49,429 bases of DNA from positions 1-49,429 of the forward strand of contig MEDL01000014.1 in NCBI GenBank assembly GCA_001724785.1, read 5' to 3'. The notes beneath the pieces were generated by a model. That model was not told where the DNA came from. It saw only the letters and a program-made list of their open reading frames with translations, and did no database searches. Shown here one piece after another: positions 1 through 49,429 of this stretch. Every line of letters starts with the position of its first letter. The stretch's first letter is position 1. The position numbers were made by a program, and so were the translations under genes. Source of the stretch: Acidovorax sp. SCN 68-22 (GTDB taxonomy: Bacteria > Pseudomonadota > Gammaproteobacteria > Burkholderiales > Burkholderiaceae_C).

Positions 1-1
1 G

Positions 2-1291
2 AAGAACCTCTTCGGCATGGGCGAGCCGCCCGTGGCGCCGGCCACCGCAGCGCAGCCGGCGCCGGCGGCCGAAAGACCGGCGCGCGAACCGCGCCGTGAC
101 GGCCGCGGTGGCGAAGCGCGGAGCGGCGAAGGCCGTGGCGAAGGCCGCGGCGGCGAGGGCCGCAGCCGGCGTGGCGGTCGCAGCGATGCGGCGCGCGAAG
201 CCGGCCGCGAGGGCCAGGGCGAAGGCCGTGGCCGGGCACGCAGCGAGCGCGCCAACGGCGAAGCCCGTCCGGCGCGCGACGCCGAGCGCAACGAAAACCG
301 GGAAGCCCGCGAACCGCGTGAACCGCGCGGCCGTGGCCGTGGCAACGGCAACGGCGCTCCCGCGCCCGTGCCGGCGGAAGCGGCCTTGGACGCCGTACCG
401 GGCAGCGATGCCGCACCGGCGCCGCAGGACGCCGAGCAGCGCAGCGAGCGCCCGCAGCGCAGCGGCGAACCCCGCCGTGAACGCGGCGAAGGCAACGGCC
501 GGCGCGAACGCACGCCACGTGGCGAAGGCCGCGAGCGTGCCCCGCGCGGCAGCGAGGCAGCACCCACCGCAGCCCACAGCGACTTTGCCGATACCGCGCC
601 TTTGGACGCACTGCCCGACCTCGACCTCTCGGCCGAAGGGGGCGCAACGGGCGCCGCAGCATCGCCCGAGCGCCGCGAGCGCCGTTCGCGCGACCGCTAC
701 GGGCGCGACCGCCAGCGCGGCACCCGCCAGGACGCCGCGCCCGGCACGGACGCCGAGCCCTCGGTGACCAACCTGCTGGACGACACACCGGCCGGCAACG
801 ACGAAGCCCCCGTACGCCGCAGCTACTTCGACGCCCCGTCGGCACCGGTACGCCCTGCGCCCGCGCAAGCGGAGCCCGCGGGCGCCGCACCCGCGGACGC
901 AGCGGCGGATGAGGCACCGGCCAGCGCGGCCGAGGCCGCAGCTCCGGCACCTGCGGCCTTCACCGCCCCGGCCCCGGCCGCCGCACCGGCACCCGCCCCC
1001 GTGCAGGCCGCTGCACCGGCACCCCAGACCAACGGCATGCCGCGCGTGCAAACGTACGAACTGCCTCTGGAGGACATGCAGCAGGTCGCCGCCGCTTCCG
1101 GCCTGCAATGGGTGAATTCCGACGCGGACAAGGTGGCTGCCGCGCAGGCCGCCATCGCCGCCGAGCCCGCACCCATCCGCGTGCCGCGCGAGCGCCCCGC
1201 CCTGCCGCCGCAGGACGACGGCCCGCTGGTGCTGGTGGAAACGCGCCGCGACCTGCGCGATACGTCCCTGCCCTTCGACGCGCCGCGCTGA
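2..1291 (+). CDS. rne: Ribonuclease E, C-terminal part (5' end outside window)
   Basis: The reading frame is open from the window edge, so the catalytic half is missing. What remains is about 430 residues of the scaffold tail. It has long Arg/Glu/Gly/Ala-rich stretches (GRGGE, RSRRGG) followed by Ala/Pro-rich linkers, as in the disordered RNA-binding and degradosome-scaffold region of proteobacterial RNase E. The last 80 residues are more ordered (ASGLQWVNSD, LVLVETRRDLRD) and match my memory of the conserved tail of burkholderial RNase E. RNase E starts mRNA decay and processes rRNA and tRNA at the inner membrane. The ORF track start at 17 is only an internal Met. A terminator-like hairpin follows. 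The identification rests on this tail alone. Confidence 0.75.
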   Translation, partial: KNLFGMGEPPVAPATAAQPAPAAERPAREPRRDGRGGEARSGEGRGEGRGGEGRSRRGGRSDAAREAGREGQGEGRGRARSERANGEARPARDAERNENREAREPREPRGRGRGNGNGAPAPVPAEAALDAVPGSDAAPAPQDAEQRSERPQRSGEPRRERGEGNGRRERTPRGEGRERAPRGSEAAPTAAHSDFADTAPLDALPDLDLSAEGGATGAAASPERRERRSRDRYGRDRQRGTRQDAAPGTDAEPSVTNLLDDTPAGNDEAPVRRSYFDAPSAPVRPAPAQAEPAGAAPADAAADEAPASAAEAAAPAPAAFTAPAPAAAPAPAPVQAAAPAPQTNGMPRVQTYELPLEDMQQVAAASGLQWVNSDADKVAAAQAAIAAEPAPIRVPRERPALPPQDDGPLVLVETRRDLRDTSLPFDAPR

Positions 1292-1359
1292 CACACCGGG
1301 GCACCCCCCGGTGCGGCCGGGCCGGCGCCTTGCGAGGGGCGGCCCGCCACGGCGTAGAT

Positions 1360-1383
1360 GCCGCCCTGCGGGGCGGCTTTTTT
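1360..1383 (+). terminator. Rho-independent terminator after rne
   Basis: A perfect 7-bp GC stem (GCCGCCC / GGGCGGC) with a 4-nt loop is followed directly by six T residues, about 70 bp after the rne stop codon. The geometry is that of a classic intrinsic terminator reading in the plus direction. Confidence 0.8.
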
Positions 1384-1410
1384 CATCGCTGGGCCGCCCC
1401 AAGATAAAAA

Positions 1411-1460
1411 GCGGCCCCCTCGGGGGGCAGCGACCCGCGCAGCGGGGGAGCGTGGGGGCC
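1411..1460. repeat. Compound palindromic element between rne and yaaA
   Basis: This 50-bp stretch has nested inverted repeats. An outer GGCCCCC/GGGGGCC pair encloses a CCCCCT-CGGGGGG hairpin and a CCCGC-GCA-GCGGG hairpin. From memory, near-identical elements are scattered through Comamonadaceae intergenic regions, but only one copy is seen here, so its repeat status cannot be shown from this window. It lies just 5' of yaaA and could act as a terminator or mRNA-stabilising structure. Confidence 0.55.
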
Positions 1461-1487
1461 ATTTTTCATTGCGGCGAAGATAGCCCC

Positions 1488-2267
1488 ATGCTGATACTCC
1501 TGTCCCCCGCCAAATCGCTGGATTTCGAAACCCCGCTGCCGGACGGCCTGGCGCACACGCTGCCCGCCTTCCCGGCGCAGACGCGCGCGCTGGTGCAGCG
1601 CATGCGCAGCTTCGCGCCGCAGGACCTGGCCTCGCTGATGCACATCAGCGACGCGCTGGCGGCGCTCAACGTCGGGCGCTTCGCGGCGTTCCGGGCGCGC
1701 CCCGGCGCCGCCCACGCGCGCCAGGCGCTGCTCGCCTTCGACGGCGATGTCTACGACGGCCTGGACGCGCGCAGCCTGGACGCGGCCGACCTGGCCTGGG
1801 CGCAGGAGCACCTGGCCATCCTGAGCGGGCTCTACGGCGTGCTGCGCCCACTCGACCGCATGCAGCCCTACCGCCTGGAAATGGGCACGCGCCTGGAGAC
1901 CGACGCCGGAACAGGCCTGTACGCCTACTGGGGCGAACGCATCGCGCGCCACCTCGACCGCCAGGTGCGGCGCCAGCCCGGCGAGCCGCTGCTGCTCAAC
2001 CTCGCCTCGCAGGAATACTTCAAGGCGGTGGACCGCAAGGCGCTGCGCGCGCGCGTGGCCGAATGCGTGTTCGAAGACTGGCAGGGCGGCGCGTACAAGG
2101 TGGTGGGTTTCCACGCCAAGCGGGCGCGCGGGCGCATGGCGCGCTTTGCCATCCAGGCGCGCGCCGAGACGCTGGAAGCGCTCAAGGACTTCGGCGCCGA
2201 CGGCTACGCCTACGCGGCGCGCGCTTCCACGCCGGACCGGCTGGTGTTCCGCCGCCGCGCCGGCTGA
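1488..2267 (+). CDS. yaaA: Peroxide stress protein YaaA (DUF328/UPF0246)
   Basis: The ORF gives a 259-residue protein from the ATG at 1488 (MLILLSPAKSLDF), the usual YaaA N-terminus and length; the longer ORF-track start is not credible. Family landmarks are the PAKSLDFETP start, the central LYGVLRPLDRMQPYRLEMG block, the LLNLASQEYFKAV segment and the C-terminal KVVGFHAKRARGRMARF motif. E. coli YaaA lowers intracellular free iron under hydrogen peroxide stress and so limits Fenton damage to DNA; it also has DNA-binding ability. It is cytoplasmic. It is preceded by the rne terminator and a palindromic element, so it is probably transcribed separately. A dioxygenase gene follows on the same strand after about 30 bp. 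Confidence 0.93.
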   Translation: MLILLSPAKSLDFETPLPDGLAHTLPAFPAQTRALVQRMRSFAPQDLASLMHISDALAALNVGRFAAFRARPGAAHARQALLAFDGDVYDGLDARSLDAADLAWAQEHLAILSGLYGVLRPLDRMQPYRLEMGTRLETDAGTGLYAYWGERIARHLDRQVRRQPGEPLLLNLASQEYFKAVDRKALRARVAECVFEDWQGGAYKVVGFHAKRARGRMARFAIQARAETLEALKDFGADGYAYAARASTPDRLVFRRRAG

Positions 2268-2299
2268 CGCCTTCGGGCACGATGGGGTACAACCCGGGC

Positions 2300-3139
2300 A
2301 TGGCGGATCGAGCTTTCACCCCCGACGCAATGCGCCAGTGGGCCAGCGCGCAGTACGCGCGCGGCGTGGGGCACGCCGCCATGCGCCAGGCGCTGCTGGC
2401 GGCGGGCTGGCAGCCGGAGCAGGCCGACGCGGCGCTGGCGGCGGCACTCGACACACCCGCCGATGGCGCCTGCGCCGCGCCGCGCTCCCTGCCGGGGCCG
2501 GACCTCTCCGCCGCCACGCCCACCCTGGAAGCGGACGGCCACGCCGTGCGCCTGCTGGCCGCCATGGAACGGCCGACGCTCGCAGTGTTCGCGCAGCTGC
2601 TCGACGCGCGCGAGTGCGCCGCGCTGGTCCAGGCGGCGCGGCCGCGCCTGGCGCGCTCGCTCACCGTGGAGACGCAGACCGGCGGCGAAGCCGTCAACGC
2701 CGACCGCACCAGCGAAGGCATGTTCTTCGAGCGCGGCGAGAGCGCCCTGGTGCGCCGCATCGAAGCGCGCATCGCCGCGCTGCTGCACTGGCCCGTGGAC
2801 CACGGTGAAGGCCTGCAGGTGCTGCGCTACGGGCCGGGCGCCGAGTACAAGCCGCACTACGACTATTTCGACCCGCACGAGGCGGGCACGCCGGCCATGC
2901 TGCGCCGCGGCGGCCAGCGCATCGCCACGCTGGTGATGTACCTCAACACCCCCGCCGCGGGCGGCGCCACCGTATTCCCCGACCTGGCGCTGCAGGTCGC
3001 CCCGCAGCAGGGCCACGCCGTGTTCTTCCGCTACCCGCGCCCCGAGCCGCAAACGCGCACCCTGCACGGCGGCGCGCCGGTCCTGGCCGGCGAGAAATGG
3101 ATCGCGACCAAATGGCTGCGCGAGGGAATATTTGAATAA
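2300..3139 (+). CDS. Prolyl 4-hydroxylase-like 2-oxoglutarate/Fe(II) dioxygenase
   Basis: The protein has about 279 residues. The C-terminal half is a P4Hc-type double-stranded beta-helix. The iron ligands are visible as HYD in YKPHYDYFDPH and the distal His in RTLHGGAPV, followed by the 2-oxoglutarate-binding basic residue region in KWIATKWLRE. The N-terminal 60 residues form a short helical domain (MRQALLAAGWQPEQADAAL) of UBA-like appearance. Such enzymes hydroxylate protein or peptide prolines, but the bacterial substrate is unknown. The start is ambiguous between ATG 2282 (MGYNPG) and ATG 2300 (MADRAF); neither has a strong ribosome site. The TAA stop lies in the first bases of repeat copy 1. 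It may be co-transcribed with yaaA. Confidence 0.85.
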   Translation: MADRAFTPDAMRQWASAQYARGVGHAAMRQALLAAGWQPEQADAALAAALDTPADGACAAPRSLPGPDLSAATPTLEADGHAVRLLAAMERPTLAVFAQLLDARECAALVQAARPRLARSLTVETQTGGEAVNADRTSEGMFFERGESALVRRIEARIAALLHWPVDHGEGLQVLRYGPGAEYKPHYDYFDPHEAGTPAMLRRGGQRIATLVMYLNTPAAGGATVFPDLALQVAPQQGHAVFFRYPRPEPQTRTLHGGAPVLAGEKWIATKWLREGIFE

Positions 3140-3191
3140 AAACAGCCTCTAGCGCTTACTGAATAAGCGCTTATAGCTATATTTTCAATAG
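3137..3191. repeat. AGCGCTT hairpin repeat, copy 1
   Basis: Perfect 8-bp arms AGCGCTTA (3151-3158) and TAAGCGCT (3164-3171) flank the 5-nt loop CTGAA. The outer conserved parts are AGCCTC on one side and ATAGCTAT...CAATAG on the other. It contains the TAA stop of the dioxygenase gene and ends 5 bp before the queF start codon. The arms and loop are identical to those of copy 8 in the his operon. Confidence 0.85.
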
Positions 3192-3196
3192 TATTT

Positions 3197-4042
3197 ATGC
3201 ACACTCCCGAACAATCGCCGCTCGGCAAAACCAGCCCGGCACCGGCGCACTACGACCCGTCGCTGCTCTTTCCCATCCCCCGTGCGACCAAGCGCGCGGA
3301 GATCGGCGTGGGCGCCCAGCCGCCCTTCCTCGGCGCCGACCTGTGGACGGCGTTCGAGCTCTCCTGGCTCAACCTGCGCGGCAAGCCGCAGGTGGCGCTG
3401 GCGCACTTCACCGTGCCCTGCGAATCGCCCAACATCATCGAGAGCAAGTCGCTCAAGCTCTACCTGGGCAGCCTGACCAACACCCGCCTGGCCGACGCGC
3501 AGGAGGTCACCGCGCGCCTGCGCACCGATCTGTCCGAAGCCGCCTGGCGCGGCGCGGACGCGCCCGGCAGCGTGGGCGTGCGCCTGTTGCTGCCCGACAT
3601 GTTCGACCGCGAGCCGGTGCACGAGCTCGACGGCCTGAGCCTGGACCGCCTCGACCTGGAATGCAGCCACTACACCCCGGCGCCCGAGCTGCTGCAGGCG
3701 GCGTTCGACGAGCAGCCGGTGAGCGAGGTGCTGACCAGCAACCTGCTCAAGAGCAACTGCCTGGTCACCGGCCAGCCCGACTGGGGCAGCCTGCGCATCG
3801 CCTACAGCGGCCCGCAGATCGACCAGGCGGGCCTGCTGCAGTACATCGTGAGCTTTCGCAACCACAACGAATTCCACGAGCAGTGCGTGGAGCGCATCTT
3901 CATGGACCTGTGGACGCGCTGCCGCCCCGCCAAGCTGGAGGTGTACGCGCGCTACACGCGCCGCGGCGGCCTGGACATCAACCCCTGGCGCACCAGCCAC
4001 CCCATGGCGCCGCCGGCCAACGTGCGCACCGCGCGCCAATAG
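3197..4042 (+). CDS. queF: NADPH-dependent 7-cyano-7-deazaguanine (preQ0) reductase
   Basis: QueF reduces the nitrile of preQ0 to the amine of preQ1 in queuosine tRNA biosynthesis in the cytoplasm. This is the long, two-domain (YqcD-like, about 280 aa) proteobacterial form. The QueF motif [11 protein letters not shown] is present after CESPNII, and the nucleophilic cysteine lies in [13 protein letters not shown]. The C-terminal part has [13 protein letters not shown] and the terminal [13 protein letters not shown] block. The ATG at 3197 sits 5 bp after repeat copy 1 and has no recognisable ribosome binding site, so initiation depends on repeat-derived sequence. It converges on the chemoreceptor gene with a 40-bp GC-rich gap. 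No preQ1 riboswitch is visible upstream, where the repeat lies. Confidence 0.96.
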
Positions 4043-4082
4043 GGGCGGAGCGGCCCGGCGCCAGCGCGGCCGGGGCGGCGTC

Positions 4083-5651
4083 TCAGTGCAGGCGGAACAC
4101 CGCCAGCGTGCGGCCGAGCACGCCGGCGTTGTCGCTCATGGCGCGGGCCGCGGCGGCCGACTCCTCGACCAGGGCGGCGTTCTGCTGCGTCACGCGGTCG
4201 AGGTCGGTCACGGCCTCGTTGACCTGCGAAATGCCCTGTGCCTGCTCGCGCGTGGCGACGCCGATCTGGCCCATCAAGGCGTTGACGTGCGCCACCGAGC
4301 GCACCACTTCCTCGATCGCCTGGCCGGCCGACTGCATCTGCCCGGCGCCGCGTTCGATGTGCGCGCCCGATTCGCCGATCAACCCGCGGATCTCGCCGGC
4401 CGCCGTGGCGCTGCGCTGCGCCAGCGCGCGCACTTCGCTGGCGACCACGGCAAAGCCCCGGCCCTGTTCCCCGGCACGCGCCGCCTCGACGGCGGCGTTG
4501 AGCGCCAGGATGTTGGTCTGGAAGGCGATGCCCTCGATGGTGGCGATGATCTGCCCCATCTTGCGCGAGGACTGGGCGATTGTCTGCACCACCTGGCTCA
4601 CCTCGGCCACCGCCTGGCCGCCGTTGGCCGCGAGGTCGGCGCTGTGGCCGCTCTCCTTGAGCACCTGCTCGGTGGTGTCGGCCGACTGGCGCACGGTGCT
4701 GGAAAACTGCTCCATGGCGGCGGCGGTTTCTTCCAGACTGCTGGCCTGGGATTCCGTGCGCTCCGACAAATCCTGCGCACTTTGCGCGATCTCCGAGGAA
4801 ATCTGGCCAAACGTGCCGATCTCCAGGCGCGCGTCGCCGACCACGGCGCGCAAATTCAGGTGGATGCGCTGGATGCGTTCGAGCAACCGGTCCACCGGTC
4901 CGTCGCCGGCGGGCGCGGCCTGCGGGTGCGTCAGGTCGCAGCCGGCGATCTCCGTCATGAGGCGCTCGATGTCGGCCAGCGGCTGGGCCACACCGCACTG
5001 GAAGCGCCACAGCAGCAGCGCTGCGAACCCCAGCAAGGCCAGCGCCTGCCCGGCCAGCACGCCGGCACCCGTCCAACCGAGCAGCGGCGGCGCCAGAGCG
5101 GCCGCGAGCAGCGGCAGCAGCAGGAGCGCCAGGCGCTGCGTCAGCCCCACGCGACCGCACTTGCCCAGCTGGTTGCGCCAGCCCGGACGGCGCACGCGAC
5201 CGGCGTGCAGCAGCACGCTGCCGCGGCCCTGCCCGCGCTCGGCATGGATCTGCCGGTACAAGGCTTCGGCCGCCGCCACTTCCGCGCGCGTCGGCTTGAC
5301 GCGCACCGACATGTAGCCGCTCGGCTTGCCGTCGACCATCATGGGCGTGACGTTGGCGCGCACCCAGTAGTAGTCGCCGTTCTTGCGCCGGTTCTTCACC
5401 AGGCCCGTCCAGTTGCGCCCCCGGCCGATGGTCGCCCACAGGTCCTTGTAGGCCTCGGGCGGCATGTCGGGGTGGCGGATCAGGTTGTGCGGCTGCCCCA
5501 TGAGCTCGTCCATAGAGTAGCCGCTGACGCGCGCGAACGCCGCATTGCAGTGCGTCAGAACCCCCTTGTTGTCGGTCGTGGACATGAGGAGCTCATGGCC
5601 CGGAAAGTCGTATTCCTGGGACGTGACAGGGAGGTTCAGGCGCATGGGCAT
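4083..5651 (-). CDS. Methyl-accepting chemotaxis protein with N-terminal PAS domain (Aer-like)
   Basis: The protein has about 522 residues. The start MPMRLNLPVTSQEYDFPG is preferred over the ORF-track start; a second in-frame ATG lies 6 bp on. Order: PAS domain (about 20-125, with RHPDMPPEAYKDLW and NGDYYWVRANVTP), two adjacent hydrophobic segments (about 175-225), a short HAMP-like linker, then a full MCP signalling domain with the hairpin tip IEGIAFQTNILALNAAVEAARAGE. No C-terminal NWETF-type CheR/CheB tether is present. There is no periplasmic sensor domain, so the input is probably cytoplasmic (redox or energy state, as in Aer), signalling through CheA/CheW. A TATACT -10-like box lies at 5675-5680 (minus). 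dinB is upstream on the same strand. The ligand or cofactor cannot be told from the sequence. Confidence 0.92.
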   Translation of the reverse strand: MPMRLNLPVTSQEYDFPGHELLMSTTDNKGVLTHCNAAFARVSGYSMDELMGQPHNLIRHPDMPPEAYKDLWATIGRGRNWTGLVKNRRKNGDYYWVRANVTPMMVDGKPSGYMSVRVKPTRAEVAAAEALYRQIHAERGQGRGSVLLHAGRVRRPGWRNQLGKCGRVGLTQRLALLLLPLLAAALAPPLLGWTGAGVLAGQALALLGFAALLLWRFQCGVAQPLADIERLMTEIAGCDLTHPQAAPAGDGPVDRLLERIQRIHLNLRAVVGDARLEIGTFGQISSEIAQSAQDLSERTESQASSLEETAAAMEQFSSTVRQSADTTEQVLKESGHSADLAANGGQAVAEVSQVVQTIAQSSRKMGQIIATIEGIAFQTNILALNAAVEAARAGEQGRGFAVVASEVRALAQRSATAAGEIRGLIGESGAHIERGAGQMQSAGQAIEEVVRSVAHVNALMGQIGVATREQAQGISQVNEAVTDLDRVTQQNAALVEESAAAARAMSDNAGVLGRTLAVFRLH

Positions 5652-5760
5652 GGGCTCGCGGCAATTCGTAACGAAGTATAAAAAGCGCCGCGCCGCGACG
5701 TTGTCGGGCCTGCTGGGCGCAGTCGTCTTTTTCGTGCCTCGTGGCGCCGCCACAACAGGT

Positions 5761-7008
5761 TCAGAAGAGCTGTGCCTGGCGCGCCTGGGCGGGCTGCGCG
5801 CCGGCCGGCTCCGCGCTCTCGCCCAGGCGCGTGAGCGTGCCCACGCGCACGCCCAGCAGGCGCAGGCGCTGGTCCAGCGGGGCGCGCTTGAGGCACAGGC
5901 CGGCGGCGCGGCGGATGGCGGCAGCGTCCTGCGTGGCGCTGGCCAGCGTGTGGTCGCGCGTGACGGTGGAGAAATCCGCCCGGCGCAGCTTGATGCCTAT
6001 GCTGCGCCCGACGTAGCCCTTGCGCTGCAGGTCGGCCGCCACCTGCTCGCACAGGCGTGTGAAGACGGCGCCGAGCTCGCGCCGGTCCTGCACCGGGTGC
6101 AGGTCGCGCTCGAAGGTCGTCTCACGGCTCATGCTGACCGGCTCGCTGTGCGTCTGCACGGGACGGTCGTCGCGCCCCCAGGCCGAGGCGTGCAGCCAGG
6201 CGCCGGTGGCGCGGCCGAAATGCGCCACCAGCCAGGCGAGCGGCTGCTTGGCCAGCTCGCCGATGGTGGTGATGCCGTGGCGCGCGAGCTTGTCGCCCGC
6301 CTTGGGGCCGATGCCGTTGATCTTGCGGCAGGCGAGCGGCCAGATGCGCTCGGCCAGTTCGTGCGCGTGCAGTACCGCGATGCCGTTGGGCTTGTCGAAT
6401 TCGCTCGCCATCTTGGCCAGCAGCTTGTTCGGCGCGATGCCGATCGAGCAGGTCAGCCCGGTGGCGTCGAAGATGTTTTTCTGGATCAGCCGCGCCAGCA
6501 CGCGCCCGCCTTCGCGCTGGCCGCCAGGGACGTTGGTGAAGTCGATGTAGACCTCGTCGATGCCCCGGTCCTCCATGTGGGGTGCGATTTCCGTCACCGC
6601 CTGCTTGAACAAGCGCGAATAGCGCCGGTATTCGTCGAAGTTGGCGGGCAGCAGGATGGCCTGCGGGCACAGGCGCGCCGCCTTCATCAGGCCCATGGCC
6701 GAACCCACGCCGAAGGCGCGCGCCGGGTAGGTGGCGGTGGTGATGACACCCCGCCCGATGTAGCCGGCGAGGCGCGGGAACGCGGCCAGCGGCAACCCGG
6801 CCTGGGTGCCCGCCGCGGCCGCTTCCAGGAGCGCCGCGTCGGCGCTGCGCGCACGCCCGCCGATCACCACCGGCAGGCCGGCGAGCTGCGGGTAGCGCAA
6901 CAGCTCGACGCTGGCGAAGAAGGCGTCCATGTCCAGGTGCGCGATGCGCCGCAGCTTGGGCGCGGCGTCGTCGGCGGGGGCAGGGGCAGGCAGCAGCACG
7001 GGGGCCAT
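5761..7008 (-). CDS. dinB: DNA polymerase IV (Y-family translesion polymerase)
   Basis: The protein has 415 residues. The palm motifs are intact: DMDAFFASVE (first catalytic Asp) and the GIDEVYID segment with the second acidic pair. Helix-hairpin-helix features follow in KINGIGPKAGDKLARHGI, then the little-finger domain. The extreme C-terminus, QAQLF, fits a beta-clamp-binding motif. Pol IV carries out error-prone synthesis past lesions and is often SOS-induced, but no convincing LexA box was seen in the 110-bp upstream gap, which instead holds degenerate repeat copy 2. The start at 7008 (MAPVLLPAPAP) gives an N-terminal extension of about 20 residues before the conserved IAHLDMDAFF, so a shorter start is possible. 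Confidence 0.95.
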   Translation of the reverse strand: MAPVLLPAPAPADDAAPKLRRIAHLDMDAFFASVELLRYPQLAGLPVVIGGRARSADAALLEAAAAGTQAGLPLAAFPRLAGYIGRGVITTATYPARAFGVGSAMGLMKAARLCPQAILLPANFDEYRRYSRLFKQAVTEIAPHMEDRGIDEVYIDFTNVPGGQREGGRVLARLIQKNIFDATGLTCSIGIAPNKLLAKMASEFDKPNGIAVLHAHELAERIWPLACRKINGIGPKAGDKLARHGITTIGELAKQPLAWLVAHFGRATGAWLHASAWGRDDRPVQTHSEPVSMSRETTFERDLHPVQDRRELGAVFTRLCEQVAADLQRKGYVGRSIGIKLRRADFSTVTRDHTLASATQDAAAIRRAAGLCLKRAPLDQRLRLLGVRVGTLTRLGESAEPAGAQPAQARQAQLF

Positions 7009-7059
7009 TGTCGGCCAGGGGCGCGCGGCGCCGGGGCGTCGCTCGACGAGGAAAATTCA

Positions 7060-7116
7060 GGTCTTTTTGGCCACCACCGCCCTACCGCATTGGGTTTACA
7101 GCTACACAATAAATAG
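7060..7116. repeat. AGCGCTT-family repeat, copy 2 (degenerate)
   Basis: The sequence keeps the flank GGTCTTTTTGGCC and the AGCTAC...AATAAATAG end seen in copy 4 (GGTCTTTTTGGCC ... AGCTTC ... GATAG) with the same spacing, but the central AGCGCTT stem has decayed. It lies between the dinB start and the truncated-haemoglobin stop codon. It was recognised only by alignment by eye with copy 4. Confidence 0.55.
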
Positions 7117-7118
7117 CG

Positions 7119-7589
7119 TCAGCGGACGGTGACGATCTCGCGGTGCATGGGCGCAAGCAGCGCCAGCAGGCGGTTCTGCTGCGCGAAGGGGATGCCCTGG
7201 GCGTCCATGGCGTCCTGCAGCACCTCGACCAGGGCATTGAAATCGGCCTGGTCGATTTTCAAGTCGGCATGCACGCCGCGCATGTCGGCGCGCATGTCGC
7301 GCAGCGCGCGCCCCTGGAACGTGCAGGGGCCGCCGGCCAGCCAGCAGATCTGCTCGCTCAGGGCCTCCTGGAACGGGCCGGCCTTGACGTCCCGGAAATG
7401 CGCGCCCAGGCGCGGGTGGCGCTTGAGGCGCGGGATGAATTCGCCGACCAGGCGCTCGATACCGGGCAGTTCCCCCAGGGCGGCGTACAGGCCGGGCGGC
7501 GCCGGCGGCGGGCCCACCTGGGCCAGGGCCGGCGCGCATGCGGCCAGGGCGAATGCGGCGAGCCGGACCCGCAGGGCGGCGGACTTCAA
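7119..7589 (-). CDS. Secreted group 1 truncated haemoglobin
   Basis: The predicted protein has 156 residues with an N-terminal signal peptide (RVRLAAFALAACAPALA), then a truncated globin of the trHbN type. GLYAALGELPGIERLVGEF is the A/B helix region. MRGVHADLKIDQADFNALV contains the proximal F8 histidine. Such proteins bind O2 or NO, and some detoxify NO. I chose a TTG start (7589) because it overlaps the stop codon of the upstream DUF3034 gene (TTGA), gives the right signal-peptide length, and no ATG exists nearby; the ORF-track start lies deep in the upstream gene. Translational coupling is therefore likely. A Cys in ALAACAPALA could suggest a lipoprotein, but it is within the hydrophobic core and the signal-peptidase I reading fits better. 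Confidence 0.82.
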   Translation of the reverse strand: MKSAALRVRLAAFALAACAPALAQVGPPPAPPGLYAALGELPGIERLVGEFIPRLKRHPRLGAHFRDVKAGPFQEALSEQICWLAGGPCTFQGRALRDMRADMRGVHADLKIDQADFNALVEVLQDAMDAQGIPFAQQNRLLALLAPMHREIVTVR

Positions 7590-8536
7590 AACGCCACCTG
7601 CGTGGACAGGTACACGCCGCGCTGGCGCCGGCCGTCGGTGATGCCGGGGACGATGCGCCCCAGGTGCGCCCAGGCGAGCGTGAACGAGAGGTGCTTGCTC
7701 GGCGCCCAGGCGATGAACAGGTCCGCCCAGGGGTCGGCGCGCAGCGCGGCGCCGAGGCCGGCGGCGCGCCCCGTGGCCTGCAGGTTGTCGGGCTGCATGC
7801 GCAGCTCGGCGCCCACCGCCAGATCGCGCCGCAGCAGCCACGCGGCCGACACTTCGCCCTGCAGGCTGTGGCGGCTGCGCCCCGGCGCGCGCGCACCGAA
7901 GCCGAGCAGGCCGTTCTGGTTGGCGCGCGTGGCGCGCAGCGTGGCGCTGAGCAGCAGGCCGCGGTCCAGGATGAGCTTGGTGGCGCTCACGTAGACGTCC
8001 GTGCCCTGGGTGTCCGCGCCGACGAAGGCGAGCACCGGGGCGAGCGTGCCCGGGTCAAGCCGCTTGTGCTCCAGCCCGATGGCGAGCTGCGGCACCCAGG
8101 TGTCGGCGTCGAGGACGGCGTCGCCGGCGACGCGCAGCTTGAGGCCGACCACGTCCATGCGCAGCCGCAGACCCGGCGCCACGCCGAAGGGGGCGATGGC
8201 GTTGAGCGCGGCCGCCGGCGCGGCGTTGAATTCCTGCTGCGCGAGCGAGAACTCGATGCGGTCGTTCCAGGCCAGGGCCGCGCCCCGGCTGGTCAGGGCG
8301 TAGTCCTGCGTGACCAGGCGCGTGGCGAAGGCGCTGGCGCCCCACTGGCCTTCGGTGGCGTTGGTGCCGACCACCGCCCAGGGCGTGATGCCGCCGCCGG
8401 CGCTGCCCGTGACACTGCTGACGCCGCCGGTGAGCAGGAGCTTGCCGGTCTCCGCCCAGCCCGGGGCGACCGAGGCCAGCGCCGCGGCGGCCAGCAGGGT
8501 ACGGAAAATCGGGTGGTGCATGCGCATGGCGGCCAT
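7586..8536 (-). CDS. DUF3034 family outer-membrane beta-barrel protein
   Basis: The protein has 316 residues (start could also be the Met at codon 4 or 6). A signal peptide (HPIFRTLLAAAALASVAPGWA) is followed by GKLLLTGGVSSVTGSAGGGITPWAV, the hallmark N-terminus of DUF3034 proteins. The rest alternates short amphipathic strands and ends in an aromatic residue (STQVAF), typical of outer-membrane barrels recognised by the BAM machinery. The function is not known; some relatives are annotated as porin-like. Its stop overlaps the start of the secreted truncated haemoglobin gene, so the two probably form one operon acting in the envelope or periplasm. The lactate dehydrogenase gene lies just upstream on the same strand (stop of lldD about 45 bp away) and may share the transcript. 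Confidence 0.85.
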   Translation of the reverse strand: MAAMRMHHPIFRTLLAAAALASVAPGWAETGKLLLTGGVSSVTGSAGGGITPWAVVGTNATEGQWGASAFATRLVTQDYALTSRGAALAWNDRIEFSLAQQEFNAAPAAALNAIAPFGVAPGLRLRMDVVGLKLRVAGDAVLDADTWVPQLAIGLEHKRLDPGTLAPVLAFVGADTQGTDVYVSATKLILDRGLLLSATLRATRANQNGLLGFGARAPGRSRHSLQGEVSAAWLLRRDLAVGAELRMQPDNLQATGRAAGLGAALRADPWADLFIAWAPSKHLSFTLAWAHLGRIVPGITDGRRQRGVYLSTQVAF

Positions 8537-8581
8537 TGTGGCGCAGCGCCGCCCGGGGCGCTCACACCGGCGAGCGTGCTC

Positions 8582-9745
8582 TCAGGGCCGCGGGTACGTG
8601 CCCGGCAGCAGGATGCTTTCGTCCACGGTGTCGATGTCGGTGCGGCCGCAGAAGGCCATGGTGAGGTCGAGTTCCTTGCGGATGATCTCCAGCACGCGCG
8701 TCACGCCGAGCTCGCCGTAGGCGCCCAGGCCGTAGAGGAAGCTGCGGCCGATCATGGTGCCGCGCGCGCCCAGGGCGCGCGCCTTGAGCACGTCCTGGCC
8801 GCTGCGGATGCCGCCGTCCATCCAGACCTCGATGTCCTTGCCCACGGCCTGCGCAATGGCCGGCAGCGCGGCGATGGAGGACGGCGCCCCGTCGAGCTGG
8901 CGCCCGCCGTGGTTGCTGACGATGAGCGCGTCGGCGCCGCTGTTCGCCGCCAGGCGCGCGTCCTCCACGTCCATGATGCCCTTGAGGATCAGCTTGCCGC
9001 CCCAGCGGCGCTTGATCCATTCGACGTCGCCCCAGTTGAGCTCGGGGTCGAACTGCTCGACCGTCCAGGACGAGAGCGAGGACATGTCGCCCACGCCCTT
9101 GGCGTGGCCGACGATGTTGCCGAAGCTGCGCCGCTTGGTGCCCAGCATGCCCAGGCACCAGCGCGGCTTGGTCGCCAGGTTGATCATGTTGGCCAGGGTG
9201 GGCTTGGGCGGTGAGGAGAGGCCGTTCTTGATGTCCTTGTGCCGCTGGCCGAGGATCTGCAGGTCGAGCGTGAGCTGCAGCGCGCTGCAGCCGGCGGCCT
9301 TGGCGCGGTCGATCAGGCGTTCGATGTAGTCGCGGTCGCGCATCACGTAGAGCTGGAACCAGAAGCCCGGGCCGGCGTGCTCGGCCACGTCCTCGATGGA
9401 GCAGATGCTCATGGTGGAGAGCGTGAACGGCACGCCGAAGGCCTTGGCGGCGCGCGCGGCGAGGATCTCGCCGTCGGCGTGCTGCATGCCGGTCAGGCCC
9501 GTGGGGGCGAGCGCCACGGGCATGGCGACGTCCTGGCCGATCATGGTGCTGCGCGTGCTTCGCCCGGTCATGTTCACGGCCACGCGCTGGCGCAGCTTGA
9601 TGGACTGGAAGTCGTCGATGTTGGCGCGGTAGGTGCCTTCGGTCCACGAGCCCGAGTCGCAGTAGTCGTAGAACATGCGCGGCACGCGGCGCTTGTAGAC
9701 GCGGCGCAGGTCTTCGATGCAGGTCATGGTGGAAAGGTCGCTCAC
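8582..9745 (-). CDS. lldD: FMN-dependent L-lactate dehydrogenase / alpha-hydroxy-acid oxidase
   Basis: The protein has 387 residues of the FMN TIM-barrel alpha-hydroxy-acid dehydrogenase family, which oxidises L-lactate to pyruvate and passes electrons to the respiratory chain at the inner membrane. Motifs seen are ALAPTGLTGM (FMN binding), TLDLQILGQRHKD, LILKGI with the FMN-contacting Lys, and SNHGGRQLDGAPSS, which holds the catalytic His and the substrate Arg. The C-terminal FMN phosphate site is WMDGGIRSGQDVLKA with GRSFLYGLGA. Translation starts at GTG (9745) with AGGAGA six bases upstream. An AATTTGC-N11-GCAAATT inverted repeat about 70-95 bp upstream is a plausible regulator site. Other 2-hydroxy acids (mandelate, glycolate) cannot be excluded. 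Confidence 0.9.
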   Translation of the reverse strand: MSDLSTMTCIEDLRRVYKRRVPRMFYDYCDSGSWTEGTYRANIDDFQSIKLRQRVAVNMTGRSTRSTMIGQDVAMPVALAPTGLTGMQHADGEILAARAAKAFGVPFTLSTMSICSIEDVAEHAGPGFWFQLYVMRDRDYIERLIDRAKAAGCSALQLTLDLQILGQRHKDIKNGLSSPPKPTLANMINLATKPRWCLGMLGTKRRSFGNIVGHAKGVGDMSSLSSWTVEQFDPELNWGDVEWIKRRWGGKLILKGIMDVEDARLAANSGADALIVSNHGGRQLDGAPSSIAALPAIAQAVGKDIEVWMDGGIRSGQDVLKARALGARGTMIGRSFLYGLGAYGELGVTRVLEIIRKELDLTMAFCGRTDIDTVDESILLPGTYPRP

Positions 9746-9815
9746 GCTGGTCTCCTGGCAGGTGTCTGGGGTGCGGGCGATCGTAGGCGCAGGGGGCGGT
9801 GCGCGCCATCAAAAT

Positions 9816-9843
9816 AATTTGCGCGGCGCCGGAGCAAATTTGC
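9816..9843. promoter_or_regulatory. Inverted-repeat operator candidate upstream of lldD
   Basis: Perfect 7-bp arms AATTTGC (9816-9822) and GCAAATT (9834-9840) are separated by 11 nt. The right arm is also half of a perfect 10-bp palindrome GCAAATTTGC (9834-9843). It stands in an AT-rich patch of an otherwise GC-rich 174-bp gap, 71-98 bp upstream of the lldD GTG. The geometry suits a dimeric regulator of the GntR or LysR type, but no regulator gene is adjacent. Confidence 0.5.
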
Positions 9844-9871
9844 ACGGCGGGACCGCTGGAGCCCCAAACTT

Positions 9872-9930
9872 CAAGGAAAAACCGGCGCCAGCGCTTGCCA
9901 ATAAAGCGCTGGCAGCTATCTATTTGGTAG
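9872..9930. repeat. AGCGCTT hairpin repeat, copy 3
   Basis: Perfect 9-bp arms CCAGCGCTT (9888-9896) and AAGCGCTGG (9904-9912) flank a 7-nt loop, with AGCTATCTATTTGGTAG on the right. The TAG stop codon of the diguanylate cyclase gene (9920-9922, minus) lies within the element, so the last few residues of that protein are repeat-encoded. Confidence 0.85.
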
Positions 9931-12205
9931 CATCCTGCGCCGGCGGCTCGACCAGCTCGGGTTCGCGCACGGGGCCGGCGTAGCAGCGCACCTGCATGCG
10001 CCCGGCACGCTTGGCGGCGTACATGGCGGTGTCGGCGTGGCGCGCCAGCTCCTCGTAGGTGGCGCCGTGCTCGGGAAACAGCGCGATGCCGGCGCTCAGC
10101 CCGATCTCCAGCGCCTCGCCCTGCACCACGAACGGCTCGCGGCATACCGACAGCACCTTGCCGGCCACGGCACTGAGCTGGCGCCGGCCATCCAGCCCCG
10201 GCAGCAGGAGCACGAACTCGTCCCCGCCCTGGCGGCAGACGGTGTCCGACTGGCGCATGGCCGCCACCAGGCGGCGCGCGAACAGCACCAGGAGCTGGTC
10301 GCCGGCGTCGTGCCCGAGCCGGTCGTTGACCTGCTTGAAGCCATCCAGGTCGAGGTACATCACCGCCAGGCTGCGGCTTTCGCGCCGCGCCAGCGCCAGG
10401 GCGTGGCCCGCGCGGTCCTGCAGCAGCACGCGGTTGGGCAGGTCGGTGAGCGCGTCGTACTGCGCCAGGCGCGCCATGCGCTCGGCCATGGCCATGGTTT
10501 CGGTGACGTCGTGCACCACCATCACCGCGCCAGTGAGCTGGCCGTGCCGGTCGATGATGGGGCTGGCCGATTCCTCGACCTCGAAGCGCATCCCGTCGCG
10601 GCCGCGCAGCACCACGCCGCGCGTCGGCCCGCAGGTGGTGCGCGCCGCCAGCGCCTGGCGCAGCGAACTGGGCTGCGTCTGCTCGCCGTTGGCGAGGAAC
10701 AGCGGCGCAACTTCGTCCACGTCGCGCCCGGCGGCGTCGAACGCCTGCCAGCCCGTCATGTGCGCCGCCACCGGGTTGAGGTAGGTGATGCGGCCTTCGG
10801 CATCGGTGCACACCACCGCATCGCCGATGGACTGGAGCGTGAGGCGCATCAGCTCCTTTTCCTGGAACAGTTCTTCCTCGACGCGCTTGCGGTCGGTGAT
10901 GTCGCTCATCTGGACGAAGACGCCGCGCACCTCGCCGGTCTGCGGGTCCTTGTCCGGGGTGTAGGCGATATGGGTACAGCGCAGCCGGCCGGAGGCGTCG
11001 GTCAGGTTGCGCTCGAAGCGCTGCGGGTGGCCCGCCAGCGCCTGGCGAATGAAGGGTTCGACCACGGCGTAGCCGACCGGCCCGACGACGTCGCGCACGT
11101 GCATGCCGTGCAGCTCCTGCGGCGTGCGGCCATAGACCTCGACGCTGGTCCGGTTGATGAAGCGGTTGCGCTCGGACTTGTCCCAGTAGCTGATGGTCGA
11201 GGGCAGGTTGTCCAGGATGGTGCGCAGGTAGTGCTCGGTCTGCTGCAGGCGGCTGGTCACTTCCTGGCGGCGTGCCAGTTCGCGCGCGAAGAGCACCGCC
11301 AGGCCGACGCAGCTGGCCATGAGCACCAGGGCGAAGGCGGCCAGTTGCAGCGCGTTCGCGCGCCAGCTGGCCAGCATCACGTCGGTCGACTGGGCGACGT
11401 TCACCACCAGCGGGTAGGGCCCCACGTGCCGGAAGGAATAGAAGCGTTCGATCTTGTCCAGGCTGGCCACGCCGACGAAGCTGCCGCTTTTCTCGGCCAG
11501 CAGGCGGCGCATGTTCGGGGTGCCGGCAAGCGACTTGCCCACGTCGGCGTCGCCATAGGGGTAGCGTGTGACGATGGTGCCGCTGCTGAGGATCAGGTTC
11601 ACGCCGCTGCTCGGACCCAGGTGCAGGGCCGAGAACAGTTCGTTGAAATAGCTCAGGCTGACCGAGCTGACCACCACGCCGGCCACGCGGCCGTCCGCGC
11701 CGTGGTAGGCCCGCGCCACGGGCAGCATCCAGGTCTGCGTTACCCGCCCCATGACCGGGTGGCCGATGACCAGGCCTTCCCGGGCGCCGGACATCAGCGC
11801 CTGGAAGTAGTCGCGGTCGGCGTAGTTGGCCTTGCGCGGCGGGTCGGCGGCCGAGTCGATGACGATGTCGCCCCGGCTGTCCACCACGTAGATGTCCATC
11901 AGGCCGGCCACCCGCAGCGGCGTGGCGAACAGCACGCGGTTGCGCAGCTCCTGCGGCAGCTCCATGACGCCCGGGTGCTCCAGCTTGGCCGCCACGTCCT
12001 GCAAGGATTGGTCCATGGCGCGCAGCGTCCAGCCGACCGACTGCTCCAGGGCCGTCGCAAGGTTGGCGTTGGTGCGCGCCGCGAAATTCCAAGCGTCGGT
12101 GCGCATGGTGAAGACCGTGCGCGTCACCAGGGCGCCTATTCCCAGGCTCAGCAACAGCGCCAGCCAGAACAGGCGCTGGGAAAAGAGGGGGCGCGGCGAT
12201 TTCAT
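9920..12205 (-). CDS. Membrane-bound diguanylate cyclase (dCache-PAS-PAS-GGDEF)
   Basis: The protein has 761 residues. A first membrane helix (about 11-32) precedes a periplasmic dCache-like sensor (about 35-285, with YVVDSRGDIVIDSAADPP and ANYADRDYFQAL). A second helix follows (ALQLAAFALVLMASCVGLAVL), then two PAS domains (about 320-435 and 440-580) and a GGDEF domain. The active site is an intact GGDEF (about 658). An RxxD inhibitory I-site (RQSD) lies exactly five residues before it, so product inhibition is expected. No EAL domain is present. It makes c-di-GMP from two GTP in response to an unknown periplasmic ligand. It lies 27 bp downstream of pbpC on the same strand. Its product could in principle feed the c-di-GMP-gated exopolysaccharide system at 36-45 kb, but nothing in the sequence links them. 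Confidence 0.93.
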   Translation of the reverse strand: MKSPRPLFSQRLFWLALLLSLGIGALVTRTVFTMRTDAWNFAARTNANLATALEQSVGWTLRAMDQSLQDVAAKLEHPGVMELPQELRNRVLFATPLRVAGLMDIYVVDSRGDIVIDSAADPPRKANYADRDYFQALMSGAREGLVIGHPVMGRVTQTWMLPVARAYHGADGRVAGVVVSSVSLSYFNELFSALHLGPSSGVNLILSSGTIVTRYPYGDADVGKSLAGTPNMRRLLAEKSGSFVGVASLDKIERFYSFRHVGPYPLVVNVAQSTDVMLASWRANALQLAAFALVLMASCVGLAVLFARELARRQEVTSRLQQTEHYLRTILDNLPSTISYWDKSERNRFINRTSVEVYGRTPQELHGMHVRDVVGPVGYAVVEPFIRQALAGHPQRFERNLTDASGRLRCTHIAYTPDKDPQTGEVRGVFVQMSDITDRKRVEEELFQEKELMRLTLQSIGDAVVCTDAEGRITYLNPVAAHMTGWQAFDAAGRDVDEVAPLFLANGEQTQPSSLRQALAARTTCGPTRGVVLRGRDGMRFEVEESASPIIDRHGQLTGAVMVVHDVTETMAMAERMARLAQYDALTDLPNRVLLQDRAGHALALARRESRSLAVMYLDLDGFKQVNDRLGHDAGDQLLVLFARRLVAAMRQSDTVCRQGGDEFVLLLPGLDGRRQLSAVAGKVLSVCREPFVVQGEALEIGLSAGIALFPEHGATYEELARHADTAMYAAKRAGRMQVRCYAGPVREPELVEPPAQDATK

Positions 12206-12232
12206 GGGCGGTCGGGATTGTAAGGACGCCCC

Positions 12233-14569
12233 TCAGCGCCGCGCCACACCGGCGCCGCGCACCTCGAACGGCACTTCGTCGAGCACGCGCCCGCGCGCGT
12301 CGCGCAGCTGCAGCCGGTGGCGGCCCGGCCAGGGCGGCCAGGCGTGCGTGGCGCCGCCGGCCACGCGCTTGCCGTCGAGCACCCAGACCACGCTGCCCGC
12401 GCCGGGCGCGCCGGAGGCGACGAAGCGCAGGCGCTGGCGCGCGGGCGGGATGTCCGGGTCGAGCGCGACGATGGCGCCGGGCGCCGGCTCGGCGATGCGC
12501 CAGGCAGGGACGCCGTCCAGGGGCGGATTTTTCTGGTCTTTTTGGCCTCCAGCGCTTGCTGTATAAAGGCTTATAGCTTCCTTATCGATAGCAAACAACG
12601 CCTGTTGCGTGCCGTTCAGGAACCACTCGCTGCGCGCCGCCTCCAGCGGCCCGCCGCCCGCACCGGGACCAAAGCGCACCGCCTGGACGCGCACGCCGCG
12701 CGGCGCGTTCGGCGCCCGGCTGGGCGTGTGCGCATGCAGGTGGCCCATCACGGCCGCCCAGATGGGTGCGGCGCCGCTCGCGCCGCTGACCTCGTGCATG
12801 GCGCCCCCGGCCGCATTGCCGACCCACACACCCACCGTGTAGCGCTCGGACCAGCCGAGTGCCCAGTTGTCGCGCATGTCCTTGCTGGTGCCGGTCTTCA
12901 CGGCGCTCCAGAAGCGCGTCGCCAGCACGCTGTCGAGGCCGAAGGTCATCGCGCGCGCATTCGCGTCGGCGAGGATGTCGCCGACGATGAAGGTGGCGCC
13001 GGCATCCAGCACGCGCGCGCCCTGCGGCGCCGGCCTGGCGCCGGCCAGCGGCGGCGCCACGGGACTGGCGCGCCCACCATTGGCCAGCGCGCGGTAGGCG
13101 TTGGCCAGTTGCAGCAGGGTGACCTCGCTGCTGCCCAGGGCCAGCCCCAGGCCGTAGTAGCCGCCGCTCTCGCGCAGGGCGAGGCCGAGCGCCTGCAGGC
13201 GCTGGAAGAAGGCGTCGGGCGAGACCATGGCCAGCGTGCGCACCGCCGGCACGTTGAGCGAGGACGCGAGCGCCGTGCGCACCGACACCCAGCCCTTGAA
13301 GCGCAGGTCGTAGTTCTGCGGGATGTACACGCCGCCGGCGGTGGCGATGTGCGCCGGCGAATCGTCGATCAGGGAGGCCGCCGTCAGGCGCCGCTCCTGC
13401 AAGGCCTGCGCATACAGGAAGGGCTTGAGGGTCGAGCCCGGCTGGCGCCGCGCGAGCACGCCGTCGACCTCGGCCGCCTGGCTCAGCGCGCCCGAGGAGC
13501 CGACCCAGGCGAGCACCTCGCCGCTGGCGTTGTCCAGCACGACGATGGCGCCGTCCTGCACGTTGCGGCCGGCCAGCTCGCGCAGTTGCTGCGCCAGTGT
13601 CTGCACGGCAAAGCGCTGCACGGGCGCGCTGAGCGTGGTGCGGATGTGCGCGGGGGGCGCTCTTCCGGTGGGCAGGGCCGCCAGCGCGCGGCGCGCGAAA
13701 TGCGGGGCGACGCCCTCGCTGGCGGGAAAGGCGCGCCGACCCAGGGCGCTTGCCGCCAGCAGCGCCAGCGCGTCGCAATCGCTAGTCTGCGGTGCGGCCG
13801 CGCTGCGACCGGCCTGCTGCATGTCCTGCAGCACGCCGCAGGCGCGGCGCGCCACCTGCGCGGCGCCGGCGTTGGGCGCGCGCACCAGCGCCGCGGCCAG
13901 CGCCGCCTCGCGCTCGTCCAACCCATGCGGCGCCTTGCCGAACAGCGTGCGGCTGAGCGCGTCGATGCCGACGAGCTCGCCGCGAAACGGCACCAGGTTG
14001 AGGTAGGCCTCCAGGATCTGGTCCTTGCGCCAGCGCCGGTCCAGCACTTCGGCCGCCGCCACCTGGCCGAGCTTTTGCACCACGCTGCGCCCGCCGGGAC
14101 GCTGGCGCAGGTCGGCGCCGCCGGGCGCATCGACCAGTCCGGCGAGCTGCATGGTGATGGTGCTGGCGCCACGCGTGCGCTCGTTCCACAGGTTGGCCCA
14201 GGCGGCGGCCGTGGCGGCCTGCCAGTCGACGCCGCTGTGCGCGTAGAAGCGCTTGTCCTCGGACAGGAGCATGGCGCTTTGCAGCGCCGGGGAAATCTCG
14301 GCCAGCGTGGTCCACGCACCCCGGCGCACGCTCGCGTCGGTGCGCACGCGCTGCAGCACTTCCCCCTCGCGCGACAGCACCAGCGTTTCCGACGGGCGGT
14401 ACCCGCGCCGCACGTCGTCGAACGTGGGCAGCGCCCAGGCCGCCGGCATGCCGACCGCAAGCACCAAGGCGGCGGCCGGAGCGCGCGCACGCAGAACGAG
14501 CAGGCAGCGAAGAAAAGCCACGCCGCTTTGTAGCAGGCGCCGGACGGCGCAATCTGCGTGGCTCTGCAT
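12233..14569 (-). CDS. pbpC: Penicillin-binding protein 1C (bifunctional transglycosylase/transpeptidase)
   Basis: The protein has 778 residues. An N-terminal membrane anchor (ARAPAAALVLAVGMPAAWA) is followed by a GT51 transglycosylase domain with SEDKRFYAHSGVDW (catalytic Glu, about 104) and RGASTITMQLAGL. The transpeptidase domain has STLK (active Ser, about 379), SLN and KTGTS (about 556). A C-terminal BiPBP_C-type beta domain follows, as in E. coli PBP1C. PBP1C polymerises peptidoglycan in the periplasm; its exact role is unclear. It lies 33 bp downstream of yfaS, the conserved partner. An oddity is that about 22 residues between the transpeptidase and C-terminal domains (AIDKEAISLYTASAGGQ) are translated from repeat copy 4, an in-frame insertion in a linker. 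Confidence 0.95.
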   Translation of the reverse strand: MQSHADCAVRRLLQSGVAFLRCLLVLRARAPAAALVLAVGMPAAWALPTFDDVRRGYRPSETLVLSREGEVLQRVRTDASVRRGAWTTLAEISPALQSAMLLSEDKRFYAHSGVDWQAATAAAWANLWNERTRGASTITMQLAGLVDAPGGADLRQRPGGRSVVQKLGQVAAAEVLDRRWRKDQILEAYLNLVPFRGELVGIDALSRTLFGKAPHGLDEREAALAAALVRAPNAGAAQVARRACGVLQDMQQAGRSAAAPQTSDCDALALLAASALGRRAFPASEGVAPHFARRALAALPTGRAPPAHIRTTLSAPVQRFAVQTLAQQLRELAGRNVQDGAIVVLDNASGEVLAWVGSSGALSQAAEVDGVLARRQPGSTLKPFLYAQALQERRLTAASLIDDSPAHIATAGGVYIPQNYDLRFKGWVSVRTALASSLNVPAVRTLAMVSPDAFFQRLQALGLALRESGGYYGLGLALGSSEVTLLQLANAYRALANGGRASPVAPPLAGARPAPQGARVLDAGATFIVGDILADANARAMTFGLDSVLATRFWSAVKTGTSKDMRDNWALGWSERYTVGVWVGNAAGGAMHEVSGASGAAPIWAAVMGHLHAHTPSRAPNAPRGVRVQAVRFGPGAGGGPLEAARSEWFLNGTQQALFAIDKEAISLYTASAGGQKDQKNPPLDGVPAWRIAEPAPGAIVALDPDIPPARQRLRFVASGAPGAGSVVWVLDGKRVAGGATHAWPPWPGRHRLQLRDARGRVLDEVPFEVRGAGVARR
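12527..12591. repeat. AGCGCTT-family repeat, copy 4, inside pbpC
   Basis: It shows GGTCTTTTTGGCCTCC, then AGCGCTT...AAGGCTT (one-base-imperfect stem), then ATAGCTTCCTTATCGATAG, the same layout as the intergenic copies. It lies wholly inside the pbpC reading frame with no stop in that frame, and encodes a linker segment before the C-terminal domain. Confidence 0.75.
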
Positions 14570-14602
14570 CGGCCGAGGGCTATGGAATCGGGAGTACCCG
14601 GC

Positions 14603-17600
14603 TCACTTCTGCCCCACCTGCACCGGCGCGTTCGGCGCCTCCCCGAACATCTCCGGCGCGTACAGCGCCTCGACGCGCGTCGGCGGCAGCGCAAAGTGGC
14701 CGGCATTGTTCAGCCGCAGCGTGTACTGCAGTTGCACCTTGCCGCGGGGCAGGTATTGGTAGTAGCTGCGGAAGGCCTCGAAGCTGCGCTCCTCGAACGC
14801 CGGCCAGCCGGAGCCCGAGCGCGCCTCGCCCTGGGTGGCGATCTCCGAATCGCGCCCCAGGCCGCTGCCGAGGATGGTGGCGCCGCCGGGGATGGGGTCG
14901 GTGATGGCGACCCAGGTCATGTCGGCGCTGGCCTCCACCTCCAGCGTGACGCGCAGCACGTCGCCGCGCGCGTACTGGCCGGGCGGCAGGCCCTTGTCGG
15001 CCTGCTCCACGGGCGCCACGCTGCGGCGCACGCGGTAGCCGGCGGCCAGCGGCGCGCTGCGCGGCACGGCGGCGAGCGATTGCACCGTGAGCCAGGGTTT
15101 GCCGCTGCCCTGGTGGGCCACGGTCAGCGTGCCCGCGCCGCCCTGCGGCCAGGCCAGCAGCAGGGTGTTGCCAGTCAGCATGCCGGGCGCCGACGGCGCG
15201 CCCCACTGGCTCGCCCCGTGCGGCGCGCCCGCGGCGTCGCCGGGCTGGACGCGCACCACCTTGGCCCAGTCGATGCGCCCCGTCTCGCCATGGAGCTGCG
15301 CCTCGGTCCGACCGGCGACGGGCGTGCTCTCGAACTTGGCGGAGAACCTGCGCAGTGCCAGGCCCCCCCAGAGGTTGGCCGTGGTGGTGGACCAGGCGCC
15401 GCCCTGCTGGCGCGCGATGAAGCCGGTGACCAGGCGCGGCAGCTCGGCCTGCCAGGCGGGCTCGTCGATCGCCCAGAGCAGCAGGCGCGCGGCGTTCACG
15501 TCGCTGCCCTGCATCAGCCACCACCACGCGTCCTGCTGTTCGGTGCTGAAGCCGACGCGCGTGCCCTGGTAGTTCAGGCGGCTGCGCAGGATCTGCTCGG
15601 CCTCCTGCAGGTGCTCGGACTGGCGCGCGATGCCGGGCACGCGGCGCAGGATGGCCAGCCAGTCGAGCACGGCGTTCGTCGGCCACTGGTTGGGCGCGAT
15701 GGTGATGGCCGACAGCATGCGCGCCTGCGCCTTGCCGCCGCGCGCCAGCGCCGCGATGGCGGCGAGCTTGCGCACCGGCAGGTCCTCGCGCGGGCTCCAG
15801 AACTTGCGCTGCAGGCGCCCTTCGACAAAGGCCACCAGGGCCAGCTCCATGGGCGCGCGCACGGCGTCCGGCAGGGCCATGGCGGGGTCGAGCGCGGCGG
15901 CCTCGTCGGCGGCGGCGAGCAGGTGGGCGGTGAGCACGTCGCTGCCGCTGTGCGTCTCGCCGGCGCGCGGCGGGAAGTAGCTCGCCAGGCCGTCTTCGTC
16001 CAGGTACGCCGGCAGGCGCGCCGTCAGCGCGCGCCAGGCGGCGGCGTCCTGCATGCCGATGGCCTTGCCGGCCTGCTGCTCCAGGCAGCTGTAGGGGTAG
16101 CGCGCCCACCAGTCGCGCACGCCGGGCAGGCCTTCGGCCAGCTTGGGCTGCAGCGCGAGTTGCACGCCGCCCCGCCCCGGCAGCGCGCCAGGCGGCGGCG
16201 CCACCGGGAGCGTGTAGCTGCCGTCGAGCTGCACCAGCGTGCCCTGCTGCACGGCGACCGGCACGGCCGGCACCACGCGCTGCTGCGCCTTGAGGGCATC
16301 GCGCGCGCCGCCCAGCCGGTCGTGCGCGGCGATCTCCCACAGCAGGGCCTGCGCGCGCGTCTCCGCCAGGGCTTCGGGCACGGCGACCTCCCAGGCGAGC
16401 TCGCGCGCTTCGCCCGCCGGGATCTCCACCACCTGGGGCTGGAGGTCGATCAGCGTGGCGCGGGGCGCGGCCTCGACCTGCATGGCCTTGGCGGTGGTGT
16501 TGCGCAGCGTGATCTGCGCGCGGAACCGGTCGCCGCCGCGCACCAGGGGCGGCAGACCACTGATGATCTGCAGGTCCTGCGTGCTGCGGATGGTGGTGGT
16601 CCCGGTGCCGAACAGGCCGACCGAGGCGTCGGCCACGGCCACCACGCGGAAGCTGGAAAGCGCGTCGTTCAGGGGCACGGTGACGCGTGCCTGGCCCTTG
16701 TCGTCGAGCCGGATGGCGGGCTGCCACAGGAGCAGCGTGTCGAGCAGCTCGCGCGTCGGCGCGCGCCCGCCGCCGCCGCCCGGCGGCGCGGCCTTCTTGC
16801 CGTAATGCCGCCGGCCGATGATTTCCATCTGCGCCGTCGCCGTCTGCACGCCCCAGGCACGGCGCTGCAGCATGGCGCCGAGCAGGTTCCAGCTGCTGTT
16901 GGGCATGAGCTCCAGGAGCGCCTCGTCCACCGCCGCCAGCGCCACCTCGGCGTGCGCGGCCGGCTTGCCGTCCGGCAGCGTGGCGCTGATGGTCACCTGC
17001 GCCTTGCCGCGCACCGGGTAGCTGGCCTGGTCGGCGGCCACCTTCACGTCGATGCGGTGCGCCGCCGCGCCGACCTGGATCTCGGCCATGCCGAAGCGGA
17101 ACGCCGGTTTGCTCAGGTCGACCAGTGCCGTGGGCAATTTGTACTGCTTGCCGTCGTGCCAGAAGGCTCCCCACCAGTCGCGCGGCGCCTTGTAGCCCCA
17201 GGTGAAGAAGCTGTACCAGGGGACCTCGTGCAGCCGGCCGCGCAGCGCCAGCACGCTGATGTACACGTTGGGGCCCCAGCCGGGCTCCACCTTGAGCGCG
17301 ATGCTCGGGTCCTTGCCCGAGAGCTTGACCACCTGGGTTTCGATGATGCCTTCGCGCTCCACCGCCACCAGGGCGGTGGCCTCGCGGAACGGCATGCGCA
17401 CCTGCAGGCGCGCGGTCTCGCCCGGCTGGTAGCTGCGCCGCTCGGGCAGCACGTCGATGCGGTCGTGGTTCTCGCCGCCGAACCACTGCTCGCCCGCGCG
17501 GCTGACCCAGACCGTGGCGGCCGCGTCGAAGGTGTTGCCGTCGGGGTCGCGCGCGCTGGCAGTGAGCTCGACCTCGCCGGTGTCATCGAGCCGCGCCTCG

Positions 17601-20599
17601 CACAGCAGCAGGCCGCGCGCATCGCTCTTGCCGGTGCAGAGGATGCCCAGGTCGCGCGTTTCGGTGTGGTTGTCGTAGCTGTAGAAACCGCCGACGATGC
17701 GCTTCCTGCTGCTGGTGGTGATGCGCACCCGGCCCTGCACCTGAAGCGGCACGCCCGCCAGCGGCTGGCCCTGGGGCGAGAGCGCCAGGGCGTGGAAGCG
17801 CGCCTTGCTGCCCGAGGCCACCCAGCCTTCCGTCTTGATGCCGGCCACCACGGCGGCCGGCCAGAGCGTGCTGCTGCTGCGCAGGGTCTGCACCTCGCCG
17901 CCGGGGTCGGCGTAGCTCGCCTCCACCACCAGTTCCTGGGCACTGCCGGCGCGCGGCAACGGCTCCAGGGTCACCTGGCCGGCGCCGTTGGCATCGAGCG
18001 CCAGCGGCAGCTTGTCGGCGACGATGCGCCCGCCCTCGCCCCCTGCGGGCGCGGGAGCGCCGTCTCCATCTTCATCGCTGGACTGCGGCCCCTCGGCGGC
18101 GGCTTCCGCGGCGCGCGGCGGGGCAAAGGAAAAACCGTCGTAATCGGCGAACGACAGCGCCTTGCCGCGCACCAGCGCCGAGACGCGCACCGGCAGGCGC
18201 GCCGCCGCGCCGCCCGCGACGTACTGCACCTGCACCTGGACGCCAAGCTTGCGCAGGTTGACGAGCGGCCCCTTGTGCTGCGGTTGCACGCTGCCGGCGA
18301 GCACCGGCAGGCGGAAGGCCTCGACGCGGAACTGCCCCGACCCCAGGCTGTGCGCCTGCTGGCCCTTGCGGCGCAGTTCCACCGTGTACACGCCCAGCTT
18401 GGCGGCGGGCGGCACGGCGAACTCGCTCACGGCGCTGCGCCCGCCGGTCGGCGTGGTGCGCCAGGCGAGCGGCTGGGTGAACTCCTGGCCGCTGCCCAGG
18501 TGCGTCACCAGCAGCTCGTCGGGCTCGGTGCGCGCGAGCGCAAAGCCGGCCGCCGTTTCGGTGCGCAAGAAGTGCTTCATGGACACCGTCTCGCCGGCGC
18601 GCACCAGGGTGCGGTCGAACACCGTGTGCGCGCGCTGGTCGCGCTCGCCGTCGCTGCTGGTCGGCACGTTGAAGCGCCAGGGCTCGATGCCGCGTTGCCA
18701 GTCGCTCCAGACGAACGCCATGTCGGCCACGCCGTCGGCGCCGCTGTGGCGCGCGCTGACGAAGTAACCGTCGGAGCTGCCGTAGCCCGGGTCCTCGTCG
18801 TCGCAGCGCGGCGCCTCGGGCGACAGGCCGGCGAGCGGCGCGCGGCCCTGCGCATCGGTCAGCGCCTCCGCCAGCAGGCGACCGTCGCAGCCTGAGACCT
18901 GCACGCGCGCACCGGCCACGGGCTGGCCCTTGTCGAGCGAGGTGACCCAGGCGAGCGCGTTCTCGCGCCCGAGCTTGAAGTGCACTGCCAGGTTGGTGAC
19001 AAGCGCGCTGGTGCGCACGTACATGGCGCGCCCGGCGCCGTATTCGGGCGCCAGCAACGCCTCCCCGAGGCGCGGCGAAGCCACTTCGAGCACATGAAAG
19101 CCCGGCGCCAGCGGCACACCCACCACCTCGAAAGGGCGCGGGTCGGCGGCATCGGCACGCGGCAGGGTGACGCTGCGCGCGCCCGGCAGGCCGGCCAGCA
19201 GCGGCAGCATGCGCGACTGCACATAGTGGCGCTCGCCCTGCGGCAGCACCGGCGGCAGGGGTGCGCGGGCGTCGCGCGCGGCCTGCTTGCGCGGCACCTC
19301 GGCGCGGTCGTAGTACTGCACGCGCCGGTACCAGGCAATGATGTCGGCGTCGCTCTGCGGACTGAGCGTGTTCATGCGGGCGCCCTGCGCCGCCGGGCCG
19401 ATGGCGTCCAGGCGCAGCGCCGCTTCGACCTTGCGCAGCGTGAGCGGCAGCAGTGCCGGACCGTCCGGGCCCTCGGCGAAGCGTTCGACCACGCCGAACG
19501 GCGCGGCGGCGAACTTGGCCAGCGGTGGCATGGCGCCCGTGGCCACGGCCAGGGGGAACATGCCGGCGTTGGCCAGATGCCGGCCCGAGGCGTCTTGCAG
19601 GTCCTGCGGCAGCTCCACGGTGTAGCCGGTCGATTCCTCGAACGGCGGCGCGAAACGCACGCTCGTGACGAGCGCATCGGGCCGGACCGGCGCGGCGTCG
19701 CCATCCTCGCCGACGAGCGGCTTTTGCTGCCCCTGCGGGCCGCGCAGGCGCAGCGCGGCAGCGAGCTTGTGCGGCACCGGCGCACTGAACACCACCGCCA
19801 TGGGACGGATCGGCAGGCACGCGGCCTGCGCGTTCTCGCGCTCGCAGTGCAGTTCGGCGGTGAAGGCCTCGCGCACGGTGTAGCCAAAGCGCTTGTCGAC
19901 CTTGGTCGTCACGCCGCTGGGCGTGGCCAGGCCCTTGCCCACCACCAGTTGCAGCTTGCTGCCCGGTGTCAGGCGCCGGTTGCAGGCCAGGGTGACGAGC
20001 GCCAGCGGCGCCTTCGCCGCCTCCCGGTCGAGCCGCAGGGCCTGGAGCAGTTCGGCGCGCTGCGCGCCTCCGATCAGGCGCACGGGGATGCGCTCGCCCA
20101 CGCCTTCCAGGCTGCACCAGGCGCTGGCCTGCACACTCTCCAGCGTCGCCGGGCCGCTCAATTGCAGGACGAAGAACTGCTCTTCGTCGAGCTCCTGCCA
20201 GGTGCCGGGGCGGATGTGCCGGACAAACGGCCCGCCACTATTGAATTGATAGCTCCTGGCGCCCTTCCAGTCTGCGCCAGAGGACGATTTGAACCCTGAA
20301 ACGGGCTGCGCCGTGCAGCGCACGCCGGGCGGCAGCGCCTGGGCGAAATCGAACACCCATTCGCGCTCGCTGGTCCAGCGGCCGCTGCCCTGGCTGGCGG
20401 AGGCGTCGCTGCACGTGATGTCGAAGGGCGCGCGCGCGGCCGGGTCGCCGAACTGCACGGCGGGCGCATCGAAGCGGGCGACCACCTGGCGCGCGTTCGC
20501 GACTTCGCCCTGCGGCGAAAAGCTGCCCAGTTGCAGGGCCAGTGCGGCAGGCAAAGCCAGCGTGGCCGCCAGGGCCACGAGGAACGGGCGCGGGTGCAT
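14603..20599 (-). CDS. yfaS: Alpha-2-macroglobulin family protein YfaS
   Basis: The protein has 1998 residues with a signal peptide (MHPRPFLVALAATLALPAALA) and no lipobox at its end, so it is probably periplasmic rather than a lipoprotein as in E. coli. It is a chain of macroglobulin-like domains. A bait-like region lies about residues 830-860 (EAAAEGPQSSDEDGDGAPAP, acidic and disordered). The MG10/thioester domain contains CLEQ at about residue 1503, the thioester motif that can trap proteases covalently. The C-terminal domains end in GEAPNAPVQVGQK. Bacterial A2Ms are thought to protect the periplasm from proteases, working with PBP1C, whose gene follows after 33 bp. Repeat copy 5 is embedded in frame near residue 105-120. 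Confidence 0.93.
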   Translation of the reverse strand: MHPRPFLVALAATLALPAALALQLGSFSPQGEVANARQVVARFDAPAVQFGDPAARAPFDITCSDASASQGSGRWTSEREWVFDFAQALPPGVRCTAQPVSGFKSSSGADWKGARSYQFNSGGPFVRHIRPGTWQELDEEQFFVLQLSGPATLESVQASAWCSLEGVGERIPVRLIGGAQRAELLQALRLDREAAKAPLALVTLACNRRLTPGSKLQLVVGKGLATPSGVTTKVDKRFGYTVREAFTAELHCERENAQAACLPIRPMAVVFSAPVPHKLAAALRLRGPQGQQKPLVGEDGDAAPVRPDALVTSVRFAPPFEESTGYTVELPQDLQDASGRHLANAGMFPLAVATGAMPPLAKFAAAPFGVVERFAEGPDGPALLPLTLRKVEAALRLDAIGPAAQGARMNTLSPQSDADIIAWYRRVQYYDRAEVPRKQAARDARAPLPPVLPQGERHYVQSRMLPLLAGLPGARSVTLPRADAADPRPFEVVGVPLAPGFHVLEVASPRLGEALLAPEYGAGRAMYVRTSALVTNLAVHFKLGRENALAWVTSLDKGQPVAGARVQVSGCDGRLLAEALTDAQGRAPLAGLSPEAPRCDDEDPGYGSSDGYFVSARHSGADGVADMAFVWSDWQRGIEPWRFNVPTSSDGERDQRAHTVFDRTLVRAGETVSMKHFLRTETAAGFALARTEPDELLVTHLGSGQEFTQPLAWRTTPTGGRSAVSEFAVPPAAKLGVYTVELRRKGQQAHSLGSGQFRVEAFRLPVLAGSVQPQHKGPLVNLRKLGVQVQVQYVAGGAAARLPVRVSALVRGKALSFADYDGFSFAPPRAAEAAAEGPQSSDEDGDGAPAPAGGEGGRIVADKLPLALDANGAGQVTLEPLPRAGSAQELVVEASYADPGGEVQTLRSSSTLWPAAVVAGIKTEGWVASGSKARFHALALSPQGQPLAGVPLQVQGRVRITTSSRKRIVGGFYSYDNHTETRDLGILCTGKSDARGLLLCEARLDDTGEVELTASARDPDGNTFDAAATVWVSRAGEQWFGGENHDRIDVLPERRSYQPGETARLQVRMPFREATALVAVEREGIIETQVVKLSGKDPSIALKVEPGWGPNVYISVLALRGRLHEVPWYSFFTWGYKAPRDWWGAFWHDGKQYKLPTALVDLSKPAFRFGMAEIQVGAAAHRIDVKVAADQASYPVRGKAQVTISATLPDGKPAAHAEVALAAVDEALLELMPNSSWNLLGAMLQRRAWGVQTATAQMEIIGRRHYGKKAAPPGGGGGRAPTRELLDTLLLWQPAIRLDDKGQARVTVPLNDALSSFRVVAVADASVGLFGTGTTTIRSTQDLQIISGLPPLVRGGDRFRAQITLRNTTAKAMQVEAAPRATLIDLQPQVVEIPAGEARELAWEVAVPEALAETRAQALLWEIAAHDRLGGARDALKAQQRVVPAVPVAVQQGTLVQLDGSYTLPVAPPPGALPGRGGVQLALQPKLAEGLPGVRDWWARYPYSCLEQQAGKAIGMQDAAAWRALTARLPAYLDEDGLASYFPPRAGETHSGSDVLTAHLLAAADEAAALDPAMALPDAVRAPMELALVAFVEGRLQRKFWSPREDLPVRKLAAIAALARGGKAQARMLSAITIAPNQWPTNAVLDWLAILRRVPGIARQSEHLQEAEQILRSRLNYQGTRVGFSTEQQDAWWWLMQGSDVNAARLLLWAIDEPAWQAELPRLVTGFIARQQGGAWSTTTANLWGGLALRRFSAKFESTPVAGRTEAQLHGETGRIDWAKVVRVQPGDAAGAPHGASQWGAPSAPGMLTGNTLLLAWPQGGAGTLTVAHQGSGKPWLTVQSLAAVPRSAPLAAGYRVRRSVAPVEQADKGLPPGQYARGDVLRVTLEVEASADMTWVAITDPIPGGATILGSGLGRDSEIATQGEARSGSGWPAFEERSFEAFRSYYQYLPRGKVQLQYTLRLNNAGHFALPPTRVEALYAPEMFGEAPNAPVQVGQK
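20238..20292. repeat. AGCGCTT-family repeat, copy 5 (diverged), inside yfaS
   Basis: On the plus strand it reads CTATTGAATTGATAGCT, then CTGGCGC (20256-20262) and GCGCCAG (20274-20280) as a perfect 7-bp stem, then AGGACGATTT. This matches the order of copy 6 (CTAT...GATAGCT, stem, AGGCCATTTTT), although the stem bases have changed. It is read through in frame as FKSSSGADWKGARSYQFNS in YfaS. Confidence 0.55.
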
Positions 20600-20729
20600 G
20601 CGAACTCCCGGGTTGTGCGGGCGGCAAGGGTACCAAACCGCACAGGGCCTGCCGCCGGTGTCCTACGCGAGTGGCGCGCCCTGCGCCGCACCATTGCCTG
20701 CCCGCCCTTCCATCCAGGAGCCCCAACCC

Positions 20730-22850
20730 ATGACACGAGCCAAAACGGCGCCCAAATCCAGCAAGCCGGCCAAGACCACCAAAGCGGCCCAGGCGGCAGA
20801 CGACGGTACGCGCGGCAATGGCGGCGAACTCCAGCAACAAGCCAATGCCGAGCACCCGGTGCTGACGACGCAGCTGGGCATCGCCATCGCCGACAACCAG
20901 AATTCGCTCAGCGCCGCCCGACGTGGGCCGGTGCTGCTGGAAGACTTCGTCCTCCGGGAAAAAATCACCCACTTCGACCATGAGCGCATCCCCGAGCGCG
21001 TGGTGCACGCGCGCGGCTCGGCGGCCCACGGCTTCTTCGAGTTGACGGCGTCCCTGGGCGCGTACACGACCGCCCGCATCCTGACCGAAGTCGGCAAGCA
21101 GACGCCGGTGTTCGCGCGCTTTTCCACCGTCGCCGGCAGCAAGGGCTCGGTCGACACGCCGCGCGACGTGCGCGGCTTCGCCGTGAAGTTCTACACCGAG
21201 GAAGGCAACTGGGACCTGGTGGGCAACAACATCCCGGTGTTCTTCATTCAGGACGCCATGAAGTTCCCCGACCTGGTCCACGCCGTCAAACCCGAGCCCG
21301 ACCGGGCCTTCCCGCAAGCGGCGAGCGCGCACGACACCTTCTGGGACTTCATCTCGCTCATGCCCGAATCCATGCACATGGTCATGTGGCAGATGAGCGA
21401 CCGCACCATCCCGCGGAGCTTTCGCATGATGGAAGGCTTTGGCGTGCACACCTTCCGCCTGATCAACGCCGAAGGCCAGAGCACGTTCGTGAAGTTCCAC
21501 TGGCGCCCGAAGCTCGGCCTGCAATCCACCGTGTGGGACGAAGCCCTGAAACTGCAGGCCGCCGACAACGACTTCCTGCGCCGCGACTTGTTCGAGGCCA
21601 TCAGCGCCGGCCAATTCCCCGAGTGGGAACTGGCGGTGCAACTCTTCACCGAGGAAGACGCGGAAGGCTTCCCGTTCGACCACCTGGACGCCACCAAGCT
21701 CGTGCCGGAGGAACTGGTTCCCCTGCAGGTCATCGGGCGCATGGTGCTCAACCGCTGGCCGGACAATTTCTTCGCCGAGACGGAGCAGGCCGCTTTCTGC
21801 CCGGCCAACGTCCCGCCGGGCATTGATTTCTCGAACGACCCGCTGCTCCAGGGACGGCTGTTCTCGTACCTGGACACGCAGCTGATCCGGCTCGGCGGGC
21901 CCAACTTCGCGCAGATTCCGATCAACGCGCCGCAGTGCCCGTTCCACAACTTCCAGCGCGACGGCCACATGCAGATGCGCCAGCCGCAGGGCCGCGTGAA
22001 TTACGAGCCGAGCAGCCTGCAGCCCGGCACACCGCGCGCCGCGCAGGCAGTGGGCACGCACGCCTTCGCCGAACGCCTGGACGACGGCGCCAAGGGCCGC
22101 GTGCGGCCCGAGAGCTTTGCCGACCATTTCAGCCAGGCGCGCATGTTCTACCGCAGCCAGAGCGACGTCGAACAGGCCCATCTCGCGTCGGCGCTGGTGT
22201 TCGAGCTGTCCAAGGTGGAAACAGTGCACGTGCGCGTCGCCATGGTGGCGCAATTGCGCAATGTCGACGACACGCTCGCCGAGCGCGTGGCCGACGGCCT
22301 GGGCATGGTGGAGATGCCCCCCGCCGCACCTGCCGCCGCGCCGCCGCAGGACCTGCCGCTCTCGCCCGCCACCACACTGATCCCGCGCATGAAGCCGACG
22401 CTGGAGGGCCGCTGCGTCGGCATCCTGGTCGCCGACGGTTCCAATGCCAAATCCATCGCCACGCTGCAAGCGGCCAGCACGGCGGCCGGTGCGATGGTGA
22501 AGATCGTCGCGCCCAAGGTCGGCGGCGCACTGCTGGACGACGGCACCCTGCTCCCCGCGGACCGCCAGTTGCAGGGCGCCCCCTCGGCGCTGTTCGATGC
22601 CGTCGCCTCGGTGATCTCGCCCGAGATGGGCGCGCAGCTGGCCGCCGAAGCCGCCGCGGTCGACTGGTTCCGCGACGCCTTCGGCCACTTGAAGGCCATT
22701 GCCGCCTGCCAGGGCACCCAGGCGGTGCTGGACGCGGGCGGCGTACCGCGCGACGCCGGCGTCTTCGACCCCGAGGACACGGCCGGCTTCCTGGAGGCCG
22801 CCAAGACGCGCCAGTGGGACCGCGAACCCACGCTGCGCACGCTCGCCTGA
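20730..22850 (+). CDS. katE: Large-subunit (HPII-type) catalase
   Basis: The protein has 706 residues, the size of clade 2 catalases, with the extra C-terminal flavodoxin/PfpI-like domain (about 560-706, starting [15 protein letters not shown]). Catalase core features are the distal His in [12 protein letters not shown] (about 91), the Asn in [16 protein letters not shown] and the proximal haem Tyr in [14 protein letters not shown]. It converts H2O2 to water and O2 in the cytoplasm. The N-terminus is Lys/Ala/Thr-rich ([16 protein letters not shown]). The ATG at 20730 has an AGGAG ribosome site nine bases upstream. It is divergent from yfaS (130 bp apart) and is followed 31 bp on by a ferritin-like gene, likely in one stress operon. 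Confidence 0.97.
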
Positions 22851-22881
22851 CCCTTTGTTCACACCCCCAAGGAGAAACACG

Positions 22882-23490
22882 ATGAAAACCGAAAAATACA
22901 ACCGCGCCCAGCTCGAAGATTTGGTGCTGCAGATGATGGAGACCGAGCTCGGCGGCGAGAAGATCTACCGCGCCGCCATTGCCGCGGCCAAGAACCCCGA
23001 TCTGCGCGAGGAATGGGAAGGCTACCTGGAGGAAACGCTGCACCACCAGGAAGTGGTGCGCGGCCTGTGCGCCACGCTCGGCCTGGACCCCGACCAGCCC
23101 ACGCCGACCCGCGCCGTGGTGGCGCATATCGGCAAGTCGCTGCTGCAGGCGATCGAGCTGGCGCAGCGCAACGCCCCGCCGGAAGTGGCGCAAGTGGTCG
23201 CGGCCGAGTGCGTGGTGCACGCGGAAACCAAGGACCATTCGAACTGGGAACTGCTGGGCCGTGTGGCGGAGGTGGCGACGGGCGATCTCGGCAAGGCGCT
23301 CAAGGACGCGCACGAGGAGGTCGAGCAGCAGGAAGACCACCACCTGTTCCACTCCAAGGGCTGGTGGCGCGAGCTGGCCATCCAGGGCCTGGGCATGCCG
23401 GCCGTGCTGCCGCCGCCCGAAGAAGTGAAGAAGGTCGAGACGGCCATCGGCGCTTCGCGTGCCGAGCAGGCGCGCACCGAAATGCTCTGA
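22882..23490 (+). CDS. Ferritin-like four-helix protein
   Basis: The protein has 202 residues. Helices carry metal-ligand-like patterns: METELGGEKIY, LEETLHHQE, AECVVHAETKDHSNWE and EEVEQQEDHH, the E...ExxH spacing of ferritin-like diiron bundles. The C-terminal 50 residues are a less ordered tail. The ATG at 22882 has AAGGAG upstream. It follows katE by 31 bp, so a role in peroxide or iron handling is a reasonable inference, as in catalase-linked ferritin-like or Mn-catalase-like proteins, but the specific activity is unknown. The stop codon lies 8 bp before repeat copy 6. It converges on argH. Confidence 0.75.
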   Translation: MKTEKYNRAQLEDLVLQMMETELGGEKIYRAAIAAAKNPDLREEWEGYLEETLHHQEVVRGLCATLGLDPDQPTPTRAVVAHIGKSLLQAIELAQRNAPPEVAQVVAAECVVHAETKDHSNWELLGRVAEVATGDLGKALKDAHEEVEQQEDHHLFHSKGWWRELAIQGLGMPAVLPPPEEVKKVETAIGASRAEQARTEML

Positions 23491-23497
23491 GAAGAAC

Positions 23498-23558
23498 TAT
23501 CGGATTGATAGCTGCCAGCGCTTTTCCCATAAGCGCTGGAGGCCATTTTTAATCAAAT
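23498..23558. repeat. AGCGCTT hairpin repeat, copy 6
   Basis: Perfect 9-bp arms CCAGCGCTT (23515-23523) and AAGCGCTGG (23531-23539) flank a 7-nt loop, with GATAGCTG on the left and AGGCCATTTTT on the right. It fills the gap between the converging ferritin-like and argH genes. The argH stop codon (23553-23555, minus) is within its right edge. It could serve as a bidirectional terminator. Confidence 0.85.
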
Positions 23559-25058
23559 TTTTTCAAGCCGGGCCTGGTGGCGCGCAATCTGCACGCGCAC
23601 CTGCGCCGGCGCGGTGCCGCCCAGCGTGCTGCGCGCGTCCAGCGAACCGCGCAGGCTGAGCACCTCGTACACGTCCTTGTCGATCTGCGGGTGGAAGCCC
23701 TGCAGCACGGCGAGGGGCAGGTCGGACAGGTCGCAGGCGTGCGACTGCGCCGCCTTGACGGCGTGCGCCACGGTTTCGTGCGCGTCGCGGAACGGCAGGC
23801 CTTTCTTCACCAGGTAGTCCGCCAGGTCGGTGGCCGTGGCGTAGCCCTTGCGCGCGGCGTCCTCCATGGGCTCGCGGTTGACGGTGATGCCGCCACTCTT
23901 GGCGCCCGTGGCCGGATCGGCCTGGCCGCCGATCATCTCGGCAAAGATGCGCAGCGTGTCCTTGAGCGTGTCGACGGTATCGAACAGCGGCTCCTTGTCT
24001 TCCTGGTTGTCCTTGTTGTAGGCCAGCGGCTGGCCCTTCATCAGCGTGATCAGCGCCACCAGGTGGCCGACCACGCGGCCGGCCTTGCCGCGCGCGAGTT
24101 CGGGCACGTCCGGGTTCTTCTTCTGCGGCATGATGGACGAGCCGGTGGTGAAGCGGTCGGCGATGCGGATGAAGGCGAAGTTCTGGCTCATCCACAGCAC
24201 CAGCTCCTCGGACAGGCGGCTGATGTGCACCATCACCAGGCTGGCGGCGGCGGCGAACTCGATGGCGAAATCGCGGTCGCTCACCGCGTCCAGGCTGTTC
24301 TGGCACACCACGGGGAAGCCGTTCGCATCGACCATGCCCAAGGTACGCGCCACGCGTTCCCGGTCGAGCGGGTAGGTGGTTCCGGCCAGGGCGGCGCTGC
24401 CGAGCGGCAGCTGGTTGACGCGGCGGCGCACGTCCGCCATGCGCTCGGCATCGCGCGCGAACATCTCCACATAGGCGAGCAGATGGTGGGCAAAGCTCAC
24501 CGGCTGCGCCACCTGCAGGTGCGTGAAGCCGGGCAGGATCACCTCGACATTGCGGCCCGCCACCTCGACCAGCGCACGCTGCAGGTCGGCGAGCAGGTTG
24601 GCGATGAGGTCGATCTCGCCGCGCAGCCACAGGCGCACGTCGGTGGCGACCTGATCGTTGCGGCTGCGGCCGGTGTGCAGGCGCTTGCCGGCGTCGCCGA
24701 CGAGCTGCGTCAGGCGCGCCTCGATGTTCAGGTGCACGTCTTCCAGGTCGAGCTTCCAGTCGAACTGGCCGGCCTCGATCTCGGCGCGCACCATGCCCAG
24801 GCCGCGCACGATCTCCTGGTGGTCGGCCGCGCCGATGATGCCCTGCGCGGCCAGCATCTCGGCGTGCGCCAGGCTGCCTTCGATGTCGGCGCGCCACAGG
24901 CGCTGGTCGAAGAACACGCTGGCGGTGTAGCGCTTGACCAAGTCGCTCATGGGTTCGGAAAACAGCGCCGACCAGGCTTGCGCCTTGGTGTCGAGCTGGT
25001 TGGCGGAGGCGTGCGGCGCGGCGCCGGCGGGCGCGCTCTGGTCTTGGCTGGTGGGCAT
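23553..25058 (-). CDS. argH: Argininosuccinate lyase
   Basis: ArgH cleaves argininosuccinate to arginine and fumarate, the last step of arginine biosynthesis, as a cytoplasmic tetramer. From ATG 25058 ([10 protein letters not shown]) the protein has 501 residues, about 35 longer at the N-terminus than most, with a low-complexity extension before [11 protein letters not shown]. Signature motifs are the [12 protein letters not shown] block, the catalytic His region ([17 protein letters not shown]) and the superfamily signature [12 protein letters not shown] with the catalytic serine. The ORF-track start adds 22 unlikely residues. It is divergent from the sensor kinase gene by 51 bp, the conserved argH-algZ-algR neighbourhood of beta- and gammaproteobacteria. 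Confidence 0.97.
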
Positions 25059-25109
25059 GTGAGGGCAATAATCGCGCACCTCCGCCAGCCGGACCATCCG
25101 GATGCCGCA

Positions 25110-26219
25110 ATGCACGAGACGCAAATTTTATCGACCCTGCCCGGCGTACCCCCGCCCGCGCGCGCCGCGCCGGGTCGGGCGCCGGTGCTGGTGTTCGATG
25201 CCTGCGATCTGGGCGTGGTGCTGCGCGCGGTGCTGTTCGTCGAGCTGGTGCTGGCCGTGGGCGCCATGTTCGGCGCCCCGGCACCCCTCGAATGGCTGGC
25301 GCGCGTGGCGCTGCTGACCGGCGGCGCTCTACCCGCCACCCTGGCCTGGCTGGTAGCGGCCTGCAGCGCCAAGCGCCTGCTGGCGCGCCTGCCGGTGCGC
25401 GTGCAGTACACGGCGGGCGTGCTGCTCGGCGCGCTTGCCGGCCTGGCGGCCTGCGCCATGCTGACCATGGTGGGCGCAGCCGCCCCGGCCCCGTGGTGGG
25501 CCAGCGCCGCCAGCGGCGCGCTGCTGGCGGCGCTGCTGGTGGCCGCGCTGGCGCTGCGCGCGCGCGGGCGCACCCCGGCGGCGACCACGGCGCGGTTGAC
25601 CGAGCTGCAATCGCGCATTCGCCCGCACTTTCTCTTCAACACCCTCAACAGCGCCATCGCCCTGGTGCGCGCCGATCCCTCGCGCGCCGAATCGCTGCTG
25701 GAAGACCTGAGCGACCTGTTCCGCCACGCGCTGGTGGAACAGGGCGAAACCGTCACCCTGGCCGAGGAGCTGGAGCTGGCGCAGCGCTACCTGGGCATCG
25801 AGCAGGTGCGCTTCGGCGAGCGCCTGCAGGTGCAGTGGCAGATCGACCCGCGCGCCGGCAGCGCCTTGCTGCCGCCGCTGCTGCTGCAGCCGCTCGTGGA
25901 AAACGCCGTCAAGCACGGCGTCGAGCCGAGCAGCTGGGGCGGACGCCTGCGCGTGTGTACCGAGCTGCGCGGCAGCCGCGTCATCGTGCGCATCACCAAC
26001 ACCCTGCCGGCCGAACGCGCACGCACCGGCGAGGCCGCGCCCGGCCACGGTATCGCGCTGGCCAACGTGCGGGCGCGCCTGGCGCTGCTGCACGACGTGC
26101 AGGCCGAATTCAGCGCCGGGGTGCGCGGCCCGCTCTACGAGGTGCGGCTTTCGCTGCCGGCAGCGCGCGCCGCGGCGTCGGCCGGCGCGCCCAGAGCCAC
26201 GGCGGGGCGCGCCGCATGA
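25110..26219 (+). CDS. LytS/AlgZ-family sensor histidine kinase
   Basis: The protein has 369 residues with four hydrophobic segments (about 28-50, 60-82, 95-118 and 122-145) and no large periplasmic domain, as in AlgZ/FimS. The kinase core is of the His_kinase/HATPase_c type. The phospho-accepting His lies in [13 protein letters not shown] and the N-box in [12 protein letters not shown]. It phosphorylates the LytTR regulator encoded next, whose ATG overlaps its TGA stop (ATGA), implying translational coupling. In Pseudomonas the AlgZ/AlgR pair controls alginate, twitching and virulence. Here it lies about 1.7 kb from the start of the exopolysaccharide insert, which is suggestive but not evidence of control. 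Confidence 0.9.
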
Positions 26220-26974
26220 ACATCCTGGTGGTGGACGACGAAGCGCTGGCGCGCCGGCGCCTGGCGACGCTGCTCGCCGACTGCGGCGCAACGCCGCCGC
26301 ACCGCGTGTCCGAGGCCGCCAGCGGCGCCGAAGCCCTGGCCCTGCTGGCGCCCGGCGATGGGCGCGGCACCGACCTGGTGCTGCTCGACATCCACATGCC
26401 GGGGCTCGACGGCCTGATGCTGGCGCACCGGTTGCGCGCGCTGGCCTGGCCGCCGGCGATCGTCTTCGTCACCGCGCACGCCGAGCACGCGCTGAGCGCG
26501 TTCGAGCTGGAGGCGGTGGACTACCTGACCAAACCGGTGCGTCTGGAGCGCCTGCAGCAGGCGCTGGCCAAGGTGCAGCGCCTGCGCGAGCGCCCCGCCC
26601 CGGCGCCCCTGGCGCCGCCGCCGGCCGCGCCGGGCGCGAGCCTGCTGATCCACGACCGGGGGCGCACCGAGCGCGTGCCGCTCGCCGAGGTGCTGCTGTG
26701 CAAGGCCGAGCTGAAATACGTCACGGTGCGCACCGCCGCGCGCAGCTACGTGCTCGACAGCACGCTGGCCGAACTGGAGGCGCGCCACGCCGCGCACCTG
26801 ATGCGCGTGCACCGCAACGCCCTGGTGGCGCGCGGCGCGGTGCGCGCGCTGGAGCGCCACTTCGACGCCGAGGAAGGCGAAGTCTGGGCAGTGCGCCTGG
26901 CCGGGCTGGCCGAACCGGTGCCGGTTTCGCGCCGCCAGGTGGCGGCGGTGCGCGAGGCCCTGGTCACCAGTTGA
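26216..26974 (+). CDS. algR: LytTR-family response regulator (AlgR-like)
   Basis: The protein has 252 residues. The N-terminal receiver domain (1-120) has acidic residues in ILVVDDEA, the phosphorylated Asp in LVLLDIHMPGLDG and the conserved Lys in DYLTKPVRL. A Pro/Ala linker leads to a C-terminal LytTR DNA-binding domain (about 145-250) with EVLLCKAELKYVTVRT and LMRVHRNALVARGAV. It overlaps the kinase gene by four bases. In Pseudomonas and many beta-proteobacteria algR is followed by hemC; here it is followed by converging hisF with repeat copy 7 between them. The AlgR orthology is inferred from the argH-kinase-regulator gene order, and the target genes are unknown. Confidence 0.88.
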   Translation: MNILVVDDEALARRRLATLLADCGATPPHRVSEAASGAEALALLAPGDGRGTDLVLLDIHMPGLDGLMLAHRLRALAWPPAIVFVTAHAEHALSAFELEAVDYLTKPVRLERLQQALAKVQRLRERPAPAPLAPPPAAPGASLLIHDRGRTERVPLAEVLLCKAELKYVTVRTAARSYVLDSTLAELEARHAAHLMRVHRNALVARGAVRALERHFDAEEGEVWAVRLAGLAEPVPVSRRQVAAVREALVTS

Positions 26975-27030
26975 CTCAAAAATAATAGCTGCCATCCCTT
27001 ACGGGATAAGCGCTAGCGCCTGATTTTGCC
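26975..27030. repeat. AGCGCTT-family repeat, copy 7 (rearranged stem)
   Basis: It begins with AAAATAATAGCTGCC as in copy 6, but the left arm is replaced by ATCCC-TTAC-GGGAT. The right AAGCGCT half then follows, with a small AGCGCTAGCGCC palindrome. It sits between converging algR and hisF, at a place where gene order differs from related genomes. Confidence 0.7.
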
Positions 27031-27047
27031 CATATTTTTGGCTCCGC

Positions 27048-27851
<804 letters not shown>

Positions 27852-27887
27852 GGCAGAAACAGCTGGGCAGTGGAGGGCAAGGCGCGC

Positions 27888-27896
27888 AAGATAGCA
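27888..27896 (-). promoter_or_regulatory. Possible extended -10 promoter for hisF
   Basis: On the minus strand TGCTATCTT fits an extended -10 element (TGn followed by a TATAAT-like hexamer), 37 bp before the hisF ATG. No good -35 hexamer is seen at the proper distance. The main argument is that hisF, cut off from the upstream his genes, must be transcribed from nearby. Confidence 0.3.
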
Positions 27897-27903
27897 CGCG
27901 CGC

Positions 27904-27926
27904 GCAGCGCAAGGCGCTGCAATTTT
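27904..27926 (+). terminator. Perfect hairpin in the hisF / exopolysaccharide divergent gap
   Basis: Arms GCAGCGC (27904-27910) and GCGCTGC (27914-27920) with loop AAG are followed by AATTTT on the plus strand. It looks like a short intrinsic terminator, yet it lies in a divergent promoter region where no plus-strand transcript ends, so it may instead be an operator or a relic at the insert boundary. Confidence 0.45.
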
Positions 27927-27966
27927 GGCGGTATCGGGCTATGCTGCGCTTCTGCGACGCCCCGCC

Positions 27967-28980
27967 ATGCCCGAGCCCACACCATCACGCCCTCCCACGA
28001 CCGCCCTGCCGCTGCAGCGCCGCACCTGGCTGGCCATGGCCGCTGCCGCGCTCCTGGCGGCATGCGGCAGCGGGGGCGGCGGCCCCGCCCAGACGTTCAA
28101 CGCCACCTTCCTGCAGCCCTGGAAGAGCTACGAAACGCTGCCGGTCGAAGAATGGCGCCGGCGCCTGCAACTGATGCGCGACCTCGGGTGCACCGAGATC
28201 ATCCTGCAGTGGAGCGCGCTGTACGGCGGCAGTTTTCCCTGGGTCATGCCCGAAGACCTGATCCAGCTGCTCTTTGACGAAGGGGGCCGCCACGGCATGG
28301 GTGTGCGCGTCGGCCTGCCGTACGACGAAGGCTGGTGGAACGCGCTGCGCAGCAGCCGTGCCCAGGGCCTGCCGGATTTCCTGGCGCGCACCCAGGCGCG
28401 CTGCCTGGAAACGCTGCAAACGAGCCGCTGGCCTGCACAGCCGGGCTTCCGCGGCTGGTACCTGCCCTACGAACTGGACCAGTACAACTGGGCCACGGCG
28501 GAACGCCAGGCGCTGCTGGTGCCCTGGCTGCGCAACCTGGCCGAGGCGGCGCGTGCGTCCTACCCGCACCAGCCGCTCGCCTTGTCCACGTTCTACAGCA
28601 CGCTGCCGACCTCCGGCCGCCTGGCGCAGCTGTGGGCCGCCATTCTCGAAGAGGCCGCTGTGCGTCCCATGCTGCAGGACGGGGTGGGCGTCGCTGGCCT
28701 GGGCAATTACGCCGGCCTGGAACCCCTGCGCGCGTTGCTGCACGAGCGCGGCGTGGCCTTCGACCTGATCGTGGAACTGTTCGAGCAGTTGCCACCATTG
28801 CCCAACACCAACAACGCATTTCGCGCCAAGGCGGCGTCCAGCGAGCGCGTCGCCCAGCAGATGGCCGTCGCGCGCGACTTTGGCGCCGAGCGCATCGTCG
28901 CCTTCGCCGTTGACCCGTGGCTGCTCACCAGCGAGGACGATGCAATGACCTTCCCCTACACCTGGGGCGCACAGGCCTAG
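27967..28980 (+). CDS. DUF4434 TIM-barrel lipoprotein (YbcH-like)
   Basis: The protein has about 337 residues from ATG 27967 (MPEPTPS); the TTG at 27925 would add 14 residues. The N-terminus has a twin-arginine-like stretch (LQRRTWLAM) and a lipobox ending LLAACGSG, so it is predicted to be a lipoprotein. The mature part matches the DUF4434 pattern: FLQPWKSYETLPVEEWRRRL, CTEIILQWSALYGGSF, GMGVRVGLPYDEGWW and FRGWYLPYELDQYNW, resembling glycoside-hydrolase TIM barrels with acidic residues at strand ends. As I recall, E. coli ybcH beside nfrA encodes a protein of this family, which would tie it to the NfrA/NfrB system here. A role in trimming or modifying the polysaccharide is inference. It is the first gene of the plus-strand arm. 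Confidence 0.75.
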   Translation: MPEPTPSRPPTTALPLQRRTWLAMAAAALLAACGSGGGGPAQTFNATFLQPWKSYETLPVEEWRRRLQLMRDLGCTEIILQWSALYGGSFPWVMPEDLIQLLFDEGGRHGMGVRVGLPYDEGWWNALRSSRAQGLPDFLARTQARCLETLQTSRWPAQPGFRGWYLPYELDQYNWATAERQALLVPWLRNLAEAARASYPHQPLALSTFYSTLPTSGRLAQLWAAILEEAAVRPMLQDGVGVAGLGNYAGLEPLRALLHERGVAFDLIVELFEQLPPLPNTNNAFRAKAASSERVAQQMAVARDFGAERIVAFAVDPWLLTSEDDAMTFPYTWGAQA

Positions 28981-29014
28981 ACCCGTCGCCACCCGCACAG
29001 AACGCCCGCAACGG

Positions 29015-30161
29015 ATGAGCTCCACCACCGCCTTGCACGAACCTCGGGTCGCCGCTGCGGCGGCGGCATCCAGCGCAGCCACCGCCGCCCGGCACGCGGA
29101 CACCGTGGACAGCACCGGAACCCTGCCCCAGGCCGCCATCGACTCCTTGCGCGCCGAGGGCTTGCTGGGGCTGTTGGTGCCCAGGCGCTACGGCGGGCCG
29201 GGCCTGCCGCGGCCTGGGCGAAGCGTGCGGCGCCACGGGGCTGATCTACGCCATGCACCAGTCGCAGGCGGCCGTGCTGATCGGCCACGCGGGGGAGAGC
29301 CCGTGGCACGAGGCCCTGCTGGAACGCGCCGTCCGTGAGCAGTTCCTCGTCGCATCGGCCACCACGGAGGCGGCCACGGGCGGCGCCATCCGCCAGAGCG
29401 CCTGTTTCATCGACCTGCGCGAGGACGGCTTGCACCTGGACAAGTGCGGCGCCGTGATTTCCTACGCGCACGCGGCCGACCTGTTCCTGGTATCGGCGCG
29501 GCGCTCGGCCGAAGCGGCGGCTTCGGAGCAGCAGCTCGTGGCCAGCCTGCGCGAGCAGACCACGCTCAGCAGCGCCGGGCCATGCTGGAACCCTCTGGGC
29601 ATGCGCGGCGCATGCACCCAGCGCTACGACCTGCAGGCACGCTGCGCGCCCGAGCAGATCTTTCCCGGCCCGTTCGCGCACGCCATGTCCGAGACCATGC
29701 TGCCCTGCTCGCACATTCTTCTGGCGGCCGTCTGGCTCGGCATCGCCGGCTCGGCACTGTCCCGGGCACAAGCCTTCCTGCGCGCACGCAACCGCGCGGG
29801 CACACCGCGCAACCCCATCTCCAGCCTGCGCCTGGCCGAGGGTGAGGCCCTGGTGCAGCAGATGCGCGCCCTGGTGGCGGCGAACCTCTCCCTCTACGAA
29901 AGCGCAGACCGCGCAGCTTCGGCGACGGACCGCATGGTCAGCTACAACACGCTCAAGGTCAGCGCCTCGGAGCTGGTGGTTCGCGCCACCCAGACGGCGC
30001 TGCGCATCTGCGGCATCCAGGGCTACATGGAAGAAGGCGACTTCTACCTGAGCCGCCACTTGCGCGATGCGCATTCCGCCATGGTGATGGTCAACGATGA
30101 CCGCATCCTCGGGAACCTCTCCAGCGTCGTGCTCGGCATGCCGATCACGCGTGAACTCTAA
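29015..30161 (+). pseudogene. Acyl-CoA dehydrogenase family gene, frameshifted near its 5' end
   Basis: Two overlapping frames together make one acyl-CoA dehydrogenase of about 380 residues. The first frame (ATG 29015) runs through LRAEGLLGLLVPRRYGGPGL and then turns into nonsense. The second continues with CRGLGEACGATGLIYAMHQSQ, the substrate/FAD region ATTEAATGGAIRQSA and the C-terminal ALRICGIQGYMEEGDFYLSRHLRDAH, ending at 30161. A single extra base near 29196-29212 (the CTGCCGCGG run) explains the break. This could be a real mutation or a sequencing error. Followed by a carrier protein and an adenylating enzyme, it resembles dehydrogenases that oxidise carrier-bound acyl or aminoacyl groups (PltE-like) rather than beta-oxidation enzymes. 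The substrate is unknown. Confidence 0.72.
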
Positions 30162-30184
30162 GCGCCTGCCACCCGCACCTGTCC

Positions 30185-30418
30185 ATGAATCCCAACGAGA
30201 TCGAAACCCAATTGGCCGAAATGGTCCATGCCGCCATCCTGAAGAAGGTCGAACCCGACACCCTGCTGCTCGAATCCGGCCTCCTCGATTCCGTCGCTGC
30301 GGTCGACCTGATGCTCGCCGTCGAGGCGCGTTTCGGCTGCACCGTGCCGCTGACGGAGGTCGAGGAGCATTTGCACTCGATCCGCACGCTTGCGCGCTAC
30401 GTCTCCGCACATTGCTGA
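30185..30418 (+). CDS. Acyl/peptidyl carrier protein (DltC-like)
   Basis: The protein has 77 residues, the usual carrier-protein length. The phosphopantetheine attachment serine is Ser36 in SGLLDSVAAVDLML, followed by the typical helix (AVEARFGCTVPLTEV). It is expected to carry a thioester-bound acyl or aminoacyl group loaded by the adenylating enzyme encoded 3 bp downstream, in the manner of DltC with DltA or of stand-alone PCPs with PltF-type enzymes. The preceding gene is the acyl-CoA dehydrogenase (23-bp gap), so the three genes form one operon. No phosphopantetheinyl transferase is seen in the window. Confidence 0.9.
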   Translation: MNPNEIETQLAEMVHAAILKKVEPDTLLLESGLLDSVAAVDLMLAVEARFGCTVPLTEVEEHLHSIRTLARYVSAHC

Positions 30419-30421
30419 GCC

Positions 30422-31858
30422 ATGCGCTTTGATTTCAGCGCCGGCGATTTCACGGACCTGGACACCCTCCCCAACGCCCCGGCTGCCATCGCACGGGACG
30501 GCTGCCTGAGCTGGAGCGAACTGCGCGCACACGCCAGCGCCTGGTGCGACGAGGCACGGGCCCTGGGGATCGGGCCCGATACGCCCGTGGTGATCCGTGG
30601 GCACAAGGAAGCCGCTTTTTTCGTGGCACTGACGGGCTGCCTGATGCTGCGCGCACCCTTCGTGCCGGTGGACGCGGTGTACCCCCAGCACCGGCTGCAG
30701 AGCATCCTCGACATCCTCGGCGCGCACGTGCTCTACGACGCCGCCCAAGCGGCCTTCCAGCCCCTGCACGGCGGCCCGGCGCCGGTGATGCAGGAGAAGT
30801 CGCTGTGCTACATCATGTTCACCTCGGGCACGACGGGCCAGCCCAAGGGCGTGCAGATAGGCCGTGAGAGCGTGCAGGGCCTGATCGACTGGATGCACCT
30901 GGATTTCAACCTGGGCACGCGGCCGGTCTTCCTGAACCACACGGTGTTCAGTTTCGATGTGTCGCTCTACGACGTGTTCGGTACGCTGTCCCTGGGCGGC
31001 AGCATCGTGATGCTGGACCGCGACACCGCCGCGGCGCCGCTGAAGGTGGCCGCGCTCATGCTGGAGCACCAGGTGTCCACCTGGGTGTCCACCCCCTCGT
31101 TCGCACAGCAGCAGCTTCTGAACGCCGCGTTCAACCAGAGCGCCCTGCCCGCCCTGCGCACGTTCCTGTTCTGCGGCGAGCCGCTCCCGGTGCCGCTGGC
31201 GCGCACGCTGCGCAAGCGTTTCCCGGACGTGCCCATCCTCAACACCTACGGGCCGACCGAAGCCACCGTGGCCACGACCCTGCTGCGCGTGGCGCCCGAA
31301 CACCTGGCGCAGGACGCGGTGATGCCGATTGGCCGGGCGAAGCGCGACAGCGCGGTGTACTGCGACGCGGGCGAGCTGTGCATTGCCGGCCCGCATGTCA
31401 TGCGCGGCTACCTGAACCGACCCGACCTGAACGCCTCGCGCATGTTCCTGCGCAACGGCGAACGGGGCTTTCGCACCGGCGACCTGGGCACGCAAACCCC
31501 CGACGGCATGCTCTTTTGCCATGGGCGCATGGACGACCAGATCAAGCTGCACGGTTTTCGCCTGGAACTGCTGGAGGTGGACGCCGCGCTCGCCAGCCTG
31601 CCCGGTCACCGCGCGGCCGCAGCCATCGCCTTGCGGCGCGCCGACGGGGCGGTGGCGCGCCTGGTCGGCTTCGTCGAGACGGGCCGCGCGGACGGCCTGC
31701 CCGCCGAGCTGGCCGGTTGGAAGGAAATGCTGGCCAGCCGCATCCCCCACTACATGCTGCCGTCGGAACTGCTGGCGTGCGAGCGCCTGCCGGTATCGGT
31801 GAACTACAAGGTGGACCGCGCCCAACTGCTGGCGCTGTACCAATCGCTCAACGCTTGA
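30422..31858 (+). CDS. DltA-like amino acid adenylating ligase (loads the adjacent carrier protein)
   Basis: The protein has 478 residues of the ANL superfamily, a stand-alone adenylation domain. Core motifs in order: MFTSGTTGQPKGVQ (P-loop, about 137), FSFDVSLYDVFGTL, TPSFAQQQLL, FLFCGEPLP, NTYGPTEATVA, GERGFRTGDLG, DDQIKLHGFRLEL and the catalytic lysine in VNYKVDRAQL. The pocket segments FLFCGE (with Cys) and NTYGPTEATVA closely recall D-alanine ligase DltA, so a small amino acid such as alanine is the first guess. It would adenylate the substrate with ATP and transfer it to the carrier protein. Its 3' end overlaps the converging AlgF-like gene by 11 bp. No condensation or thioesterase domain is present. 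Confidence 0.87.
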   Translation: MRFDFSAGDFTDLDTLPNAPAAIARDGCLSWSELRAHASAWCDEARALGIGPDTPVVIRGHKEAAFFVALTGCLMLRAPFVPVDAVYPQHRLQSILDILGAHVLYDAAQAAFQPLHGGPAPVMQEKSLCYIMFTSGTTGQPKGVQIGRESVQGLIDWMHLDFNLGTRPVFLNHTVFSFDVSLYDVFGTLSLGGSIVMLDRDTAAAPLKVAALMLEHQVSTWVSTPSFAQQQLLNAAFNQSALPALRTFLFCGEPLPVPLARTLRKRFPDVPILNTYGPTEATVATTLLRVAPEHLAQDAVMPIGRAKRDSAVYCDAGELCIAGPHVMRGYLNRPDLNASRMFLRNGERGFRTGDLGTQTPDGMLFCHGRMDDQIKLHGFRLELLEVDAALASLPGHRAAAAIALRRADGAVARLVGFVETGRADGLPAELAGWKEMLASRIPHYMLPSELLACERLPVSVNYKVDRAQLLALYQSLNA

Positions 31859-32549
31859 AAGGGTCCGTGCGGTTGGCCTGAATGACCAGCCGCGGCGCGC
31901 CGGCCTCGCCGAGCAGGAACAGGCTCAGGTGGTCGCCGGGCTGCAGGGCCGGCAGGGGCTGTGCCGGGGTGGCCGCCCCACCGCAGCGCCCGGAAACGCT
32001 CGCCCGTACGGGATTGACCGAGCGCGCGGCGGCTGTACCTTCTGCCACCGCCGAGAAGACAGGGGTTCCCGCCGGCGCCAGCAGCAGCTGGGCCTCCCGG
32101 CAGCTGCGCGCCAGGTTGTAGAAGCGCAGTTCGGCTTTCAGTGCATCCTCGTTGCCGGAGGTGTCGTCCATCGGAGTGAGTGCGAATCCGGCGCGGGTGC
32201 GCCGCAGCACCAGGGTTTGGAAGCTGTCTGGCGGCACGCGCAGCCGCGCCGCCTCCGCACCGCCCACCTGGACGGAAAACTCCTCCCCGCCACGCACGAT
32301 GGCGTAGCTGCTGGCCGGCGCCTGCCCGCCCAGCTGCTGCACCGGGCCCGTGGCCACGCGCACGGCCAGCATCACGGACTCGGGATTCACCACGCGCACA
32401 TAGGAAGAGCCGGCGGGCGGGCGCGCTGCATACAGCTGCGACAACACGCCTTCCTGGGCCATCGCCATGCCGCCAGTCCCCAGCGCCAGCACGATCAGAA
32501 CACGCTGCAACGCAGCCGAAAAACCGGGGAGCAATTGGAAGCAGGACAT
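31848..32549 (-). CDS. AlgF-like alginate O-acetylation family protein
   Basis: The protein has 233 residues with a signal peptide (QRVLIVLALGTGGMAMA) and two beta-rich domains, matching the AlgF pattern. SSYVRVVNPESVMLAVRV opens the mature protein, and SSYAIVRGGEEFSVQVGG follows. In Pseudomonas AlgF is a periplasmic protein that passes acetyl groups between AlgI/AlgJ and AlgX. The start chosen is ATG 32549, which overlaps the stop of the MBOAT gene (TGATG); the ORF-track start is too long. It is the last gene of the minus-strand exopolysaccharide operon and overlaps the end of the converging adenylating-enzyme gene. Confidence 0.75.
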   Translation of the reverse strand: MSCFQLLPGFSAALQRVLIVLALGTGGMAMAQEGVLSQLYAARPPAGSSYVRVVNPESVMLAVRVATGPVQQLGGQAPASSYAIVRGGEEFSVQVGGAEAARLRVPPDSFQTLVLRRTRAGFALTPMDDTSGNEDALKAELRFYNLARSCREAQLLLAPAGTPVFSAVAEGTAAARSVNPVRASVSGRCGGAATPAQPLPALQPGDHLSLFLLGEAGAPRLVIQANRTDPFKR

Positions 32550-34123
32550 CAGAACTGGAAATAAAGGAAACGGGTTTCGCGGTGCAGGTGAAGCAGGCAC
32601 AGGCCCAGAACGAGCAGCAGCGCAGCCAGCCATGCGGCGCTGGGGCGCCAACGCAACCAGGCAACCGGTGCCTCCTGCGTCCGCGCGAGCGCGGGGGAAA
32701 AGCGCCCAAGTATCTCGTGCGTGTTCGGCGCAAGCCAGACGATCAGCAGCAGCAGCGCCAGGTACACGGCCAGCACATGCCTACCCGCCACAAGGCGCCA
32801 GGCTTCCCATAGGCCCACCTCGTGCAGCAGCGCGCCCGGCCATTCCAGGGCTTCTACTCCGCGCCATCCGGCCATGCCCTGGAGCAATGCCACGGCATCG
32901 CCTACGCCCGCAGCGCGGAAGAATGCGAATGCCACCACCACGGCAACGAACGTGAGCAGCACGCAGGCAGCGCGCCACAGCCGCCCCATCAAGGGGTGCC
33001 GGGGCGAGAAGCGCACCCCCACCGCGACGCGCCAGCCATGGTTCACGCACAGATAGGCGCCGTGCAACAACCCATAGATGAGGAACTGCAGGCCCGCGCC
33101 GTGCCATACGCCGGCCAAAGCCATGGTGTAGAGCGTGGGCGCCGCCACCATGGCGGCGAAGCCCCCCACCCTGCGGCTCCCCGCCGCGCCCACCGGCAGG
33201 CCCCGGCGGCTGCGCCAGCGCGAGATCTGCATGGCCAACGGGTAGTACAGGTAGGCCGTGAGGTAGCGCGTGAGCGTCATGTGCCAACGCGCCCAGTAGT
33301 CGATGATGCAGTGCGCCTTGTAGGGTGAATTGAAATTCAGCGGGAAGCGGATGCCGAACATCTTGGCCAAGCCGAGCGCCATGTCGGAATAGCCGGAAAA
33401 ATCAAAATACAGCTGCATCGCGTAGGCCAGGCTGGTGCCCCATGCGGCCCAGAACTGCAGTTCGCCCGGAGCGGCAAAACCTTGGTCGGCGTAGGGCGCG
33501 ATGCTGTCGGCCAGCAGCACCTTCTTGGCCAGGCCCATGATGAACAAGGCTCCGCCGACGGACAGGTTTTCCGCACGGAAGCGGTAATTCTGCGGATCGG
33601 CGAACTGCGGCATCATTTCCTTGTGGTGCAACACCGGGCCCGCAATCAAGTGCGGGAAGAACGTGACGAACAGCGTGTGCTTGAGCAAGCTGGGGGAGGC
33701 GACCAATCCGGCCCGGCAGTCGAGCAGGTAGCCGATCTGCGTGAAGGTGAAAAAGGAAATCCCCAGCGGCAGAAGGATCCCCCCCGCATCCAGCCCCAGG
33801 CCCGGCACCCACCCCAGCCAGGCCACCAGATACTTGTAGTAGATGAGCAGCAACAGGTTGCACGCCACCCCGAACGCCGTGGCCCAGCCCTGGCGGCGCT
33901 TGTTGCCCGCCAGGCGCAGTACGTAACGGCTGACCACGTAGTTGAAGAGGATGGACGCCGCCAGCAGGACCACAAAACGCGGATTCCACCAGCCATAGAA
34001 CACGAAGGAAGCGATGCACAGCCACAGCGCCGCCCATCCCAGGCGCACCGTGCCGAGCAGGTAGTAGCCTGCCAGCGCCACCGGCAGGAACAGGAACAGG
34101 AACAGGTAGGAGTTGAACAGCAA
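32549..34123 (-). CDS. MBOAT-family membrane O-acyltransferase (AlgI/DltB-like)
   Basis: The protein has 524 residues and about 10-12 hydrophobic segments. MBOAT landmarks are YKYLVAWLGWVPG, the GISFFTFTQIGYLLD segment, FPHLIAGPVLHHKEMMPQF, SGYSDMALGLAKMFGIRFPLNFNSPY, SDYW-like IIDYWARWHMTLTRYL, and the catalytic histidine in LAGVWHGAGLQFLIYG. It begins at a TTG codon (LLFNSYLFLFLF, as in AlgI MVFSS...), with GAGG about 10 bases upstream. AlgI moves acyl groups across the inner membrane to polysaccharide-modifying partners; DltB does the same with D-alanyl-DltC. With AlgJ/AlgX/AlgF-like genes next door and a carrier protein plus ligase facing it, either donor is possible. Confidence 0.93.
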   Translation of the reverse strand: MLFNSYLFLFLFLPVALAGYYLLGTVRLGWAALWLCIASFVFYGWWNPRFVVLLAASILFNYVVSRYVLRLAGNKRRQGWATAFGVACNLLLLIYYKYLVAWLGWVPGLGLDAGGILLPLGISFFTFTQIGYLLDCRAGLVASPSLLKHTLFVTFFPHLIAGPVLHHKEMMPQFADPQNYRFRAENLSVGGALFIMGLAKKVLLADSIAPYADQGFAAPGELQFWAAWGTSLAYAMQLYFDFSGYSDMALGLAKMFGIRFPLNFNSPYKAHCIIDYWARWHMTLTRYLTAYLYYPLAMQISRWRSRRGLPVGAAGSRRVGGFAAMVAAPTLYTMALAGVWHGAGLQFLIYGLLHGAYLCVNHGWRVAVGVRFSPRHPLMGRLWRAACVLLTFVAVVVAFAFFRAAGVGDAVALLQGMAGWRGVEALEWPGALLHEVGLWEAWRLVAGRHVLAVYLALLLLIVWLAPNTHEILGRFSPALARTQEAPVAWLRWRPSAAWLAALLLVLGLCLLHLHRETRFLYFQF

Positions 34124-34147
34124 GGCGGCCTCAGAGCGTGTTCATGC

Positions 34148-35251
34148 TCATTGCGCGGCGGCCCAGGCACGCTGTTCATCGGCGCTGACCGGCATCGACA
34201 AGGAAAGCTCGGAGAACACCCAGACCACCACCTTCAGATGGCCGCGCCAGCGGTCCTCGCGCTCCAGCGCCGCCAGCATGGCGCCGGAAAAATACCCACC
34301 GTCCTGGCTCAGGTTCCACACTTCCCTGCCCAGGCTGCGGCCCAGACGCTCGGCCAAACCACTGCGCAAACCATTGGAGTCGCCCGCGAGAAGCACCTCG
34401 ACCGGCGCGGTATCGTCCAGGAGTCCGCCGCTGCGCTTTGCTTCAATGTGCTCGGGAATGATCCTTTCGAGCGGCGGGCGCCAGCCCTCCGGCGCCTGGC
34501 CCAGCCCCGCCAGCACGATCAGGTCGCCCATGCGCGGCTCGGCGCTCTGCCCGGTGGTGGTGGCGAATTGCTGCGCGCCCGGGCCGCCCAGCCATGCCAG
34601 CAGCGCCGGCGCCACGCTGTCGACAAACCGCTGGGCACCGGCCGGCGCCATGTGGACGTCGGTGCGGAAAAAGGCCTGCGGGAGCGACGCCAGTTGCGCG
34701 CGGACGTCGACATGGGCCACGCCGGCCGACTGCAGCGCGGCATACCACCGGTCCCAGCGTGCAAGCGCCGCAGGCGCCACTTGCAGGCCACACAACTGCC
34801 GGGCCTGCGTGCGTGACTTGTCGGGAACCGTGGCGACCAGCAACTGCACGCCGCTGCGCCGCAGGCGCTCGGACCAGTGGCGCATGAGCTGAACGCGCTG
34901 CGCGAGTGCCTCTGCGTGGCCCGCGGGTACGCGCAGTCCATCCCGATAGAACAGCCAGCCGGGGCATCCTTCCAGCACTTGCGTGCCCAGATCGCCCAGC
35001 ACCCGGTAGCGCAAGGCAGCGGCCCATCGGTCCACGCTGGCCTGCCCGGGCAGCGTCCCCAGGGCCGCGTTGACCAGCTTGCCGGCGTGCCCGTCCACCC
35101 AGGTGGCGGGCTGCCATTCGCTCGGCGCCATGCGCAGCCCCGCCAGACGCGCAACGCCCCAGGCAAAGCCCAGCGCCATGATCAGGGCGAGCACCAGAGC
35201 ACTCGCCCGGTGGCCCGCGGCGCTCTCCGTATCCGGTGCTGCCTGGTTCAA
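34148..35251 (-). CDS. AlgJ/AlgX-like (SGNH-type) acetyltransferase-associated protein
   Basis: The protein has about 367 residues with one N-terminal membrane segment (ALVLALIMALGFAWGVARL) and a periplasmic SGNH-like domain. Expected catalytic residues are the Asp-x-His pair in FFRTDVHMAP and the nucleophile serine in LLAGDSNGLRSG. GWLFYRDGLR is the usual AlgJ/X start of the domain, and RSGVQLLVATVPDKSRT matches the family. I chose a TTG start at 35251 overlapping the preceding stop codon (TTGA); the ORF-track ATG lies far inside the neighbour gene. By analogy it takes acyl groups handed over by the MBOAT protein and acts on the polysaccharide in the periplasm. It is a paralogue-like partner of the next gene. 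Confidence 0.82.
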   Translation of the reverse strand: MNQAAPDTESAAGHRASALVLALIMALGFAWGVARLAGLRMAPSEWQPATWVDGHAGKLVNAALGTLPGQASVDRWAAALRYRVLGDLGTQVLEGCPGWLFYRDGLRVPAGHAEALAQRVQLMRHWSERLRRSGVQLLVATVPDKSRTQARQLCGLQVAPAALARWDRWYAALQSAGVAHVDVRAQLASLPQAFFRTDVHMAPAGAQRFVDSVAPALLAWLGGPGAQQFATTTGQSAEPRMGDLIVLAGLGQAPEGWRPPLERIIPEHIEAKRSGGLLDDTAPVEVLLAGDSNGLRSGLAERLGRSLGREVWNLSQDGGYFSGAMLAALEREDRWRGHLKVVVWVFSELSLSMPVSADEQRAWAAAQ

Positions 35252-36234
35252 GGCAGCGCAGCCGCCAGCCTGCGGCTCCAATCCTGCTCGGAGATGAGCG
35301 ATGCGCTGTCCCACAGGCCCTTGGCATCCGGGCCCAGATGGAAGTTGGGTTCGAACAACTGCCATACGATGGCCTGCGGTGGCTCGGCACGGAACGCCGC
35401 CGATTCAAGGTATTCCATCAGCACGACCCAGAAACCCACGTCGCCCGGCTTCCAATTGACCGAGACGGGCCGGTCGAGCACATTGGACAGTTTCTGCGGG
35501 AAGCCGAAATACGGCTGCACCATGCTGTTGCCCGTAACGTGCACCGGCGCCCGCGCGCTGTCGAGCAGGCCGGCCTGCTGCGTGGCGCGCCGCACGGTGA
35601 ATACTTCCCGTCCGGCTGCGCGCCGCTGCTCGGGAGTCAGAAAGCGCTCCGCGAGGTCGCCATACCGGCGTTCCTTGGCGACGGTGCCCAGCGCCATCCC
35701 CGTGCCGGGGTTCCCCGCCAACTGCGGCACCAACTGCCGAATCAGCGCGGCCGTGGCCTCGGCCACCGCATCGGCGGCGGCCTGCGTCCAGTGCTGGTCG
35801 GTGCGGTAATAGACCGCTTCACCGCGCGCCTGCACCGTGCGCAGCAGCGCTTCGACATCAAAGCCGGGCACCTGCGCCGCCGCCAGGCGGTCGCGGATGC
35901 CGGCGTAACGCCCCAGCATTTCCGGGGTCAGCCGGTCATCGCCCACGAGCTTGTCGGCATAAAAGAGCTTCTTGCTGGGCAGTACCGGCGCCACCAGGAC
36001 GATGCCCCGCGCCGCAAGACGCCGCCGCACTTCGGCGACACGCGCCACACTGGCATCGATGGCCGGCCAATCGGGTGCGTCTGTCGTTCCCCAGCCGGGA
36101 AACAGGTAGTGCTCCTTGCCGATGACGGCCAGGATGTCCGGTTGGGCCAGGGCAGGCGTCGCCAGCCACAGCGCTGCCGGCAGCCCCAGCAGAGTCCGGC
36201 GTCGGAGCCCATGGAAAAAGCAATCGGTTTTCAT
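35248..36234 (-). CDS. AlgX/AlgJ-like (SGNH-type) polysaccharide O-acetyltransferase
   Basis: The protein has 328 residues from ATG 36234 (MKTDCFFHG). The signal peptide has a twin-arginine-like RRRTLLGLPAALWLATPALA, suggesting Tat export. The SGNH-like domain has YLFPGWGTTDAPDW, VLVAPVLPSKKLFYAD, the Asp-x-His pair in YYRTDQHWTQ and a serine in VTGNSMVQPYFGF at the nucleophile position. In alginate systems AlgX performs the final O-acetylation; AlgJ is also active. Which of the two tandem proteins here plays which role is unclear. It overlaps the next gene (TTGA) and follows the NfrA-like gene by 37 bp. Confidence 0.8.
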   Translation of the reverse strand: MKTDCFFHGLRRRTLLGLPAALWLATPALAQPDILAVIGKEHYLFPGWGTTDAPDWPAIDASVARVAEVRRRLAARGIVLVAPVLPSKKLFYADKLVGDDRLTPEMLGRYAGIRDRLAAAQVPGFDVEALLRTVQARGEAVYYRTDQHWTQAAADAVAEATAALIRQLVPQLAGNPGTGMALGTVAKERRYGDLAERFLTPEQRRAAGREVFTVRRATQQAGLLDSARAPVHVTGNSMVQPYFGFPQKLSNVLDRPVSVNWKPGDVGFWVVLMEYLESAAFRAEPPQAIVWQLFEPNFHLGPDAKGLWDSASLISEQDWSRRLAAALP

Positions 36235-36271
36235 CGGTTCAGGCAATGCATACGGTCCACCCCACAGGCCT

Positions 36272-39200
36272 TCAATAGGCAAAGGTGACGCTGAGGAAAA
36301 GCCCCCTGGCGCGGTCGGTCACGCCGCCAACGCGGGCGCGGTACTGCAGGCTTGCGTCGACGTAGGAGCTTTGCGCACGGTAGCGATCCCCCGCGAGCCA
36401 GTAGCGCACATTCACGCCGACACCCGCGCCAAGCGACCAGTCGCGCCCGCTGTCGGCAAGTTCGAAGTCTCCATGGCCGGCAACGGGGGTGCCGGCGGCA
36501 CGCGCGCGGTTGGAATACCAGTCGGCCGCGAGCGACACGTGGGGGAAGAACACCAGGCGTTCGTTGTAGTCGGTCACGAAACTGCGCCCCACCCGCACTT
36601 CCCCGGCTGCAAAGCCCTGGCCGCGTCGGAGTTTTCCCTCGCTGCGCCCGAGTACCTGGCCGTTGCTGTCGCGCAGGGTGTATGCGGTGGGGGCATCCAG
36701 CCGCGTGTAGCCCAGCTGCAGATACCCTTCCATGGTGAACCAGCTGGACGTGTCGATGCGCAGCCCTGTGCCTTCGTAGAAGCCGTACAGGGCGTAGGCT
36801 TGCCACGCCCCGGCGCCGCCCTCGGTCTGGTAGGCCACGGCAGCGGCCTGCTGGTTCAAGGCGCAGCGCACCGCGGCATCGCTCGGGTTGAGGAACCCGC
36901 CGCGCGCCGCATTTCCGATGAGGAACTGCCGCTCCAGGCCGAAGGTCAGGTTGTTCTCGGCCCATGGGGTGTAGCGCACGCCGATGGCGCCCGTGGTCGT
37001 GGGAAAGCCCGAGGTCGGGCGCGAGCGTGTTTCTCCGACTTCTATGGTCCCGCCGCAGGGGTCGGGCACCGACTGCGCACCCGTCAGGTCGGAGCCGCTG
37101 TACAAGGTGTTGGAGATGCGCCCGTAGACATCGAACGTGCTGCTGCTGGAATTGAGGAAACCGGACGGCCGCCAGTACGCCTCGACGGTGCTGAACGCGG
37201 CATTTCCGGGGAGCGACACCGGCTGGCCAACCAGGCCGTTCGAGGGCGCGCGCGCTCCCCGGTAGCCGACCGACGCCGTCACACCCCACTCGCGCGAGAA
37301 GCTGGCGATGGCGCTGCGCGTATCGAAGCGCTGCTGCGCGTCGAGTGGCATGCGGCCGGCGTCGGCGTCATCGATGGCCTGGCGCAGCAACACCGCCGCA
37401 GCAGGCCTGCGACCGGCCGCAGCCATGGCGTACGCCTCGTCGAGCACATTGGTGGCGGGCGCCTGGCCGGTCTCCCGCGCTGCCACGAAATCCGCCAGCG
37501 CCAGCGCGGGCTCGCCATGGGCCAGCCGCAGGTAACCGCGCTGGCGCAAGGCATTGGCATCGGCGGGCTGCGCCGCGAGGGCCTGGTCCAGTCGGGCCAT
37601 GGCTTCCTCCTGCTCGGCTCGGGTCCCCGCCGCCAGGGCCGTCGTCAGCAGCGTCTGGTTGCCGCTGCTCTTGGGATCCTGGGCCACCGCCATGCGCGCC
37701 AGGGCAATGGCCTGCTCATAGCGCTTCTGCCCGTATGCGGCGTACGCGCGCGCGGCGGGGTTGTCGGTGCCGGGGGAATCCCAGGGCTCCATCTCGCACA
37801 CCGTTCCGTACGGCGTTTCATGGCACAGCTGCAAGGGCGCGTAGGCGCTTACCGGCAAGGCATCGCCCTGGCGCCACCAGCTCCCGGCACCCCCGGCCTG
37901 CGCACGGCGGGCGGCCGCCTGGCTGTCCCCCTCCGACAACGGCGCCAGCAGCTCCAGCGCACGGGCACGCTGCCCGCCGGCAAGCGCCAGATCGGCACCG
38001 ATCAAACGGGTATTGCGGCGCAGCGCTTCATCGATCCAGTCCTGGGCCAGCACGGCATCGATGTCCTGCTGCGCCTCGTTGGCCTGCCCCAGTTGCGCCC
38101 GCAGGTAGGCCCGCTGAAGGTGCAGCGTGGCGCTTTCGTCGTCGGCCTGGAGTGCATCGCTCGCGGCCGCCTCGGCGCCGGCGATGTCCTGCGTCGCCTG
38201 CAGGGCGCTGATGAGCAGCAAACGGTGGCTCACGACATCGGGCGCCCTGCGCACCGCTTCGCGCGCCTCGGGAACCGCATCCTGTGGGCGGCTCCCTCCC
38301 ATGGCCTCGTAGGCCTTTTGCGCGTGCTGCACGGCAATCGCCTGGCTCGCCAAGCGCATCAGCGCGCCGATGGCCTCCGGGTTGGGTGCACCCAGGGAAA
38401 TGGCCTGTGCACCTGCCGCAATCGCTTCTTCGTAGCGCTGCAAGTCTTCCAGCGCATTGAGCCACAGCAGCGCCCAGTCGCCCTGGCTCGGGTCGGTGCG
38501 CACGGCGATTTCGGCATTCGCCGCGGCCGCCTCGTGCTTGCCCGCCGCCTGCTGCTGGTAGGCCAGGGTCGCAATGGGAAAAGCCTTGCGGTATTCGGGA
38601 GTGGTGGGAACTTCGCCGGCAGCGGCCGGGCCAGCCGGCCGCAAATTGGCGACTGCCTGCTCCAGTTCGGGGCTGGTGTGGCCTTGCGCGATGGCCTGCT
38701 CGGCCGCATGCAGGGCATCGTCGAGCCGGGAGAGTTTCTGCAAGGCGTAGACCCGCAACTGGTGCAGCCGGACGGCGTCGGGACGCAGTTCCAGCGCGGC
38801 TTCCGCGCGCAGCAGGGCGGTGGCATAGTCGCCGCGGGCATAGGCCTTGAAGCCTTCGTCCGACAGCCGCCAGACACGGCCGCGCAGCGGGCGCTTACCG
38901 CTGCTGCCGGGCCGGAAATCTGGCTGCCTGGCGGGTGCGGCACGCACCCCGCGCTCGTCCGGGATCGGGGGCGCCACGGCCGGAGTCGTCGAGGGGGGCG
39001 GAGCGATCGGTTGCACCGGCGCGTCGGGCCGAGGCGCCTGCCAGATCGGCAGCGCGGGCATTTGCAGCCGCACGTAGTGCATCAACGCACGTCGGAATTC
39101 GCCGTCGACGATGGTATCGGCGGGGCCCTTGCCCCAAGACACCTCCGGTGCCCGCTCGATGGCTTGCAGGGCGCGCGCCAGCAGTTCGGGGTCCAGGCGT

Positions 39201-39514
39201 CCTGCCGCAGCCACCACCGGTGCGGGTTGCACCCCGTCGCTGCGCCGGTGGAGCGCCAGGACCCGCTCCAGCTTGAGGCCGGCCGTTGCCGCGCGGCGCG
39301 GGTCACGCACCAGGGCACTCACGTCCGCCCCGTCTTGCGGTGCCTGGGGCACGGGCATGGGGTGCGGGGAACGCGGTAACTCCATTTGCAACGACATGGT
39401 CAGGCGAAGCGGCGCATCGTCGAGGGCATTGCCCTCGGCTCCGAAAGCGGGCAGCAGCGGCCAGGCGGCCGCAAGAGCCAGAACGAGGACAGTGCGGGAA
39501 GGCATGGACTTCAT
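36272..39514 (-). CDS. nfrA: NfrA-like outer-membrane TPR/beta-barrel export protein
   Basis: The protein has 1080 residues from the ATG (MKSMPSR) that overlaps the stop of the upstream gene (ATGA). A signal peptide (LVLALAAAWPLLPAFGA) and a Pro-rich linker precede about ten TPR-like helical repeats (about 215-690; for example GFKAYARGDYATALLRAEAA and ALRQRGYLRLAHGEPALAL). The C-terminal 370 residues form a beta-barrel (FGLERQFLIGNAARGG, GVNVRYWLAGDRYR) ending in the aromatic VTFAY. This matches E. coli NfrA (about 990 aa), the outer-membrane component of the c-di-GMP-dependent polysaccharide exporter that serves as the phage N4 receptor. Similar TPR-barrel architecture occurs in BcsC and PgaA, but adjacency to NfrB-type genes favours NfrA. 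Confidence 0.85.
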   Translation of the reverse strand: MKSMPSRTVLVLALAAAWPLLPAFGAEGNALDDAPLRLTMSLQMELPRSPHPMPVPQAPQDGADVSALVRDPRRAATAGLKLERVLALHRRSDGVQPAPVVAAAGRLDPELLARALQAIERAPEVSWGKGPADTIVDGEFRRALMHYVRLQMPALPIWQAPRPDAPVQPIAPPPSTTPAVAPPIPDERGVRAAPARQPDFRPGSSGKRPLRGRVWRLSDEGFKAYARGDYATALLRAEAALELRPDAVRLHQLRVYALQKLSRLDDALHAAEQAIAQGHTSPELEQAVANLRPAGPAAAGEVPTTPEYRKAFPIATLAYQQQAAGKHEAAAANAEIAVRTDPSQGDWALLWLNALEDLQRYEEAIAAGAQAISLGAPNPEAIGALMRLASQAIAVQHAQKAYEAMGGSRPQDAVPEAREAVRRAPDVVSHRLLLISALQATQDIAGAEAAASDALQADDESATLHLQRAYLRAQLGQANEAQQDIDAVLAQDWIDEALRRNTRLIGADLALAGGQRARALELLAPLSEGDSQAAARRAQAGGAGSWWRQGDALPVSAYAPLQLCHETPYGTVCEMEPWDSPGTDNPAARAYAAYGQKRYEQAIALARMAVAQDPKSSGNQTLLTTALAAGTRAEQEEAMARLDQALAAQPADANALRQRGYLRLAHGEPALALADFVAARETGQAPATNVLDEAYAMAAAGRRPAAAVLLRQAIDDADAGRMPLDAQQRFDTRSAIASFSREWGVTASVGYRGARAPSNGLVGQPVSLPGNAAFSTVEAYWRPSGFLNSSSSTFDVYGRISNTLYSGSDLTGAQSVPDPCGGTIEVGETRSRPTSGFPTTTGAIGVRYTPWAENNLTFGLERQFLIGNAARGGFLNPSDAAVRCALNQQAAAVAYQTEGGAGAWQAYALYGFYEGTGLRIDTSSWFTMEGYLQLGYTRLDAPTAYTLRDSNGQVLGRSEGKLRRGQGFAAGEVRVGRSFVTDYNERLVFFPHVSLAADWYSNRARAAGTPVAGHGDFELADSGRDWSLGAGVGVNVRYWLAGDRYRAQSSYVDASLQYRARVGGVTDRARGLFLSVTFAY

Positions 39515-41211
39515 ACGGCGACGACGTCCTGCATGACGGGGCGCGGCGGCGCCAGGGGCTTGGACTCTGTCTCCTGGAAAGAAATCGCTTCCTCCAGGGT
39601 GCCCTTGTCCAGCCAGCCCTGCTCCAGCAGGATGGTCCCCAACGGGCGGCGCGAATCGCGCTGTATCGCCAACGCCTGCTCCAGGTGGCTGGCGTCTATG
39701 GCACGCCACGACAGCAGCACCTCGCCCAGACGCTGGCGGTGCCGTTCGAGCTGATCCCCCGAAGGAAAGTCGTGCATGGTCTTGTCCCAGACCAGCCGGG
39801 TACCGAACAACTTGTGCGAAAGGAACAAACGCCAGGCCCGCGCAGCGGCCATGGCATTGATGAAGTTGCCTATGACCATGCGCGGAATGGACAGCAGGCC
39901 ATGCTCCCAGCCGTACATGCTGCCGACAAAATAGGCACGCTGCACCACGCGCAACAGCAGCGCCACGGCATTGAGGCCCATGATGGTGACGAACCAGCCG
40001 CCGGGCTCGAAGGCGGACGGGTAGTACACCGTCCACCAGCCGAGCCTGTCGGCGGCGTAAAACAACAGGAAGTTGAGCATCAACACATAGCCCAGGATGG
40101 CCACGAAGGCCGTGACGAGGCCCTTGCGGTCCCGAAACAAGAGGTATTTGGTCGAGAGTGGCCCCGCCCAGCCCACCTGCTGCCAGCCCTGCAGGCCGAT
40201 GCCGATGGTCCAGCGCGCCTTCTGCCGGTAGGCCGCACGGAAGGTATCGGGGAAGTACTCCCGCACCCCCAGGGGCATCTGAATGGAGCCAATCTTTTCG
40301 CGCCCCAGCCCGAACCAGGAAATCCGACGCGTGACGTAATCGACGTCGAACTTGCCGAAGATCTGCTTCATGCCCATGCGGTTGAGGCGCGTGCCGATGT
40401 CGTAGTCCTCCGTCAGGCTTTCCACGTTGAACGGCTCGTTCGTCGTCGTCGCAGCCAGCACCTGCATCGCGCTGTGCGAAAAACAGGTACCCACCCCTGC
40501 GGAAGGGACCATGCTCGACAGGCTTTCGCGCACCACCAGGTCCTTGCTGTGCCACTCCGCGAACTCGTCCATGTAGGTGCCAGCAACGAGCTCGAACCAG
40601 CTGCGCTCCAGGGACGTCACCGGCAGCTGGATGAAGTCCATGCGCGGCAACAGGTAGTTGTAGTACTTGAGCTCCAGCGGATGCAGCACGTCCTCGCTGT
40701 CGTGCAGCACGAAGCCCGCGAAAGGTTGGCCGGCCGAGCGCTCGTGCAGGAACGCTGCCTGGACCACCCAGTTCAAGCAGTCGGCCTTGCAGGTCGGGCC
40801 GTCGTGCGGGACTTCCACGCGCACCAGCTGGCGGTAGCGCCGTCGCATGCGCTCGACCTCGGCGATGGTGCGTTCGTCGTTGCGGTAGGTGCCGACAAAG
40901 ATCGTGTAGTTGCTGTATTCCAGCACCGACACCATGTTGCTGAGCATGGGGGCGATGACGTCGTACTCCATCCACGCCGGCACCATGATCGCCATTGGCT
41001 GCTCCGCAGGTTGGCGCAACTGGTCGGCCGTCAGCCGCTTGTACTGGCGGTGTACGGTGAGTTTTCGGTACACCTGCCGAACCCAGTACCACGCGTCGAT
41101 GAACAGGTCATCGAGGCTGGAAAGCAGGATGACCACACCCACTACCGCCGTCACGATTTCCAGGACGCGGTAATAGTCGGCGAACAGGTAGGGCCAGTAC
41201 AGCGTGAACAT
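39511..41211 (-). CDS. nfrB: NfrB-like inner-membrane glycosyltransferase with C-terminal MshEN domain
   Basis: The protein has 566 residues. An N-terminal membrane segment (VLEIVTAVVGVVILLSSL) is followed by a GT2 domain with AIMVPAWMEYDVI, the Asp motif HDSEDVLHPLE, the acidic TEDYDIGTRL and a QxxRW-type RQKARW. Several C-terminal membrane helices follow. The last 75 residues are an MshEN (T2SSE N-terminal) domain, LGEVLLSWRAIDASHLEQAL then LGTILLEQGWLD, two copies of the LGxxLxxxG pattern that binds c-di-GMP in MshE and in E. coli NfrB. It probably polymerises UDP-ManNAc made by WecB and moves the chain to NfrA, activated by c-di-GMP. It is shorter than E. coli NfrB (about 745 aa). Confidence 0.9.
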   Translation of the reverse strand: MFTLYWPYLFADYYRVLEIVTAVVGVVILLSSLDDLFIDAWYWVRQVYRKLTVHRQYKRLTADQLRQPAEQPMAIMVPAWMEYDVIAPMLSNMVSVLEYSNYTIFVGTYRNDERTIAEVERMRRRYRQLVRVEVPHDGPTCKADCLNWVVQAAFLHERSAGQPFAGFVLHDSEDVLHPLELKYYNYLLPRMDFIQLPVTSLERSWFELVAGTYMDEFAEWHSKDLVVRESLSSMVPSAGVGTCFSHSAMQVLAATTTNEPFNVESLTEDYDIGTRLNRMGMKQIFGKFDVDYVTRRISWFGLGREKIGSIQMPLGVREYFPDTFRAAYRQKARWTIGIGLQGWQQVGWAGPLSTKYLLFRDRKGLVTAFVAILGYVLMLNFLLFYAADRLGWWTVYYPSAFEPGGWFVTIMGLNAVALLLRVVQRAYFVGSMYGWEHGLLSIPRMVIGNFINAMAAARAWRLFLSHKLFGTRLVWDKTMHDFPSGDQLERHRQRLGEVLLSWRAIDASHLEQALAIQRDSRRPLGTILLEQGWLDKGTLEEAISFQETESKPLAPPRPVMQDVVAV

Positions 41212-41235
41212 GCGGTGAAAGCGGCGTGGCGGGTT

Positions 41236-43443
41236 TTACAGGTCCTTGCTGCGTGTGCGGCTGCGCTTGATGCGGTACGCCCAGACGAGCAGCAGCAACA
41301 GCAGCAGCAGGCCAGTGCTCACGAGCGGAACGCCCCACGAGAGGTAGCGGCGCCATTCGTAAAAGGCGCTCTCGCCAGCCCGCGGCGGCTGGCTCGCCGA
41401 GGGATTGCTGCTGTCCACCCAGCTCACCGGTCCCTGCGCACCGATCAAGGCGATATCGCCGCGGTTGAGCACGAAAGGCTTTTCCTGCGCCGGTGCGGGC
41501 CCACCGAGCGTTTGCCAGTACAGACCCTCCTGGCCATGGGCGCGCGTGACTTCGATGGAACTCAACTGCGCCAGCCCGTTGACGTCCAGCCACGGCGTTT
41601 TCTTGCCATTGATGCGCAGGTGCGCGTCCTTGACCACGACACGCGTCTCCGCGCCATCGATGGCGGTTTGCATGGCGAGGAAGGGCCGCGTGGGCGTGGT
41701 GGCGCCGTCCTGCGCGACAACCAGTTCAGCGCGCACTGGCGTCACTCCCGCCGCCACCGCCATCCGCACCACGCGCATCAGGCTGGCAGGGGCATCAGCG
41801 AGGTAGGCTGCTGGGACGATCAGTTGCGGCGCACCGGACATCAGCGGCAACAAGCCGACGAAGGTGCCATCGGGCGCCGAATCACCGCCGCGCACGTAGC
41901 TGGTGGGCAGCACGTTCACCGGGAAGGCCTGTGGCGTCTCGTTGCAATCGTTGGAATAGGGTTGGCGCTGAAAGGAAACACGCACCACGTTGCTCAGGCC
42001 GAGCGCGTAGCCGGGGACGCGCGCGTCCAGCCGCTCGGGATGGCCGTCGGCCTGCAGGCGCTTGGCCGACAACAGCACGTTGTTCCAGAACACCGATGCC
42101 ACGGGCCGCGTGGACGAAGCACCGGGTGCGGCCGCCACGTCGACCACCAGATCGGAAGGCATCCGGCCATTGACTGCCACCGCGGCCAGCGGCAGGGTGG
42201 CCGTCCAGTCACCGCGCGCCAGCACGTCGAAGTTGGCGTCGCTGCCGCCCAGGTTGGTCAGGCGCAGGCTGGCCTGGTCCAGCACTTCGGGCGAATTGGC
42301 TTCGGCCACGACGACGTCGCGCGTCGTCAGGGCGCTGCGCCAAACGTCGGCAAATGCACCGGCCGCCTTCGCGCCCGCGTCCTCGGCGACCACGATCACC
42401 GGGCGCGCCCCCAGTGTGGCGAGGCGAATGCCGTTGGCGGGCAGCGCCGTGCCACCCACGGCGGTCTGCAGGCCGCGCCAGGTGGCAAAGGCGCGCACCG
42501 CGTCGGCGTCGCCTGCCAACTGGGCTGCCAAGGCGTCAAGCGCCGCCGCCACCTGCTTGTGCAGCGCCGGGTCGGCCACGACGATGTCGCCGGTCGCCAG
42601 CGTGGAACCCAGCACCACCAGCGCGCCCACTTCGGCCTGATCCTTCAGCGCGTGCTGGGCGTTGTTCTGGCCGAGCGCAGCAAACGCCGGGACATGCGCC
42701 AGCCCGGGCGGAAGTTGCCAGCCCGTCGTGTCCACGGTATCCCCGGGCGCCGGGAAGGACCGGATCTGCACCCGGCGGTTGGCCTGCTCCAGCGCCACGC
42801 CCAGGCGCCAGGCCGTGTCGTACGCCGTCTTGTTCAGGCTGCGCGACGCCACGAGCAGCGTCGGGCGTGCGGGAAGAGTGAGCCAGGCATCGGCCAGGCT
42901 GGTCAGCGCGGCACTGCTGAAACGGTAGTTGAAACGCGTGTCGTTGGACACCGCCAGGACGTTGCCGGTGGAGCGCTCCACATCGCAGATGCGCTGCCCG
43001 ACATTGTTCAGCCAGTCCACCCGGAAGCGCAGGAAGCCATTGGCGGGCTTGGTGACATCCACCTTGAGTACCTGGCTGGGGTCTCCCTCCGAGGTGTCGA
43101 TGCGGCGCGAATGCACCGGGCGGCCGTTGACGAACAACAGCATGGAGGTGCGGCCCTCCTCGGCCTTGTAGTAGCGCCCGCGGAAATCGATGCTGGCGTC
43201 TGCCAGGCGCAGGGTGCGTGGAACCGGAAGGTAGAACTCCTGCCGGCTGTCGTAGCCGTTGAGCAGCACGTCTTCCCCGAATCCCAGGTCCGACAGGGCG
43301 AAACTGCGGCTGACCCAGGTCTCGCCGTGCAGGCGCGCCAGCGCATCCCCGGCGGGGCTGGCCAAGGCCAGCAGCGGCGTGCTCAGGCAGGCAAGAACAA
43401 GCAGGCGCGCGCCGCGCCGAGAGAGGGAAACGCATGTGTTCAT
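41236..43443 (-). CDS. BcsB-like periplasmic cellulose-synthase-subunit family protein
   Basis: The protein has 735 residues with a signal peptide (GARLLVLACLSTPLLALA), a long periplasmic part of alternating carbohydrate-binding-like and flavodoxin-like folds, and one C-terminal membrane anchor (VPLVSTGLLLLLLLLVWAY) followed by a basic tail. BcsB-type features are SFALSDLGFGEDVLLNGY, FLRFRVDWLNNVGQRICDVE and RPTLLVASRSLNKTAYD. In cellulose synthesis BcsB guides the growing polymer through the periplasm and holds BcsA; here the glycosyltransferase is NfrB-type and no BcsA is present, so it is a BcsB-like partner for a different polymer. Its ATG overlaps the wecB stop (ATGA), and the NfrB gene follows after 24 bp. 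Confidence 0.83.
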   Translation of the reverse strand: MNTCVSLSRRGARLLVLACLSTPLLALASPAGDALARLHGETWVSRSFALSDLGFGEDVLLNGYDSRQEFYLPVPRTLRLADASIDFRGRYYKAEEGRTSMLLFVNGRPVHSRRIDTSEGDPSQVLKVDVTKPANGFLRFRVDWLNNVGQRICDVERSTGNVLAVSNDTRFNYRFSSAALTSLADAWLTLPARPTLLVASRSLNKTAYDTAWRLGVALEQANRRVQIRSFPAPGDTVDTTGWQLPPGLAHVPAFAALGQNNAQHALKDQAEVGALVVLGSTLATGDIVVADPALHKQVAAALDALAAQLAGDADAVRAFATWRGLQTAVGGTALPANGIRLATLGARPVIVVAEDAGAKAAGAFADVWRSALTTRDVVVAEANSPEVLDQASLRLTNLGGSDANFDVLARGDWTATLPLAAVAVNGRMPSDLVVDVAAAPGASSTRPVASVFWNNVLLSAKRLQADGHPERLDARVPGYALGLSNVVRVSFQRQPYSNDCNETPQAFPVNVLPTSYVRGGDSAPDGTFVGLLPLMSGAPQLIVPAAYLADAPASLMRVVRMAVAAGVTPVRAELVVAQDGATTPTRPFLAMQTAIDGAETRVVVKDAHLRINGKKTPWLDVNGLAQLSSIEVTRAHGQEGLYWQTLGGPAPAQEKPFVLNRGDIALIGAQGPVSWVDSSNPSASQPPRAGESAFYEWRRYLSWGVPLVSTGLLLLLLLLVWAYRIKRSRTRSKDL

Positions 43444-44636
43444 AGCTGGGACTCCGAGAAAATTGCGTTCAGAGGGGGATGGGGCTCGGGCGCGTGGCGC
43501 AGCTCCGGCCGGAATTCAGCGACGCTGCGGCCGCACAGGGCGTCCACAATGCGCTGGCACGCATGCCCGTCCCCGTAGGGGTTGGCCTTGCGGCAGAACT
43601 GTGCGTACAGCGCGGCGTCGTCCAGAAGGCGGTTGGCTTCGGTGGCGATGCGCTCGCGCGAGGTGCCGACCAGGCGTACCGTCCCCGCTGCCACGGCTTC
43701 AGGCCGCTCGGTCACGTCGCGCAGTACCAGCACGGGCTTGCCGAGTGCGGGCGCTTCTTCCTGCACACCGCCGGAATCGGTCAGGATGAGGTGCGCGCGG
43801 CGCATCAGCCAGAGGAAATCGAGGTAATCGAGCGGCTCGATCAGATGGATGTGCGGGTGCCCGGCCAGCGTCTTCTGTACCACGCCCTGCACGTTGGGAT
43901 TCAAGTGCACCGGATAGACGATTTGCACGTCGTCCCGCCCCGCAAGATCCCGCAACGCGGCGCAGATATTGCGCAGCCCCTCGCCGAAGTTCTCGCGCCG
44001 GTGGCCGGTGACGAGCACGAGCCTGCGCCGCCCATCCAGCCAGTGGTAGCGCTGGGCCAGGGCCTGCTGGCGCGCCGGGTCGGCGTCCAGGGTGGCAAGC
44101 GCCGCGTTGAGCGCGTCGATGACGGTATTGCCGGTCACCCAGATGTGGCCGGAGACGCCCTCCTGCAGCGCCGCCGCACGCGCCGAGGGGGTGGGTGCGA
44201 AGAGCCACGTGCTGACCGAATCGACCAACCTGCGGTTCATTTCTTCTGGGAAAGGCGAATGAATGTTGCCGCTGCGCAACCCCGCTTCGACGTGGCCGAC
44301 CGGTATGCGTCTATGGAACGCGGCCATGGCGGCGGCGGCGGCCGTGCTGGTGTCGCCATGCACCAGCACGCAATCGGGCCGCGCGGCGTCCAGCACCCCA
44401 TCGACGGCCGCCAGGAGGCGGGCGAACAAACCATTGAGCGACTGCCCCGCCAGCATCACGTCGAGTTCGTGGTCGGCCTGTAGCCCAAACAGGCCCATGA
44501 CCTGGGCGAGCATTTCGCGGTGTTGCCCCGTCACGCATACGCTGCTGTGCAGCTGCGGCTCACCCCGCAGGGCGAGTACCAGGGGGGCCATCTTGATGGC
44601 TTCGGGACGGGTACCGAAAATCGACAGGACGCGCAT
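43440..44636 (-). CDS. wecB: UDP-N-acetylglucosamine 2-epimerase (non-hydrolysing)
   Basis: The protein has 398 residues from ATG 44636 (MRVLSIFGTRPEAIKMAP, the textbook start); the ORF-track start is upstream noise. It shows VCVTGQHREML, VLVHGDTSTA, GHVEAGLRSGNIHSPFPEEMNRR, TGHRRENFGEGL and TDSGGVQEEAPALGKPVLVLRD, all conserved in WecB. The enzyme interconverts UDP-GlcNAc and UDP-ManNAc. In E. coli WecB supplies UDP-ManNAc for the Nfr polysaccharide as well as for ECA. Here no wecC dehydrogenase follows, fitting use of ManNAc itself. It is the first gene of the eight-gene minus-strand operon, with a candidate promoter about 160 bp upstream. Confidence 0.96.
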   Translation of the reverse strand: MRVLSIFGTRPEAIKMAPLVLALRGEPQLHSSVCVTGQHREMLAQVMGLFGLQADHELDVMLAGQSLNGLFARLLAAVDGVLDAARPDCVLVHGDTSTAAAAAMAAFHRRIPVGHVEAGLRSGNIHSPFPEEMNRRLVDSVSTWLFAPTPSARAAALQEGVSGHIWVTGNTVIDALNAALATLDADPARQQALAQRYHWLDGRRRLVLVTGHRRENFGEGLRNICAALRDLAGRDDVQIVYPVHLNPNVQGVVQKTLAGHPHIHLIEPLDYLDFLWLMRRAHLILTDSGGVQEEAPALGKPVLVLRDVTERPEAVAAGTVRLVGTSRERIATEANRLLDDAALYAQFCRKANPYGDGHACQRIVDALCGRSVAEFRPELRHAPEPHPPLNAIFSESQL

Positions 44637-44796
44637 TCGAGGAATCAGCCGCTGGGCATTGCGGTGTTCCTCTAGAGAACCAAGCGCAGGCCCTACCACT
44701 TGAATGGGGCTTGCCGGGAAGCCCCGTGGGCGGGACGATCTTTGTCGCCTGACCCTCGAACACACATCTTAACAACTGTGTCTGATGTCGCGCAAC

Positions 44797-44824
44797 ATTA
44801 TTGCAAATTGTTTGCATCCCGCAA
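44797..44824 (-). promoter_or_regulatory. Candidate sigma-70 promoter of the wecB exopolysaccharide operon
   Basis: On the minus strand TTGCGG (44819-44824) is followed after 16 bp by AATAAT (44797-44802), in the only AT-rich stretch of the gap. It would give a 5' leader of about 155 nt before wecB. Operator-like palindromes overlap it. Confidence 0.4.
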
Positions 44825-44834
44825 CACTTGCGGG
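44802..44834. promoter_or_regulatory. Paired palindromes overlapping the wecB promoter candidate
   Basis: TGCAAA-TTG-TTTGCA (44802-44816) has perfect 6-bp arms and CCCGCA-ACACT-TGCGGG (44818-44834) has perfect 6-bp arms, directly next to each other. They overlap the spacer and -35 region of the candidate promoter, suggesting regulator binding. No regulator gene is encoded beside them. Confidence 0.4.
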
Positions 44835-44991
44835 CGCGTGCCCAATGTCCTTCGACCGGGGGAGGCCTCGGCCGAAACCGGGACCCCGCCCGATGAGGAA
44901 TGCGCGGCAGGGAGCCAGCCCAACCCCGCAAATCCGTTCCCCGCAGCGCCCGCGCGGCGTTGCGCCCCGTCGGAAACGATGACGGCCCCTG

Positions 44992-45030
44992 ATAAAAATA
45001 CGTCTGCGTCAGTGGCTTTGACTGCAACGC
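44992..45030 (-). terminator. Weak terminator candidate after hisA
   Basis: Read on the minus strand, GCGTTGCAGT...ACTGACGC forms an imperfect stem with a bulge, followed by AGACGTATTTTTATC. It lies 60-100 bp after the hisA stop codon. If real it would end the upstream his transcript before the exopolysaccharide operon. Confidence 0.3.
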
Positions 45031-45090
45031 AGCCAGCCGCGTTCCCGCGCCGGCGGGCGGGCCCCGCCATCGGCCGGGCGGGCCTCTGGG

Positions 45091-45831
45091 TCAGCCGTTC
45101 AACGCGTCCGCGCGCTCCTGCGCGGCGGCAAAGTCCAGGTCGCCGCTGTAGATGGCTCGGCCGCAGATCACGCCTTCAATGCCTTCGCTTTCCACCGCGC
45201 AGAGCTGCTCGATGTCGCGCATGCTGCCGAGGCCCCCCGAGGCAATGACGGGGATGGTGAGCGCCTGGGCGAGCTTGACGGTGGCGTCGATGTTGATGCC
45301 CGAGAGCATGCCGTCGCGGCCGATGTCGGTGTAGACGATGGATTCGACACCCCAGTCCTCGAACTTCCTGGCCAGGTCCACCACCTCGTGGCCGGTGAGC
45401 TTGCTCCAGCCGTCGGTGGCGACCTTGCCGTCCTTGGCGTCCAGGCCAACGATGATGTGCCCGCCGAAGGCCGAGCAGGCGTCCTTCAGGAAGCCGGGGT
45501 TCTTCACGGCGGCGGTGCCGATGATGACGTAGCGCAGGCCGCCATCGATGTATTTCTCGATCGTGTCGAGGTCGCGGATGCCGCCGCCCAGCTGGACGGG
45601 GATGTCCTCGCCCACTTCCTTGAGGATGGATTTGATGGCCTGGTAGTTCTTGGGTTTGCCGGCAAAAGCGCCGTTCAGATCCACCAGGTGCAGGCGCCGC
45701 GCCCCCGCATCAATCCAGCGCCGCGCCATGGCCGCCGGGTCTTCGCCAAAGGTGGTCGATTGGTCCATGTCGCCCTGTTTCAGGCGAACGCAATGGCCGT
45801 CTTTGAGGTCGATGGCGGGAATGAGCAGCAT
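45091..45831 (-). CDS. hisA: ProFAR isomerase (phosphoribosylformimino-AICAR-P isomerase)
   Basis: The protein has 246 residues from ATG 45831 ([17 protein letters not shown]); the ORF-track start includes noise from another frame of hisH. HisA opens the ribose ring of ProFAR to give PRFAR, the substrate of HisFH. The TIM-barrel shows the Asp in PAIDLKDG, the [11 protein letters not shown] and IASGGLGS phosphate sites, and the second catalytic Asp in [13 protein letters not shown]. hisH lies 97 bp upstream with nothing evident in the gap. hisF, normally next, is instead 17.2 kb downstream, beyond the exopolysaccharide locus. Confidence 0.98.
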
Positions 45832-45928
45832 GGCAGGTGGTGATTTGGAGGGGCCGGAAAGACAGGCCGGGACAGGCACGAAGTGCTGCGATCCCGGCCA
45901 GGGGCCGGAGGCAGCGGGCGAAATCAGG

Positions 45929-46597
45929 TCAGGGGTTCCAGTGCAGGAAGTTGCGGTACAGCTGGAGCCCCTGGTCGGCGCTCTTTTCGGGGTGGAACTG
46001 GGTGGCGAAGATGTTATCGCGCGCGATCGCTGCCGCAAAGGGCGCGCCGTAGTCGGCCGTACCGGCGCAATGCGCGGCCTGCGCCGGCACGGCGTAATAA
46101 CTGTGCACGAAATAGAAGTAGCTCGCGTCGGGCACGCCGTCCCAGAGCGCGTGCACGCGGCCGCCGTGGACCACCGGGCGCACCTGGTTCCAGCCCATCT
46201 GCGGCACCTTGTAGCGGCTGCCATCCTCCTGCAGGCGGCCGGCCAGGTCGAAGCGCAGCACGTCGCCGGGGATCAGGCCCAGGCCGGGGGTGTCGCCCTC
46301 GGCGCTGTGCGAGAGCAGCATCTGCATGCCGACGCAGACGCCGAACAGCGGCTTGCTCGCCGCCGCCTCCAGCACCGACTCCTGCAGGCCCGAGCCGCGC
46401 AGCTCGCGCATGCAGTCGGGCATGGCGCCCTGCCCCGGCAGCACGATGCGCTCGGCGGCGCGCACTTCCTCCGGGCGGGACGTGACGAGCACGTGCCAGC
46501 CGGTGTTCGCCGCGACGGCCCGCACGGCCTGCGAAACGGAGCGCAGGTTGCCCATGCCGTAATCGACCACTGCCACCGTTTTTGCTTCAATATTCAT
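45929..46597 (-). CDS. hisH: Imidazole glycerol phosphate synthase, glutaminase subunit
   Basis: The protein has 222 residues of the class I glutamine amidotransferase family. The nucleophile Cys is in [13 protein letters not shown], and the His/Glu pair is in [14 protein letters not shown]. It supplies ammonia to HisF. The first seven codons (MNIEAKT) precede the conserved [13 protein letters not shown]. The ATG at 46597 and its upstream leader are inside repeat copy 8, so there is no Shine-Dalgarno sequence and the leader can fold into the repeat hairpin. Its partner hisF is 18 kb away on the same strand, unusual because the two subunits are made in equal amounts. Confidence 0.97.
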
Positions 46598-46640
46598 AGC
46601 TGCTAGCGCTTACTGAATAAGCGCTGGAGGCACTTTTTGC
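46586..46640. repeat. AGCGCTT hairpin repeat, copy 8, filling the hisB-hisH gap
   Basis: Perfect arms AGCGCTTA (46605-46612) and TAAGCGCT (46618-46625) around loop CTGAA are the same core as copy 1. The hisB TAA stop is directly at its right end and the hisH ATG is inside its left end, so it makes up the whole intergenic space. Confidence 0.88.
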
Positions 46641-47264
46641 TTACAAAACACCTTTGGTGGAAGGAATGCTGCCGGCCGCGCGCGGGTCGCGCTCCACGGC
46701 GGCGCGCAGCGCGCGCCCGAAGGCCTTGAAGGCCGTTTCGCACTGGTGGTGCGCGTTGCTGCCGCGCAGGTTGTCGATGTGCAGCGAAGCGCCCGCGTGG
46801 TTCACGAAGCCCTGGAAGAATTCGTGCGCCAGCTGCGTATCGAACTGCCCGACCATGCCGCTGGTGAAGGCGATGTTCTGCACCAGGCCCGGGCGGCCAG
46901 AGAGGTCGATGACGACGCGCGTGAGCGCTTCGTCCAGCGGCACATAGGCGTGGCCGTAGCGGCGCAAGCCCTTTTTGTCGCCGACCGCGCGCGCCACCGC
47001 CTGGCCCAGCGTGATGCCGACGTCCTCGACGGTGTGGTGGCCGTCGATGTGCAGGTCGCCGTCGGCGCGCACTTCGAGGTCGATCAGGCCGTGGCGGGCG
47101 ATCTGTTCGAGCATGTGGTCGAAGAAGCCGATGCCGGTGGAAAGCTGGGACTGGCCGCTGCCATCGAGGTTGATGCGCACGGTGATGCGCGTCTCGTTGG
47201 TGTTGCGGCTGACTTCCGCAGTGCGGTCCGCATTGGCGGAAGGAACGAGGGCAGAAGAGGTCAT
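46641..47264 (-). CDS. hisB: Imidazoleglycerol-phosphate dehydratase
   Basis: The protein has 207 residues, the monofunctional form without the N-terminal phosphatase domain of the E. coli enzyme. It converts imidazole glycerol phosphate to imidazole acetol phosphate using Mn(II). Metal-ligand motifs are [42 protein letters not shown] and [18 protein letters not shown]. The start at ATG 47264 overlaps the hisC stop by four bases (ATGA); the longer ORF-track start runs through hisC in the wrong frame. The N-terminal 20 residues before ETRITVRI are variable in the family. It is followed by repeat copy 8 and then hisH. Confidence 0.98.
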
Positions 47265-48397
47265 AGCGAAGCCTGAAGGGCGGCCAGCATGCGCGCGTTC
47301 TCGTCGGCGGAGCCCACCGTGAGCCGCAGGCACTGGGCCAGCATGGGATGCATTGTAGAAACGTTCTTGATCAATACCTTGCGCTCGCGCAGGGCGGCGA
47401 AGGTGCGGGCGGCATCCTGCACGCGCACCAGGACCATGTTGGCCTCGCTGTCCCAGCACCGCTCGATGCCGGGCAAGGCGCGGAGCTGCGCCACCAGCGC
47501 GCCGCGCTGGGCGCGCAGCTCGGCCGCCTGGGCGGCGAACACCTCGGCGTGCTCCAGCGCGAACAGCGCCGCCTCGCAGTTGAGCACGCTGACGTTGTAG
47601 GGCGGGCGCACCTTGTCGATCTCGCCCACCAGCCCGGCCGGGCCGATGAGGTAGCCCAGGCGCACGCCGGCCAGGCCGAACTTGGACAGCGTGCGCATCA
47701 GCAGCACATGGCGGTTGCGCGCCGGTTCGGCGCGCATGCGGTCGATCCAGGTGCGGCTGGCGAACGGCTGGTAGGCCTCGTCCATGACCACGATGCCGCC
47801 GACCGCCGCCACGGCGTCGCTGATGCGCTGCACCGCGCCTTCGTCCCACAGCGTGGCCGTGGGGTTGTTGGGGTAGGCGATGTAGGTGATGGCGGGCCGG
47901 TGCTCGGCAATGGCGGCCAGCATGGCGGCCTCGTCGAGTTCGAAGTCCGGCGCCAGCGGCACGCCGACGAAATCGAGGCCCTGCAGTTGCGCGCTCATGG
48001 CGTACATCACGAAGCCGGGCACCGGCGCGAGCACCACCGGGCGCTGGCCGCCGCGCGCCTCGGGCGGGAGCGCGCAGGCGATGGACACCAGGCCGATGAG
48101 CTCGTCCGAGCCGTTGCCGAGGATCAGCGCGTGCCCCTCGGGCATGCCGGCATGGCGCGCCAGCGCCGCACGGAGCACATCGTTGCGGACGCCGGGGTAG
48201 CGGTTGAGCGCCAGCTGCCCCAGGCGCTGGCCGAGCGCGGCCTGCAGCTCGGCGGGCAGGCCGAAGGGGTTCTCCATCGCATCCATCTTGAGCAGGCCGT
48301 CGGCGCCTTGCACCGCATAGGCGTGCATGGCACGCACGTCGGGGCGGATGCGGTCGAGGGGGTTGGGGCCCTTAGAGGGCGCAGCAGCAAGCGTCAT
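47261..48397 (-). CDS. hisC: Histidinol-phosphate aminotransferase
   Basis: The protein has 378 residues, a fold type I PLP enzyme that transaminates imidazole acetol phosphate to histidinol phosphate. The PLP-lysine is in [20 protein letters not shown]. Other landmarks are [39 protein letters not shown] and [12 protein letters not shown]. Its ATG (48397) overlaps the stop codon of the upstream PIN-domain toxin gene (ATGA), while its own stop overlaps hisB. Translation of hisC is thus probably coupled to a toxin gene rather than to hisD, an unusual arrangement. Confidence 0.97.
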
Positions 48398-48843
48398 GCG
48401 ACAGATTCCAGTTCATTCGGGGCCACACGAAAAGGGTTGAGGATGGTCACCGCGTCGATCTGCTGCCCGTGCTGCAGGTCCTCACTGAGCAAATGGGTGC
48501 AGCCCGACTGCGCCGCTGCTGCGACGATGAGCGAGTCCCAGTAGCTCAGGCCGAAGCGCGCCTCCACGCCCCAGGCGGTTTCCACCGTCTGGTGGTCGAT
48601 CTGCCAGGGTTGCCAAAGCTGAAAACGGCGCACCTTGGCACGGGCATCGCCTTGCGCCAGGCCCAGCTTTCGCGTGACGTTGACGTAGTACTCGTTGAGC
48701 ACCTGGGTGCTCAGGCGGCCCGCTCGCTGTTGCCACAGCAACAAAAGCCATTCACGCGCCCGAAGCCGCTTGGCCGCGTCTCGCGTGTCGTCGGCATAGA
48801 TCAGCACGTTGGTGTCAACGAAAACGATCAAGCCGCTCGGCAT
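48394..48843 (-). CDS. PIN-domain toxin (VapC-like ribonuclease)
   Basis: The protein has about 149 residues from ATG 48843 (MPSGLIVFVDTN); a GTG at 48855 would add four residues and a TTG closer to IVFVDTN is also possible. The PIN-domain acidic residues are visible: VFVDTNVLIYA, VLNEYYVN, SYWDSLIVAAA and LLSEDLQHG. VapC toxins cut tRNA or rRNA and are held in check by the antitoxin encoded just upstream, here overlapping by about 29 bp. The stop codon overlaps the hisC start. The toxin active site looks intact. Placement inside a his operon suggests it rides on his transcription as well as its own promoter. Confidence 0.87.
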   Translation of the reverse strand: MPSGLIVFVDTNVLIYADDTRDAAKRLRAREWLLLLWQQRAGRLSTQVLNEYYVNVTRKLGLAQGDARAKVRRFQLWQPWQIDHQTVETAWGVEARFGLSYWDSLIVAAAAQSGCTHLLSEDLQHGQQIDAVTILNPFRVAPNELESVA

Positions 48844-49060
48844 AGGTTTCTTCACGGGAGGGATACGGCTGGCCGCTGGACTGGAAGCTGGAGGTGTCGG
48901 CTATCCATTCGTGCATAGCGCGCTGGTAGGCGTCGTCATGACGCATCTTGTCGGCCAGCATTTCACCCACCAGCCGCGACACACTGGTGTTGCGCTTGGC
49001 CGCCTCGATGCGCACCCACTCCAGCGCCGCATGGTCCACGGTGATGGTGACATTTTTCAT
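48815..49060 (-). CDS. Ribbon-helix-helix (CopG-like) antitoxin
   Basis: The protein has 81 residues. The N-terminal MKNVTITVDHAALEWVRIEAAKRNTSVSRLVGEML is a classic ribbon-helix-helix fold: a beta strand for DNA contact, then two helices. The remaining 40 residues would wrap the toxin. It overlaps the PIN toxin gene in the next frame, the usual antitoxin-first order. An inverted repeat with a candidate -10 box lies 8-35 bp upstream of the ATG, fitting autoregulation. It resembles the DUF6364-type antitoxins paired with PIN toxins; the exact family name is uncertain. Confidence 0.85.
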   Translation of the reverse strand: MKNVTITVDHAALEWVRIEAAKRNTSVSRLVGEMLADKMRHDDAYQRAMHEWIADTSSFQSSGQPYPSREETYAERLDRFR

Positions 49061-49067
49061 GGCACCG

Positions 49068-49095
49068 ATAGTACACGAAATTCGTGTAACACGAA
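49068..49095 (-). promoter_or_regulatory. Autoregulatory operator/promoter of the toxin-antitoxin module
   Basis: Perfect arms ACACGAA (49073-49079) and TTCGTGT (49081-49087) are followed by another ACACGAA (49089-49095). On the minus strand TACTAT (RC of 49068-49073) is a possible -10 box overlapping the repeat, 8 bp before the antitoxin ATG. Tandem half-sites are what ribbon-helix-helix dimers bind. Confidence 0.55.
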
Positions 49096-49147
49096 TTTCT
49101 TGTGAAAAGTACGGAGAACTGGTCGGATGGAGGATGACGTTGCAGCC

Positions 49148-49429
49148 TTACTTCAGCCGCACCTCGGCGGCCTGCGCATGCGCCTGCAGGCCTTCCCCAT
49201 AGGCCAGCGTGGCGGCAATCGGCCCCAGCACCTGCGCGCCGGCCGGGCTCACCCCGATGATGCTGCTGCGCTTCTGGAAGTCGTACACGCCCAGGGGCGA
49301 GGAAAAGCGCGCCGTGCCGCTGGTGGGCAACACATGGTTGGGGCCGGCGCAGTAGTCGCCCAGGCTTTCGCTGGTGTAGGCCCCGAGGAAGATGGCGCCC
49401 GCGTGCCGGAGCAGCGGCTCCCAGCGGTG
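49148..49429 (-). CDS. hisD: Histidinol dehydrogenase, C-terminal part (5' end outside window)
   Basis: The last 93 codons are present and the frame is open to the window edge. HisD oxidises histidinol to histidine in two NAD-dependent, zinc-dependent steps. Seen here are the segment [27 protein letters not shown], then [18 protein letters not shown] and the terminal [15 protein letters not shown], all typical of the HisD C-terminus including the zinc/substrate-site His of GPNHVLPT. The antitoxin gene starts 87 bp downstream, where hisC would normally follow directly. Confidence 0.96.

Follow-up and report, generated by a model that had tools for sequence, protein, structure and literature searches.

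Introduction

The NfrB synthase makes the phage N4 receptor glycan, and WecB makes UDP-ManNAc. The binding of c-di-GMP by Escherichia coli NfrB, and the need for c-di-GMP, were published in 2021 (PMC8669469, PMC8669472). According to the first of these reports, the Kd is 1.0 µM and the c-di-GMP domain of NfrB occurs in 1,705 homologues (PMC8669469); the construct that was measured (residues 414-745) also contained MshEN_C and a second repeat. The same reports name the nfr cluster of Simplicispira suum, with alginate-type acetylation genes (PMC8669469), and that of Achromobacter, with a BcsB homologue and O-acetyltransferases (PMC8669472). The MshEN_N half of Vibrio cholerae MshE binds c-di-GMP by itself, with a Kd of 0.35 µM (PMC5013675).

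Here, a 49,429-nucleotide stretch of DNA from Acidovorax sp. SCN 68-22 (contig MEDL01000014.1), referred to as the window, was found to encode a short NfrB that ends in a predicted c-di-GMP-binding domain. As c-di-GMP control of E. coli NfrB had already been published, this finding, although correct, is mostly as expected. Novelty is confined to the natural minimal architecture, the rest being already known; as a lineage-wide feature it was not found stated in the available text of PMC8669469 or PMC8669472.

Results

The NfrB synthase

The nfrB-like gene at 39511..41211 (-) encodes a processive GT2 glycosyltransferase of the short form, with 566 amino acids, recognized from its open reading frame and from NCBIfam and Pfam GT2 matches. 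PRK15489 matched the protein with an E-value of 1.4e-277 (NCBIfam). The NfrB equivalog PRK11234 matched with an E-value of 8.6e-171 and 569.9 bits, below its own cut-off of 1170 (NCBIfam); the long betaproteobacterial NfrB forms likewise missed this cut-off, which fits enterobacterial NfrB. The Pfam and NCBIfam matches support the assignment to NfrB that a preliminary description of this DNA had implied. The elements of a GT2 synthase (DxD, TED and QxxRW) were all found: DSED at residues 171-174 (40690..40701 (-)), in which D171, E173 and D174 are invariant across 61 sequences; the catalytic TED at residues 267-269 (40405..40413 (-)); and QKARW at residues 330-334 (40210..40224 (-)).

No solved NfrB structure was found by sequence search, and the closest solved fold to the GT part of the model was that of the bacterial cellulose synthase BcsA. 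In the full-length AlphaFold model, which was made without a row from the E. coli collection, the GT part was mostly confident, whereas the linker (residues 476-493) and the last 18 residues were not. Hydropathy indicated three membrane spans, at residues 10-41, 363-388 and 404-424, which would be consistent with a cytoplasmic C-terminus. No second copy of NfrB was found in the host genome, the assembly of which is 78% complete.

The nfr operon and its genomic setting

The protein is encoded within a wecB-bcsB-nfrB-nfrA-algX-algX-MBOAT operon, the order of which is kept in most short-form loci. The UDP-GlcNAc 2-epimerase gene wecB (43440..44636 (-); NCBIfam wecB, E 9.9e-141) makes WecB available for UDP-ManNAc. 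It is followed by a gene for a BcsB-like periplasmic partner (41236..43443 (-)), which matched Pfam BcsB at E 3e-5, just above the cut-off, and is conserved beside nfrB. The nfrA-like gene (36272..39514 (-); Pfam NfrA_C, E 4.6e-20), the ATG of which overlaps the nfrB TGA (ATGA), supplies the outer-membrane TPR pore partner of NfrB. Two AlgX/AlgJ-like acetyltransferases (35248..36282 (-) and 34148..35365 (-); Pfam ALGX, E 1.2e-58 and 8.9e-59, respectively) and an MBOAT O-acyltransferase, an AlgI-type partner (32549..34123 (-); Pfam MBOAT, E 3.1e-19), complete the set. The gene set is in keeping with a ManNAc polymer that depends on WecB, like the one proposed for E. coli, and that would be O-acetylated like alginate.

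The host genome has 44 GGDEF matches, so c-di-GMP is available. A diguanylate cyclase gene was found near the nfr operon in only 5 of the 80 loci compared. Among 151 genomes sampled from the host's bacterial family, 11 had an NfrB match, and the nfr synthase was missing from both same-genus genomes sampled; this patchiness suggests frequent loss or transfer.

Several other features were observed. A bacterial alpha-2-macroglobulin gene adjoins a penicillin-binding protein 1C-like gene in the window (14603-20599 and 12233-14569 (-)), a common pair. Elsewhere, the host genome encodes two other MshE-motif proteins, in which the repeat lies close to the start (C45:2627-2785, L081; C13:11848-12012, L083). 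More than 20 kb from the nfr operon, the window encodes a 761-amino-acid dCache-PAS-GGDEF diguanylate cyclase (9920-12205 (-)), a type of gene that relatives mostly lack near nfr. DgcJ, the partner of NfrB in E. coli, is another diguanylate cyclase, and dCache is among the keywords of PMC8669472.

The C-terminal MshEN_N domain

A complete tandem c-di-GMP motif was located at residues 494-546 (codons 39574-39732 (-)). Motif I, RLGEVLLSWRAIDASHLEQALAIQ (residues 494-517, 39661..39732 (-)), and motif II, PLGTILLEQGWLDKGTLEEAISFQ (residues 523-546, 39574..39645 (-)), each of 24 residues, are separated by the spacer RDSRR (residues 518-522, 39646..39660 (-)); five residues is the canonical spacing of MshEN motifs (PMC5013675). 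The profile of the MshE-related c-di-GMP-binding domain, NF053729, matched over its full length (1-53/53, E 9.1e-14; 51 bits, cut-off 38; NCBIfam), and the match at 39574-39732 was recovered in a whole-genome search too. The MshEN-type domain that had been proposed for the C-terminus of the glycosyltransferase is present at these residues. The proposal of two LGxxLxxxG repeats 30 residues apart held for the tandem repeat itself, but the distance is 29 (24 + 5) and the terminal Gly occurs in the second repeat only, the first having Arg503.

Scored against the relaxed 24-residue motif as published, the NfrB tandem reached 21 out of 22, whereas 20,000 shuffled tails reached at most 17 and no other window ORF of at least 100 amino acids exceeded 17. 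A chance repeat was ruled out by these shuffles together with the full-length profile match. The domain is joined to the GT part by a linker with a conserved KTxHDFP in the alignment (residues 476-493, 39733..39786 (-)), and is followed by a variable C-terminal tail that is predicted to be disordered (residues 547-566, 39514..39573 (-)); both had pLDDT values below 50.

A profile of 31 short-form relatives, searched against PDB chains, matched PilF (E 1.7e-15) and MshE (5HTL, E 5.4e-8) across both repeats. When the last 98 residues were modelled with AlphaFold, four helices were predicted at positions 17-33, 39-52, 56-63 and 68-81 of the piece, with a block pLDDT of 76-89. The first seven Foldseek matches to this model were c-di-GMP-bound MshE and PilF-GSPIIB (rmsd 0.7-1.0 Å over 54-55 columns, probability 1.00), with weak E-values (0.06 or higher) that reflect the short length of the piece. 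The predicted fold is therefore the four-helix bundle of MshEN_N.

The model did not position the domain reliably relative to the GT part, the linker being of low confidence, and MshEN_N had no fixed position on the enzyme. It could be, then, that the domain binds c-di-GMP without directly switching catalysis, and instead recruits a diguanylate cyclase or keeps the synthase in a complex with its partners, so that the ligand would control assembly or location; E. coli NfrB does work with DgcJ via direct contact (PMC8669469). We consider this unlikely, as the contact with DgcJ in E. coli has been ascribed to a local supply of c-di-GMP, with the ligand itself needed (PMC8669469, PMC8669472), and most relatives have no GGDEF gene linked to the nfr operon. 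By homology with E. coli NfrB, probable direct gating of NfrB by c-di-GMP is the best explanation.

Conservation of the predicted ligand-binding residues

Equivalents of the ligand residues were assigned by alignment with V. cholerae MshE. The predicted ligand residues, namely the first Leu, the third-place Gly, the LxxxL and the last Gln of either motif (L495, G496, L510, L514 and Q517; L524, G525, L539, I543 and Q546), are retained with almost no variation. Each of the 50 aligned short forms has the same residues at the places equivalent to L10, G11, L25, Q32, L39, G40, L54 and Q61, and the equivalents of R9, L29 and G47, together with the hydrophobic L58 place, are nearly invariant. Mutation of G11 in MshE abolishes c-di-GMP binding (PMC5013675), and the glycine substitutions G491L and G519S, in the two repeats of E. 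coli NfrB, abolish or reduce function (PMC8669469, PMC8669472). The equivalents of G491 and G519 are Gly496 and Gly525, which are invariant in the short forms.

The turn glycine (Gly18/Gly47 of MshE) is kept in motif II only, as Gly532; place 10 of motif I, equivalent to Gly18, is occupied by Arg503. In short NfrB, motif II also has Pro as its first residue. These deviations raise the question of whether the domain is a degenerate MshEN/GSPII fold that has lost c-di-GMP binding, as in XpsE or PilF GSPII-A, and acts as a structural cap, since loss of binding is possible in GSPII domains (PMC5013675, PMC12002112). However, most members of the NfrB family have Arg or Gln at place 10 of motif I, and since E. 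coli NfrB, a proven binder, has Gln there, Arg503 decides neither binding nor membership. Motif II of PilF GSPII-C likewise starts with Pro (place 1), and this domain binds with a Kd of about 460 nM (PMC11731258). With these precedents, neither the Pro nor the non-Gly residue is strong evidence against binding; no domain with measured binding was found to have Arg at the Gly18 place. Furthermore, what the non-binders have lost (the third-place Gly, the final Gln or the Leu cluster) is retained and near invariant in short NfrB, and the C-terminal half, contacts of which helped to block binding in GSPII-A (PMC12002112), is absent here. A degenerate domain is therefore very improbable, and retention of binding is the preferred reading.

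The turn-glycine region of motif I (residues 502-506, 39694-39708 (-)) is replaced by a family-specific W[R/Q]A[I/V]D, the Trp and Asp of which are invariant in 60/60 non-E. coli sequences and absent from E. coli NfrB.

Selection was gauged by dN, the safer reading because dS approached saturation in several of the comparisons. For the window and L001, its nearest relative, the dN values were 0.048 (GT part), 0.057 (MshEN_N) and 0.121 (tail); among nearest relatives, the protein sequence of MshEN_N evolves at roughly the slow pace of the GT part. The tail was fastest in all pairs tested and MshEN_N modestly above the GT part, a pattern that indicates purifying constraint on MshEN_N and much less on the tail.

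Short and long forms of NfrB

NfrB was compared across 80 loci (L001-L080), together with E. coli NfrB (L084). The proteins of L001-L062 have 557-577 residues and end just past the domain; those of L063-L080 have about 700-780 residues and extend past it. A truncated or frameshifted longer NfrB was ruled out, as every protein of L001-L062 stops shortly past the domain; the overlap or abutment of the nfrB stop with the next start codon, at the junctions inspected, also counts against it. The shorter NfrB that retains the domain is thus a lineage-wide trait. The preliminary description was right that the protein is shorter than E. coli NfrB (566 versus 745 amino acids) with the domain kept at its end, except that only the MshEN_N half is kept.

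PF05157, which covers the MshEN_C half, was matched in the tested long forms, E. coli NfrB included, with L067 below the cut-off (Pfam). Neither the window protein nor L001 matched it, in contrast to E. coli NfrB and L063. Besides MshEN_C, the tested long forms and E. coli NfrB have a second NF053729 stretch, at their extreme C-terminus; no role of this second tandem repeat was found described in the text consulted on NfrB. The window protein lacks the MshEN_C alpha/beta half of a complete two-part MshEN domain. As PF05157 and the second stretch occur in long forms only, the short form retains only the nucleotide-binding half; MshEN_C and the second repeat are absent throughout the short lineage.

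In a quick tree of the GT part alone, all short forms fell on one side of one branch, with a support of 21 there; a single short/long change with such low support makes a single loss likely, not proven. The related synthase models of PRK14716 (442-502 positions; NCBIfam) matched up to residue 483-488, near the linker, so MshEN_N behaves as a C-terminal add-on.

Discussion

The best explanation for these observations as a whole, to which we assign a probability of about 85%, is that c-di-GMP-bound MshEN_N at the C-terminus allosterically activates the NfrB synthase of this Simplicispira-like betaproteobacterium. By analogy with E. coli NfrB and the protein families involved, the 53-residue four-helix bundle would lie on the cytoplasmic side and bind one c-di-GMP between its two 24-residue repeats, and binding would switch on the attached GT2 synthase allosterically. 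The synthase would polymerise UDP-ManNAc from WecB, the BcsB-like protein and NfrA would lead the chain out, and the AlgX and MBOAT proteins would acetylate it.

The E. coli construct that was measured (414-745) held the extra modules; gating of a glycosyltransferase by a stand-alone MshEN_N would go beyond that precedent. The chances are even that a single 53-residue MshEN_N, lacking MshEN_C and the second terminal repeat, suffices to control a processive polysaccharide synthase. If it does, either switching would not need the additional modules that E. coli NfrB has, or these would have another role, e.g., contact with a diguanylate cyclase. The minimal short NfrB is a good test of MshEN_N sufficiency, and a compact, ligand-sized module in which the transfer of a c-di-GMP signal to a GT2 synthase may be studied without PilZ. 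Published c-di-GMP gating of NfrB would extend to betaproteobacteria of a lineage in which the sensor is reduced to its minimum.

Comparison with known systems

E. coli NfrB (745 amino acids; PMC8669469, PMC8669472) resembles the window protein in being a GT2 synthase, in its catalytic motifs and in having a tandem MshEN motif at the C-terminus; in both, nfrA follows nfrB, and the WecB dependence in E. coli has its counterpart in the wecB of the window. The two proteins share about 42-44% identity. E. coli NfrB differs in having MshEN_C (Pfam PF05157, 542-628) and a second tandem repeat, both absent from the window protein, and the window operon has wecB, the BcsB-like gene and the acetylation set in place of the E. 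coli ybcH. The nfr clusters with acetylation genes of S. suum and Achromobacter are of the same operon type (PMC8669469 Fig. 7B; PMC8669472 Fig. S5). No substantial difference from them was seen, S. suum being compared by its published description; NfrB of S. hankyongi is 92% identical to the window protein.

BcsA cellulose synthase is likewise a GT2 synthase with a BcsB partner, and is controlled by c-di-GMP, whereas gating here is predicted. BcsA senses c-di-GMP by PilZ; as the preliminary description had held, the window protein has none, a Pfam search finding no PilZ even at E 10. The N-terminal domain of V. cholerae MshE (5HTL) and the GSPII-B/C domains of Thermus thermophilus PilF contain the same 53-residue c-di-GMP-binding four-helix bundle. 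In MshE and PilF, the bundle is part of a pilus ATPase and MshEN_C comes after it, whereas in the window protein it lies at the C-terminal end of a membrane synthase and MshEN_C is missing.
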